36,529 nucleotides of DNA from Anaerolineae bacterium (lineage in GTDB: Bacteria > Chloroflexota > Anaerolineae > Aggregatilineales > Phototrophicaceae). The position numbers and the translations under genes were made by a program. Positions 1-36,529 of this stretch are shown one piece after another; position 1 is the stretch's first letter, and each line of letters opens with the position of its first letter. Below the pieces are notes generated by a model. It ran no database searches. It saw only the letters and a program-made list of their open reading frames with translations, and was not told where the DNA came from. The stretch lies in assembly GCA_016788625.1 (NCBI GenBank), contig JAEUQX010000212.1, forward strand, positions 1-36,529, given 5' to 3'.

Positions 1-168
1 CAGCTCTTGCAGCGGGCGTCCGGCGGTGATCAGGCTGGTGAAGTTCAGGCCGAGAATCAGGCCAATCGCCAGAATAGCGGCGAACATCACTTGCAGGCCA
101 GAAAGCTGACCGGTACGGCGGCGCTTCGGGCGCGTGTCGCGGGGAGGGGGATTGGGGGTGGATGCCAT
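1..168 (-). CDS. Single-pass membrane protein, N-terminal part only (possibly FtsB/DivIC-like)
   Basis: Only the first 56 codons are in the window; the gene continues past position 1. The start is the ATG at 168-166, with AGGA about nine bases upstream on the minus strand. The product begins with a proline- and arginine-rich cytoplasmic tail (residues 1-20), followed by one hydrophobic helix (about 25-46), then a polar stretch starting with RPLQEL. This N-in single-helix layout with a following charged stretch resembles septum-formation initiators (FtsB/DivIC), but the diagnostic coiled coil lies outside the window. It lies downstream of the tRNA-Leu on the same strand, separated by a terminator. 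The coding call is fairly safe; the family is a guess. Confidence 0.6.
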   Translation of the reverse strand, partial: MASTPNPPPRDTRPKRRRTGQLSGLQVMFAAILAIGLILGLNFTSLITAGRPLQEL

Positions 169-236
169 TCAGCCTATCCTGCAAACCTCGTTGGCATGTG
201 CGATGATGATTTCATGATAGCCGATTTGCCGGGAAT

Positions 237-262
237 ACAAAACCCGGCTGAGTGAGCCGGGT
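237..262 (-). terminator. Rho-independent terminator after tRNA-Leu
   Basis: A perfect 8-bp stem (ACCCGGCT / AGCCGGGT, 242-249 with 255-262) closes a 5-base loop. Read on the minus strand it is followed by a TTTTG tail (241-237). It sits 11 bases beyond the 3' end of the tRNA, so it most likely ends the tRNA transcript before the downstream membrane-protein gene. Confidence 0.75.
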
Positions 263-269
263 CTTGTGC

Positions 270-358
<89 letters not shown>

Positions 359-371
359 GTGCAGTGTGTAT

Positions 372-399
372 ATGGTATCAAAGCGGGCGAAGAAGTCAA
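372..399 (-). promoter_or_regulatory. Promoter of tRNA-Leu
   Basis: On the minus strand TTGACT (399-394) and TACCAT (377-372) are separated by 16 bases. The -10 hexamer ends 13 bases before the first tRNA base, which places the start of transcription a few bases upstream of the mature 5' end. The fit to a housekeeping sigma factor promoter is good at -35 and moderate at -10. Confidence 0.55.
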
Positions 400-443
400 C
401 CCCAGATTTGAGAAAATCGTTAACCTGATTTCAATCGGTAGGT

Positions 444-485
444 GGTAGTTGTTAGTCATTGGCTTTTGGTCGATAGTCTTTAGTG
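444..485 (-). repeat. Degenerate heptamer array, left arm of an inverted pair
   Basis: Six consecutive 7-base units, read on the minus strand, follow a GACTAAA / GACCAAA / GACTAAC-like pattern. The block is an imperfect inverted copy of 593-634: about 32 of 42 positions agree when one is reverse-complemented. It resembles the short tandemly repeated heptanucleotides described in cyanobacteria, but I cannot assign it to a named family. Confidence 0.65.
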
Positions 486-592
486 CTGTATCTGATAGGT
501 TTCCAGCGTTGGCGGATATGTTCCGTCGTGGTGTCTGGTGCTAGGGTTCGTAGGTCACGCCATCGAGGTATCAGAGTTGGGACAAATCCAGG

Positions 593-634
593 GACTAAAG
601 ACTAAAGACCAAAGTCTATTGACTACCGACTACA
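593..634 (+). repeat. Degenerate heptamer array, right arm of an inverted pair
   Basis: Six 7-base units run without a gap: GACTAAA twice, then GACCAAA, GTCTATT, GACTACC and GACTACA. It mirrors the block at 444-485. The last unit ends immediately before the extended -10 element, so the array occupies the -35 region of the downstream gene. Confidence 0.7.
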
Positions 635-643
635 TGCTATAAT
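635..643 (+). promoter_or_regulatory. Extended -10 promoter for the SH3-serine hydrolase gene
   Basis: TGCTATAAT is a perfect extended -10 element (TGN plus TATAAT). The only -35-like hexamer, TTGACT at 619-624, is 13 bases away, too close for a standard spacer, so the TG extension probably compensates. Transcription would start near 650. Confidence 0.6.
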
Positions 644-688
644 GCCGGGCGTTTGGCATAAGACGAGCTTGTGAGGCAGATGGTGTAC

Positions 689-2479
689 ATGACGAATGGA
701 CATACTGAGAACCGCACGCCGCAGCGCAGGGGGCAAAAGGCTGGTTGGGTGCGCACTGCTGGGCGCTGGTTTGCTCGCAGGCAGATTGTCGGGGGAGCTG
801 TATTGCTGCTGTTGCTGCTGCTGACGGGCAGCGTAGCAGGGCAGGACATGGGGGTGCAGGCTGAGGCGCTGGGTCAGGCCAATTTGCGCGCGGCGACCGA
901 TGTGAACGCGGCGTTGGTCGGGCAGATTCAGATTGGTACGCGTTATCCGGTGATCGGGCGCAGCCAGTTCTACCCCTGGCTGCTGCTGGCCGAGCCGATC
1001 AGCTTACAGCCGCTGGGATGGGTTTTCGACGAACTGGTGACTGTATATGGAAACCTGAACAACGTGCCGTTCACTGAACAGCAGATTAGCGCCGGCGCAC
1101 CTGCCGTGACTGATGCGCCCGTTGGTGTGGCGCTGCCGACCGCAACGCTGGCTGCCAGTACTCCGTTACCCGTTTCTGCGGCAACGGCGACACTGCCCGC
1201 CAGTACGACGGGAGTGATGGGCACGGTGTTGGGCGAGATCAATATTCGCTTCGGCCCTGGCATCGATTACCCGCGTATCGGAATCGGGCGCGCGGGCGAG
1301 GTCTATGCCATCAGCGGGCGGCATACGCAGCTTCCCTGGCTGCAAATTGTGTATCCGCCAGCGCCGAACGGCTTTGGCTGGGTGAACCAGGATCTGCTGG
1401 AAATCAGCGGGAATGTGTTCAACGTGCCAGCCATCTCCCAAACCATATTTGACCTGCCGACGCTGACGCCTACCGCGCCTGTCGTCCAGGCTGCGTCGCT
1501 GATTAATGGTACGGCAGTGCCGATCAGTCCGGCGTTCCAGGCATTGGGCGATGAACTGTGGAACATGATCCTGAGCGCGCGTTTCGAGCTGGAAACCAGC
1601 CGCCTGGGGGCGTTATTTGTGATGGACTTGCGCACGGGCGAGGCGCTAACCTTCGGCAACCGCATCGCCTTCAGCGGCATGAGCCTGAACAAGATCGCGA
1701 TTCTGGCGGATGTGTACAGCGATCTGGTCACCCCGCCGGATACTGATCTGGCGGTAGACATCGCCAACATGATGGTGTGCAGCGAGAACAGTGCCTCGAA
1801 TGCGCTGCTGGCGGCACAGGGTAATGGCGACCCGCTGGCGGGCGCGGCTTCCGTCACGCAGTTTTTACAGGACGTCGGTCTATCCAATACATATATTGTC
1901 GCCCCATTCCTGGTTGACCCCTCGGCGACGCCCGCGCCAGTGCGCGCGCCAACTACCGAGGCTGATCAACTCAGCGCGACGCCGGACTACAGCAATCAGT
2001 TGACGGTCGATGAGATGGGCTGGCTGCTGAATGGCATCTATCAGTGCGCGTTCAATAACAATGGGCCGCTGATCAGTGCCGCGCCGAATGCCTTTGACCA
2101 GCGCGAGTGTCGTCAAATGCTCGATGTGATGAGCAGCAATAACCTGGGGCAGCCGCTGCTGATGAGCGCAGGTGTACCAGAAAACACGCGCGTGGCGCAC
2201 AAGCATGGCTGGACGGCGGACACACATGGTGACGCTGGCATCGTCTTCACGCCGGGTGGTGATTATGTGTTAGTGGTCGCGCTGCACAACCCTACATGGC
2301 TCGATTTCAGCGAGTCGTTCCCATTGATCACCGAGATTTCACGGCGGATTTACAATTATTTCAACCCGACGGCGCTGTTCGAGACCCCGCGCGACCCCTT
2401 CATCGTCGAAGCGGCGCAGTGCCAGGTCGCCGGGACGCCCATCGTGGATGAGCTGATGTCGTTCACGTTCAGCGGGTAG
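689..2479 (+). CDS. Exported serine hydrolase with two SH3-like domains (class A beta-lactamase fold)
   Basis: The product is a probable cell-surface protein. It has a basic N-terminus, a signal or anchor helix (about residues 32-52), and two bacterial SH3-like repeats (about 60-125 and 175-245), each with the ANLR/INIR...GW pattern. A beta-lactamase-type domain follows (about 285-580). Active-site motifs are visible: SLNK (332-335, the SxxK nucleophile), SEN (365-367, the SDN equivalent) and KHG (505-507, the KTG equivalent). A threonine/proline-rich linker joins the SH3 repeats. Such proteins may act on cell-wall peptides or beta-lactams; substrate and activity cannot be read from sequence. 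Start choice is uncertain: GTG 671 and ATG 680 are also in frame, and GAGG at 673-676 favours ATG 689 only loosely. Confidence 0.85.
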   Translation: MTNGHTENRTPQRRGQKAGWVRTAGRWFARRQIVGGAVLLLLLLLTGSVAGQDMGVQAEALGQANLRAATDVNAALVGQIQIGTRYPVIGRSQFYPWLLLAEPISLQPLGWVFDELVTVYGNLNNVPFTEQQISAGAPAVTDAPVGVALPTATLAASTPLPVSAATATLPASTTGVMGTVLGEINIRFGPGIDYPRIGIGRAGEVYAISGRHTQLPWLQIVYPPAPNGFGWVNQDLLEISGNVFNVPAISQTIFDLPTLTPTAPVVQAASLINGTAVPISPAFQALGDELWNMILSARFELETSRLGALFVMDLRTGEALTFGNRIAFSGMSLNKIAILADVYSDLVTPPDTDLAVDIANMMVCSENSASNALLAAQGNGDPLAGAASVTQFLQDVGLSNTYIVAPFLVDPSATPAPVRAPTTEADQLSATPDYSNQLTVDEMGWLLNGIYQCAFNNNGPLISAAPNAFDQRECRQMLDVMSSNNLGQPLLMSAGVPENTRVAHKHGWTADTHGDAGIVFTPGGDYVLVVALHNPTWLDFSESFPLITEISRRIYNYFNPTALFETPRDPFIVEAAQCQVAGTPIVDELMSFTFSG

Positions 2480-2578
2480 TAGGCAGAGTGGTGTAATTTG
2501 TAGACATGCGTGTCCGTTTCGGGTTTCATAAGGACAGCACGGACGCGGTGAACGAGTTGTCAAACGATGGAGACGCTG

Positions 2579-3046
2579 ATGCCAGCCAAAATTCTGCGCC
2601 TCGACCAAGACGAGAGCAAACTGCGCGAAAATCTGCGCCTGATCACCCAGACCATGATCGAATGGGAGGTCAGCGCTGCGATTGCTGCCGCGCCCTACGA
2701 ACGGCGGGCAGAACGCCGCACACAGCGCAATGGCTATCGTCAGCGCCTCTGGCGCGCGCGCGTGGGTGAGATCATCCTGCATATCCCCAAGCTGCGCAAA
2801 GGGGCTTACTATCCCGCATTCCTGGATACGCTGCCCCGCGCTGAGCCGCTGCTGCTCGATCTGGCGGGTGATGCTGCCGAAGGACGACTCACCGCCGGAC
2901 GACTGCGTGATGCGTCCGAACGCCTCGGCCTGCTTGCCGTGCATCCCAGTCAGATTGCTGATCTATTGGCGCTGCTGCATGACCTGAACACGCGACCAAC
3001 TTTCCAGAGTATCGCGCCTGTTCAATCGCTGCTCATGGCTGCCTGA
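2579..3046 (+). CDS. Orphan N-terminal domain of an IS256/Mutator-type transposase
   Basis: This 155-residue protein carries the N-terminal signature of IS256-family transposases, including the RNGYR block, an RVGEI...IPKLRKG block and a P-x-FL segment (about residues 45-90). A helical tail (about 95-140) follows. Full transposases are about 400 residues with a DDE catalytic domain; none of that is present, and clpP starts 38 bases later, so no C-terminal remnant could fit. The start ATG 2579 has GGAG six bases upstream; ATG 2567 is an alternative. It could be a decayed insertion sequence or a retained DNA-binding protein. The open frame with conserved motifs argues mildly for retention. Confidence 0.7.
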   Translation: MPAKILRLDQDESKLRENLRLITQTMIEWEVSAAIAAAPYERRAERRTQRNGYRQRLWRARVGEIILHIPKLRKGAYYPAFLDTLPRAEPLLLDLAGDAAEGRLTAGRLRDASERLGLLAVHPSQIADLLALLHDLNTRPTFQSIAPVQSLLMAA

Positions 3047-3084
3047 CTGGCTGCTGCCATCGCACTCTATCGAAAGGAATACGC

Positions 3085-3720
3085 ATGTCTACGCTCGTCC
3101 CAATGGTCATCGAGCAGGGGGATCGCGCTGAGCGCGCCTATGACATCTACTCACTCCTGCTCAAGAAACGGATCGTCATGCTGGCCTCGCCCATCAATGA
3201 GCCGGTCGCCAATCTGATGATCGCGCAGCTTCTGTATCTCGATCATGAAGACCGTGACCAGCAGGTACAGGTCTATGTGCAGTCACCCGGCGGTGAGGTC
3301 TATGCCGGGCTGGCGATATATGACACGATGCAGCAGATGCACGCCCCGGTCAGCACGGTTGCCGTCGGGCGCGCGGCCAGCTTTGGTACTGTCATCCTGA
3401 CCGCCGGGCGTAAGGGGCTGCGTTATGCGCTGCCGAGCGCAACCATCCACATGCACCAGCCGTTGGGTGGGGCGCAGGGGCAGGTGAGCGACATGCTCAT
3501 TCAGATCAACGAGTACACCCGCCTGCGCACGTACCTGAACGAGATTTTCGTGTATCACACCGGGCAGGATAGAGCTGTGATCGAGCGTGATACCGACCGT
3601 GACATCTACCTGACCGCGCAGCAGGCCGTCGAGTATGGCCTGATCGACGGCGTACTCGGCAGCGCGCGTCTGCCTGTGCCCATCCCCGGCTACGTGCTGC
3701 CGATCAGAGCGCCAGCATAA
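3085..3720 (+). CDS. clpP: ClpP-like serine protease subunit
   Basis: The 211-residue product has the ClpP peptidase fold (family S14). The catalytic set is visible: Ser99 in GRAASFG, His124 in HMHQPLGGAQGQ, and an aspartate in the ERDTDRD block (D169 or D173; spacing from the histidine favours D173). The ERAYDIYS segment at the N-terminus is also typical. The family forms barrel-shaped proteases fed by Clp ATPases. AAGGAA precedes the ATG at a good distance. No tig or clpX is adjacent, and the core has unusual residues (ASFGTVILTAG where ASMGAVLLAAG is usual), so this may be a second ClpP paralogue. It follows the transposase-domain gene by 38 bases and may share its transcript. Confidence 0.92.
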   Translation: MSTLVPMVIEQGDRAERAYDIYSLLLKKRIVMLASPINEPVANLMIAQLLYLDHEDRDQQVQVYVQSPGGEVYAGLAIYDTMQQMHAPVSTVAVGRAASFGTVILTAGRKGLRYALPSATIHMHQPLGGAQGQVSDMLIQINEYTRLRTYLNEIFVYHTGQDRAVIERDTDRDIYLTAQQAVEYGLIDGVLGSARLPVPIPGYVLPIRAPA

Positions 3721-3725
3721 GCGTT

Positions 3726-3754
3726 TTGTCCGTTTGCGTTCGCCATGCTACACT
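3726..3754 (+). promoter_or_regulatory. Promoter at the head of the purine island
   Basis: TTGTCC (3726-3731) and TACACT (3749-3754) are separated by 17 bases, and TG at 3746-3747 makes an extended -10. Transcription would start near 3761, leaving a leader of about 20 bases with GGAGAAG before the ATG at 3780. It is the last good promoter before a long run of plus-strand genes. Confidence 0.55.
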
Positions 3755-3779
3755 CTAGCGCCACACTGGAGAAGTATGC

Positions 3780-5132
3780 ATGGCAACGCTGCTCGTCAAG
3801 AACATCCATACCCTAGTGACGATGGATGCTGCTCGCCGTGAACTGCGCGACGCGGCTCTGTTCGTCCGTGATGGGGTGATTGAAGCGGTTGGTACTCTGG
3901 CGGAGATGCCCACCCAAACGGCGGATACCGTGCTGGATGCCGCGCATCATGTTGTGCTGCCCGGCCTCGTGAACACCCACCATCACATGTACCAGAGCCT
4001 GACGCGCGCCCTGGCTCAGGATTCGGAGCTGTTCGGTTGGCTCAAAACACTCTATCCCATCTGGAGCCGCCTCACGGGTGAGATGGTGTACGTCTCTGCT
4101 AAGCTGGCGATGGCTGAACTGATGCTTTCCGGCTGCACCACCTCCAGCGATCATCTTTACATCTACCCCAATGATGTGCGCCTGGATGATGAAATCCGCG
4201 CCGCGCAGGAGATTGGTATTCGCTTTCATGCCGCGCGCGGCTCGATGAGCCTGGGCGAGAGTGCTGGCGGTTTGCCCCCGGATCGCGTCGTGGAACGTGA
4301 AGACGCCATTCTGCGTGATACCCGCCGCCTGATCGAGCAGTATCACGATGCTAATCGTCATGCCATGCTGCGCGTGGTCGTCGCGCCGTGTTCACCCTTC
4401 AGTGTCACCCGCGACCTGATGCGCGAGGCCGCGTCTCTGGCGCGCAGCTACGGCGTCAGCCTGCACACACATCTTGCTGAGAATGACAACGACATCGCTT
4501 ACAGCGTGCAACAGTTCGGCTACCGTCCCGGTGATTACGCCGAGGACGTTGGCTGGGTTGGCGCAGATGTCTGGCACGCGCACTGTGTCAAGCTCGACTC
4601 TGCTGAAATTGGCCTATTTTCTCGCACCGGAACGGGTGTTTGCCACTGTCCGTCGTCGAATATGCGTCTGGCATCTGGTATCGCCCCCGTGCGTCAGATG
4701 CTTGACTCGCGGGTGAAAGTCGGATTGGGCGTCGATGGCTCGGCCTCGAACGACGCAGCGCACCTGCTCAATGAAGCGCGTCAGGCCATGCTGCTCCAGC
4801 GCGTAGGGGGCAATCCGGCGGCGCTCTCGGCGCGGGAGGCGTTGGAGATTGCGACGCGGGGCGGGGCGGCTGTCCTGAACCGTGATGATATCGGTGCGCT
4901 CGCGCCGGGTATGTCGGCGGACTTCGTGGCTTTCCGGCTGGATACGCACGCTTTCGCGGGTGCGACCCATGATCCCGTTGCCGCACTGGTCTTTTGCGCG
5001 TCGCCCCAGGTGGATTTCTCGGTGATCAATGGCCGTTTGGTTGTGCAGGATGGTCAGCTTTTGACGCTCGATTTGCCTGTCCTGGTCGAAGATCATAACC
5101 GTCTTTCGCGCCATCTGATCAACGGTGAATGA
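3780..5132 (+). CDS. 8-oxoguanine deaminase (amidohydrolase, AtzB/TrzN group)
   Basis: Enzymes of this family deaminate 8-oxoguanine to urate and ammonia; close relatives act on hydroxylated triazines or guanine. The 450-residue product has the metal-dependent amidohydrolase barrel: HxH at 67-69 in NTHHHMYQ, HTHLAE at 229-234, the metal histidine in WHAHC (266-268), and the aspartate in GVDGSASND (D319). The CPSSN block and the EARQAMLLQR segment are typical of the 8-oxoguanine deaminase subgroup. GGAGAAG precedes the start. It overlaps the Nudix gene by four bases (ATGA), so the two are translationally coupled. Urate as a product fits the urate-type catabolic genes downstream. Substrate assignment is by family, not proof. 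Confidence 0.85.
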   Translation: MATLLVKNIHTLVTMDAARRELRDAALFVRDGVIEAVGTLAEMPTQTADTVLDAAHHVVLPGLVNTHHHMYQSLTRALAQDSELFGWLKTLYPIWSRLTGEMVYVSAKLAMAELMLSGCTTSSDHLYIYPNDVRLDDEIRAAQEIGIRFHAARGSMSLGESAGGLPPDRVVEREDAILRDTRRLIEQYHDANRHAMLRVVVAPCSPFSVTRDLMREAASLARSYGVSLHTHLAENDNDIAYSVQQFGYRPGDYAEDVGWVGADVWHAHCVKLDSAEIGLFSRTGTGVCHCPSSNMRLASGIAPVRQMLDSRVKVGLGVDGSASNDAAHLLNEARQAMLLQRVGGNPAALSAREALEIATRGGAAVLNRDDIGALAPGMSADFVAFRLDTHAFAGATHDPVAALVFCASPQVDFSVINGRLVVQDGQLLTLDLPVLVEDHNRLSRHLINGE

Positions 5133-6052
5133 TGGCTGCTCTACGCCTCGGTGTGATGTGCGCGGTGCTGGACGACGATGAACGACTGCTGCTCTCGCGG
5201 CGGGGTGACCTGGATAGCTGGACGGTGCCCGGCGGCAGGCTTGACCAGGGTGAGTCGCTCGAGGCTGCTGCGGTTCGCGAGGTGGCCGAAGAAACCGGAC
5301 TGATTGTGCAGATTGAGCGTCCGGTCGGCCTGTATTATCTGGCAGGCTGGAATCGCTTGAATATCCTGTATGCCGGGTGGCCGCTGGGCGGGGAGCTGCG
5401 CGCCAGCACTGCCGAAGCTCGTGCCAATACCTTCTTTCCTGCTGCCGAACTGCCGCCGCTGCCCTGGAATGTGATCGCCCGTGATGCTTTGGCTGAGATG
5501 CTGCCCATGCCGCGAATCCTCGAAACGTCGCCTGCTGAACGTCGCCGTGTGCGTGCGCGCCTGGGGCTGCGTTGGCTGAAGAATCTGCTGTCCGGCAGGC
5601 CAGAGCCTCGTTTTCCGGTCTTCCGTGTGAGCGCTGTTGGCGTGGTTTGGGAGGCGGAGCATCTGCGCTTGTTGACGCTGGCATCTGACCGTGTGTGCAG
5701 CCTGCCGCGCGTTCGCTGTGATGGACATCGCGCGCCCTGGCAGCAGTTGGGTGAGCGGGTTCAGCAGTTGACGGGCATTGAGGTGGCGTTTCAGTGGGTT
5801 GGATTGTGGCAGGACATCGCGCGTGGGCAGATCGAGTTTGTCTTCGCGGCGACGGTTGAAGAAGGTGTCCTGTCGGGCAGTGCGGAGTGGTCGCTGGCGC
5901 GAACCGCAGCCCTGGATGAACGTGATATGGTTTATGTTGAGCGGGTGCGTTCGACCTATGCACGCGACCCGATTTGGAGCTTGCAGCACGATGGCGCTGC
6001 CCATCATGACAGCCCAATCGTATTGGGGGAGGGAACACATGACTTTAGTTGA
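5129..6052 (+). CDS. Nudix hydrolase with a second, degenerate Nudix-like half
   Basis: The first half (about residues 5-130) has a complete Nudix box: GRLDQGESLEAAAVREVAEE followed by TGL, matching GX5EX7REUXEEXGU. The second half (about 165-285) repeats the hydrophobic pattern (VSAVGVVWE..., then a GERVQQLTGI helix) but lacks the REXXEE metal ligands, so it is probably non-catalytic. Nudix enzymes cleave nucleoside diphosphates linked to another group. Coupling to 8-oxoguanine deaminase (ATGA overlap) suggests a role with oxidised purine nucleotides, but that is inference. ATG 5129 and ATG 5132 are both possible starts. It overlaps the adenine deaminase start by 14 bases. Confidence 0.88.
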   Translation: MMAALRLGVMCAVLDDDERLLLSRRGDLDSWTVPGGRLDQGESLEAAAVREVAEETGLIVQIERPVGLYYLAGWNRLNILYAGWPLGGELRASTAEARANTFFPAAELPPLPWNVIARDALAEMLPMPRILETSPAERRRVRARLGLRWLKNLLSGRPEPRFPVFRVSAVGVVWEAEHLRLLTLASDRVCSLPRVRCDGHRAPWQQLGERVQQLTGIEVAFQWVGLWQDIARGQIEFVFAATVEEGVLSGSAEWSLARTAALDERDMVYVERVRSTYARDPIWSLQHDGAAHHDSPIVLGEGTHDFS

Positions 6053-7745
6053 TCGTCTCTCGGTCGCGCGCGGCGACAGACCCGCACACCTGGCACTGCG
6101 GAACGCGCAGCTTATCAACGTCTGGTCGGGTGAAATTTACCTGACGGACATCATCGTGCACGCCGATCGAGTCGTCGCGCTGGGGCCGGGGTATGCCGCT
6201 GAACGCGAAATCGATCTGAAGGGGCGCTACGTTTGTCCCGGTTTCATTGATGCACATGTTCATATCGAGAGCAGTTTGCTCACGCCGCCGGAATTCGCTC
6301 GTGCCGTGCTGCCGCATGGTGTGACGACTGTCGTCACAGACCCGCACGAGATCGCCAATGTCCTGGGTATCGATGGCATTCGCTTCATGCTCGACCGCGC
6401 GGTGGGCAGCCCGCTCAATATGTACGTGATGGCATCTAGCTGCGTGCCTGCGACCCACATGGAGACCAGCGGCGCTAACCTGGAAGCGGATGATCTCGCG
6501 CCGCTGCTCGATCATCCCGCCGTGCTTGGCTTAGCCGAGGTGATGAATTACCCCGGTGTGGTCTATGGCGACGAGGGCATGATCGACAAGCTGGAGCAGT
6601 TCAAGTCAAAGGTGATGGACGGGCACTGCCCCGCGCTAACCGGGAAACCGCTCAATGCCTATGTCTCGGCGGGCATCGGCAGCGAACACGAATGTACAAC
6701 GGTCGCGGAAGCATTGGAAAAGCTGCGCCTGGGGTTGACGATCTTTGTCCGCGAAGGCACGACGACGCGCAACCTGCGCCCGCTGCTGCCGCTGATCAAC
6801 ACGCAGAACCACACACGCATCTGTTTTTGCACAGATGACCGACAGCCCAACAGCCTGATGGACGAAGGCTCGATTGATTATATGGTGCGGACAGCCATCG
6901 CGGCGGGCGTTGACCCGATCATGGCGATCCGCATGGGCACGCTCAACACGGCGCAGTACTTCCGCCTGCACGATCACGGCGTCATCACACCCGGTAAACG
7001 CGCCGATCTGGTGGTCTTTTCCGATCTGCGTGATCTGCGCCCGGAGATGGTCTTCCAGGGTGGGACGCTGGTCGCCCAGGATGGCGCAATGGTGCTGGAG
7101 CGTCCACCGCTGCGACCTGTTACGCTGCGTCCATCACTCAACGTCGATGCTGCGCGCCTGGATTTCAGCATTTCGGCGCAGGGCAGTCGTATTCGCGTCA
7201 TTGGCGGCCTGGGCGACCAGGTTGTTACCGCGCATCAGGTGAACGACGCGCGCGTGCTGGACGGTCAGGCGGTGTCCGACCCGGGGCGCGACATTCTCAA
7301 AATGGTCGTGATTGAGCGACATCATGCCAGCGGCAAGATTGGCAAAGGGTTCATCAGCGGCTTTGGGCTGAAGCGCGGCGCGCTGGCGGGGACTGTCGCT
7401 CATGATCATCACAATCTGGTCGTGATCGGCGTTGACGATGTCAGTATGCGCCGGGCTGTCGAGGCGGTGATCGCGATGGGCGGTGGCCTGGTCGCCGTCG
7501 ATGAACAGGGTGTGCTGGCACAACTGCCGCTGCCGGTGGCGGGGCTGATGACGGAAATCCCGCTCGATCAGGTGCGCCGCGAATATGATGCGCTCGTTGC
7601 CCAGGCGCAGGCGCTCGGCAGCACCATGCCCGACCCATTCATGGCGATGAGTTTTATGGCGCTCGAAGTGATTCCCAGCCTGAAGCTGACGGATGTTGGA
7701 CTCGTCGATGTCGAGGCATTCAAAGTTGTGGACTTGTTCGTTTAG
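6039..7745 (+). CDS. ade: Adenine deaminase
   Basis: Converts adenine to hypoxanthine plus ammonia, feeding the hydroxylase encoded near the end of the island. The 568-residue product matches the usual Ade length. It has the amidohydrolase metal motif DAHVHIESS (71-79), the TVVTDPHEIANVLG block, and the C-terminal Ade-specific region with GFGLKRGALAGT and AHDHHNLVVIG. The frame is open upstream to 5778, but the real start is ATG 6039, which follows GGGGGAGGGAA and begins MTLVDRLSVARGD. The start lies inside the end of the Nudix gene. Identification is strong. Confidence 0.95.
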   Translation: MTLVDRLSVARGDRPAHLALRNAQLINVWSGEIYLTDIIVHADRVVALGPGYAAEREIDLKGRYVCPGFIDAHVHIESSLLTPPEFARAVLPHGVTTVVTDPHEIANVLGIDGIRFMLDRAVGSPLNMYVMASSCVPATHMETSGANLEADDLAPLLDHPAVLGLAEVMNYPGVVYGDEGMIDKLEQFKSKVMDGHCPALTGKPLNAYVSAGIGSEHECTTVAEALEKLRLGLTIFVREGTTTRNLRPLLPLINTQNHTRICFCTDDRQPNSLMDEGSIDYMVRTAIAAGVDPIMAIRMGTLNTAQYFRLHDHGVITPGKRADLVVFSDLRDLRPEMVFQGGTLVAQDGAMVLERPPLRPVTLRPSLNVDAARLDFSISAQGSRIRVIGGLGDQVVTAHQVNDARVLDGQAVSDPGRDILKMVVIERHHASGKIGKGFISGFGLKRGALAGTVAHDHHNLVVIGVDDVSMRRAVEAVIAMGGGLVAVDEQGVLAQLPLPVAGLMTEIPLDQVRREYDALVAQAQALGSTMPDPFMAMSFMALEVIPSLKLTDVGLVDVEAFKVVDLFV

Positions 7746-7778
7746 ACGAATTTGAGTCACAATAACTGCACGACTATT

Positions 7779-7807
7779 CAGACAGGGGGCACGCTGCCCC
7801 CTGTCTG
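7779..7807 (+). promoter_or_regulatory. Strong hairpin between ade and the ygeY-type gene
   Basis: CAGACAGGGGGC and its exact complement form a perfect 12-bp stem around the loop ACGCT. No T-run follows on either strand, so it is not a standard intrinsic terminator. It ends 20 bases before the next start codon, close to the ribosome-binding site. It may stabilise processed mRNA ends or pause transcription. Confidence 0.6.
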
Positions 7808-7827
7808 CGGCTCAATGAGGCAACTAT

Positions 7828-9027
7828 ATGATTGATCAAGCTACTATTCAAACGATTCAGTCTCGTGTCGCATCGCAGCGCGAGGCCATCATCACATTCC
7901 TGCGCGAACTGTGCGCCATCCCCAGTTACGACAGCCAAATTCGGGCGGTGGGAGAGCGCGCTGAGGCGGAGATGCGTAAATTGGGTTTTGATGAGGTGTG
8001 GTTCGACCGTATGGGCAATGTGGTCGGGCGCATCGGTGACGGCCCGCGCAAACTGCTCTACGACAGCCATCTGGATACGGTCGGCATTGGCGATCCGGCG
8101 GCGTGGGAGTGGGATCCTTTCCAGGGCAAGATCGAGGATGGCATCTTCTATGCGCGTGGCGCGTGCGATGAGAAGAACAGCACCCCCGGCATGATCTATG
8201 GCCTGGCGCTGGCGCGCGATCTGGGACTGCTGGACGGCTATACAGGATATTACTTCGGCAATATGGAAGAGTGGTGCGACGGCATCGCTCCGCACGCCCT
8301 GGTCGAAGTTGAAGGACTGCGGCCTGACCTCGTCGTGGTGGGCGAACCGACCAAGATGCAGGTGTATCGTGGGCACAAGGGGCGTGTCGAAATGCAGGTC
8401 GTGGCGAAGGGCAAGAGCGCCCACGCTGCCAGCAATTTCCTGGGTGATAACGCCATCTACAAGATGCTGCCCGTGATTGACGCGATCAGCAAGCTCGAAC
8501 CTGAGCTGGGCGATGATCCTTTCCTGGGGCATGGACGTATCACGGTAAGCGACATGCATGTCAAGACACCGAGCATCAACGCTGTGCCGGATGAGGCCAC
8601 GATCTTCATCGACCGCCGCATTACCTTTGGCGAAGAGCCGCAGAAGGAATTAGAGCGCATCCGCCGCGTGATCGGTGATCGCAGCGATATTCAGGCGTCT
8701 ATCATGGAGTATGAAGACCCCAGTTACACGGGTTTCGTCTTCAAGGTGGACAAGATTTATCCTGCCTGGGCGCTGCCGGAAGATAACAACTTTGTGCAGG
8801 CGGGCGTCAAGGCGGGCGAGCTGCTATGGGGCGCGCCGCTGCCGACGGGCAAGTGGGATTTCTCAACCAACGGTACGTACTGGATGGGCAAGGCGGGCAT
8901 CCCCAGCATTGGCTTTGGCCCTGGCGACGAGATTCACGCGCACACGGTGATCGATCAGGTTAAGCTGGATGATGTTGTGCGCTCGACCGAATGGTACGCG
9001 TTTCTGCCCGGACTGATGGGGCGTTAG
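7828..9027 (+). CDS. ygeY: YgeY-type M20 metallohydrolase
   Basis: The product (399 residues) is an M20-family zinc hydrolase of the YgeY subgroup, named in databases as linked to selenium metabolism. In E. coli it sits in the yge cluster tied to oxygen-independent purine breakdown, where it probably removes a carbamoyl or acyl group from a ring-opened intermediate. Visible ligands are His81 and Asp83 (HLD), Asp114 (ACDEKNST), the Glu147/Glu148 pair (MEEW) and His370 (EIHAHT). The dimerisation lid lies between about 185 and 290. GAGG precedes ATG 7828. The strong hairpin lies just upstream, so expression may be tuned separately from ade. Confidence 0.9.
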   Translation: MIDQATIQTIQSRVASQREAIITFLRELCAIPSYDSQIRAVGERAEAEMRKLGFDEVWFDRMGNVVGRIGDGPRKLLYDSHLDTVGIGDPAAWEWDPFQGKIEDGIFYARGACDEKNSTPGMIYGLALARDLGLLDGYTGYYFGNMEEWCDGIAPHALVEVEGLRPDLVVVGEPTKMQVYRGHKGRVEMQVVAKGKSAHAASNFLGDNAIYKMLPVIDAISKLEPELGDDPFLGHGRITVSDMHVKTPSINAVPDEATIFIDRRITFGEEPQKELERIRRVIGDRSDIQASIMEYEDPSYTGFVFKVDKIYPAWALPEDNNFVQAGVKAGELLWGAPLPTGKWDFSTNGTYWMGKAGIPSIGFGPGDEIHAHTVIDQVKLDDVVRSTEWYAFLPGLMGR

Positions 9028-9087
9028 GCAGTGTTCATCGCTGCCCTCAGGGCGCGTATCGAACGTTGGATCGCGAAGGTGACAACG

Positions 9088-9564
9088 ATGCATTTTGACT
9101 GGATCGAAGATGGCGTTTTGGCCGCCAGCGCTTATCCCGCCAGTGAACGCGATGTGCGTTCACTGCACGCGCAGGGTATTCGCGCCATCATCACACTGAC
9201 TGAGCGTCCGCTGACCTCGATTGCCAAGATCAGTCCGGCACTGCTGGACGAACTGAGCCTGAAGACGCTGCATGTGCCGATAGACGACTTCGGCCCGCCG
9301 ACGAATGAACAGGTTGCTGAGGTCGCTGCGTTCATCGATGCGATGCGGACGGTTGAACTGCCGGCGCTGCTGCATTGCGCGGCGGGGCAGGGGCGCACGG
9401 GCACGCTGCTGCACGCCTACTACCTCTCGAAGGGCTGGAGCTTGCAGGAAACGATGGAATGGGTGCCCACGCGGCGCTCGTTGTGTGAGTTCAAGTCGTT
9501 CTCGTCGTCGCAGCAGGATTTTCTGAAGACGTTTGCGGCGTCTGGTCGCACCCATTATGTCTGA
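9088..9564 (+). CDS. Dual-specificity-type protein phosphatase
   Basis: The 158-residue product carries the cysteine-phosphatase signature HCAAGQGRTG, with Cys97 and Arg103 as the CX5R loop and a general-acid aspartate region near IDDFGPP. It resembles small DUSP23-like or tyrosine phosphatases. An in-frame GTG exists at 9031, but AAGGTG seven bases before ATG 9088 and the clean MHFDWIEDG start favour 9088. It is followed after nine bases by a histidine phosphatase gene. Its substrate is unknown; a small phosphorylated metabolite is as likely as a protein, given the metabolic context. Confidence 0.88.
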   Translation: MHFDWIEDGVLAASAYPASERDVRSLHAQGIRAIITLTERPLTSIAKISPALLDELSLKTLHVPIDDFGPPTNEQVAEVAAFIDAMRTVELPALLHCAAGQGRTGTLLHAYYLSKGWSLQETMEWVPTRRSLCEFKSFSSSQQDFLKTFAASGRTHYV

Positions 9565-9573
9565 GGGGCGCTT

Positions 9574-10182
9574 ATGGGGCTGATCTATCTGATGCGACAT
9601 GGCGAAAGCATTGTCAATCGTGAGCGCAGGCTGACCTGTCGCCAGTTCGCAGGTGATCTCACTGAACGGGGGCGGGAACAAGCGGCGCTGGCGGCGACAT
9701 GGTTGGCCGATAAAGGCATTGCTGTGATGCGTGCCAGCCCGTTTGACCGTGCGCAGCAGAGCGCACAGATCATTGCTCAACAGCTTGGCCTGAGCGCCCA
9801 GATGGATGATGACCTGCGCGAGATGGACTGCGGCGCGTTGGAAGGCCGCACCGATGAAGATGGGTGGACGATCTGGCGTGGGGTCTTTGACCGTTGGAAC
9901 GCGCGCGATTGGGCGGCCACCTTCCCGGATGGCGAATCGTACCGTCAGGCGTTTGACCGTTTTACACGAGCGCTGGCACGGGTACGACCGGACGAAACCG
10001 CGCTGCTGGTCACGCACGGCGGCATTACGATCACCGTTGTGCCGTATGTCTGCGTCAACGCGGCTGCGCTGCAAGGTGAGCGCCATGTCGAGAACACAGG
10101 ATTTGTTATTCTTGAACCGTATGGTGATGGGCGTTTCATCTGTCGCGCGTGGAATGCGGCAGATCACCTCAAAACTGCGTGA
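9574..10182 (+). CDS. Histidine phosphatase superfamily protein
   Basis: The product (202 residues) has the RHGES motif at residues 8-12, with the phospho-accepting His9, and the second conserved histidine in VTHGG near residue 149. This is the phosphoglycerate-mutase-like phosphatase family, which includes broad sugar-phosphate and nucleotide phosphatases such as CobC-type enzymes. It lies between the cysteine phosphatase gene and the ygeW-type gene and points the same way, so it is probably part of the same transcript. Substrate cannot be read from sequence. Confidence 0.9.
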   Translation: MGLIYLMRHGESIVNRERRLTCRQFAGDLTERGREQAALAATWLADKGIAVMRASPFDRAQQSAQIIAQQLGLSAQMDDDLREMDCGALEGRTDEDGWTIWRGVFDRWNARDWAATFPDGESYRQAFDRFTRALARVRPDETALLVTHGGITITVVPYVCVNAAALQGERHVENTGFVILEPYGDGRFICRAWNAADHLKTA

Positions 10183-10224
10183 TCATAGAATGTCAGGTAT
10201 TCAACACAGAAGGAGTGTTTTGGA

Positions 10225-11208
10225 ATGCAGACTGATTTGCGGGGGCGCGACTCAATTGCCCCGGAACTGGAATGGACGCGCGATGAGATCGACACGCTGC
10301 TCGATGTGGCGTGGGACTTGAAGCGCAAACGCGCGGTGGGCGAATCCCATGCCTATCTGCGCGATAAGGTCTTGGGCTTGCTGTTCTTCTTCACCAGCAC
10401 ACGCACCCGCGCCAGCTTTGAGGCGGGCATGGCGCAGCTCGGCGGGCACGCCATGTTCATCGACAGCGAAACGACCCAGATTTCGCACGGCGATACCGCG
10501 AAGGAAATCGGCGAGATCATCGGTCGCTACACCGACGGCATCGCCATCCGTCAGTGTGACTGGAACTTTGGCAATCGTTACATCCGCGAAGTGGCCGAGG
10601 CCAGCCGCGTGCCTGTGCTGAACATGCAGTGCGATGTCTTCCACCCGTTCCAGATTCTCGCGGATATGATGACCATTCAGGAGAAGTTTGGGCGCGATCT
10701 GCGTGGCAAGACCATCAACGTCAGCTACGCCTATGCCAGCAGTTACCAGAAGCCGCTGAGCGTGCCGCAGAGCCTGATCCTGCTGATGACGCGCTATGGC
10801 ATGAATGTGCGCCTGACACATCCGCCGGAATTCGGCCTGATGCCGGATATTGTCGAGCAGTCGCGCGAGAACGCCCGCAAGAGCGGCGGCTCGTTCGAGG
10901 TGCTGCACGATTTTGACGAAGGCTTCAAGGGCGCGGACATTGTGTATCCCAAGAGCTGGGGCTGCTGGATGACGACCGAAGACAAGAACGAGTCGTCGTT
11001 GATCGGCAAGAAATACACGGACTGGATTACGGATAGCCGCCGCATGGCGCTGGCGAACCCCGATGCGGTGTATATGCACTGCCTGCCCGCTGACCGCAAC
11101 ATCGAAGTCACCGACGAGGTGATCGACGGCCCGCAGAGCATCGTTTACGACGAGGCTGAAAATCGCCTGCATGTGCAGAAAGCGGCGATGGCGCTGACGA
11201 TGCGTTAA
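10225..11208 (+). CDS. ygeW: YgeW-type knotted carbamoyltransferase
   Basis: The product belongs to the aspartate/ornithine carbamoyltransferase superfamily. It has the carbamoyl-phosphate loop STRTR (58-62), HPFQ (140-143, where HPxQ is usual) and HCLPADR (285-291). The inserted YASSYQ/KPLSVPQSL segment and the GCWMTTEDKN region match the knotted YgeW group. In catabolism such an enzyme would work backwards, phosphorolysing a carbamoyl (ureido) compound to carbamoyl phosphate, which carbamate kinase encoded next door can turn into ATP. AAGGAG stands nine bases before the ATG. A terminator-like hairpin follows the gene. Subgroup identity is confident; the true substrate is not visible. Confidence 0.92.
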   Translation: MQTDLRGRDSIAPELEWTRDEIDTLLDVAWDLKRKRAVGESHAYLRDKVLGLLFFFTSTRTRASFEAGMAQLGGHAMFIDSETTQISHGDTAKEIGEIIGRYTDGIAIRQCDWNFGNRYIREVAEASRVPVLNMQCDVFHPFQILADMMTIQEKFGRDLRGKTINVSYAYASSYQKPLSVPQSLILLMTRYGMNVRLTHPPEFGLMPDIVEQSRENARKSGGSFEVLHDFDEGFKGADIVYPKSWGCWMTTEDKNESSLIGKKYTDWITDSRRMALANPDAVYMHCLPADRNIEVTDEVIDGPQSIVYDEAENRLHVQKAAMALTMR

Positions 11209-11226
11209 GCCCGTTCACTCTCAACC

Positions 11227-11268
11227 ACAGCCGTCAGTCTTTCATGCTATAGTGATACTGGCGGCTGT
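11227..11268 (+). terminator. Terminator-like hairpin after the ygeW-type gene
   Basis: ACAGCCGTCAGT (11227-11238) pairs with ACTGGCGGCTGT (11257-11268) over 12 bp with one G-T pair, around an 18-base loop, and is followed by a T-rich tail (TTGTTGATTT). The loop contains an extended -10 sequence. Termination may be partial, lowering expression of downstream genes. Confidence 0.5.
11245..11253 (+). promoter_or_regulatory. Possible internal promoter ahead of carbamate kinase
   Basis: TGCTATAGT is an extended -10 element with no recognisable -35. It lies in the loop of the terminator-like hairpin and shares the CATGCTA core with the elements at 634-643 and 3745-3754. Transcription would start near 11260, leaving a leader of about 120 bases before carbamate kinase. 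Confidence 0.4.
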
Positions 11269-11294
11269 TTGTTGATTTGAGGGTGACAACTTTT

Positions 11295-11369
11295 ATGCCC
11301 AAATTATCATATCAGGAAGAAATCTTCTTTGTGCTGTGCTGCGGTGAAAGCTTCATCGCGGCAAAATAG
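11295..11369 (+). CDS. Possible 24-codon leader peptide upstream of carbamate kinase
   Basis: A short frame encodes MPKLSYQEEIFFVLCCGESF plus four residues, ending 12 bases before the carbamate kinase start. GAGGG lies 11 bases before its ATG, a little far but usable. It sits downstream of the internal promoter and could couple translation to the next gene. No homology is recognised, and a frame of this size can occur by chance. Confidence 0.25.
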   Translation: MPKLSYQEEIFFVLCCGESFIAAK

Positions 11370-11381
11370 GATAATACGGAT

Positions 11382-12329
11382 ATGATCGAAAAACTTGCGA
11401 TTGTCGCGATTGGCGGCAACTCTTTGATCGAAGATCCCAAGCAGCCCGGCATCGCCCGCCAGTGGGATGCCGCGCGCAAGACCTGCGAACATATCGCCAA
11501 TATGGTCACGAGCGGTTGGCACGTCGTCGTAACCCATGGCAACGGCCCGCAGGTCGGCTACATCCTGCGGCGCGGCGAGATCGCCTCCAAAGAGGGCATT
11601 CATGATGTCCCGCTCGACCTGATCGTTGCCGATACCCAGGGCAGCATCGGTTACATGCTCCAGCAGGGGTTAGATGATGCTCTGCGGCGGCGTGGCTTCA
11701 ATCGCACATGCGCGACGGTCATCACCCAGGTGCGCGTGGACGCCGATGACCCGGCCTTTGCGCGTCCGACCAAACCTATTGGCGGCTTCATGAGCGAAGC
11801 AGAAGCGCGTAAGTTCGAGGCTGAAGGTTGGCAGGTGATGGAGGACTCCGGTCGTGGTTGGCGTCGTGTGGTGGCGTCACCGATCCCGCGCAGCATCGTC
11901 GAGATCAATGCGATACAGGCGCTCATGCTCAGCGGCTACACGGTGATTGCGTGTGGCGGCGGCGGTATCCCGGTTGTGCGCCAGCCTGATGGCAGTTTGC
12001 AAGGCGTATACAGCGTCATCGATAAAGACCGGTGCAGCGCGCTGCTGGCGTTGACACTGCGTGCTGATCTGCTGATGATCTCGACTGGCGTGGAGAAGGT
12101 GGCACTGAACTTCGGCAAGCCCGATCAGCGCGAACTCGACCGCCTCGAATTATCCGACGCCAAGCAGTATATGGCTGAAGGCCATTTTGGCGTGGGCAGT
12201 ATGCTGCCGAAAGTTGAAGCGGCAATCGACTTTGTACAGAACGGCGGCCCGCGCGCCATCATCACCAACCCGGAGAACCTGGAGCGTGCGTTGCAAGGGG
12301 AAACGGGTACGCACGTCGTGCCGGGGTAG
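11382..12329 (+). CDS. arcC: Carbamate kinase
   Basis: Transfers phosphate from carbamoyl phosphate to ADP, giving ATP, ammonia and CO2. The 315-residue product has the amino-acid-kinase fold with AIGGNSL at the N-terminus (residues 12-18), VVTHGNGPQVG (about 48-58), the KPIGGFMS region, ACGGGGIPV and the DKD of the nucleotide site. AGGATAA precedes the ATG. It follows the knotted carbamoyltransferase gene, the same pairing as ygeW with yqeA in E. coli. Together they would be the ATP-yielding end of purine degradation. Confidence 0.95.
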   Translation: MIEKLAIVAIGGNSLIEDPKQPGIARQWDAARKTCEHIANMVTSGWHVVVTHGNGPQVGYILRRGEIASKEGIHDVPLDLIVADTQGSIGYMLQQGLDDALRRRGFNRTCATVITQVRVDADDPAFARPTKPIGGFMSEAEARKFEAEGWQVMEDSGRGWRRVVASPIPRSIVEINAIQALMLSGYTVIACGGGGIPVVRQPDGSLQGVYSVIDKDRCSALLALTLRADLLMISTGVEKVALNFGKPDQRELDRLELSDAKQYMAEGHFGVGSMLPKVEAAIDFVQNGGPRAIITNPENLERALQGETGTHVVPG

Positions 12330-12338
12330 GGCAAGCCC

Positions 12339-12824
12339 ATGTATAACCACGCGCCAGCAGGGTACGAATGTCATCTGTGCCGGATTGTGGCGGGGTTGGA
12401 AAATGAGGGATGGAACGCGCAGTCGGATGTGTTCTGGCGCACGGAACACATCACGGCGCTGATCAACGTTCGCTGGTGGGCGAAGACACCCGGTCACGCA
12501 CTGGTTATCCCCAACCAGCACATCGAAAATATTTATGACATGACTCCCGACATCGCCGTGCATGTGCATGAAGCCGCCCGCCAGGTTGCCATTGCTTTCA
12601 AGCGGGTCTATGGCTGTGACGGTACATCAACCCGGCAGCACAATGAGCCAGCGGGGTATCAGGAAGTGTTTCACTACCACCTGCATGTCTTCCCGCGCTA
12701 TTATGGCGACAATCTGTACGAAGACAACCACGCCCACCGCCTGACGAGCTGCGACGAACGCCGTCCTTATGCGGACAAACTGCGCGTATATTTTGACCAC
12801 CTGACTACCCAGGGAACGATCTGA
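12339..12824 (+). CDS. HIT-family nucleotide-binding hydrolase
   Basis: The 161-residue product has the histidine triad HYHLHVF (112-118) and an N-terminal CHLC pair that may bind zinc. HIT proteins hydrolyse or transfer nucleoside monophosphates, for example adenosine phosphoramidates or dinucleotides. The gene begins nine bases after carbamate kinase, and the PLP-enzyme gene starts one base past its stop, so it is clearly within an operon. A purine nucleotide substrate would suit the island, but the sequence does not prove it. Confidence 0.9.
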   Translation: MYNHAPAGYECHLCRIVAGLENEGWNAQSDVFWRTEHITALINVRWWAKTPGHALVIPNQHIENIYDMTPDIAVHVHEAARQVAIAFKRVYGCDGTSTRQHNEPAGYQEVFHYHLHVFPRYYGDNLYEDNHAHRLTSCDERRPYADKLRVYFDHLTTQGTI

Positions 12825-12825
12825 C

Positions 12826-14070
12826 ATGGCCGTTATTCTTGAACTGCGCTGCCCGCTCTGTGATCGCCGCTTCAGCCCGGACGCGGTAGCCTACACTTGC
12901 CCGTCCTGTGGGGAAGTCGGCACGCTCGATGTTCTCTACGACTATGAACAGCTTAAGGCGCAACTCGACCGGGACGCGCTGCGTAATCGACGTATGCAAT
13001 CGATGTGGCGCTACCGCGAACTGCTGCCCCTCCTGCCGGATTCCTCTGTGCCGCCGCTGGACGTAGGCATGACCCCGCTGTATGAAGCCAAACGACTGGC
13101 GGAGAATCTCGGTGTGCGGCAGGCCTGGGTCAAAGATGACGGACAGAACCCGACTGGCTCGTTGAAAGATCGGGCGAGCGCGTTGATCGTCGCGCGTGCG
13201 CTGGAGCAGGGTATCAGCACCGTCAGCACGGCCAGCACGGGCAACGCGGCGGCAGCGCTGGCGGGGTTAGGCGCGTCGGTCGGTATGAACATCATCATCT
13301 TCGTTCCGGCGGCAGCGCCAGAGGCCAAGATCGCGCAACTCCTGGTCTATGGCGCGACCGTGCTACTGGTCGAAGATACCTACGATGTGGCCTTTGACCT
13401 GTGCTACCAGATGTGCGTGAGCGAGGGCTGGTACTGCCGCAATACCGCCATGAACCCGTACACGACCGAAGGCAAAAAGACCGTCGCTTATGAGATTGCC
13501 GAGCAGTTGGATTGGCAGGTGCCGGATGTCGTGTTGGTCAGCGTGGGTGATGGCAACATCATCGCGGGCGTCTACAAAGGTTTTTACGACTTGTACCAAC
13601 TCGGCTGGATAGAGCGGATTCCGCGCCTGATTGGTGTACAAGCAGATGGAAGCGCTGCGCTGCTGCACGCCTGGCAGCGCGGCCTGAGTGCTGCGGAGAT
13701 GCGCCCGATAGACGCACAAACAGTAGCCGACAGCATCTCGGCGGGACTCCCGCGTGACCGGGCGAAAGCGCTGCGTGCCGTGTGGGAGACCCAAGGCGCT
13801 TATGTAGGTGTGTCCGATACGGAGATCGTCGCCGCCATCCCGCAGTTGGCGCGGCTGACCGGGGTTTTCGCTGAGCCTGCTGCCTCTGCGGTTTATGCAG
13901 GAGCAAGGCACGCTGTGCTATCAAATGTGATAGAATCAAACGAGTCGGTACTGTTACTGGTTACCGGTAATGGCCTGAAAGATGTGAAACGTGCCCAACA
14001 GTCGGTGGCAAGTGGACTGCGCGTACAGCCGACGTTGGAATCTGTTCGTTTAGCGCTGCAAAACATGTGA
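12826..14070 (+). CDS. Threonine synthase-like PLP enzyme
   Basis: The 414-residue fold-type-II PLP enzyme starts with a zinc-ribbon-like CPLC...CPSC motif (residues about 10-28). The PLP lysine is Lys114 in GSLKDRAS, and the phosphate-binding STGNAAAA block and the DGN loop follow. This is the threonine synthase architecture, but no hom or thrB lies nearby. The E. coli equivalent region carries ygeX, a PLP 2,3-diaminopropionate ammonia-lyase of the same fold. The protein may therefore be a housekeeping threonine synthase, or a beta-eliminating lyase serving the purine pathway. The annotation is safe at fold level only. Confidence 0.85.
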   Translation: MAVILELRCPLCDRRFSPDAVAYTCPSCGEVGTLDVLYDYEQLKAQLDRDALRNRRMQSMWRYRELLPLLPDSSVPPLDVGMTPLYEAKRLAENLGVRQAWVKDDGQNPTGSLKDRASALIVARALEQGISTVSTASTGNAAAALAGLGASVGMNIIIFVPAAAPEAKIAQLLVYGATVLLVEDTYDVAFDLCYQMCVSEGWYCRNTAMNPYTTEGKKTVAYEIAEQLDWQVPDVVLVSVGDGNIIAGVYKGFYDLYQLGWIERIPRLIGVQADGSAALLHAWQRGLSAAEMRPIDAQTVADSISAGLPRDRAKALRAVWETQGAYVGVSDTEIVAAIPQLARLTGVFAEPAASAVYAGARHAVLSNVIESNESVLLLVTGNGLKDVKRAQQSVASGLRVQPTLESVRLALQNM

Positions 14071-14076
14071 GGCTGA

Positions 14077-15072
14077 ATGGCAACCAAACCGCGTTACTCA
14101 ATCGTAGCGCCGATCTACAACGAAGAAGGCAACATCCCCAAACTGTATGATCGCATCAAAGGCGTCATGGACTCGACGGGGGAGACGTGGGAACTCGTGA
14201 CTGTCAATGATGGCAGCCGTGACCGCTCGCTGGAGCTGCTGGCGGAACTTTCTGCGAAAGACTCGCGCATTAAAGTGGTCAACTTCGCGCGCAACTTCGG
14301 CCACCAGTTGGCCGTGACTGCCGGACTGCACCACACCTCCGGCGATGCAGTTGTGATTATTGATGCGGACTTGCAGGATCCGCCTGAACTGATCCTGGAG
14401 ATGGTCGAACGCTGGAAGGCTGGCTATCAGGTCGTTTATGCTGTGCGCCAGGAGCGCAAGGGTGAAAGCTGGTTCAAGCTCTTCACGGCCAAGCTGTTTT
14501 ATCGCATGATCTACCGCATCACCGATGTCGATATTCCCCTCGATACAGGCGATTTTCGCTTGATGGATCGCCGCGTGGTCGATGCGCTTAATTCGATGCC
14601 GGAGCATAACCGTTTCATTCGCGGCCTGACGAGCTGGATTGGCTTCAAGCAGACGGGCGTCTCCTACGTGCGCGAGGCGCGCGAGTGGGGCGAGACCAAA
14701 TATCCGCTGAAGAAGATGGTGCGCTTTGCGATGGATGCCGTCACGGGCTTCTCGTATTTCCCGCTGCAAATCATGGTCTATGTCTCATTCGTGCTGGGCG
14801 TCTTGGCGGTGCTCGCCGTCCCAGTCATCGCTTTGCTGCGCGTCATCCTGGGTTTCCAGTTCCTTGGTGGACAGGTCACGCATATTGTACTGCTGCTGCT
14901 GCTGAGTTCATTCCAGTTGTTTTTCTTGTTCGTGATGGGACAGTATGTGGCGCGCATCTATGACGAAACGCGCGGGCGACCGCTGTATGTCGTCGCGGAC
15001 CGCATCGGTTTTGAAGACAAAGAAAAGAATACCCAGGGTAAGAGTGCCGCACCTGAACTGGAAGTGAGCTGA
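14077..15072 (+). CDS. GT2 glycosyltransferase with two C-terminal membrane helices (GtrB/DPM-like)
   Basis: The product (331 residues) has an N-terminal GT-A domain with APIYNEEGNI (about 11-20), the NDGSRD block, and the DADLQDPPE metal/nucleotide motif (about 96-104). Two hydrophobic helices follow (about 228-260 and 268-295), with a basic cytoplasmic tail. This layout is that of polyprenyl-phosphate glycosyltransferases, which load a sugar onto a lipid carrier at the inner face of the membrane. The gene begins six bases after the preceding stop. It has no evident link to purine catabolism. The lipid-linked sugar could be used by the GT-C-like protein encoded at 23569. Confidence 0.92.
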   Translation: MATKPRYSIVAPIYNEEGNIPKLYDRIKGVMDSTGETWELVTVNDGSRDRSLELLAELSAKDSRIKVVNFARNFGHQLAVTAGLHHTSGDAVVIIDADLQDPPELILEMVERWKAGYQVVYAVRQERKGESWFKLFTAKLFYRMIYRITDVDIPLDTGDFRLMDRRVVDALNSMPEHNRFIRGLTSWIGFKQTGVSYVREAREWGETKYPLKKMVRFAMDAVTGFSYFPLQIMVYVSFVLGVLAVLAVPVIALLRVILGFQFLGGQVTHIVLLLLLSSFQLFFLFVMGQYVARIYDETRGRPLYVVADRIGFEDKEKNTQGKSAAPELEVS

Positions 15073-15092
15073 CGTGCAGCGAGGATACGCCT

Positions 15093-15320
15093 ATGGCTGA
15101 TGACCGGAGCGCCCTGCACCGCATTCAGGAGTACCGCAAGATCGTCCTGCTATATGAAGCCCTTGACCGGGAAATCGACGATCTCATCATGGCGCATGGC
15201 GGCTTTCCGGAGAAGATGCCCCCGGAGGCGCTCACACGTTATCGGGCGCTTGCGCGTCGGCGTGATGACCTGCAAAACGAGATGCGCTCGATTGAGCAAG
15301 AACTCGATATGAATGAATAA
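15093..15320 (+). CDS. Small helical protein of unknown function
   Basis: The 75-residue product is rich in charged residues and predicted to be mostly helical, with heptad-like leucines toward the end (residues about 45-72) that could form a coiled coil. GAGGAT precedes the ATG. It lies 20 bases after the glycosyltransferase gene and 29 bases before the next PLP-enzyme gene, so it is probably cotranscribed. An overlapping frame starting at 15100 is a shadow. I do not recognise the family. It may be an accessory or structural partner of a neighbour. Confidence 0.7.
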   Translation: MADDRSALHRIQEYRKIVLLYEALDREIDDLIMAHGGFPEKMPPEALTRYRALARRRDDLQNEMRSIEQELDMNE

Positions 15321-15349
15321 ATTCTTCACCATCATTTGGAGCATTCACC

Positions 15350-16738
15350 TTGATCACCGGCCCAACCTTTGAAGAGATGCTGCATCCGCAGCGTATTGCT
15401 GCATCCATTCGCCAGCAGGCGCAGCGCGCACGGGTAGAGAATCCGCTCGACCCGATCAACCTGTTCAATATCACCTGGCGTGATGCGAGCGACCAGATTT
15501 ACCATGTCGTTCTCCCCAAAGAACTGACCGGGGTCGATACCCCAATCGTTGTTATTTACGGCAAAGAATTTCCATCGGGCAGTCACAAGGTGGGCGCGGC
15601 CTATTCTGTTCTGCTTGAAATGGAACTGTTCGGAGAAGTTGATCCGGCGCAGCATACGCTGGTTTGGCCTTCGACGGGCAATTACGGCATCGGGGGCGCG
15701 TGGGTCGGCGGACGCATGGGCTGCCGCAGCCTGGTCGTGCTTCCCGCTGGAATGAGTCGTGAGCGCTTCGAGCGCATCGAAAGCTATGGCGCGCAGGTCA
15801 TCAAGACCTTTGGCTCGGAAAGCAACGTCAAGGAAATCTACGACGAAACCCATCGTCTGCGCGCCAGTGACCCCAACATCCGTATCCTCAATCAGTTCGA
15901 GGTGATGGGTAACTACCGCTTCCACTACCATGTGACCGGCAATACCATCGCCGAACTGGCGACCGAACTGCATCGTAACGGGGTAGGGCAGGGCAAGATT
16001 TCGGCCTATGTCTCTGCGATGGGCAGCGCGGGCACGATTGCGGCGGGTGATCGTCTGAAGCAAATCTGGCCCGATCATAAGATCGTCGGCCTTGAACCTA
16101 TTCAGTGCCCGACGCTTTACAACAACGGTTATGGTTCGCACGATATTCAGGGCATCGGCGATAAGCATGTCACCTGGATTCACAACGTCCTGAACATGGA
16201 TGCGATGATGTGCATTGATGACCTGGAATGCAAGAAGGCGCTCCAGGTCTTGGCGGAAGAGCGCAGCCGGGAAACCCTCGTTCAGCGTTACAAGCTCGAC
16301 CCACAGTTGGTTGAGCAGTTCAGCACGTTGTTCGGTATTAGCGGCATGTGCAATATCCTTGGCGCGATCAAGACGGCGCGTTACTACAACTTCACCGCCG
16401 ATGATGTGATCGTCACCGTCGCGACCGATGCGCTCGACCGCTACTACTCCGTTATGGACAGCATGGCCGAGTGTTACGGCACGCTCGATGAAGCGGCCAC
16501 CGTTGGGCGCGTCGAGGGCATTTTCAAAGGGATGCGTACCGACTGGATTCTGCCCGGTACGCCGGACAACCGCCAGCGCTGGCACAATCTGAAGTACTAC
16601 ACCTGGGTTGAACAGCAGGGCAAGGCCGTGGAAGAACTAGATGCCCAGCGCGACCCGCAATGGTGGGTTGAACACCAGCAGCGTGTGCAGGAAATCGACT
16701 CTCGTTTGGCAGCGCTGCGGGAGACAGAACGGACATAG
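15350..16738 (+). CDS. PLP-dependent lyase-like protein (tryptophan synthase beta superfamily)
   Basis: The 462-residue fold-type-II PLP enzyme has its likely PLP lysine at Lys80 in SGSHKVGAA, the STGNYG phosphate-anchoring loop, and a GSAGTIAAGD block. It is longer than cysteine synthase and differs from YgeX, but belongs to a group often labelled PLP-dependent protein beta subunit. A lyase here could release ammonia and pyruvate-type carbon from a ring-opened purine product. TTG 15350 is chosen as start because GGAG stands eight bases upstream; the next in-frame ATG (15377) lacks a comparable site. Its true substrate is unknown. Confidence 0.85.
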   Translation: MITGPTFEEMLHPQRIAASIRQQAQRARVENPLDPINLFNITWRDASDQIYHVVLPKELTGVDTPIVVIYGKEFPSGSHKVGAAYSVLLEMELFGEVDPAQHTLVWPSTGNYGIGGAWVGGRMGCRSLVVLPAGMSRERFERIESYGAQVIKTFGSESNVKEIYDETHRLRASDPNIRILNQFEVMGNYRFHYHVTGNTIAELATELHRNGVGQGKISAYVSAMGSAGTIAAGDRLKQIWPDHKIVGLEPIQCPTLYNNGYGSHDIQGIGDKHVTWIHNVLNMDAMMCIDDLECKKALQVLAEERSRETLVQRYKLDPQLVEQFSTLFGISGMCNILGAIKTARYYNFTADDVIVTVATDALDRYYSVMDSMAECYGTLDEAATVGRVEGIFKGMRTDWILPGTPDNRQRWHNLKYYTWVEQQGKAVEELDAQRDPQWWVEHQQRVQEIDSRLAALRETERT

Positions 16739-16741
16739 TGC

Positions 16742-17413
16742 ATGTTTCCTGAAGATCGCGTTCTGGTTGGCGTCATTAATCGCAAGCGTGATCTGGAAAT
16801 TGCCCGAACACAGCATTGGTACCGTATTCCGCAGCGCCAGCACCCGCGTGGGGTGAATGCGGAATACGTCGCATTTTTCCTGAGCCGCGCTTTTGGGGCG
16901 CAGAACGGCAGCATTCCCTACTACGCGCAGTGGCGCGGCCTGGAACTGGCCTACCGGCGCGATCTGCTGCCGAAGGAAGCACAACATCCCCGCGCGGGTG
17001 AGGTATATTATCAGGTGCAGATGGGCGAGCTGAAGGAAAAGCAACCTCCGATTCTGAATCCCACCCGCCGGACAATCACATTTATCTATACGACCTGGGA
17101 TCGTTTTGTGGTGGCGCGCACCATCGCCGACCTCTACAGCAAGTCGGACTATTTCGTCGAGCGTATCTTTCACGCCCTGCGCGATAAGGGTGTTTATGCA
17201 GAGCGTACCTGGGCGGCGGAGTATCGGAATAAAGCGCCACAGTTGCGGATTTTATGTGAAAAAGGTACTCTGATAGCCTCAACGGAACCTGACGACGATG
17301 ACGAGCTTTTTCTGGATGAAACGGTGCAGGACGACAAAATCCTCGCTGGTATCCTTGCGGAAATCGCCAAACAGGGTGGCCCGGTGATGTTATCGATACC
17401 CTTGAATGAATAG
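16742..17413 (+). CDS. Conserved protein of unknown function, 223 residues
   Basis: I do not recognise a characterised family. Visible blocks are an N-terminal VLVGVINRKRDLEIA (about 7-21), a HWYRIP motif, an acidic-aromatic core with YYQVQMGELKE, and a TFIYTTWDRF segment. A helical C-terminal region (about 135-170) follows, and an acidic DDDDELF patch lies near 183. Proteins with the HWYRIP...TFIxTTW pattern occur in several bacteria as hypotheticals, some with an endonuclease-like C-terminal domain; here the C-terminus lacks obvious catalytic residues. It begins three bases after the PLP-enzyme stop and ends ten bases before the ssnA-type gene. The tight packing suggests coexpression with purine genes, without defining a role. 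Confidence 0.75.
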   Translation: MFPEDRVLVGVINRKRDLEIARTQHWYRIPQRQHPRGVNAEYVAFFLSRAFGAQNGSIPYYAQWRGLELAYRRDLLPKEAQHPRAGEVYYQVQMGELKEKQPPILNPTRRTITFIYTTWDRFVVARTIADLYSKSDYFVERIFHALRDKGVYAERTWAAEYRNKAPQLRILCEKGTLIASTEPDDDDELFLDETVQDDKILAGILAEIAKQGGPVMLSIPLNE

Positions 17414-17423
17414 CGAGTGAGCC

Positions 17424-18761
17424 GTGCTGATTACCAACGCGACACTGGTCACCTGGGGTGAACCCTGTCGCATCCTCAATAATTACGCCATTTACATTGT
17501 GGATGATCGCATCGCGGCTGTTGCGCCGACCGCTGAGCTGAGCGCGCAGTATCCGCAGGGCGAGCGTCTGGACGCTCGCGGGCAACTGGTGATGCCGGGC
17601 AATATATGCGCGCATACCCACTTCTATGGTGCATACGCGCGCGGTATGGCGATACCGGGGCCAGCGCCGGAGAACTTCCCGCAAATTCTGGAGCGCTTGT
17701 GGTGGCCGCTCGATAAGGCGCTCGATAAAGACACCGTGCGCATGAGCGCGCTCGTCTCTCTTGTGGATGCCGTCAAGCATGGCACGACGACGCTGATCGA
17801 CCATCATGCCAGCCCGAATTGTATTGAGGGCAGTCTGGACGTGATCGCTGATGTGGTCGATTGGGCGGGTCTGCGCGCGGTGCTGTGTTACGAAGTCACC
17901 GATCGCGATGGCGACGAGAAGATGCACGCAGGGATTGCCGAAAACCTGCGCTTCATGCAGCAGAGCGAACATCCGCTAATTGCCGGGACATTCGGGCTGC
18001 ACGCCAGTCTGACGTTGAGCGACGCAGCGCTGCGAGCCTGCGCGGATGCTGCGCCATCGGAGGCCGGTTTTCATATCCATGTGGCTGAGCATGAGGCTGA
18101 CGAGGAAGACAGCCTGAAGCGTAGCGGCAAGCGCGTGGTGCAGCGTCTGAATGAGTATGGCATTCTGCGTGATAAGACTATCGCGGCTCACTGCGTCCAT
18201 ATTGATGACCAGGAGCGCCACTTGCTGCGCGAAAAGGGTGTGTGGGTCACGCATCAGCCACGTTCGAACATGAATAACGCGGTTGGCGCGATGGCCTTCG
18301 ATACGATGTTCGACGAAGGGCTGCGCCTCTGCCTGGGCAATGATGGCTTCAGCAACAACATGTGGGCGGAGTGGAAAGCGGCCTATCTGCTGCACAAAGT
18401 TGTCAGCCGGGATCCACGTAAGGCCAATGGCGCGGCGGTGGCACGGGTCGCAGCGTACAATAACGCGCGACTTGTGGAACGTTTCTTCCCCGGCACGAGG
18501 CTTGGTGAAATCAGCGTTGGCGCTGCTGCTGACTTGATTGTCGTCGATTACCATCCTTTTACGCCGCTGACCGATGGCAACCTGCCCTGGCACATCCTGT
18601 TCGGCTTCGAGTCGTCAATGGTGACGACGACGATTGTCGCGGGCAATGTGTTGATGCGTGATCGCCAGCTTCTGACGTTGGATGAGGCCGAGATTGCCAA
18701 AGAAGCGCGTGCCCTTGCGCCGAAAGTCTGGGAACGTTACGCTGCAAATGTTAAACAGTAG
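17424..18761 (+). CDS. ssnA: SsnA-type aminohydrolase
   Basis: The 445-residue amidohydrolase belongs to the SsnA group, which in E. coli lies between ygfK and ygfM and is tied to urate breakdown. Metal and catalytic residues are visible: HTH (64-66), the HIH of GFHIHVAEHE (217-219), His256 in AAHCVH, and Asp307 in GNDGF. The QPRSNMNN block is typical of the group. The start is GTG 17424, 10 bases after the previous stop, with GAGTGA just upstream. The reaction is probably hydrolysis or deamination of a reduced or opened purine. A paralogue in the same superfamily, 8-oxoguanine deaminase, is encoded at 3780. Confidence 0.9.
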   Translation: MLITNATLVTWGEPCRILNNYAIYIVDDRIAAVAPTAELSAQYPQGERLDARGQLVMPGNICAHTHFYGAYARGMAIPGPAPENFPQILERLWWPLDKALDKDTVRMSALVSLVDAVKHGTTTLIDHHASPNCIEGSLDVIADVVDWAGLRAVLCYEVTDRDGDEKMHAGIAENLRFMQQSEHPLIAGTFGLHASLTLSDAALRACADAAPSEAGFHIHVAEHEADEEDSLKRSGKRVVQRLNEYGILRDKTIAAHCVHIDDQERHLLREKGVWVTHQPRSNMNNAVGAMAFDTMFDEGLRLCLGNDGFSNNMWAEWKAAYLLHKVVSRDPRKANGAAVARVAAYNNARLVERFFPGTRLGEISVGAAADLIVVDYHPFTPLTDGNLPWHILFGFESSMVTTTIVAGNVLMRDRQLLTLDEAEIAKEARALAPKVWERYAANVKQ

Positions 18762-18788
18762 CACCATTACACGATTGGGGATATGTTG

Positions 18789-19448
18789 ATGTCTGAAACG
18801 TTGAAGATTGCCGTGCTGGGTGGCACGGGCAAGGAAGGCTCCGGCCTGGCGCAGCGCTGGATTGCCAAAGGTTACCCGGTCATCATCGGTTCGCGCGACG
18901 CTGAAAAAGCGATTGCCAAAGCCGCGGAAATGAACGCGCAGTTAAACGTGCAGACCGTTACGGGTATGGCGAATTCGGATGCTGCCTTGCACGCTGATGT
19001 TGTCGTGTTGAGCGTGCCGTACAGCGCCCACAAACTGACGCTGGAAGGGGTGAAAGATCAGGTACAGGGCAAAATCCTGGTTGACATCACGGTGCCGCTG
19101 CAACCGCCGAAGGTGCGAACGGTGCATGTGCCGGAGGGCAAAGCCGCCTCGCTCGAAGCGCAGGCGCTGTTGGGAGAGGGCGTCAAGGTCGTCTGTGCGT
19201 TCCAGAATGTCAGCGCTGAACACCTGAGTGATCCGCATCATGTGGTTGATTGTGATGTGCTGGTGTGTGGCAACGATGCCGACGCTAAGGCGACCGTCAT
19301 TAAGCTGGTCGAAGCCACCGGGATGCGCGGTGTGGACGCGGGTTCGTTGGCGAATGCTGTTGCCGTGGAAGCGCTGACGCCAGTGCTGCTCTACATCAAC
19401 AAAGCATACAGCGTCAAAGGTTCCGGTATTCGTATCACCGGCATCTAA
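18789..19448 (+). CDS. npdG: F420-dependent NADP reductase (NpdG-like)
   Basis: Moves hydride between NADPH and coenzyme F420. The 219-residue product has the Rossmann NADP motif GGTGKEGSG (11-19), GSRD at the end of the second strand for the 2'-phosphate, and the VVVLSVPY and DITVPL segments typical of the family. An in-frame ATG exists at 18783, but GGGG at 18777-18780 lies only two bases before it and eight before ATG 18789, so the latter is chosen. It heads a six-gene F420 module inside the purine island, after the ssnA-type gene by 27 bases. Confidence 0.92.
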   Translation: MSETLKIAVLGGTGKEGSGLAQRWIAKGYPVIIGSRDAEKAIAKAAEMNAQLNVQTVTGMANSDAALHADVVVLSVPYSAHKLTLEGVKDQVQGKILVDITVPLQPPKVRTVHVPEGKAASLEAQALLGEGVKVVCAFQNVSAEHLSDPHHVVDCDVLVCGNDADAKATVIKLVEATGMRGVDAGSLANAVAVEALTPVLLYINKAYSVKGSGIRITGI

Positions 19449-19453
19449 GCACT

Positions 19454-20224
19454 TTGAACACGACGACCGCCTCGATTACGATCACCGCGCTGCCTGGCAT
19501 TCCACTCATCCAATCCGGTGACGATCTCGCCCAGATCATTCTGGAGGCTTTGGCGCGCGCCAATCTGGCGCTGCAAGACGGCGATGCGCTGGTGATCACG
19601 TCAAAGATTATCTCGAAAGCTGAAGGCCGCCTGGTTGATCTCGAGACAGTAGCGCCGGGCGAACGCGCGCGCGAACTGGCGGATGCCACCCGCAAAGACC
19701 CGCGCATTGTGGAACTGGTTCTGCAAGAGAGCCGCATGATATCGCGACAGTCCCCAGGTGTGTTGGTGACGCAACACCGCCTGGGTTTTATCAGTGCCAA
19801 CGCGGGTATCGACCAATCCAACGTTGACGGCAGCGAGCATATGGTTTTGCTGCTGCCGCTCGACCCGGATGCATCCGCCGCACGGATTCGCGCTCGATTG
19901 CGTGAGCTAACGGGCGCTGAAGTCGGTATTGTTGTCAGCGATTCACATGGCAGACCATTCCGTATGGGCAATGTTGGCACAGCTATCGGCGTTGCCGGGA
20001 TGCCCGCTTTGCTCGATCTGCGCGGCAAGCCCGATCTGTTCGGGCGCGAACTCAAAATCAGTATTCAGGGGTATGCCGATCTGGTCGCATCTGCCGCCAA
20101 TCTGCTGACGGGGGAGGCTGACGAAGGCCGCCCGGTGGTACTGGTGCGCGGGTTGCAGTTCACGGCTCAGGATGGTCGCGCTTCTGATCTCGTTCGATCG
20201 CCCGAACAAGATTTGTATCGCTGA
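19454..20224 (+). CDS. cofE: Coenzyme F420-0:L-glutamate ligase
   Basis: Adds glutamates to F420-0 using GTP. The 256-residue product matches the CofE fold: the LPGIPLIQSGDDL start, VITSKIISKAEGR, the HRLGFISANAGIDQSN metal/nucleotide region (about 107-122), and VVSDSHGRPFRMG. The start is TTG 19454, five bases after the npdG stop; no clear ribosome-binding site is seen, so coupling with npdG is likely. In Actinobacteria this domain is the N-terminal half of FbiB; here the partner half is a separate gene nine bases downstream. Confidence 0.93.
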   Translation: MNTTTASITITALPGIPLIQSGDDLAQIILEALARANLALQDGDALVITSKIISKAEGRLVDLETVAPGERARELADATRKDPRIVELVLQESRMISRQSPGVLVTQHRLGFISANAGIDQSNVDGSEHMVLLLPLDPDASAARIRARLRELTGAEVGIVVSDSHGRPFRMGNVGTAIGVAGMPALLDLRGKPDLFGRELKISIQGYADLVASAANLLTGEADEGRPVVLVRGLQFTAQDGRASDLVRSPEQDLYR

Positions 20225-20233
20225 GGATGACTG

Positions 20234-20851
20234 GTGATGATTGACTCGGAACAGCAGAACGACATCCTGCGGGTGGTGATCGAGCGCCGTTCGATACGAC
20301 GTTATCGCCCGGAGGCAATTGCGCGTTCGCTCATCGAGCACATTCTCACTGCTGCAATGTGGGCGCCGTCTGCGCATAACCGTCAACCCTGGCGTTTCGC
20401 CGTCGTTCAGGGCGAGCAGAGGCTTTGTTTGGCACAGGCGATGGGCACACGCTTACGTCATGACCTCGCTGCTGATGGGGTGGACGCGAACGTGATTGAA
20501 GCCGACGCGGCGCGTTCGTACAGCCGTATGACAGCCGCCCCGGTACTGATTGTCCTGTGCCTGTCGATGGTCGACATGGATCATTATCCTGATGAACGCC
20601 GCAACCGAGCGGAATATCTGATGGCTGCACAGAGTACCGCGATGGCCGGGCAGAATTTGCTGCTGGTCGCGCATAGTGTCGGATTAGCGGCCTGCTGGAT
20701 GTGTGCGCCGCTGTTCTGTCCAGAGGTTGTGACTGATGTTCTTGCGCTGCCGGAGGATTGGCAGCCACAGGCGTTGATTACTCTGGGTTATCCCGCTGAA
20801 ACGCGCGAAAAGTCGCGCAAACCTCTAGAATCGAGTGTGATCTGGCGATGA
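20234..20851 (+). CDS. FbiB C-terminal-type nitroreductase (probable dehydro-F420 reductase)
   Basis: The 205-residue flavoprotein has the nitroreductase-family pattern: RRSIRRY near the N-terminus, WAPSAHNRQPWRF (about 39-51), the AAQSTAMAGQNLLL helix and the CWMCAPLFC segment. These closely match the C-terminal domain of mycobacterial FbiB, which reduces the dehydro-F420-0 intermediate with FMN. The position immediately after cofE supports a split FbiB. That would imply the PEP-based route to F420, in which CofC uses phosphoenolpyruvate. The end overlaps cofD by four bases (ATGA). A general nitroreductase role is possible but less likely in this context. Confidence 0.87.
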   Translation: MMIDSEQQNDILRVVIERRSIRRYRPEAIARSLIEHILTAAMWAPSAHNRQPWRFAVVQGEQRLCLAQAMGTRLRHDLAADGVDANVIEADAARSYSRMTAAPVLIVLCLSMVDMDHYPDERRNRAEYLMAAQSTAMAGQNLLLVAHSVGLAACWMCAPLFCPEVVTDVLALPEDWQPQALITLGYPAETREKSRKPLESSVIWR

Positions 20852-21774
20852 ATGTTGTCGTTCTCGTTGGTGGAGTTGGCGGCGCGAAGCTGGCCTATGG
20901 GCTGGCACAAGTGCTGCCGCCGGAAAAACTGACGGTAATCGTTAACACCGGCGACGATTTCTGGCGTTATGGTCTGCGGATTTGCCCTGACCTGGATACG
21001 ATCATGTATACGCTCTCCGGTCTGGTTGATCCGGTCAATGGCTGGGGGATTGCCGGGGACACGCTGAACGCACTGCAACAACTGCGCGCCTATGGCGAAG
21101 ATGACTGGTTCCGCCTGGGTGATCGCGATCTTGCTACCCATATCCTGCGAACTCGCCTCCTGCACGCGGGAGTCCCATTCACGGAAGTGACGGAGCGATT
21201 GACAAAAAGCCTGGGAATTTCTCAGCGCATATTGCCAATGACAGACGCGCCAGTTGCGACGATGATTGAGACGATGGAATATGGCGAGATCGAATTCCAG
21301 GAATACTTCGTTCGACATCGCTGGCAGCCAACAGTCAAGGCGCTGCGGTTGGAGGGCATTGACAAAGCGGTTCTGACGCCTGCCGTCGACCAGGCTTTGA
21401 AGGTGGCGGATGCCATCCTGATCGGTCCCTCGAATCCCTGGTTGTCGATAGAACCCATTCTGGCGGTGTCGGGTATGCGTGACGCGATTATGAAGCGTGA
21501 TGTGCCGCGCGTCGCCGTTTCACCCATCGTTGGCGGGCAAGCGATCAAAGGCCCCGCTGCCAAGATGATGGCCGAGCTGGGTTACCCCGTTTCTGCGGCC
21601 AGTGTCGCGGCCTATTATGGTGATATGCTGAATGGGTTTGTCTATGATCAAATGGATGCGGGACTACTTGTGCCACAGCCGCACGTGCTGAATTGTGAAA
21701 CCGTCATGAATACTACAAATGATAAGGTTCTACTGGCCCGAACTGTGCTAGATTGGATAAAGGGGTGGAGTTAG
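20848..21774 (+). CDS. cofD: 2-phospho-L-lactate (or PEP) transferase
   Basis: Joins the activated three-carbon unit to the deazaflavin Fo. The 308-residue product has the CofD signature: GGVGGAKLAYGL (8-19), the NTGDDFWRYGLRICPDLDT block (about 33-51), the GPSNPWLSI motif and SPIVGGQAIKGPAAKMM (about 221-237). Translation is coupled to the nitroreductase gene through an ATGA overlap. Fo synthase genes (cofG/cofH) are not in the window, so Fo must be made from genes elsewhere. Confidence 0.95.
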   Translation: MNVVVLVGGVGGAKLAYGLAQVLPPEKLTVIVNTGDDFWRYGLRICPDLDTIMYTLSGLVDPVNGWGIAGDTLNALQQLRAYGEDDWFRLGDRDLATHILRTRLLHAGVPFTEVTERLTKSLGISQRILPMTDAPVATMIETMEYGEIEFQEYFVRHRWQPTVKALRLEGIDKAVLTPAVDQALKVADAILIGPSNPWLSIEPILAVSGMRDAIMKRDVPRVAVSPIVGGQAIKGPAAKMMAELGYPVSAASVAAYYGDMLNGFVYDQMDAGLLVPQPHVLNCETVMNTTNDKVLLARTVLDWIKGWS

Positions 21775-21861
21775 TTCTATCCACTCATCAGCATCGATTG
21801 ATCTTGCAGGAAGAATTAGATTGGCGTGTCGTGCAGGTAACACGGACGCTGAGGAGAATCT

Positions 21862-22479
21862 ATGAGCATCTGGGTGATCATTCCGGTGAAGCCTCTGAAT
21901 CGCGCGAAGAGCCGTTTGTCGGGAGTGCTTAGCCCGGCGGAACGCCAGCAGTTGGCCGAAAAGATGTTTAGGGGTGTGCTGGAGGTCGTCCGTACCGTTC
22001 CACAAGTTTTGGGGACGCTGGTCATCAGCCGTGATGGCCGCGCGTTAGCTATTGCCCGCGACTATGGCGCGCGCACAGTGCAGGAGAGCGGCAACCCGGA
22101 GTTGAATGCGGCCTTGATGCGCGCTACCCAGGTGGTTGCCCGTTGGCATGGCAGCGCGGTGCTGATCCTTCCGGCGGATCTGCCTCTGCTGGCCGGGGAA
22201 GACATCACCGGTATGATCGAAATGGCAGGGCACGGGGAGCGTTCGGTCGTGATCGCTACCGACCAGCACCAGGATGGCACCAACGCCATGCTTGTCCGTC
22301 CGCCAGGGCTGATCGAATATGCTTATGGGCACGGCAGTTACCAGCGCCACGTTGATCTGGCGCGGCTTGCGGGAGCGACTGTCCAGACTTTTCATTCGCC
22401 GCGTGTTTCACTGGATATAGACGTGCCAGATGATTTAAAATCCTACCATGAGCTGATCGGAGGCTACGAGCTTTCATAG
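21862..22479 (+). CDS. cofC: 2-phospho-L-lactate / PEP guanylyltransferase
   Basis: Activates phospholactate or phosphoenolpyruvate with GTP for CofD. The 205-residue product has the nucleotidyltransferase pattern: IPVKPLNRAKSRLSGVLS (7-24), ILPADLPLL and DGTNAMLVRPP. GAGGAGAA precedes the ATG. An 87-base gap separates it from cofD, one of the larger gaps in the island, but no convincing promoter is visible in it. With a stand-alone FbiB-type reductase nearby, the PEP-using variant (FbiD-like) is the more likely one; this is inference. Confidence 0.92.
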   Translation: MSIWVIIPVKPLNRAKSRLSGVLSPAERQQLAEKMFRGVLEVVRTVPQVLGTLVISRDGRALAIARDYGARTVQESGNPELNAALMRATQVVARWHGSAVLILPADLPLLAGEDITGMIEMAGHGERSVVIATDQHQDGTNAMLVRPPGLIEYAYGHGSYQRHVDLARLAGATVQTFHSPRVSLDIDVPDDLKSYHELIGGYELS

Positions 22480-22530
22480 ATTTCACGCTGCGTAGCCCGA
22501 TCCTTATTGTAGTATATATTGGGGGACAAA

Positions 22531-23538
22531 ATGGCTGATCGGGTCGCGCTTTATTTGCAGGATGCCCATTCACTTCAGGACGCGATTAAATACGTCCAGT
22601 ATGCTGAGTCGCGGGGTTTTGAGGCGGTCTGGCAGGCCGAGAGCCGCCTCGTGCGTGATGCGATTGTGCCTATGGCCGCTTTTGCTGCCACGACCACGCG
22701 CATCAAGATCGGCTCCGGCGTCATCAACAACTGGACGCGCAACGCTGCGGTGATCGCGGCGACCTTTCTCACGCTGGACGACCTTGCCCCGGATCGTATT
22801 ATCTGCGGTATCGGTGCATGGTGGGATCCACTCGCGCAGAAGGTTGGCATCAACCGCAGCAAACCGCTGCTCGCGATGCGCGAGGTTGTCACAGTAGTAC
22901 GTTCACTCCTGGCGCGCGAGCGTGTGACCTTTCACGGCGAGTTCGTCAACCTGGATGATGTCGAACTGGATGTCGTGCACGGCCGCAAAGAAGCGCGTAA
23001 TGTGCCGATCTATATTGGCGCGACCGGCCCGAAGATGATGGCACTGACGGGCGAAATCGCTGATGGCGCGGTGCTGAACTATCTGGTCTCGCCGCAGTAC
23101 AACAAAGGTGCTATCGAGCAGCTTGAAGAAGGCGCGAAGCAGGCCGGACGCAGCATGGATGAGATTGACCGCCCGCAGTTGGTGGTCTGTTCGGTGGATG
23201 AAGACCGCAAGCGGGCGCTGGATGCCGCGCGCAAGCTCGTAACGCAGTACCTCGGCCAGCAGCCGCACATCATGAAGGCCAGCGGCGTCAAGCAGGAACT
23301 GCTGGATGAAATCGGGCAGGTGCTCACCTGGCCTGCCACCGAAGAACAGATCGAAGAAGCTATGAAGCTCGTGCCTGATGACGTGGTGCAGATGATCACG
23401 GCGTCCGGCACGCCCAAGGAAGTGCGCGCGAAGGTGCGCGAGTACGTTCAGCATGGCGCGACGTGCCCGATTCTCTACCCGCTGGGGCCGGATGTGCGCC
23501 TGATGATTGATACCTTCTCTGATGGTTATTCAGACTAA
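22531..23538 (+). CDS. Luciferase-like F420-dependent oxidoreductase (Mer-like)
   Basis: The 335-residue TIM-barrel flavin/F420 oxidoreductase has the [21 protein letters not shown] region, IKIGSGV, a GIGAWWDP loop and the [12 protein letters not shown] block. This pattern is typical of the LLM class that uses F420 rather than FMN, such as methylene-tetrahydromethanopterin reductase relatives. GGGGG lies five bases before ATG 22531; TTG 22519 is an alternative start. Placed right after F420 biosynthesis and inside a purine island, it is the best candidate for an F420H2-dependent reductive step, replacing the YgfK-type reductase of other clusters. Its substrate is not known. Confidence 0.88.
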
Positions 23539-23568
23539 CCGTTGGCAGCGCCAAACGTGAATCGACAT

Positions 23569-26058
23569 ATGATTGGGCAGGGCGTCTTCAACGGACGCCT
23601 GCTTTTTGTCTGGGTGCTGTGCTGTCTGGCCGCGGGTGGAACGCTGCTGGCTTATGCGAGTGCCAGTCTGGCGGCGGGGCGCGGCGCGTTCACCATGCCG
23701 CTGGATGACGTGTACATCCACTTTCAGTATGCCCGCCAGATCGCGGTGGGGCAGCCATATGTCTATAACCCCGGCTTGCCACCCAGCTCCGGCGCGACCA
23801 GCCTGCTGTATCCCTGGCTATTGGCCCTTCTGCATGTCGCTGGTTTTCAGGGGCTGAATCTGGGGCTGGGGGCGCTGCTGCTGGGCATGGCTGCTTTTGC
23901 CACGTCGATTTGGGTCGTGTATGCCCTGGGCTACGCGCTCAGCCAGAGCCGCGCTGCTGCCGGACTGACGGCGGCATTGTTTGCGCTGAACGGCCCGCTG
24001 GCCTGGCATTACATGAGCGGCATGGAGACCGGGTTGGTCGTGTTGTTTACCCTGGCGACGCTGTACTTCGCAGTGCTGCGTCGTGCACGGGCGTTCATCA
24101 TCTGCGGCGTTATGCTCACGCTGCTGCGGCCAGAAGGGTTTTTCCTGCCCGGTGCGCTCGCGGTTGCGATGTTTTGGCAAGGCTGGCGAATGCGTCCGAG
24201 CCGTTTGTCCGTCGCACGAACGCTGCCGCTGTTCATACCGGTTCTGGCACTTCTGGTGCAGCCGCTGCTCAACCTCGCGCTGACCGGTTCCACAGTCGCA
24301 TCTGGCAATGCCGCCAAGTCGATCTTCGGCAGCGTGCCTTTTGTGCTGAGCGAAGCGCTGCGGCGAATTGTGGAAAATAGCGCCCGGATGTGGCTGGAGC
24401 TGCTGAGTGGGTACAGTCTGCGAGAAGGTTGGTATCTGCTGCCGCTGTTCGGCCTGATGGGGATTATTGCCCTTGCTGGTCTGCTGCTCCGCCGTGAATG
24501 GCGTGCTTACGTGTTGGCCTGTCTGTTGTGGCTGTTGGCGAGCACGTTGGCCGTCGCGACGCTGGAAACCGCGTTCTGGCATTTCAAGCGCTACCAGATG
24601 CCGTTCATGGCACTGGTTTTTCCCTTTGTCGCATGGGCGATTGCTCGGCTGCGCCTGCCGCGTCGGATTGCGGCAGGGGCGGCGGCGTTGGTGATGATCA
24701 TTACCTTGTGGGGCGCGTGGCGATTTTTTGACCATTATCTCCTGAACGTGGGCTATGTTTACCAACAACCTATGCAGATGGCGCGCTGGCTGCAAATCAA
24801 CACGCCCCCTGGTGCTGTCGTTGCTGTACATGACACCGGGCTGCTGCGTTACCTGGGTGGGCGCACCACTATCGATATGGTTGGGCTGACCACTCCTGGC
24901 GCGGCAGCATCGTGGCGCAGCGGACCCGGCGCGGTTGCCGAGTACCTGATGCAGCAGCGCCCCGACTACATCGCTTCGTATGGCGAAGGACATGGTTTTG
25001 GGCTGGGGATGCTGGCCGCTACCCGGCTTTATGGTCAGCCGCTGGCCTCTTTCCCCGTTGAATTGGACGCATCTTACAACGTCGCGCTGGCGGCGGATTT
25101 CCAGGGCATCTACCAACCGGATTGGACAGCCCTCCGAGCAGGGCGTGACACGCTGCACACGAGTTTGCTGCCCTATGTGGAAGGCGCACCGTTGGCCGTA
25201 TTGAATGTCGCTGATCTCACTGCCGAGGTGCAGGCAGAATACACTTGGTCAGATAATAACCCCTGGCCGGGTTTCCCGACCGAAGTGCATGAATGGGGCT
25301 ATCCTGGCTGCTCATCGGCAGATTGCCTGATTACGGATGGTGGCCGCAGCATCACGGGTGAAGAACGCTTCACGCTGCATATTGACCCGCTGGCTGCTGG
25401 AGAAGAGGGTCTGCTTCTGGTGACGCGCGTTCATGCGCAGTTTCCGGGGGCAATAGCGGTCTATGTCAATGATGTTGCTATCGGTACGCGCTGGATTCCG
25501 CAGATACCTGGTCGATGGCTCGACATTCCGACGTTCATTCCGCCTGAGCTGGTGTCAGATGCGATGTCATTCCGTGTCGAGCCGAGTCTTACCGACGGTG
25601 CGTATCAACCGTATCGCCACGCACTCTACTCGTTTCGCAGCACGCGTGAAGCACTCGCTGCTGAGCCGCTGGCGGTCTTTCAGAGCGGAGCGTTCGCATT
25701 GGCCGATGCCGTTGTGGAGTACCGCGCTATGGAGCTGCAAGTTGTGGTTGACCTCAGTTGGCAGACGCAGGGTCTTGCACGGGGTGACTTCAAGGTGTTT
25801 GTGCATTTTTACGCTGATCCTGGACAACCGCCCATCGCGCAGGCGGACGCTTATCCCGGCGGGGGGACACTGCCGCCGCAGAATTGGCCGCCGGGCGTGC
25901 TTCATGACACAATTGTGGTAGACTTGGCGACAATAGCAGCGGGTCAGTATCAGGTAGCGGTGGGCTTTTATGACCCTGCTACTGGTGAGCGCATCGTGAT
26001 TGATGATGGAGATCCGTCCGGTCGTGTGTGGATTGGAGACATAGAGGTCGAACGATGA
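23569..26058 (+). CDS. GT-C-type membrane protein with a long extracytoplasmic C-terminus
   Basis: The product is about 829 residues. The first half holds about ten hydrophobic helices and a loop motif PLDDVYIHFQYAR after the first helix (acidic pair near residues 46-47), which is the hallmark of GT-C glycosyltransferases that take sugars from polyprenyl phosphates. From about residue 400 onward the protein is soluble, including a beta-rich tail. Possible starts are ATG 23569, GTG 23557 and TTG 23542; none has a clear ribosome-binding site. The xdhC stop/start overlap (ATGA) ties it to the next gene. Its role in a purine island is unclear. The GT2 encoded at 14077 could supply its lipid-linked donor. 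Confidence 0.8.
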   Translation: MIGQGVFNGRLLFVWVLCCLAAGGTLLAYASASLAAGRGAFTMPLDDVYIHFQYARQIAVGQPYVYNPGLPPSSGATSLLYPWLLALLHVAGFQGLNLGLGALLLGMAAFATSIWVVYALGYALSQSRAAAGLTAALFALNGPLAWHYMSGMETGLVVLFTLATLYFAVLRRARAFIICGVMLTLLRPEGFFLPGALAVAMFWQGWRMRPSRLSVARTLPLFIPVLALLVQPLLNLALTGSTVASGNAAKSIFGSVPFVLSEALRRIVENSARMWLELLSGYSLREGWYLLPLFGLMGIIALAGLLLRREWRAYVLACLLWLLASTLAVATLETAFWHFKRYQMPFMALVFPFVAWAIARLRLPRRIAAGAAALVMIITLWGAWRFFDHYLLNVGYVYQQPMQMARWLQINTPPGAVVAVHDTGLLRYLGGRTTIDMVGLTTPGAAASWRSGPGAVAEYLMQQRPDYIASYGEGHGFGLGMLAATRLYGQPLASFPVELDASYNVALAADFQGIYQPDWTALRAGRDTLHTSLLPYVEGAPLAVLNVADLTAEVQAEYTWSDNNPWPGFPTEVHEWGYPGCSSADCLITDGGRSITGEERFTLHIDPLAAGEEGLLLVTRVHAQFPGAIAVYVNDVAIGTRWIPQIPGRWLDIPTFIPPELVSDAMSFRVEPSLTDGAYQPYRHALYSFRSTREALAAEPLAVFQSGAFALADAVVEYRAMELQVVVDLSWQTQGLARGDFKVFVHFYADPGQPPIAQADAYPGGGTLPPQNWPPGVLHDTIVVDLATIAAGQYQVAVGFYDPATGERIVIDDGDPSGRVWIGDIEVER

Positions 26059-26894
26059 GTGAAGATCGCGCCGTATTTGAAGCACTGCTTGATGCGCAAA
26101 CGCGGGGTGACGTGGCGGCGCTTGCCACTGTGGTGAGCGTGCAGGGGTCGGTGCCACGTCATGCGGGCAGCAAGATGCTGGTGCGGCGGGATGGCTCAAT
26201 CGTCGGCACGGTGGGCGGCGGCGCGATGGAGTCGCTGGTCATCAAGGAAGCACTTGATGCTATGCTCGACGGGCAGACGCGGATGCCCAGCTACACCCTC
26301 AACGATCTGTCATCGGGCGACCCCGGTATTTGTGGCGGTACGGTGCAGGTGTTCATCGAACCCATCGGCAGCGCGCCAACTGTGCTGGTGATCGGTATTG
26401 GGCATGTGGGCCGGGCGCTGGCGGAATTGGCGAAGTGGTCGGGCTATCGTGTCGTGATCTCGGATGATCGCGAAGCCTTTTGTAACCCCAACTACCTGCC
26501 AGGCATGGATGCTTATGTGGTCTGCAAACCGAGCGAAGTCGCCGGACAAACCGCGATCAATTCGCGCACGTTTGTCGCGGCAGTTACGCGTGGAATGCCT
26601 GTCGATATGGATCTGATCCCGTCGCTGCTCACGACCGATGCTGCCTATATCGGACTGATCGGCAGCCGGCGGCGCTGGATGCTGACGGCGAAGGCACTTA
26701 AGGATGAGCGTGGGTTGAGCGATGAGCAGTTGGCGCGCGTGTATGCGCCGATTGGCCTGGAACTCAACGCCGAGACGCCGCAGGAGATCGCCATCAGCAT
26801 CCTGGCACAGATCATCATGGTACAGCGCGGTGGCGACGGACGTGAAATGCGCATGGCGCGAGTAGCCGAGGTTGATGAACTAAAGCAGTCCTGA
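26055..26894 (+). CDS. xdhC: XdhC/CoxI-family molybdenum cofactor maturation factor
   Basis: XdhC proteins bind molybdenum cofactor, promote its sulfuration and load it into xanthine dehydrogenase-type enzymes. The 279-residue product has an N-terminal XdhC domain with SVPRHAGSKM (about residues 32-41), VGGGAMES, and a cysteine in DPGICGGTVQVF. A C-terminal Rossmann domain carries GIGHVGRALAEL, followed by LIGSRRR. The frame is open upstream to 26028, but ATG 26055 overlaps the preceding stop as ATGA and has GAGG seven bases before it. The hydroxylase subunits it would serve are encoded at 27560 and 31249. Confidence 0.93.
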   Translation: MSEDRAVFEALLDAQTRGDVAALATVVSVQGSVPRHAGSKMLVRRDGSIVGTVGGGAMESLVIKEALDAMLDGQTRMPSYTLNDLSSGDPGICGGTVQVFIEPIGSAPTVLVIGIGHVGRALAELAKWSGYRVVISDDREAFCNPNYLPGMDAYVVCKPSEVAGQTAINSRTFVAAVTRGMPVDMDLIPSLLTTDAAYIGLIGSRRRWMLTAKALKDERGLSDEQLARVYAPIGLELNAETPQEIAISILAQIIMVQRGGDGREMRMARVAEVDELKQS

Positions 26895-26917
26895 AAGTAT
26901 TTTTGGTGGATTTGGGC

Positions 26918-27523
26918 GTGAAGATTTTGTGTGTGAGCGATACCGTGATGCCGCAGCTCGAAAGTGCGGTGAATTTACGGCGGCACTATCAGGATATTGA
27001 ACTGGTGGTGAGCTGCGGTGATCTCCCAGCGGTGTACCTGGAGTTCATCACCTCTGTGCTGAATGTGCCGCTGTTTTATGTGCGTGGCAACCATGACGAC
27101 GGTTACAAAGACACGCCGCCTGGTGGCGAAGACCTGCACGGACGCTTGATCGAGTATAATGGCCTGAGTTTTTACGGGCTGGAAGGCTGTATTCGTTATA
27201 ATGATAGCCCGATACAGTACACCGAAGGCGAGATGCTGCGGATGGTCATGGCCGCCGGGCTGCGCCTGCGGATGCGCCGAATGCGCATGGGGCACGGCGT
27301 CGACATTTGGGTGACGCATTCGCCTCCACGCGGAATTCACGATGCGCAGGACTTCTCGCACCGGGGATTCGCAGCTATGCTTCGTTTTCTGGAATGGTAT
27401 CGTCCACGCTACATGTTGCACGGACATGTCCATACCTATGATCGCCGCACTGTGACCAAGACGCAGCATCTGGACACCTGTATCATAAATATCAACCCGG
27501 TCACGGTTATCGAGGTCGAATGA
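26918..27523 (+). CDS. Calcineurin-like metallophosphoesterase
   Basis: The 201-residue product has most metallophosphoesterase motifs: SCGDLP (about 33-38), GNHDD (about 62-66), THSPP and HGHVHTY. The first motif is unusual, reading VSDTV where DxH is normal, so one metal ligand is replaced. The start GTG 26918 is chosen because GGTGGA lies seven bases upstream; TTG 26903 is also in frame. It sits between xdhC and the hydroxylase FAD subunit gene. A phosphomonoester or phosphodiester substrate is expected; which one cannot be told. Confidence 0.87.
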   Translation: MKILCVSDTVMPQLESAVNLRRHYQDIELVVSCGDLPAVYLEFITSVLNVPLFYVRGNHDDGYKDTPPGGEDLHGRLIEYNGLSFYGLEGCIRYNDSPIQYTEGEMLRMVMAAGLRLRMRRMRMGHGVDIWVTHSPPRGIHDAQDFSHRGFAAMLRFLEWYRPRYMLHGHVHTYDRRTVTKTQHLDTCIININPVTVIEVE

Positions 27524-27559
27524 AGGCCTCGAAGTACATAAGGTTAGGATTGGTATCTG

Positions 27560-28990
27560 ATGTGGAAGCAGTATTACAGCGTCAGCAGCATCGGTGAAGC
27601 GCTCGAACTGCTGAGCCGGTTTCGGGAACGTGCCCGTATTATAGCTGGCGGGACGGACATCATTATTGAGTTAGAGCGGCATCAACGTCCCGGCGTTGAT
27701 GTTTTGATTGACATCACCCGTGTGCCTGGATTGGATCAGATCACGCAGCACGGGGATCAATTTCGCCTTGGCCCGTTGGTGACGCACAATCATGTCGTCG
27801 GCAATTCACTGCTGGTCGAGCGTGCGCTGCCGCTGGCGCAGGCGTGCTGGGAGGTTGGCGCGCCACAAATTCGTAATCGCGCGACGGTAGCAGGCAACCT
27901 GATCACGGCGTCCCCGGCGAATGACACCATTAGTCCGCTGATGGCGCTTGGCGCGGAGGTGACGCTGGCTTCACTGGAGGGTGAGCGCACTGTACCACTG
28001 TCCGGTTTTTATACGGGACTGCGAAAGACGGTCATGCGCCCTGACGAGATGCTGACCGCGATCACCTTCCCGGCACTGTCGCTCAGCGAACGTGGTATAT
28101 TCATCAAGCTCGGTTTGCGCCGTGCACAAGCTATTTCCGTGATCAATGTGGCTGTTGTGCTGGCCTTCGAGGGTGATGTGGTGTCGCGGGCGGCGATTGC
28201 GTTGGGCAGCGTCGCGCCGACGATCATTCGTGTTCCTGTCGCCGAGGCTGCACTGGTCGGGCAGCAGCTCAATGATGCCATCATTGTGGAAACAGCCCGT
28301 TTGGCCGCCGCGACACCTGAGCCGATAGATGATATTCGCGCGACAGCCGCTTATCGCACGGAGATGGTGCGTGTGCTGGTCGGCCGCGCGCTGCGGGCAC
28401 TGCGAGACGGCGAGCAGGCTGCGAACTGGCCGGACAATCCCGTAATGCTCTGGGGGGCAGATCAGGGACTCGTGAAGACGGGGCTTGCATCGCAGGTTGC
28501 TCACGAGGATAAACAGCCTATTGTGACGACCATCAACGGTCAGCCGGTCGAATTACACAGCGGGCACGACAAGACACTACTGCGCCTGCTGCGCGAAGAT
28601 GCGCAACTGCCGGGCACCAAGGAAGGCTGCGCGGAAGGGGAGTGTGGTGCGTGTACTGTGTATCTGGATGGTGTGGCGGTGATGGCGTGTATGGTGCCCG
28701 CGCCGCGCGCGCATGGTGCTGATATTGTCACCGTTGAGGGGTTGGAACAGGACGGGCGTTTGCACCCCATCCAACAGGGTTTCATCGACCAGGGCGCAGT
28801 GCAGTGTGGCTATTGTACCCCGGGGTTTCTGATGGCGGGCGCGAAGCTGCTGGAAGAATTCCCGGAGCCGACGTCCGCGCAGATACAGCAAAGCATCACC
28901 GGGAACCTGTGCCGCTGCACGGGCTACTACAAAATTATTCAGGCATTTGTCCAGGCTAGCAAAAGCAAATTGAGCGAGGAGGGGAATTGA
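27560..28990 (+). CDS. Molybdenum hydroxylase FAD subunit fused to the 2Fe-2S subunit
   Basis: The 476-residue fusion carries electron-transfer parts of a xanthine dehydrogenase-type enzyme. The FAD domain comes first (about 1-285) with AGGTDIII (29-36) and the [15 protein letters not shown] block. A 2Fe-2S domain follows (about 320-470). All eight cluster cysteines are present: 357, 362, 365 and 377 for the plant-type cluster, and 416, 419, 451 and 453 for the helical one. Classic xanthine dehydrogenase has 2Fe-2S before FAD, so the order here is reversed. E. coli uses a separate YgfM plus XdhD. The molybdenum subunit gene is separated from it by two unrelated-looking genes. Confidence 0.93.
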
Positions 28991-28992
28991 CC

Positions 28993-29361
28993 ATGGTAGG
29001 AAAACCGAAACCACGCAGCGCAACGGCTCGTTGGTGGCCTGTTATCGGCCTCGTATTGGTCATCGCGGTTGGGTTTTTGTCGTGGGTGATCGCGCCGGAA
29101 GCGAACCGTTTCCTCGCGCGCACGCTGCCGAATTACCCTCCACCCGGCGTGACAGGGCAGACGCTCAACCTGATTATGACAGGTATCCTGTTCGTTATCG
29201 TTGTGTTGTTGGTCTCACTGGTGGTGGCAGCCTCCGCGCCAAAGAAGAAGAGCGTTGTCAATGAGCCGCAGCTTATGAAAGACCGCGCTAAGCTGTTGGA
29301 CGAAAAGAAGAAACAGAAGCTGCGTCAGCGACAGATCAACCGGATGAATAAGAGCCAGTAA
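28993..29361 (+). CDS. Two-helix membrane protein of unknown function
   Basis: The 122-residue product has two hydrophobic helices (about 14-34 and 57-79) separated by a proline-containing loop, and a strongly basic, lysine-rich C-terminal tail (about 84-122) likely on the cytoplasmic side. GGAGGGG lies eight bases before ATG 28993; TTG 28987 is also in frame but too close to that site. The gene starts two bases after the FAD/2Fe-2S stop and ends one base before the next gene. I recognise no family. It could tether a complex to the membrane. Confidence 0.75.
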   Translation: MVGKPKPRSATARWWPVIGLVLVIAVGFLSWVIAPEANRFLARTLPNYPPPGVTGQTLNLIMTGILFVIVVLLVSLVVAASAPKKKSVVNEPQLMKDRAKLLDEKKKQKLRQRQINRMNKSQ

Positions 29362-29362
29362 T

Positions 29363-31117
29363 ATGGATCGCACTGTACCCAAGAGCGGCAGCGAAGAAAT
29401 CCAACTTTACATGAGGACGTATTATTCGCTGCTGCGTTCCAGTCATCCAATTCAGATTGAGACGCTGGTCGAGAGCCATATGGCGATTGGCTCGTCGCTA
29501 CATGACCGCGCGGCAGATATCGAACCTGACATTTCGGCGTTGGTGTATGCCAGCCTGCGCTTGCCCGATTGCATCGTGAATGTATCCCATGTGCTGATTG
29601 GCCAGATCGAACGGTCGTTCATTGAGGCCGGCTATCAAGATGTTCGCGCCTGGGAACGGGTTAGCGCGCCAGGGCGTCGGCGGCGAATGCACTTTAATGG
29701 CTCGGATTCGCTGGCAGTGTTCATCGCCAGCCGCTCCGATATTGACGACCTCGTGCCCACGCTGACCGCCTATCAGGTGGAGTGGAATAAGCTGCATGTG
29801 CTGCTGAAGGGCGAAGACTGCCTGACGATGCTTGAACGCCGCCGTTTCGCTGGTGAACGGCTTCCCGATGCTGAAGCGCAGCTTCTGGCAGAAACACTAC
29901 AGGTTCCGTCAGATGATTTGCGGCGATTAGAAGTGGTCTGGGGCGACCATTTCGTGGATACTTTGCTGCATATTGCGGCGGAACGTAAGCAGATCAACCT
30001 GCGCCTGCTGGCTGGCTCACTGGCGGACTATCGTCGTGCCACCGCCATCTGGTGGTCGGAAGTTCAGAGCCAGCTTGACGAGATCGACCTGGAGAGTCGT
30101 CCGGTCTACTTCGTCTCCAGCAACACACATTCGCTCATTAACCTGCTCACCGGGTTTGCCCAGCGCGAAGAAAGCAATCTGGTCGAGTATATCGAGCAGA
30201 TGAATAAGGGCGATCTGGTAGAGCATTACAAGGCGGTGAGCGAGAGCGATGATCGCAAGAGCCTGGATAATTTCCTCTACTACGTTCTCAAGAAGTATCT
30301 GGCGGACAAAGGACAGTCTGCCCGTGCTTCGATGGCGGCTGATGAACAGGTGATCGGTATCCAGCGCGCGCACAGTCGCTACGGGTTTGATCTGGAGGCG
30401 CAGGTCATCCAGATTAACAAGCTGCGTGTGGATTGGATGGATGCCCGGCTGCGTGATGTGGCGCTTGCAGATGTGCTGGAACGCAGCGACGCGCTGATCC
30501 TGAACATCGACTACCCGCTGGGACTGGCGGCCTATGAACTGCTGAACCGCGTGACAGAGCGGGTTGGGCATCTCGCGGGCGTCTACGTTATGGGCAAGGC
30601 GGCGACGCTGAACGGGCGTATCGGGGATGTGATGATCCCCAATGTGGTGCATGACGAACACTCGCAGAACACCTATCTGTTCCAGAACTGCTTCTCCGCA
30701 CAGTCTGTTGCGCCGCATTTGACTTACGGCATGGTGCTGGATAACCAGAAGGGCATCACCGTGCCGGGGACATTCCTGCAAAACCCGCGCTACATGAGCG
30801 TCTTTTATCACGAGGGTTATACCGATATTGAGATGGAGGCCGGGCCATTCCTCTCATCGGTTTACGAGGCCTTCCGGCCAAAGCTGCATCCCTACAACGA
30901 GATTGTCAATCTGTATGGGATTGGCTTCGATGTTGGCTTCTTGCACTATGCCTCGGATACACCCATGAGTAAGGGCAAGAACCTGGGTGCGGGCAGCCTG
31001 AGTTACTCCGGCGTTGATCCCACTTACGCGACGGCGATTGCTATTCTGCGCCGTATCTTTTCGCAGGAGGCGCTGCGGATGCGCGTTCGCAGCAGCCCGT
31101 CACTTGAACGCGCTTAA
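29363..31117 (+). CDS. 584-residue protein with a nucleoside-phosphorylase-like C-terminus
   Basis: The N-terminal 330 residues are mostly helical and of unknown function; the GRRRRMHF...SRSDIDDL segment recalls an uncharacterised family I remember as DUF6909, which needs checking. The C-terminal part (about 375-580) carries features of the purine nucleoside phosphorylase/nucleosidase fold. One is a hydrophobic strand followed by GKAATLNGRIGDVMIP (411-426). The other is EMEAGPF (490-496), where EMEA is the ribose-binding segment of DeoD-type enzymes. The gene follows the membrane protein by one base. If the reading is right, it would release or process purine bases upstream of the hydroxylase. 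No catalytic base can be confirmed by eye. Confidence 0.7.
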   Translation: MDRTVPKSGSEEIQLYMRTYYSLLRSSHPIQIETLVESHMAIGSSLHDRAADIEPDISALVYASLRLPDCIVNVSHVLIGQIERSFIEAGYQDVRAWERVSAPGRRRRMHFNGSDSLAVFIASRSDIDDLVPTLTAYQVEWNKLHVLLKGEDCLTMLERRRFAGERLPDAEAQLLAETLQVPSDDLRRLEVVWGDHFVDTLLHIAAERKQINLRLLAGSLADYRRATAIWWSEVQSQLDEIDLESRPVYFVSSNTHSLINLLTGFAQREESNLVEYIEQMNKGDLVEHYKAVSESDDRKSLDNFLYYVLKKYLADKGQSARASMAADEQVIGIQRAHSRYGFDLEAQVIQINKLRVDWMDARLRDVALADVLERSDALILNIDYPLGLAAYELLNRVTERVGHLAGVYVMGKAATLNGRIGDVMIPNVVHDEHSQNTYLFQNCFSAQSVAPHLTYGMVLDNQKGITVPGTFLQNPRYMSVFYHEGYTDIEMEAGPFLSSVYEAFRPKLHPYNEIVNLYGIGFDVGFLHYASDTPMSKGKNLGAGSLSYSGVDPTYATAIAILRRIFSQEALRMRVRSSPSLERA

Positions 31118-31248
31118 TGTCTATCCGGATGCACCACTCCCTGTTTCTTCTTCCGAGAAGTGCGGGGCGCAGCACACCTAGACCGTGTGAGGCTTGTCTG
31201 ATGGGTTAACGGATAGGTTGGCAGCATACAGTATTGGCGAGTGAATGA

Positions 31249-33480
31249 ATGTCACAGGAAAAAACGGTCGTCATTGGTCAGAACATAAAGCGTGTTGACG
31301 CGCTAGGCAAGGTCACGGGCAAGACACCTTATCCCGGTGATATCGACCTGCCTGGACAATTATGGATGAAAATCCGCTTCAGTGACCGCGCTCATGCACG
31401 GGTGCTGGTGATTGATTCCAGCAAGGCCGAAGCACTCCCCGGCGTGGTACGGGTTTTCACCGCCAGGGATGTGCCGCACAACGAATACGGTTTGGTCACG
31501 AAAGACCAGCCTGTGCTGTGTGGTCCCGGCAGCAACAGCGCTGTGCCAGACGCGGATGTGGTGCGCTGTTACATGGATAATGTCGCCATCGTGGTTGCGG
31601 AGACCGAAGCGATTGCCGCCGAGGCTGTCAAGCTGATTGACGTGACCTATGAGGATTTGCCGCCGGTGTTTGACCCGGAATCGGCGCTGGAGAGCGATGC
31701 CCCGCAGATTCATGGCAACTACCCTGGCAATGTGCTGTGCCACTATCGTATCCGCAAGGGCGATATGGAGGCGGGCTGGGCGAAGGCTGACGTCATCGTT
31801 GAGGGTGAATATCATACGGGCTACCAGGAACATGCCTTCTTGCAGCCAGAAGCAGGACTGGGCTACATCGACGAACAGGGGCGTGTGACGGTCGTCGTCG
31901 CCGGGCAGTGGGTGCATGAAGATCAGGAACAGATTTATCATGCGCTTGGCCTACCAGAAGAACAGGTGCGCGTGATCTATCCGGCAGTTGGTGGTGCGTT
32001 CGGTGGGCGTGAGGATATGTCGGTGCAGATTGTGCTCGCGCTCGCGGTTCATGCGTTGCGCCAACCGATCAAGATCGTCTGGAGTCGCGAAGAGTCGATC
32101 CTGTACCACCACAAGCGCCATCCGGTGACTGTGCGCGCCAAATGGGGCGCCACGCGTGAGGGCAAGATCGTGGCGGCGGAAGCGACGGTCATAGGGGATG
32201 CTGGTCCGTATAACTACACATCGACGAAAGTCATGGGCAATGCGAACCTGACAGTCACTGGTCCTTACGAAATCGACAACATCCGCATCGATACGTATGG
32301 TGTGATCACCAACAATATCCCGACAGGTGCGTTTCGGGGTTTTGGCGCGCCACAAGGGGCTTTTGCCGCCGAGGGGCAGGTGAATAAGCTGGCCCAGGCC
32401 TTGAACATGGATCCGGTTGAAGTTCGTGCCCGCAACGTGTTCCGCGAAGGCAGCATCCTGAGTGTAGGGACGCCGCTTCCCGCTGGTGTTTCGATGCCCC
32501 AGGTGATTGAAACCTGTGCGCGCGAGAGTTTCTGGCAGCAGGGTGACACAGGGTGGGAACGCCCGATGACCGAGCAGCCTGCTAATCCGGCCCTGCGGCG
32601 TGGGGTCGGGTTCGCCGCCGCGTTTAAGAACATTGGCTTTAGCTTTGGCTTCCCGGAGCAGAACTGGGCGACGGTTGAGCTGCACGGCGAGCGCGAAATC
32701 GAAGAAGTCGTCGTTCGGCAGTCTGGCGCCGAGGTGGGGCAGGGCGCACATACTGCCTTTATGCAGATGGCGGCGGATGCAGTAGGTGTGCCCTTCGAGC
32801 GAGTGCGCCTGATCGGCATGGACACTGCGGAGACGCGCACCTCTGGCAGCGCATCGGCCTCGCGGTTGACATTTATGGCAGGAAACGCCATACGCGGGGC
32901 GGCAGCGGCGGCGCTGGAACGCTGGCGCGGCGAAGAACGCCCGGCTATTGCAACTTACCAGTATCGACCACCGAAGACGACACCCTATGACCCGGAAACC
33001 GGTCGCAGCGAGCCAAACTTCGCCTATGGCTATGTGGCACAAGCCGTTGAAGTCGAGGTTGATATCGAGACTGGGCACGTTCATCTGCTGCGTGTGATCA
33101 GCACGAATGATGTGGGGCGCGCCGTGAATCCGCATCTGGTTCAGGGACAGATTGAAGGAGGTGTGGTGCAGGCGCAAGGCTATGCCATCATGGAGAATCT
33201 CGTCTCGGTAGAAGGCAGGATCAAGAATCCATTCCTTTCGACCTATCTGATCCCAACTGTGCTGGATGTACCCACAGAAGTGAGATCTGTCATCCTCGAG
33301 TATCCCGATCCGATTGGCCCATGGGGAGCACGCGGCATGGCAGAGATGCCGTTCCTGCCGCTGGCCGCCGCTATTGTTGCTGCGGTTCATGATGCGACGG
33401 GCATCTGGATTGATCAGCTTCCACTCACCCCGGATCGAGTGGTTCCGGCGCTGCGTGCACATGGCATCGGCATTCTTTAG
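31249..33480 (+). CDS. Molybdenum-binding subunit of a xanthine dehydrogenase-type hydroxylase
   Basis: The 743-residue catalytic subunit holds the molybdopterin cofactor and hydroxylates a purine or other N-heterocycle using water oxygen. Motifs are GGAFGGRED (248-256), GAFRGFGAPQG (360-370), AEVGQG (494-499) and GARGMAEMP, in which Glu699 aligns with the catalytic base usually found in GxGE. It lacks 2Fe-2S and FAD domains, which are on the fusion encoded at 27560. The 131-base gap upstream may hold a regulatory site, but no strong promoter is visible. Its end overlaps the yqeB-type gene by 20 bases. Xanthine/hypoxanthine is the likely substrate by context only. Confidence 0.94.
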   Translation: MSQEKTVVIGQNIKRVDALGKVTGKTPYPGDIDLPGQLWMKIRFSDRAHARVLVIDSSKAEALPGVVRVFTARDVPHNEYGLVTKDQPVLCGPGSNSAVPDADVVRCYMDNVAIVVAETEAIAAEAVKLIDVTYEDLPPVFDPESALESDAPQIHGNYPGNVLCHYRIRKGDMEAGWAKADVIVEGEYHTGYQEHAFLQPEAGLGYIDEQGRVTVVVAGQWVHEDQEQIYHALGLPEEQVRVIYPAVGGAFGGREDMSVQIVLALAVHALRQPIKIVWSREESILYHHKRHPVTVRAKWGATREGKIVAAEATVIGDAGPYNYTSTKVMGNANLTVTGPYEIDNIRIDTYGVITNNIPTGAFRGFGAPQGAFAAEGQVNKLAQALNMDPVEVRARNVFREGSILSVGTPLPAGVSMPQVIETCARESFWQQGDTGWERPMTEQPANPALRRGVGFAAAFKNIGFSFGFPEQNWATVELHGEREIEEVVVRQSGAEVGQGAHTAFMQMAADAVGVPFERVRLIGMDTAETRTSGSASASRLTFMAGNAIRGAAAAALERWRGEERPAIATYQYRPPKTTPYDPETGRSEPNFAYGYVAQAVEVEVDIETGHVHLLRVISTNDVGRAVNPHLVQGQIEGGVVQAQGYAIMENLVSVEGRIKNPFLSTYLIPTVLDVPTEVRSVILEYPDPIGPWGARGMAEMPFLPLAAAIVAAVHDATGIWIDQLPLTPDRVVPALRAHGIGIL

Positions 33481-34309
33481 CCGCGCCCTCATCGTCGTGC
33501 GCGGCGGTGGCGACCTCGCGAGCGGGGTCGTTTATCGCCTGTGCCGAGCGGGTTTTCCGGTCATCATTACCGAGCTTGCAGCGCCTGTATTGGTGCGGCG
33601 CACCGTTAGCTTTGGCGAAGCCGTCTACAGCGGCGAGATCGTGGTCGAGGGTCTCCGCGCCCAACTCGCACCGGATGTGCAAGCAGCACGCGGGCTGGCC
33701 GAGACGGGTGTCATCGCGGTGCTGGTTGACCCGGCAGGTGAGAACCTGATTGCGTTGCGTCCGGCGGCCGTTGTAGACGCGCGTATGGTCAAGTTCAACC
33801 TTGATACGACCCTGGAGGATGCGCCGCTGGTGGTTGCGCTGGGGCCGGGTTTCTCGGCAGGAGTCGATTGTCACGCCGTCATCGAGACCAATCGAGGTCA
33901 CAATCTTGGGAGAGTGATCTATGCTGGCCCCGCAGAAGCTGATACGGGAGAACCCGGCGTCGTTCAGGGACACACCCACTCGCGTGTGCTGCGCGCGCCT
34001 GCTGCCGGGCACGTTCGCGGCGCGGCATCTATCGGTGATGTGGTGGAGAGCGGTCAGGTGGTCGCTTGGGTCAGTGATCATGCGATTCGGGCGGCTTTTA
34101 CGGGCGTGCTGCGCGGTCTTGTGCACGAGCGGGTCGCGGTTGAAGCGGGTATGAAGATTGGCGACCTCGATCCGCGTGCGGGGCGTGACGCCTGTTTTAC
34201 AATCTCCGATAAGTCCCTGGCCGTCGGGGGAGGGGTACTGGAAGCAGTGCTGGCTGCCCCGCAGATACGACCTTATCTGATGCCTTATGAAGCTGCAAAA
34301 AGCCTTTGA
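33461..34309 (+). CDS. yqeB: YqeB-type (EF2563 family) molybdenum hydroxylase maturation protein
   Basis: The 282-residue product begins with the RGGGDLASG motif (about residues 14-22) and continues with the FPVIITELAAPVLVRRTVSF block characteristic of the EF2563/YqeB family. The family is named for selenium-dependent molybdenum hydroxylases, and its members sit beside yqeC and mocA in many genomes. The exact reaction is unknown. The frame is open upstream to 33314, but ATG 33461 gives the conserved N-terminus and lies in the overlap with the molybdenum subunit gene, implying coupled translation. It overlaps the next gene by 23 bases. Confidence 0.92.
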   Translation: MASAFFSRALIVVRGGGDLASGVVYRLCRAGFPVIITELAAPVLVRRTVSFGEAVYSGEIVVEGLRAQLAPDVQAARGLAETGVIAVLVDPAGENLIALRPAAVVDARMVKFNLDTTLEDAPLVVALGPGFSAGVDCHAVIETNRGHNLGRVIYAGPAEADTGEPGVVQGHTHSRVLRAPAAGHVRGAASIGDVVESGQVVAWVSDHAIRAAFTGVLRGLVHERVAVEAGMKIGDLDPRAGRDACFTISDKSLAVGGGVLEAVLAAPQIRPYLMPYEAAKSL

Positions 34310-35639
34310 TATTGTTCCAGGCAGCGTCGTTGCCCTGATCGGCGCAGGGGGAAAGACCTCCAGCCTGATCGCGCTTGGGCATGAGCTGGCGGGAGCGGGT
34401 CTGCGCGTGCTGGCGACGACGACAACTCGCATTGGCGTCGAGCAGCTTGACCTGATGCCCTATGCCACACCTGTTGATCGCGGATCATCTCACCTGTCGC
34501 TTGCCCTCGGCGAAAACCGTTTTGTATTTCTCTACAACGATATTCGCGGTAGTAAGGTGCATGGCATCAGCCCGGCGGATGTGCCGAGGCTGCTCGATTC
34601 AGTGGACTCGGATGTGCTGCTGATCGAAGCAGACGGTGCGCGTGGCAAAGGGCTGAAAGCACCCAAATCGCATGAACCCGTGATTCCCGCCGAGACGACG
34701 CTGGTCATCCCTATCGCCTCGCTGTCCGTGCTGGGGCAGCCGCTGGACGACGAACACGTTTACAATGCAGCGGCGATTGACGAGCGCTACGGTTTCGGCC
34801 TGGGCAATCGCATCAAGTCACCCTGGGTGGCACAGATCATGCGCGATGAAGAACTCGGCTTGCGCGGCGTGCCGGAAAAATCGCGGGTTATCGCTCTGCT
34901 CAACCAGGTGCCGAACAGCGGCTATCTGCGTGGCCGGGCGCGATTGATCGCCCAATTCATTCTGCGCTCACAGCGTATCCAGGCTGTTGCGTTGGGGTCG
35001 GTGCGCGGCGCAGATCCCATCCTGGAAGTGCAGCGGCATGTGGGCGCGGTTGTGCTGGCGGCGGGTAAGTCTTCCCGTATGGGTCAGTTCAAGCTGCTGC
35101 TGCCCTGGGCGAACGGTAGATCGATCCTGGAACATATCCTTGATCAGCTTGCTTTGGCGAAAGTCTGGGAAGTCATGGTCGTCACCGGGCATCGTTCGGG
35201 CGATGTGACGCGCCTGGCTGTGCAGGCCGGGGTACAGACGGCGCATAATGCTGAATATGCGACGGGTGAGATGCTCTCCTCGCTAAAGGCTGGGCTGCGT
35301 GCCTTGCCGCCGCACGTTAGCGCGGCGTTGGTGGTACTGGGTGACCAGCCGCGCATCCAGCCAAAGGTAATTGCCCAGGTGATGACCGCCTATTCAGAGG
35401 GTGCGGGCGAGATCATCGCGCCCAGCTACCAGATGCGGCGCGGGCATCCAATCCTGATTGACCGCAAGTATTGGCCGGAAATTCTGGCGCTGCCCAACGA
35501 CGGTGCACCGCGTGATGTCATCGAGCGCCACAAGGATAAGGTTGCCTACGTGACGGTCGATACCGACAGCGTTTTGCGCGATGTGGACACCCCTGAAGCA
35601 TACCGCGAGGAACGTCGTCTGGCTGGTCTTGACCCGTAA
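34287..35639 (+). CDS. YqeC-MocA fusion, molybdenum/selenium cofactor maturation
   Basis: Two proteins that are separate in E. coli are joined here (450 residues). Residues 1-245 are YqeC-like, with a P-loop GAGGKTS (19-25), a TTTTRIG block and an EADGARGKGLKAP segment. Residues 252-445 are a MocA-type nucleotidyltransferase with VLAAGKSSRMGQFKLLLPW, GDQPRIQP and DVDTPEAY, which would attach CMP to molybdopterin. The start ATG 34287 lies inside yqeB, so translation is coupled. The order yqeB-yqeC-mocA is conserved, which supports the fusion being functional. It is the last plus-strand gene of the array. Confidence 0.93.
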   Translation: MKLQKAFDIVPGSVVALIGAGGKTSSLIALGHELAGAGLRVLATTTTRIGVEQLDLMPYATPVDRGSSHLSLALGENRFVFLYNDIRGSKVHGISPADVPRLLDSVDSDVLLIEADGARGKGLKAPKSHEPVIPAETTLVIPIASLSVLGQPLDDEHVYNAAAIDERYGFGLGNRIKSPWVAQIMRDEELGLRGVPEKSRVIALLNQVPNSGYLRGRARLIAQFILRSQRIQAVALGSVRGADPILEVQRHVGAVVLAAGKSSRMGQFKLLLPWANGRSILEHILDQLALAKVWEVMVVTGHRSGDVTRLAVQAGVQTAHNAEYATGEMLSSLKAGLRALPPHVSAALVVLGDQPRIQPKVIAQVMTAYSEGAGEIIAPSYQMRRGHPILIDRKYWPEILALPNDGAPRDVIERHKDKVAYVTVDTDSVLRDVDTPEAYREERRLAGLDP

Positions 35640-35679
35640 TTGATGCAGTCGCTGCTTGTCACCATGCGGATTTGTTGGG

Positions 35680-36529
35680 TTAGCGTGTTTGTTCTGATTC
35701 CAGATAGTTGCGCCGCAGCGAAACCGGACGACGTGTCGCGCTGCCGTGAGCTTCAATCCGTAGTACGTCCCCGTGTTTCATAGGCGTGACGACGATCAGT
35801 ATTTCGTGTTCATTGAGGACGTGATCATCCGCTGGGGCCAGCGCATATTCCCCGTTCGGTTGTCGAATGCCGATAACACCCGCCTGAAAGCGCTCGCGTA
35901 AGCTTAGCTCTGCCAATGATTTACCAATCCAGGGTGAGTCGTCCTGCATATACAGTTCAGTCGTCTCGATGCCTGCGGCGGGGTTATAAACCACATATTG
36001 CAGGAAGTCACTGACGACCGGGCGGGTGGTGGCAAGCAGGACAAACAGCGCGGCGACCTGAAAGGGACTGACCACGCGGTCTGCTCCCGCGCGATGGAGT
36101 TTGGGAATCAACTCTTCGGTTTGCGCGGTCGCGGTAATCATGATGCGTTTGCTCAGCGTGCGGCAGTTGAGGATGGTCAGCACAGCGTTGGCATTGTCCT
36201 CGGTGGTTACCATCAGTGCCAGTGCCCGTTCGACTCCAGCCTGACGCAGCACATGCTCCTGCGAGGGATCACCGTGAATCACGCGGAAGCCCTGCGCCAG
36301 CAGCTCACCCGTATGCGCGACATCATGGCTGATGATGGCGAACGGGCGGGTCGGGTCAAGTTTGCTGATCGCGCTGCGCGCCACGCGCCCGCTGGCACAG
36401 ATGATGAAGTGCCCACTCATGGCCTCTACCGCCGCGCTGCATTCATCCAGCGAATAGATGCGCCGCTCGACGACCGGCAGGGCGGACGGCACCGGAAGGC
36501 GCTGCCAGGTCGCTGCTTGAGGACGGCCT
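35680..36529 (-). CDS. RCK/TrkA-type regulatory protein, N-terminus probably outside the window
   Basis: The visible part has a TrkA-N Rossmann domain (starting at GHFIICASGRVAR) and a TrkA-C domain (ending before HGSATRRPVSL). Such proteins gate potassium channels or transporters in response to nucleotides. The glycine-rich loop reads ASGRVA where GxGRVG is usual, so nucleotide binding may be altered. GTG 36492 could be a start but has no ribosome-binding site, and the frame stays open to the end of the window, so an upstream ion-channel half is likely. It converges with the YqeC-MocA gene across a 40-base gap in which I see no clear terminator. Confidence 0.82.
   Translation of the reverse strand, partial: GRPQAATWQRLPVPSALPVVERRIYSLDECSAAVEAMSGHFIICASGRVARSAISKLDPTRPFAIISHDVAHTGELLAQGFRVIHGDPSQEHVLRQAGVERALALMVTTEDNANAVLTILNCRTLSKRIMITATAQTEELIPKLHRAGADRVVSPFQVAALFVLLATTRPVVSDFLQYVVYNPAAGIETTELYMQDDSPWIGKSLAELSLRERFQAGVIGIRQPNGEYALAPADDHVLNEHEILIVVTPMKHGDVLRIEAHGSATRRPVSLRRNYLESEQTR

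Follow-up and report, generated by a model that had tools for sequence, protein, structure and literature searches.

Among the closest described systems are the reductive uric acid pathway that operates in E. coli and C. difficile and the nucleobase reductases PydA, UacX and YgfK. According to PMC12507026, YgfK is an FMN/FAD iron-sulphur protein and the other two are flavoproteins of the DHODH type, with electrons from NAD(P)H or, probably, from ferredoxin. Li et al. (2025; PMC12507026) have also proposed that an F420-dependent reductase of the luciferase family (PF00296) substitutes for YgfK/UacX in the SsnA clusters of Chloroflexota. The core idea discussed here, an F420-dependent LLM enzyme replacing YgfK/UacX in Chloroflexota, is thus already published; what is new, within the literature searched, is the support from co-occurrence, from replacement, from LLM divergence after ssnA loss and from haloarchaeal clusters. 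Grinter and Greening (2021; PMC8498797) name the reason why Chloroflexi make F420 among the unanswered questions. For haloarchaea, a review of their annotation from the same year (PMC8305020) finds the importance of the cofactor enigmatic and gives a single F420-dependent reaction as reported.

The locus lies in a 36,529-nucleotide stretch of DNA from an Anaerolineae bacterium (contig JAEUQX010000212.1), referred to here as the window. The island that it carries is probably an F420-dependent variant of reductive (SsnA-type) uric-acid/purine degradation, in which LLM would replace YgfK/UacX and yanthine would be the most likely substrate. Reductive dearomatisation through LLM is predicted from sequence and is well supported by comparison; F420 as the cofactor, the substrate and the direction of the reaction are what we infer.

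The F420 gene run and the purine genes around it

An earlier note on this DNA placed six F420 genes between ssnA and the molybdenum hydroxylase genes, all on one strand with short gaps. Content, strand and gaps stand: npdG, cofE, a nitroreductase gene, cofD, cofC and the Mer-like LLM gene occupy 18783-23538 on the plus strand, spaced by 5-87 bases with one 4-base overlap, and ssnA lies directly upstream of npdG (Table 1). Some details were corrected. The npdG frame starts at 18783 and not at 18789, the nitroreductase does not reach the assignment as an FbiB C-terminal domain (136 bits, cut-off 249.6), and the LLM gene is separated from the xdh subunit genes downstream by three genes, which encode an 838-aa protein with no Pfam match, an XdhC-family protein and a metallophosphoesterase. 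CofC, CofD, CofE and NpdG all score above their NCBIfam cut-offs. The note had also seen no YgfK, which agrees with a search of the whole genome (93.6% complete, 744 contigs), where the best of all 31 candidates scored 39 bits against a cut-off of 835.

Table 1. Recognised genes of the window with the matches behind each assignment
Product	Coordinates	Strand	Basis
8-oxoguanine deaminase	3780..5132	+	NF006055 727 bits, cut-off 532
Adenine deaminase	6045..7745	+	TIGR01178 623 bits, cut-off 472.5
YgeY-type M20 hydrolase	7828..9027	+	TIGR03526 471 bits, cut-off 321.5
YgeW-like carbamoyltransferase	10225..11208	+	37% identity to E. coli YgeW; listed carbamoyltransferase models all below cut-off
Carbamate kinase	11382..12329	+	TIGR00746 363 bits, cut-off 358
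Threonine-synthase-like PLP enzyme	12826..14070	+	41-42% identical counterpart in haloarchaeal clusters
Cysteine-synthase-like PLP enzyme, candidate YgeX replacement	15350..16738	+	PF00291; slot empty in 5/5 ssnA-lost loci
SsnA amidohydrolase	17424..18761	+	TIGR03314 496 bits, cut-off 455.5
NpdG, NADPH:F420 reductase	18783..19448	+	TIGR01915 213 bits, cut-off 150
CofE, F420-0 gamma-glutamyl ligase	19454..20224	+	TIGR01916 285 bits, cut-off 181
Nitroreductase-family protein, FbiB-C-terminal-like, stand-alone	20234..20851	+	PF00881; TIGR03553 136 bits, under cut-off 249.6
CofD, 2-phospho-L-lactate transferase	20848..21774	+	TIGR01819 332 bits, cut-off 257
CofC guanylyltransferase	21862..22479	+	TIGR03552 164 bits, cut-off 105
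LLM reductase, proposed F420H2-dependent purine dearomatase	22519..23538	+	PF00296; Mer fold Z 36.8; comparative tests
XdhC-family maturation factor	26028..26894	+	top models NF045664, TIGR02964, both below cut-off
Xanthine dehydrogenase-type FAD + 2Fe-2S fused subunit	27560..28990	+	xdh models below cut-off
Xanthine dehydrogenase-type Mo subunit without XdhD Glu606	31249..33480	+	xdh models below cut-off
YqeB, selenium-dependent molybdenum cofactor protein	33461..34309	+	TIGR03309 340 bits, cut-off 220
YqeC-MocA-type fusion	34287..35639	+	TIGR03172 145 bits, cut-off 73; TIGR03310 177 bits, cut-off 186

Several assignments in the purine-degradation set are made by likeness. The YgeW-like protein scores 202 bits with the YgeW model (cut-off 500), the cysteine-synthase-like protein scores 26 bits with the YgeX model TIGR03528 (cut-off 532), and YgeX is not among the matches listed for the threonine-synthase-like protein (25 of 34 families). 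No HyuA was seen in the window, and the nearest in the genome is a 35% homologue covered over most of its length (G000:C362). A different contig of the same genome (C231) encodes an XdhD-like protein that has a Glu at the position of Glu606.

Recurrence, replacement and divergence of the LLM gene

The recurrence of the ssnA-F420 adjacency, put forward as a check in the earlier note, was confirmed within the order. A sample of 61 genomes contained 49 ssnA loci; among the 40 that were opened, 34 have npdG as the first recognised gene following ssnA, and 31 have the LLM gene within the stretch examined. There are exceptions in this sample, in which, as in the others, most genomes are MAGs and an absence may be a gap: two genomes have an undiverged LLM (79% and 81%) with no ssnA match (G040, G048), and four have ssnA with no LLM of at least 70% (G036, G043, G050, G053). 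LLM is split into two frames in G003. A survey of LLM loci, covering the best 80 of 583 named loci in genomes partly shared with the order sample, found cofC within 400 bases of the LLM gene at 55 of the 75 loci with room and ssnA within 6.5 kb at 38 of 52, and no purine gene on the available stretch at 17 of the 80. In one family (f7) the LLM gene is separate from the cof genes. Five of the other LLM genes of the window's own genome have no cof or purine neighbour within the 1.5 kb or less examined on each side.

LLM2 copies outside family f1 were considered as a second purine module and set aside for want of support from context at the two loci examined (L094 with seven neighbours, L137 with three). 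Their recognised neighbours are type II secretion, response-regulator, phosphoribosyltransferase, SIS-domain, GidA, pyridine-nucleotide-disulphide oxidoreductase or transglutaminase genes.

Across 251 sampled Chloroflexota genomes, with scoring limited in each to the best 8 LLM, 6 SsnA and 3 YgfK candidates, LLM is present in 39, SsnA in 43 and both in 36 (Fisher p 6e-33, a value inflated by shared ancestry). Seven genomes have SsnA without LLM. One of them (G223) has YgfK above the cut-off and three (G263, G290, G299) have a UacX-like DHO_dh protein; no replacement for LLM was found in two genomes with ssnA (G064, G237). Two genomes of the phylum sample (G190, G182) have LLM and no SsnA at threshold, and YgfK-like proteins are also present in them.

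Five related loci have lost ssnA and kept the cof genes. The ratio of LLM to cof divergence is 0.19-0.36 at 25 loci with ssnA and 0.83-1.37 at these five, within the same family and with no overlap. This comparison was entered with 39 loci, from which two were dropped with LLM not on the stretch (L049, L065); ssnA loci without LLM on the stretch were left out, and G049, whose ssnA lies beyond the stretch, was not counted among the losses. The loci examined do not include that of G295. The starred branches of the cof-gene tree force ssnA to have changed state four times. LLM tips measure 0.94-4.26 at the ssnA-lost loci against a median of 0.11, and the LLM frames are intact at all five. Otherwise invariant residues are altered there, H17 and V153 in all five and W102, A100, W271, P272 and C316 in four of the five. 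One of the genomes (G030) has another SsnA elsewhere. These observations disfavour a housekeeping LLM of the F420 operon, as its divergence tracks ssnA and not the cof genes.

The same loci bear on the second proposal of the earlier note, that F420 accepts electrons from the molybdenum hydroxylase; on this reading LLM would be an unrelated oxidoreductase. The xdh genes do follow LLM at many loci. However, the xdh subunit genes, including the FAD/2Fe-2S subunit, are kept at all four ssnA-lost loci with room while LLM diverges (the loci with ssnA were picked for having it, so that only the other genes are informative), and no LLM was seen in ssnA/xdh clusters that hold a UacX-like gene. Electron flow from XDH to F420 thus finds no support, and we consider this proposal very improbable.

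The LLM protein and its likely substrate

The fold of LLM is like that of Mer (Z 36.8), its nearest solved relatives are Mer structures (8qpl, 1z69), and the usual luciferase superfamily ranks below Mer and F420 dehydrogenases in the fold search. The best NCBIfam match is also Mer. It might therefore be asked whether LLM is Mer itself, or else a one-carbon enzyme, an F420-dependent methylene-THF reductase carried as a passenger in the F420 operon. LLM, however, is under both Mer cut-offs (TIGR03555, 197 bits against 349; PRK02271, 200 against 276). The catalytic Glu6 of Mer corresponds to Tyr12, a position inferred from a constant offset of 6 and from the start of the fold alignment; the pterin-contact residue Asp96 aligns with Trp102, and Phe233 with Gln243. 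Mer identity is rejected on the cut-offs and the absent catalytic residue. In addition, there would be little reason for an enzyme of one-carbon metabolism to diverge at each loss of ssnA while its cof neighbours hold steady, and the one-carbon role is very unlikely in our judgement. W102, one of the residues altered after ssnA loss, corresponds in the alignment to a residue with which Mer contacts its substrate. G67-V68 is invariant in 50 LLM sequences and would match the Gly-Val cis-peptide site of F420-binding Mer.

In the proposed scheme NpdG would use NADPH to reduce F420, and LLM would transfer a hydride from F420H2 to an aromatic purine, for which yanthine (2,8-dioxopurine) is the most likely candidate. 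SsnA would open the ring right after this step, with LLM in the place of YgfK or UacX, and YgeY, the YgeW-like carbamoyltransferase, carbamate kinase and one or two PLP enzymes would complete the breakdown. CofC, CofD and CofE would assemble the tail of F420 and, as they are kept where ssnA is lost, probably have a wider role in the cell.

The earlier note had suggested dearomatisation of urate or xanthine. The dearomatisation itself is favoured by co-occurrence, by the YgfK or UacX-like replacements, by the divergence after ssnA loss and by the haloarchaeal clusters described below. As for the substrate, yanthine is uncertain because, of 29 genomes of the family that have both SsnA and LLM, 14 yielded no XdhD-type urate reductase; the LLM of these 14 is kept at 81-94% identity. 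LLM might then be an F420-dependent purine reductase of the SsnA pathway that acts on urate or xanthine with no XdhD step, and the Mo subunits of the window and of three haloarchaeal clusters, which are without XdhD Glu606, fit this. Against it, the E. coli step has been shown on yanthine, and Li et al. argue that the 8-oxo group already dearomatises the imidazole ring there (PMC12507026). XdhD-type genes carrying the Glu lie within the same cluster in other families, and the XDH of the window might itself provide yanthine. Urate and xanthine are less likely substrates than yanthine, though they are kept in consideration by the failure to find XdhD in half of the family genomes.

Haloarchaeal clusters, F420 supply and known systems

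LLM proteins of 62-64% identity are encoded in purine clusters on haloarchaeal plasmids, with carriers that include Haloarcula marismortui pNG700, H. hispanica pHH400 and Haloterrigena. The 22 plasmid records, some from the same or sister strains, comprise 15 at 62-64% and 7 at 48-50%, of which six and three were opened. In H. hispanica the LLM is HAH_RS18755. Like the system of the window, the purine clusters combine LLM with amidohydrolases, here SsnA-family and HyuA/allantoinase-like, with Mo hydroxylases and with a thrC-like PLP enzyme. They differ in having a D-aminoacylase and a Zn-dependent carbamoylase where the window has the YgeW-like protein and YgeY. Of the F420 genes, npdG is present in four of the six opened and cofH with cofG in one, and cofC, cofD and cofE were not seen. 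Two haloarchaeal LLMs, both in purine clusters, retain all the residues that change at the ssnA-lost loci. The clade of about 50% identity, to which DV706_RS21280 at 49% belongs, adjoins genes for a carbamoylase-type hydrolase, an amidohydrolase, a transaminase and methylmalonate-semialdehyde dehydrogenase.

The supply of F420 in the Anaerolineae order weighs against the proposed scheme. The FO synthase CofH was above the cut-off in none of the 61 sampled genomes (3 of 14 named genomes in the control), and 43 of the 61 have no CofH match at E<=1e-70. The two CofH-search matches of the window's own genome are MqnE and an MqnC-like protein; used as queries against 271 loci, MqnE and MqnC matched only themselves and each other, and haloarchaeal CofH and CofG matched only these two Mqn proteins among the Chloroflexota loci. 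Since CofC, CofD and CofE are present and CofH was not found, the deazaflavin heads may come from neighbours in the order examined. These results could also mean that CofC, CofD and CofE attach the F420 tail to another flavin head, which LLM then uses. This seems improbable: NpdG, CofD and CofE score above equivalog cut-offs, the genome search was for CofH, an FO synthase of divergent sequence may have escaped it, and the scavenging of true FO is simpler, as FO crosses membranes (PMC8498797).

As a tentative proposal, somewhat less probable than its opposite, the Mer-like LLM family may represent a further, unrelated form of reductive nucleobase dearomatisation in two domains, with SsnA-linked purine clades in Chloroflexota and haloarchaea and a haloarchaeal pyrimidine clade of about 50% identity, along with F420 built on neighbours' deazaflavin heads in the Anaerolineae order. 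A catabolic purine reductase, if true, would give a concrete answer on the use of F420 in both Chloroflexi and haloarchaea. Named Haloarcula strains that grow in culture have a related cluster, which makes the question testable there. A second testable question, on cofactor sharing, follows from the conserved CofC/D/E module for which no CofH was found.

The window has SsnA, YgeY, a YgeW-like protein, carbamate kinase, the XDH family and PLP enzymes in common with the reductive uric acid pathway known from E. coli and C. difficile (PMC12507026). It differs in the absence of HyuA and XdhD, in PLP enzymes that are not YgeX, in LLM where YgfK or UacX would be, and in the embedded NpdG-CofE-CofD-CofC module that it adds. 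LLM and the PydA, UacX and YgfK reductases have the same proposed role, dearomatisation before ring opening by an amidohydrolase, but LLM is a TIM barrel of the luciferase family. If the proposal is true, a deazaflavin enzyme joins YgfK and UacX.

Gene content and recurrence of the island

The purine genes of the window lie in a single long run on the + strand. The earlier note had placed a six-gene F420 set between ssnA and the xdh genes. The gene order and common strand of this set hold; the nitroreductase, called FbiB-type in the note, does not reach the NCBI curated FbiB cut-off. NpdG, CofE, CofD, CofC and SsnA all exceed their curated cut-offs.

Features of the window and of a second module in the same genome
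Feature	Location	Strand	Content or observation
Transposase fragment	2567-3046		Short match to part of a Mutator-family transposase, before a ClpP-like gene
Run, first part		+	8-oxoguanine deaminase, adenine deaminase, YgeY, YgeW-like carbamoyltransferase, carbamate kinase, two PLP enzymes, SsnA
Cysteine-synthase-like PLP protein	15350-16738		Absent along with ssnA at 5/5 ssnA-lost loci; may catalyse the diaminopropionate lyase step
Conserved 223-aa protein	16742-17413		No Pfam match; remains beside npdG at 5/5 ssnA-lost loci
SsnA amidohydrolase	17424-18761
Run, middle		+	Directly after SsnA: npdG, cofE, nitroreductase, cofD, cofC, LLM
LLM (Mer-like PF00296 protein)	22519-23538	+
Run, after LLM		+	838-aa protein (no Pfam match), XdhC-family gene, metallophosphoesterase, fused FAD/2Fe-2S xdh subunit
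Run, end		+	DUF6909 protein, xdh Mo subunit, YqeB, YqeC-MocA fusion
DUF6909 protein	29363-31117		Between xdh subunits; found at many related loci
Second module	L087, contig C231 of G000 (own genome), 1472-8999		SsnA-like amidohydrolase, XdhD-like Mo/Fe-S protein (Glu606), FAD subunit, LLM paralogue (50%), YgeY-like hydrolase

The predicted adjacency of the F420 and LLM genes to ssnA in related genomes is recurrent. Of the 61 genomes sampled from the order, 49 have an ssnA match (E<=1e-100). An LLM that is 70% or more identical is found in 45 of these 49 versus 3 of the 12 others; in G003 the LLM is split into two pieces. Forty of the 49 ssnA loci were opened, and npdG is the next recognised gene after ssnA at 34; at three npdG and cofE are elsewhere on the stretch, and at three ssnA is the sole window gene shown. 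In 251 evenly drawn Chloroflexota genomes at least 90% complete, LLM (E<=1e-90) is found in 39, ssnA (E<=1e-80) in 43 and both in 36.

LLM at loci that lost ssnA

Five loci in the window's family (G018, G023, G028, G029 and G030) retain the npdG-to-LLM block, with ssnA and the cysteine-synthase-like gene missing from their slots at all five; the latter gene is present at 21/23 ssnA-positive loci. For four of the genomes, a search for ssnA finds nothing below E 1e-50. The fifth, G030, encodes a different SsnA (41%) on a separate contig, as well as a second LLM (76%) that neighbours a HyuA homologue. On a tree built from npdG, cofE, cofD, cofC and the neighbouring glycosyltransferase, well supported branches force four changes of ssnA state, which are most simply read as losses.

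The LLM frames are intact at all five loci. The proteins have diverged (47-70% identity to the window LLM) while the cof genes have not. The LLM/cof ratio of -ln identity is 0.83-1.37 at these loci versus 0.19-0.36 at 25 ssnA-positive loci. In the sister pair G023 (ssnA-lost) and G019, the LLM tips are 1.19 and 0.12 and the cof tips 0.32 and 0.29; for G029 (ssnA-lost) and G022 they are 2.29 and 0.23, and 0.31 and 0.29. Between 13 and 38 of 111 positions invariant over 50 LLMs of window type, some not beside ssnA, are changed in the five copies. H17 and V153 are changed in all five, and A10, M52, A100, W102, W271, P272 and C316 in four. LLM diverges with ssnA loss and the cof genes do not, so constraint on LLM goes with SsnA, not with F420 synthesis. 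Speaking against such coupling, G040 and G048 have an LLM (79% and 81%) with no ssnA match at E<=1e-60, ssnA being present in G053 and G058, genus-mates of G048, and in family f7 LLM is located apart from the cof genes.

YgfK, UacX and missing components

Passages of PMC12507026 state that Chloroflexota lack YgfK and UacX. This claim needs qualifying because replacements for LLM were found among the seven phylum-sample genomes with ssnA and no LLM, the G295 locus being left out. G223 encodes a YgfK that scores 1323 bits against a cut-off of 835 and lies some 110 kb away from ssnA, and G263, G290 and G299 (L152, L153 and L154) carry a UacX-like DHO_dh-type protein on the ssnA stretch, with DHO_dh and Fer4 domains shown for that of G263. 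No replacement was found in G064 or G237.

The earlier expectation that LLM genomes lack ygfK is borne out where ssnA is also present: with the best three candidates per genome scored, 0/36 genomes with LLM and ssnA have a YgfK match covering the N-terminal part, and those in G127 and G159 are confined to the NAD(P)-binding part. It does not extend to every LLM genome. Three phylum-sample genomes have LLM without ssnA at E<=1e-80, G116 (LLM 50%), G182 and G190. The last two keep LLM next to genes for carbamoyltransferase, carbamate kinase and Xdh and also carry YgfK-like proteins; in G190 the gene for the latter neighbours, within one contig, an SsnA-like gene (33% identity to E. coli SsnA). 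The exclusion is thus strong but not absolute.

Two absences do not fit the best explanation, an F420-dependent variant of reductive SsnA-type purine breakdown. The first is that of XdhD-type proteins, marked by Glu606. In other families such proteins are encoded within this same cluster, but the window xdh Mo subunit lacks Glu606, and no XdhD-type match (E<=1e-150) was found in 14 of the 29 family genomes that have both SsnA and LLM. One of the 14 is G024, which is 99% complete in about ten contigs. The LLM paralogue on C231 keeps H17, A100, W102, W271, P272 and C316. A similar second module is present in G026, and in G021 without the hydrolase on the stretch.

The second is CofH, which is over cut-off in 0/61 genomes of the order and has no match at E<=1e-70 in 43 of them. 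The own genome yields two matches, MqnE (over cut-off) and a protein resembling MqnC. In contrast to CofH, most of the LLM loci opened in the order do show CofC, CofD and CofE. The simplest guess is that FO may be taken up from neighbouring cells, because it crosses membranes by diffusion according to passages of PMC8498797.

Comparison with published routes, haloarchaeal relatives and Mer

The main idea of the earlier note is a published prediction, since passages of Li et al. 2025 (PMC12507026), who characterised reductive uric acid breakdown in E. coli, already propose an F420-dependent reductase for Chloroflexota SsnA clusters. The main text mentions F420 four times, each about that reductase and without naming genes of F420 biosynthesis. 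The word 'archaea' does not occur in it. Passages of the review PMC8305020 propose, for Haloferax volcanii, a different, oxidative route from urate to allantoin and do not mention a haloarchaeal LLM cluster.

A tblastn search of plasmids found LLM relatives at 62-64% in 15 haloarchaeal records and at 48-50% in seven. Six records of the former group were opened, and each contains Mo-hydroxylase genes along with a Zn-dependent hydrolase, a threonine-synthase-like gene, two amidohydrolases and a gene annotated as D-aminoacylase, the class that includes C. difficile UacY. In H. marismortui one amidohydrolase is allantoinase/HyuA-like and the other SsnA-family (286 bits, under the cut-off of 444); the Zn-dependent hydrolase exceeds carbamoylase-family cut-offs and a xanthine permease exceeds its own. 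NpdG is found in four of the six clusters (three annotated, one by tblastn at the edge). Haloterrigena alkaliphila has cofH within the cluster and cofG nearby, and in Haladaptatus halobius a stretch of 57 aa resembles cofH. The two haloarchaeal LLMs compared keep Y12, H17, A100, W101, W102, V153, N187, Q243, H250, W271, P272, A273 and C316; A10 is changed in both and M52 in one. They form their own clade in a tree whose deeper clade order lacks resolution.

From the 48-50% group, three of seven loci were opened (L278, L279 and L280). A Zn-dependent hydrolase adjoins LLM in all three, and amidohydrolase, transaminase and methylmalonate-semialdehyde dehydrogenase genes are beside it in two. Such neighbours would be expected for reductive pyrimidine breakdown, and it is possible that this LLM is an F420-dependent pyrimidine reductase.

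The predicted LLM model (pLDDT 87) has Mer as its closest fold match (1z69; Z 36.8, rmsd 2.4, 323 aligned). Mer Glu6Gln retains 0.4% of kcat according to passages of PMC11094777; going by the constant alignment offset, this position is Tyr12 in LLM. Mer Asp96 and Phe233 are replaced by Trp102 and Gln243, and it follows from the Mer alignment that W102 would contact the substrate. The Gly-Val of the Mer cis-peptide site is kept in LLM, and Mer position 178, Gln in those passages and Asn in the aligned PDB sequence, corresponds to Asn187.

Follow-up and report, generated by a model that had tools for sequence, protein, structure and literature searches.

What kind of protein is encoded by a gene that lies among the subunit genes of a molybdenum hydroxylase and belongs to a family of unknown function? 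The question is posed by an open reading frame for a 584-residue protein at positions 29,363-31,117 of the window, by which is meant the whole 36,529-nucleotide stretch of Anaerolineae DNA that was analyzed; all window coordinates given here refer to the forward strand. The reading frame opens with an ATG one base past the stop of an upstream 124-residue ORF, and its product is a full-length member of the DUF6909 family (Pfam PF21850, E 2.8e-220, 732.6 bits against a gathering cut-off of 27), with residues 32-567 matching positions 1-535 of the 535-position profile. The Pfam description of this family gives no function and no mention of DUF6909 was found in the literature searched, so that, as far as the literature and databases searched show, the family is functionally undescribed. 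The protein had no match in NCBIfam, or in PHROGs and PADLOC, so that no phage or defense family is indicated, and searches of PDB sequences with both the protein and the family profile returned no credible chain. Likewise, neither PF01048 (PNP_UDP_1), in a Pfam scan up to E 1, nor PF10423 (AMNp_N) matched the protein, and the gene is not among the matches of a PF01048 search of the source genome.

The answer favored here, at a probability of roughly 0.6, is that DUF6909 proteins cleave the N-glycosidic bond of purine nucleotides or nucleosides, hydrolysis being the likelier route, and that they form a separate and deeply diverged family of the NP-I (PNP/UDP) superfamily. Enzymes of this kind are already known; what the analysis would add is a predicted fold and a putative mechanism for DUF6909. 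A family carried by about a third of the sampled Chloroflexota genomes thereby gains a candidate active site and a testable job, with likely catalytic residues that are unchanged in the relatives examined.

The fold provides the broadest line of evidence. An AlphaFold2 model of the whole protein, built from 72 homologues, has a mean pLDDT of 90.1 and a pTM of 0.91. In a Foldseek search of the PDB with this model, AMP nucleosidase (2guw, E 6.7e-7) ranks first and the best 50 matches are all nucleoside phosphorylases or nucleosidases, and the best 50 VIA-align matches, all of the PNP/UDP fold, align mostly over residues 226-570 (Z 15.7-16.8, 203-241 residues, rmsd 2.6-3.9 Å). Residues from about 226 to 570 (30,038-31,072) are thus predicted to adopt the PNP/UDP (NP-I superfamily) fold. 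An earlier note on this DNA had foreseen that a fold search would lead to such enzymes, as it did, but had set the domain at residues 360-584, about 130 residues too late at its start. Within the domain, the first strand gives way to an insertion some 80 residues long and mostly helical (approximate limits, from the secondary structure of the model, residues 264-345; 30,152-30,397), and the conserved motifs are found where successive strands end, as the PNP/UDP fold has them.

Comparison of sequence profiles supports the same assignment. The two blocks on which the earlier note had based its reading, GKAATLNGRIGDVMIP (residues 411-426) and EMEAGPF (490-496), fall in the expected register on Udp, DeoD, and PNP when a family profile of 172 Chloroflexota rows and two from Persicobacter is aligned with HHalign. 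On both E. coli DeoD (P 3.4e-3, score 30.9) and a Chloroflexota PNP (P 9.7e-3, score 28.5), GKAATL, GD, and EMEAG lie on the corresponding blocks, and GD and EMEAG do so on E. coli Udp (P 7.8e-4, score 35.7). As the best of 26 unrelated control families reached only a score of 20.2 and a P of 0.098, these scores give independent sequence support for PNP-fold homology. Against these three families the comparison became informative once the two Persicobacter homologues had been added. AMP nucleosidase, by contrast, did not reach significance (P 0.23), in keeping with the result for a narrow family profile, which also failed to match it significantly, so that the profile comparison offers no proof of a special relation between the two families; the register is nevertheless unchanged and continues as far as SDTP, which aligns with SDKP.

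Four stretches of the PNP-fold domain stand out in this register and in conservation. GKAATLNGRIGD (residues 411-422; 30,593-30,628) would be the GxxGxx...GD block of nucleosidases, EMEAG (490-494; 30,830-30,844) contains the ribose-binding Met-Glu position, GTFLQN (469-474; 30,767-30,784) takes the place of the base-stacking loop, opposite GTVV of AMP nucleosidase, and HYASDTP (528-534; 30,944-30,964), opposite SDKP, contains D532, the proposed N7-protonating Asp. A fifth, SSNTHS (252-257; 30,116-30,133), forms the loop past the first strand in the model and includes the invariant N254 and H256. The agreement of the blocks noted earlier is more than chance, because G411, K412, L416, G421, D422, E490, M491, and E492 are identical in all 174 sequences, the most distant of which are about 25% identical. 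N254 and D532 are likewise invariant across the 174, as are K412, Q473, and N442, which are peculiar to DUF6909.

In overall plan, the nearest known enzyme is AMP nucleosidase (Amn, EC 3.2.2.4; E. coli 1T8S, K. pneumoniae 7UWQ), which similarly joins a PNP-fold C-terminal domain to a large N-terminal domain. In that enzyme N205, W383, M404, E405, and D428 contact the base and sugar, while R381 and K436 contact the phosphate together with H188 and Y189 of the neighboring chain (PMC9584410). Counterparts of N205, M404, E405, and D428 are found in N254, M491, E492, and D532, respectively, where the last three come from the HHalign register and N254 was placed by eye; these equivalences rest on sequence registers and secondary structure rather than on superposed coordinates. 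The two families also share the SD-x-P motif and a residue other than Arg at the position of PNP Arg87. Unlike AMP nucleosidase, however, DUF6909 carries the helical insertion, lacks an AMNp_N match, and has no invariant counterpart of W383, R381, or K436 among the 174 sequences; K537 and K539 are only mostly Lys or Arg, being Thr and Ser in Persicobacter, and alignment of the H188/Y189 region to DUF6909 is unreliable. With no invariant residue to match R381 or K436, a 5'-phosphate may be missing from the substrate or be held in another way.

The resemblance to E. coli Udp and DeoD, which lack an N-terminal domain, lies in the fold (Z about 16) and in the way the GD and EME motifs align, and with DeoD extends to the GxxGxx block and to the SD motif that in DeoD contains the catalytic Asp204. 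Where DUF6909 departs from both is in the phosphate site. E. coli PNP binds phosphate through Arg24, Arg87, Arg43', and Ser90, and protonates N7 with Asp204 (PMC6193948). The Arg87 position corresponds to residue 409 of the DUF6909 protein, which is Ile, Val, Ser, Ala, Leu, or Met but never Arg in the 174 sequences, and Lys412 takes the place of Ser90 in 174 of 174, so that neither of these contacts of hexameric PNP is present. This makes a hydrolase or nucleosidase likelier than a phosphorylase, and the pattern of purine nucleoside phosphorylases to which the blocks had first been referred proves too specific a label. Phosphorolysis, in which phosphate held by residues special to the family, such as K412 and H256, would be the acceptor and ribose 1-phosphate and free base the products, is accordingly judged unlikely: the best profile matches are indeed phosphorylases (Udp, DeoD, and PNP), and the invariant K412 and H256 do lie at or near phosphate-contact positions, but the replacements at the Arg87 and Ser90 positions and an overall plan that is that of a hydrolase, AMP nucleosidase, argue for the other acceptor.

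For a hydrolytic purine nucleosidase, the conserved residues suggest a plausible division of labor. M491 and E492 would hold the ribose, D532 would protonate N7 of the base, and N254 would stand at the place of the Asn of AMP nucleosidase that contacts base and sugar. With no Arg at the place of the phosphorolytic Arg87, the acceptor is more likely to be water, and breakage of the N-glycosidic bond of the purine nucleotide or nucleoside would yield the free base together with either ribose or its 5-phosphate. An adenine-type 5'-nucleotide is the best guess for the putative substrate.

Assignment of the substrate is complicated by the content of the source genome, which encodes eight ordinary PNP_UDP_1 (PF01048) proteins. 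These, along with the P of 0.23 for AMP nucleosidase, count against the purine-nucleosidase reading, whereas the absence of AMNp_N (PF10423) domains from the 151 Chloroflexota genomes searched, the source genome included, counts for it. The enzyme might instead cleave an unusual substrate, such as a modified or signaling nucleotide or a nucleotide cofactor, and play no part in purine salvage. The eight proteins, the unconserved AMP-phosphate contacts, and the unique invariant residues K412, Q473, and N442 all fit this alternative, which is doubtful nonetheless, as nothing positive points to any such substrate. A more far-reaching version, given a similarly low probability, would make DUF6909 a nucleosidase family in its own right, found mostly in Chloroflexota, whose N-terminal domain has a new fold and whose substrate, such as a special or signaling nucleotide, differs from those of the PNP-fold enzymes already known; in the Anaerolineae it would have joined a selenium-molybdenum purine hydroxylase operon. 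If DUF6909 proteins are 5'-nucleotide nucleosidases, they would provide a step like that of AMP nucleosidase to a phylum in which the AMNp_N type was not found in 151 genomes, and one lineage would have nucleotide breakdown linked to the molybdenum hydroxylase encoded alongside.

The N-terminal domain (residues 1-225; 29,363-30,037) presents a different problem. Modeled alone, residues 1-242 give a pLDDT of 92.0 and a pTM of 0.88, yet no Foldseek match in the PDB falls under E 0.2, the best VIA-align Z is 3.3, with no convincing fold match, and AMP nucleosidase is absent among the listed matches. These searches neither show nor exclude a new fold. The earlier view of the first 330 residues as unlike known nucleosidases thus holds for about residues 1-225 and fails beyond them, where the PNP/UDP fold begins. 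Residues R105-R106-R107, D129, E140, and K143 are invariant in the 174 sequences, even in Persicobacter. In the source genome, no other copy of the domain was found.

Sampling of Chloroflexota found DUF6909 in 140 of 400 genomes; among near genomes the figure is 28 of 41. It is nearly always a single copy, with some copies split at contig ends and two in one genome (G273). The two Persicobacter (Bacteroidota) homologues, about 25% identical and matching DUF6909 at E about 1e-64, are on plasmids. One contig labeled Bacteroidetes (L026) carries a DUF6909 protein that clusters among those of Anaerolineae relatives sharing the operon, and is probably from a mislabeled or contaminated metagenome-assembled genome.

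How, then, is the gene related to the hydroxylase that surrounds it? As had been noted, it lies between the gene for the fused FAD and 2Fe-2S subunit (27,560-28,990) and that for the molybdopterin-binding subunit (31,249-33,480) of a xanthine-dehydrogenase-like enzyme, both identified by Pfam and NCBIfam; the 124-residue ORF (28,987-29,361), a predicted membrane protein with no Pfam match over the cut-off, is there too. In the source lineage, purine freed by the proposed enzyme could feed this adjacent hydroxylase. Among the nearest 80 homologues, 26 of the 52 loci with enough flank place DUF6909 near both hydroxylase genes, and 10 near loci have a PNP gene (PF01048) no more than about 10 kb away, which fits a purine neighborhood. 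On a tree of 103 proteins, from a short search with SH-aLRT support only, the hydroxylase neighborhood requires 7 changes compared with 34.7 for shuffled labels, indicating an old arrangement with several gains or losses. It is also limited to Anaerolineae-type lineages: none of 28 divergent loci of the phylum has it. Across the 400 genomes, DUF6909 and the hydroxylase marker yqeB (scored as present from 185 bits upward) are not found together beyond expectation, DUF6909 being carried by 24 of the 78 genomes with yqeB and by 116 of the 322 without it (Fisher p 0.43). A direct purine-supply link, as suggested from gene order, and with it a tight functional tie to the hydroxylase, is therefore not supported across the phylum.

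The same distribution bears on whether the protein is an enzyme at all. A non-catalytic nucleotide-binding protein that regulates or helps assemble other enzymes, possibly the molybdenum hydroxylase in the source lineage, would suit its place with the membrane-protein ORF in the hydroxylase operon of many Anaerolineae and its large N-terminal domain, with invariant residues and no convincing fold match; the catalytic-type residues invariant in 174 sequences and the occurrence of DUF6909 in genomes and neighborhoods lacking the hydroxylase make it unlikely. Cleavage of a molybdenum-cofactor nucleotide, raised by the nearby mocA, was dropped as many lineages lack that neighborhood.

Several other features of these loci can be recorded. 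Downstream of the hydroxylase genes are yqeB and a YqeC-MocA fusion (33,425-35,639), markers of selenium-dependent molybdenum hydroxylases, and a few kilobases upstream of DUF6909 are cofC-like and F420-type (LLM) oxidoreductase genes (21,862-23,538), in an order kept in relatives. Many relatives have an ORF similar to that of the 124-residue membrane protein directly upstream of DUF6909, and in more distant lineages the same place is taken by another cluster of ORFs of like size (e.g. L092:7413-7937). In three Anaerolineae loci (L048, L050, and L065), DUF6909 directly follows an AIRS-family gene resembling selenophosphate synthetase and has an M24 peptidase-like gene downstream of it, with a homologue of the MavL macrodomain family additionally present in L050. 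Finally, a DHH/DHHA2 protein with CBS domains, inorganic-pyrophosphatase-like, is encoded upstream in 13 of the 52 near loci (L039, L041, L044, L053, and nine others).
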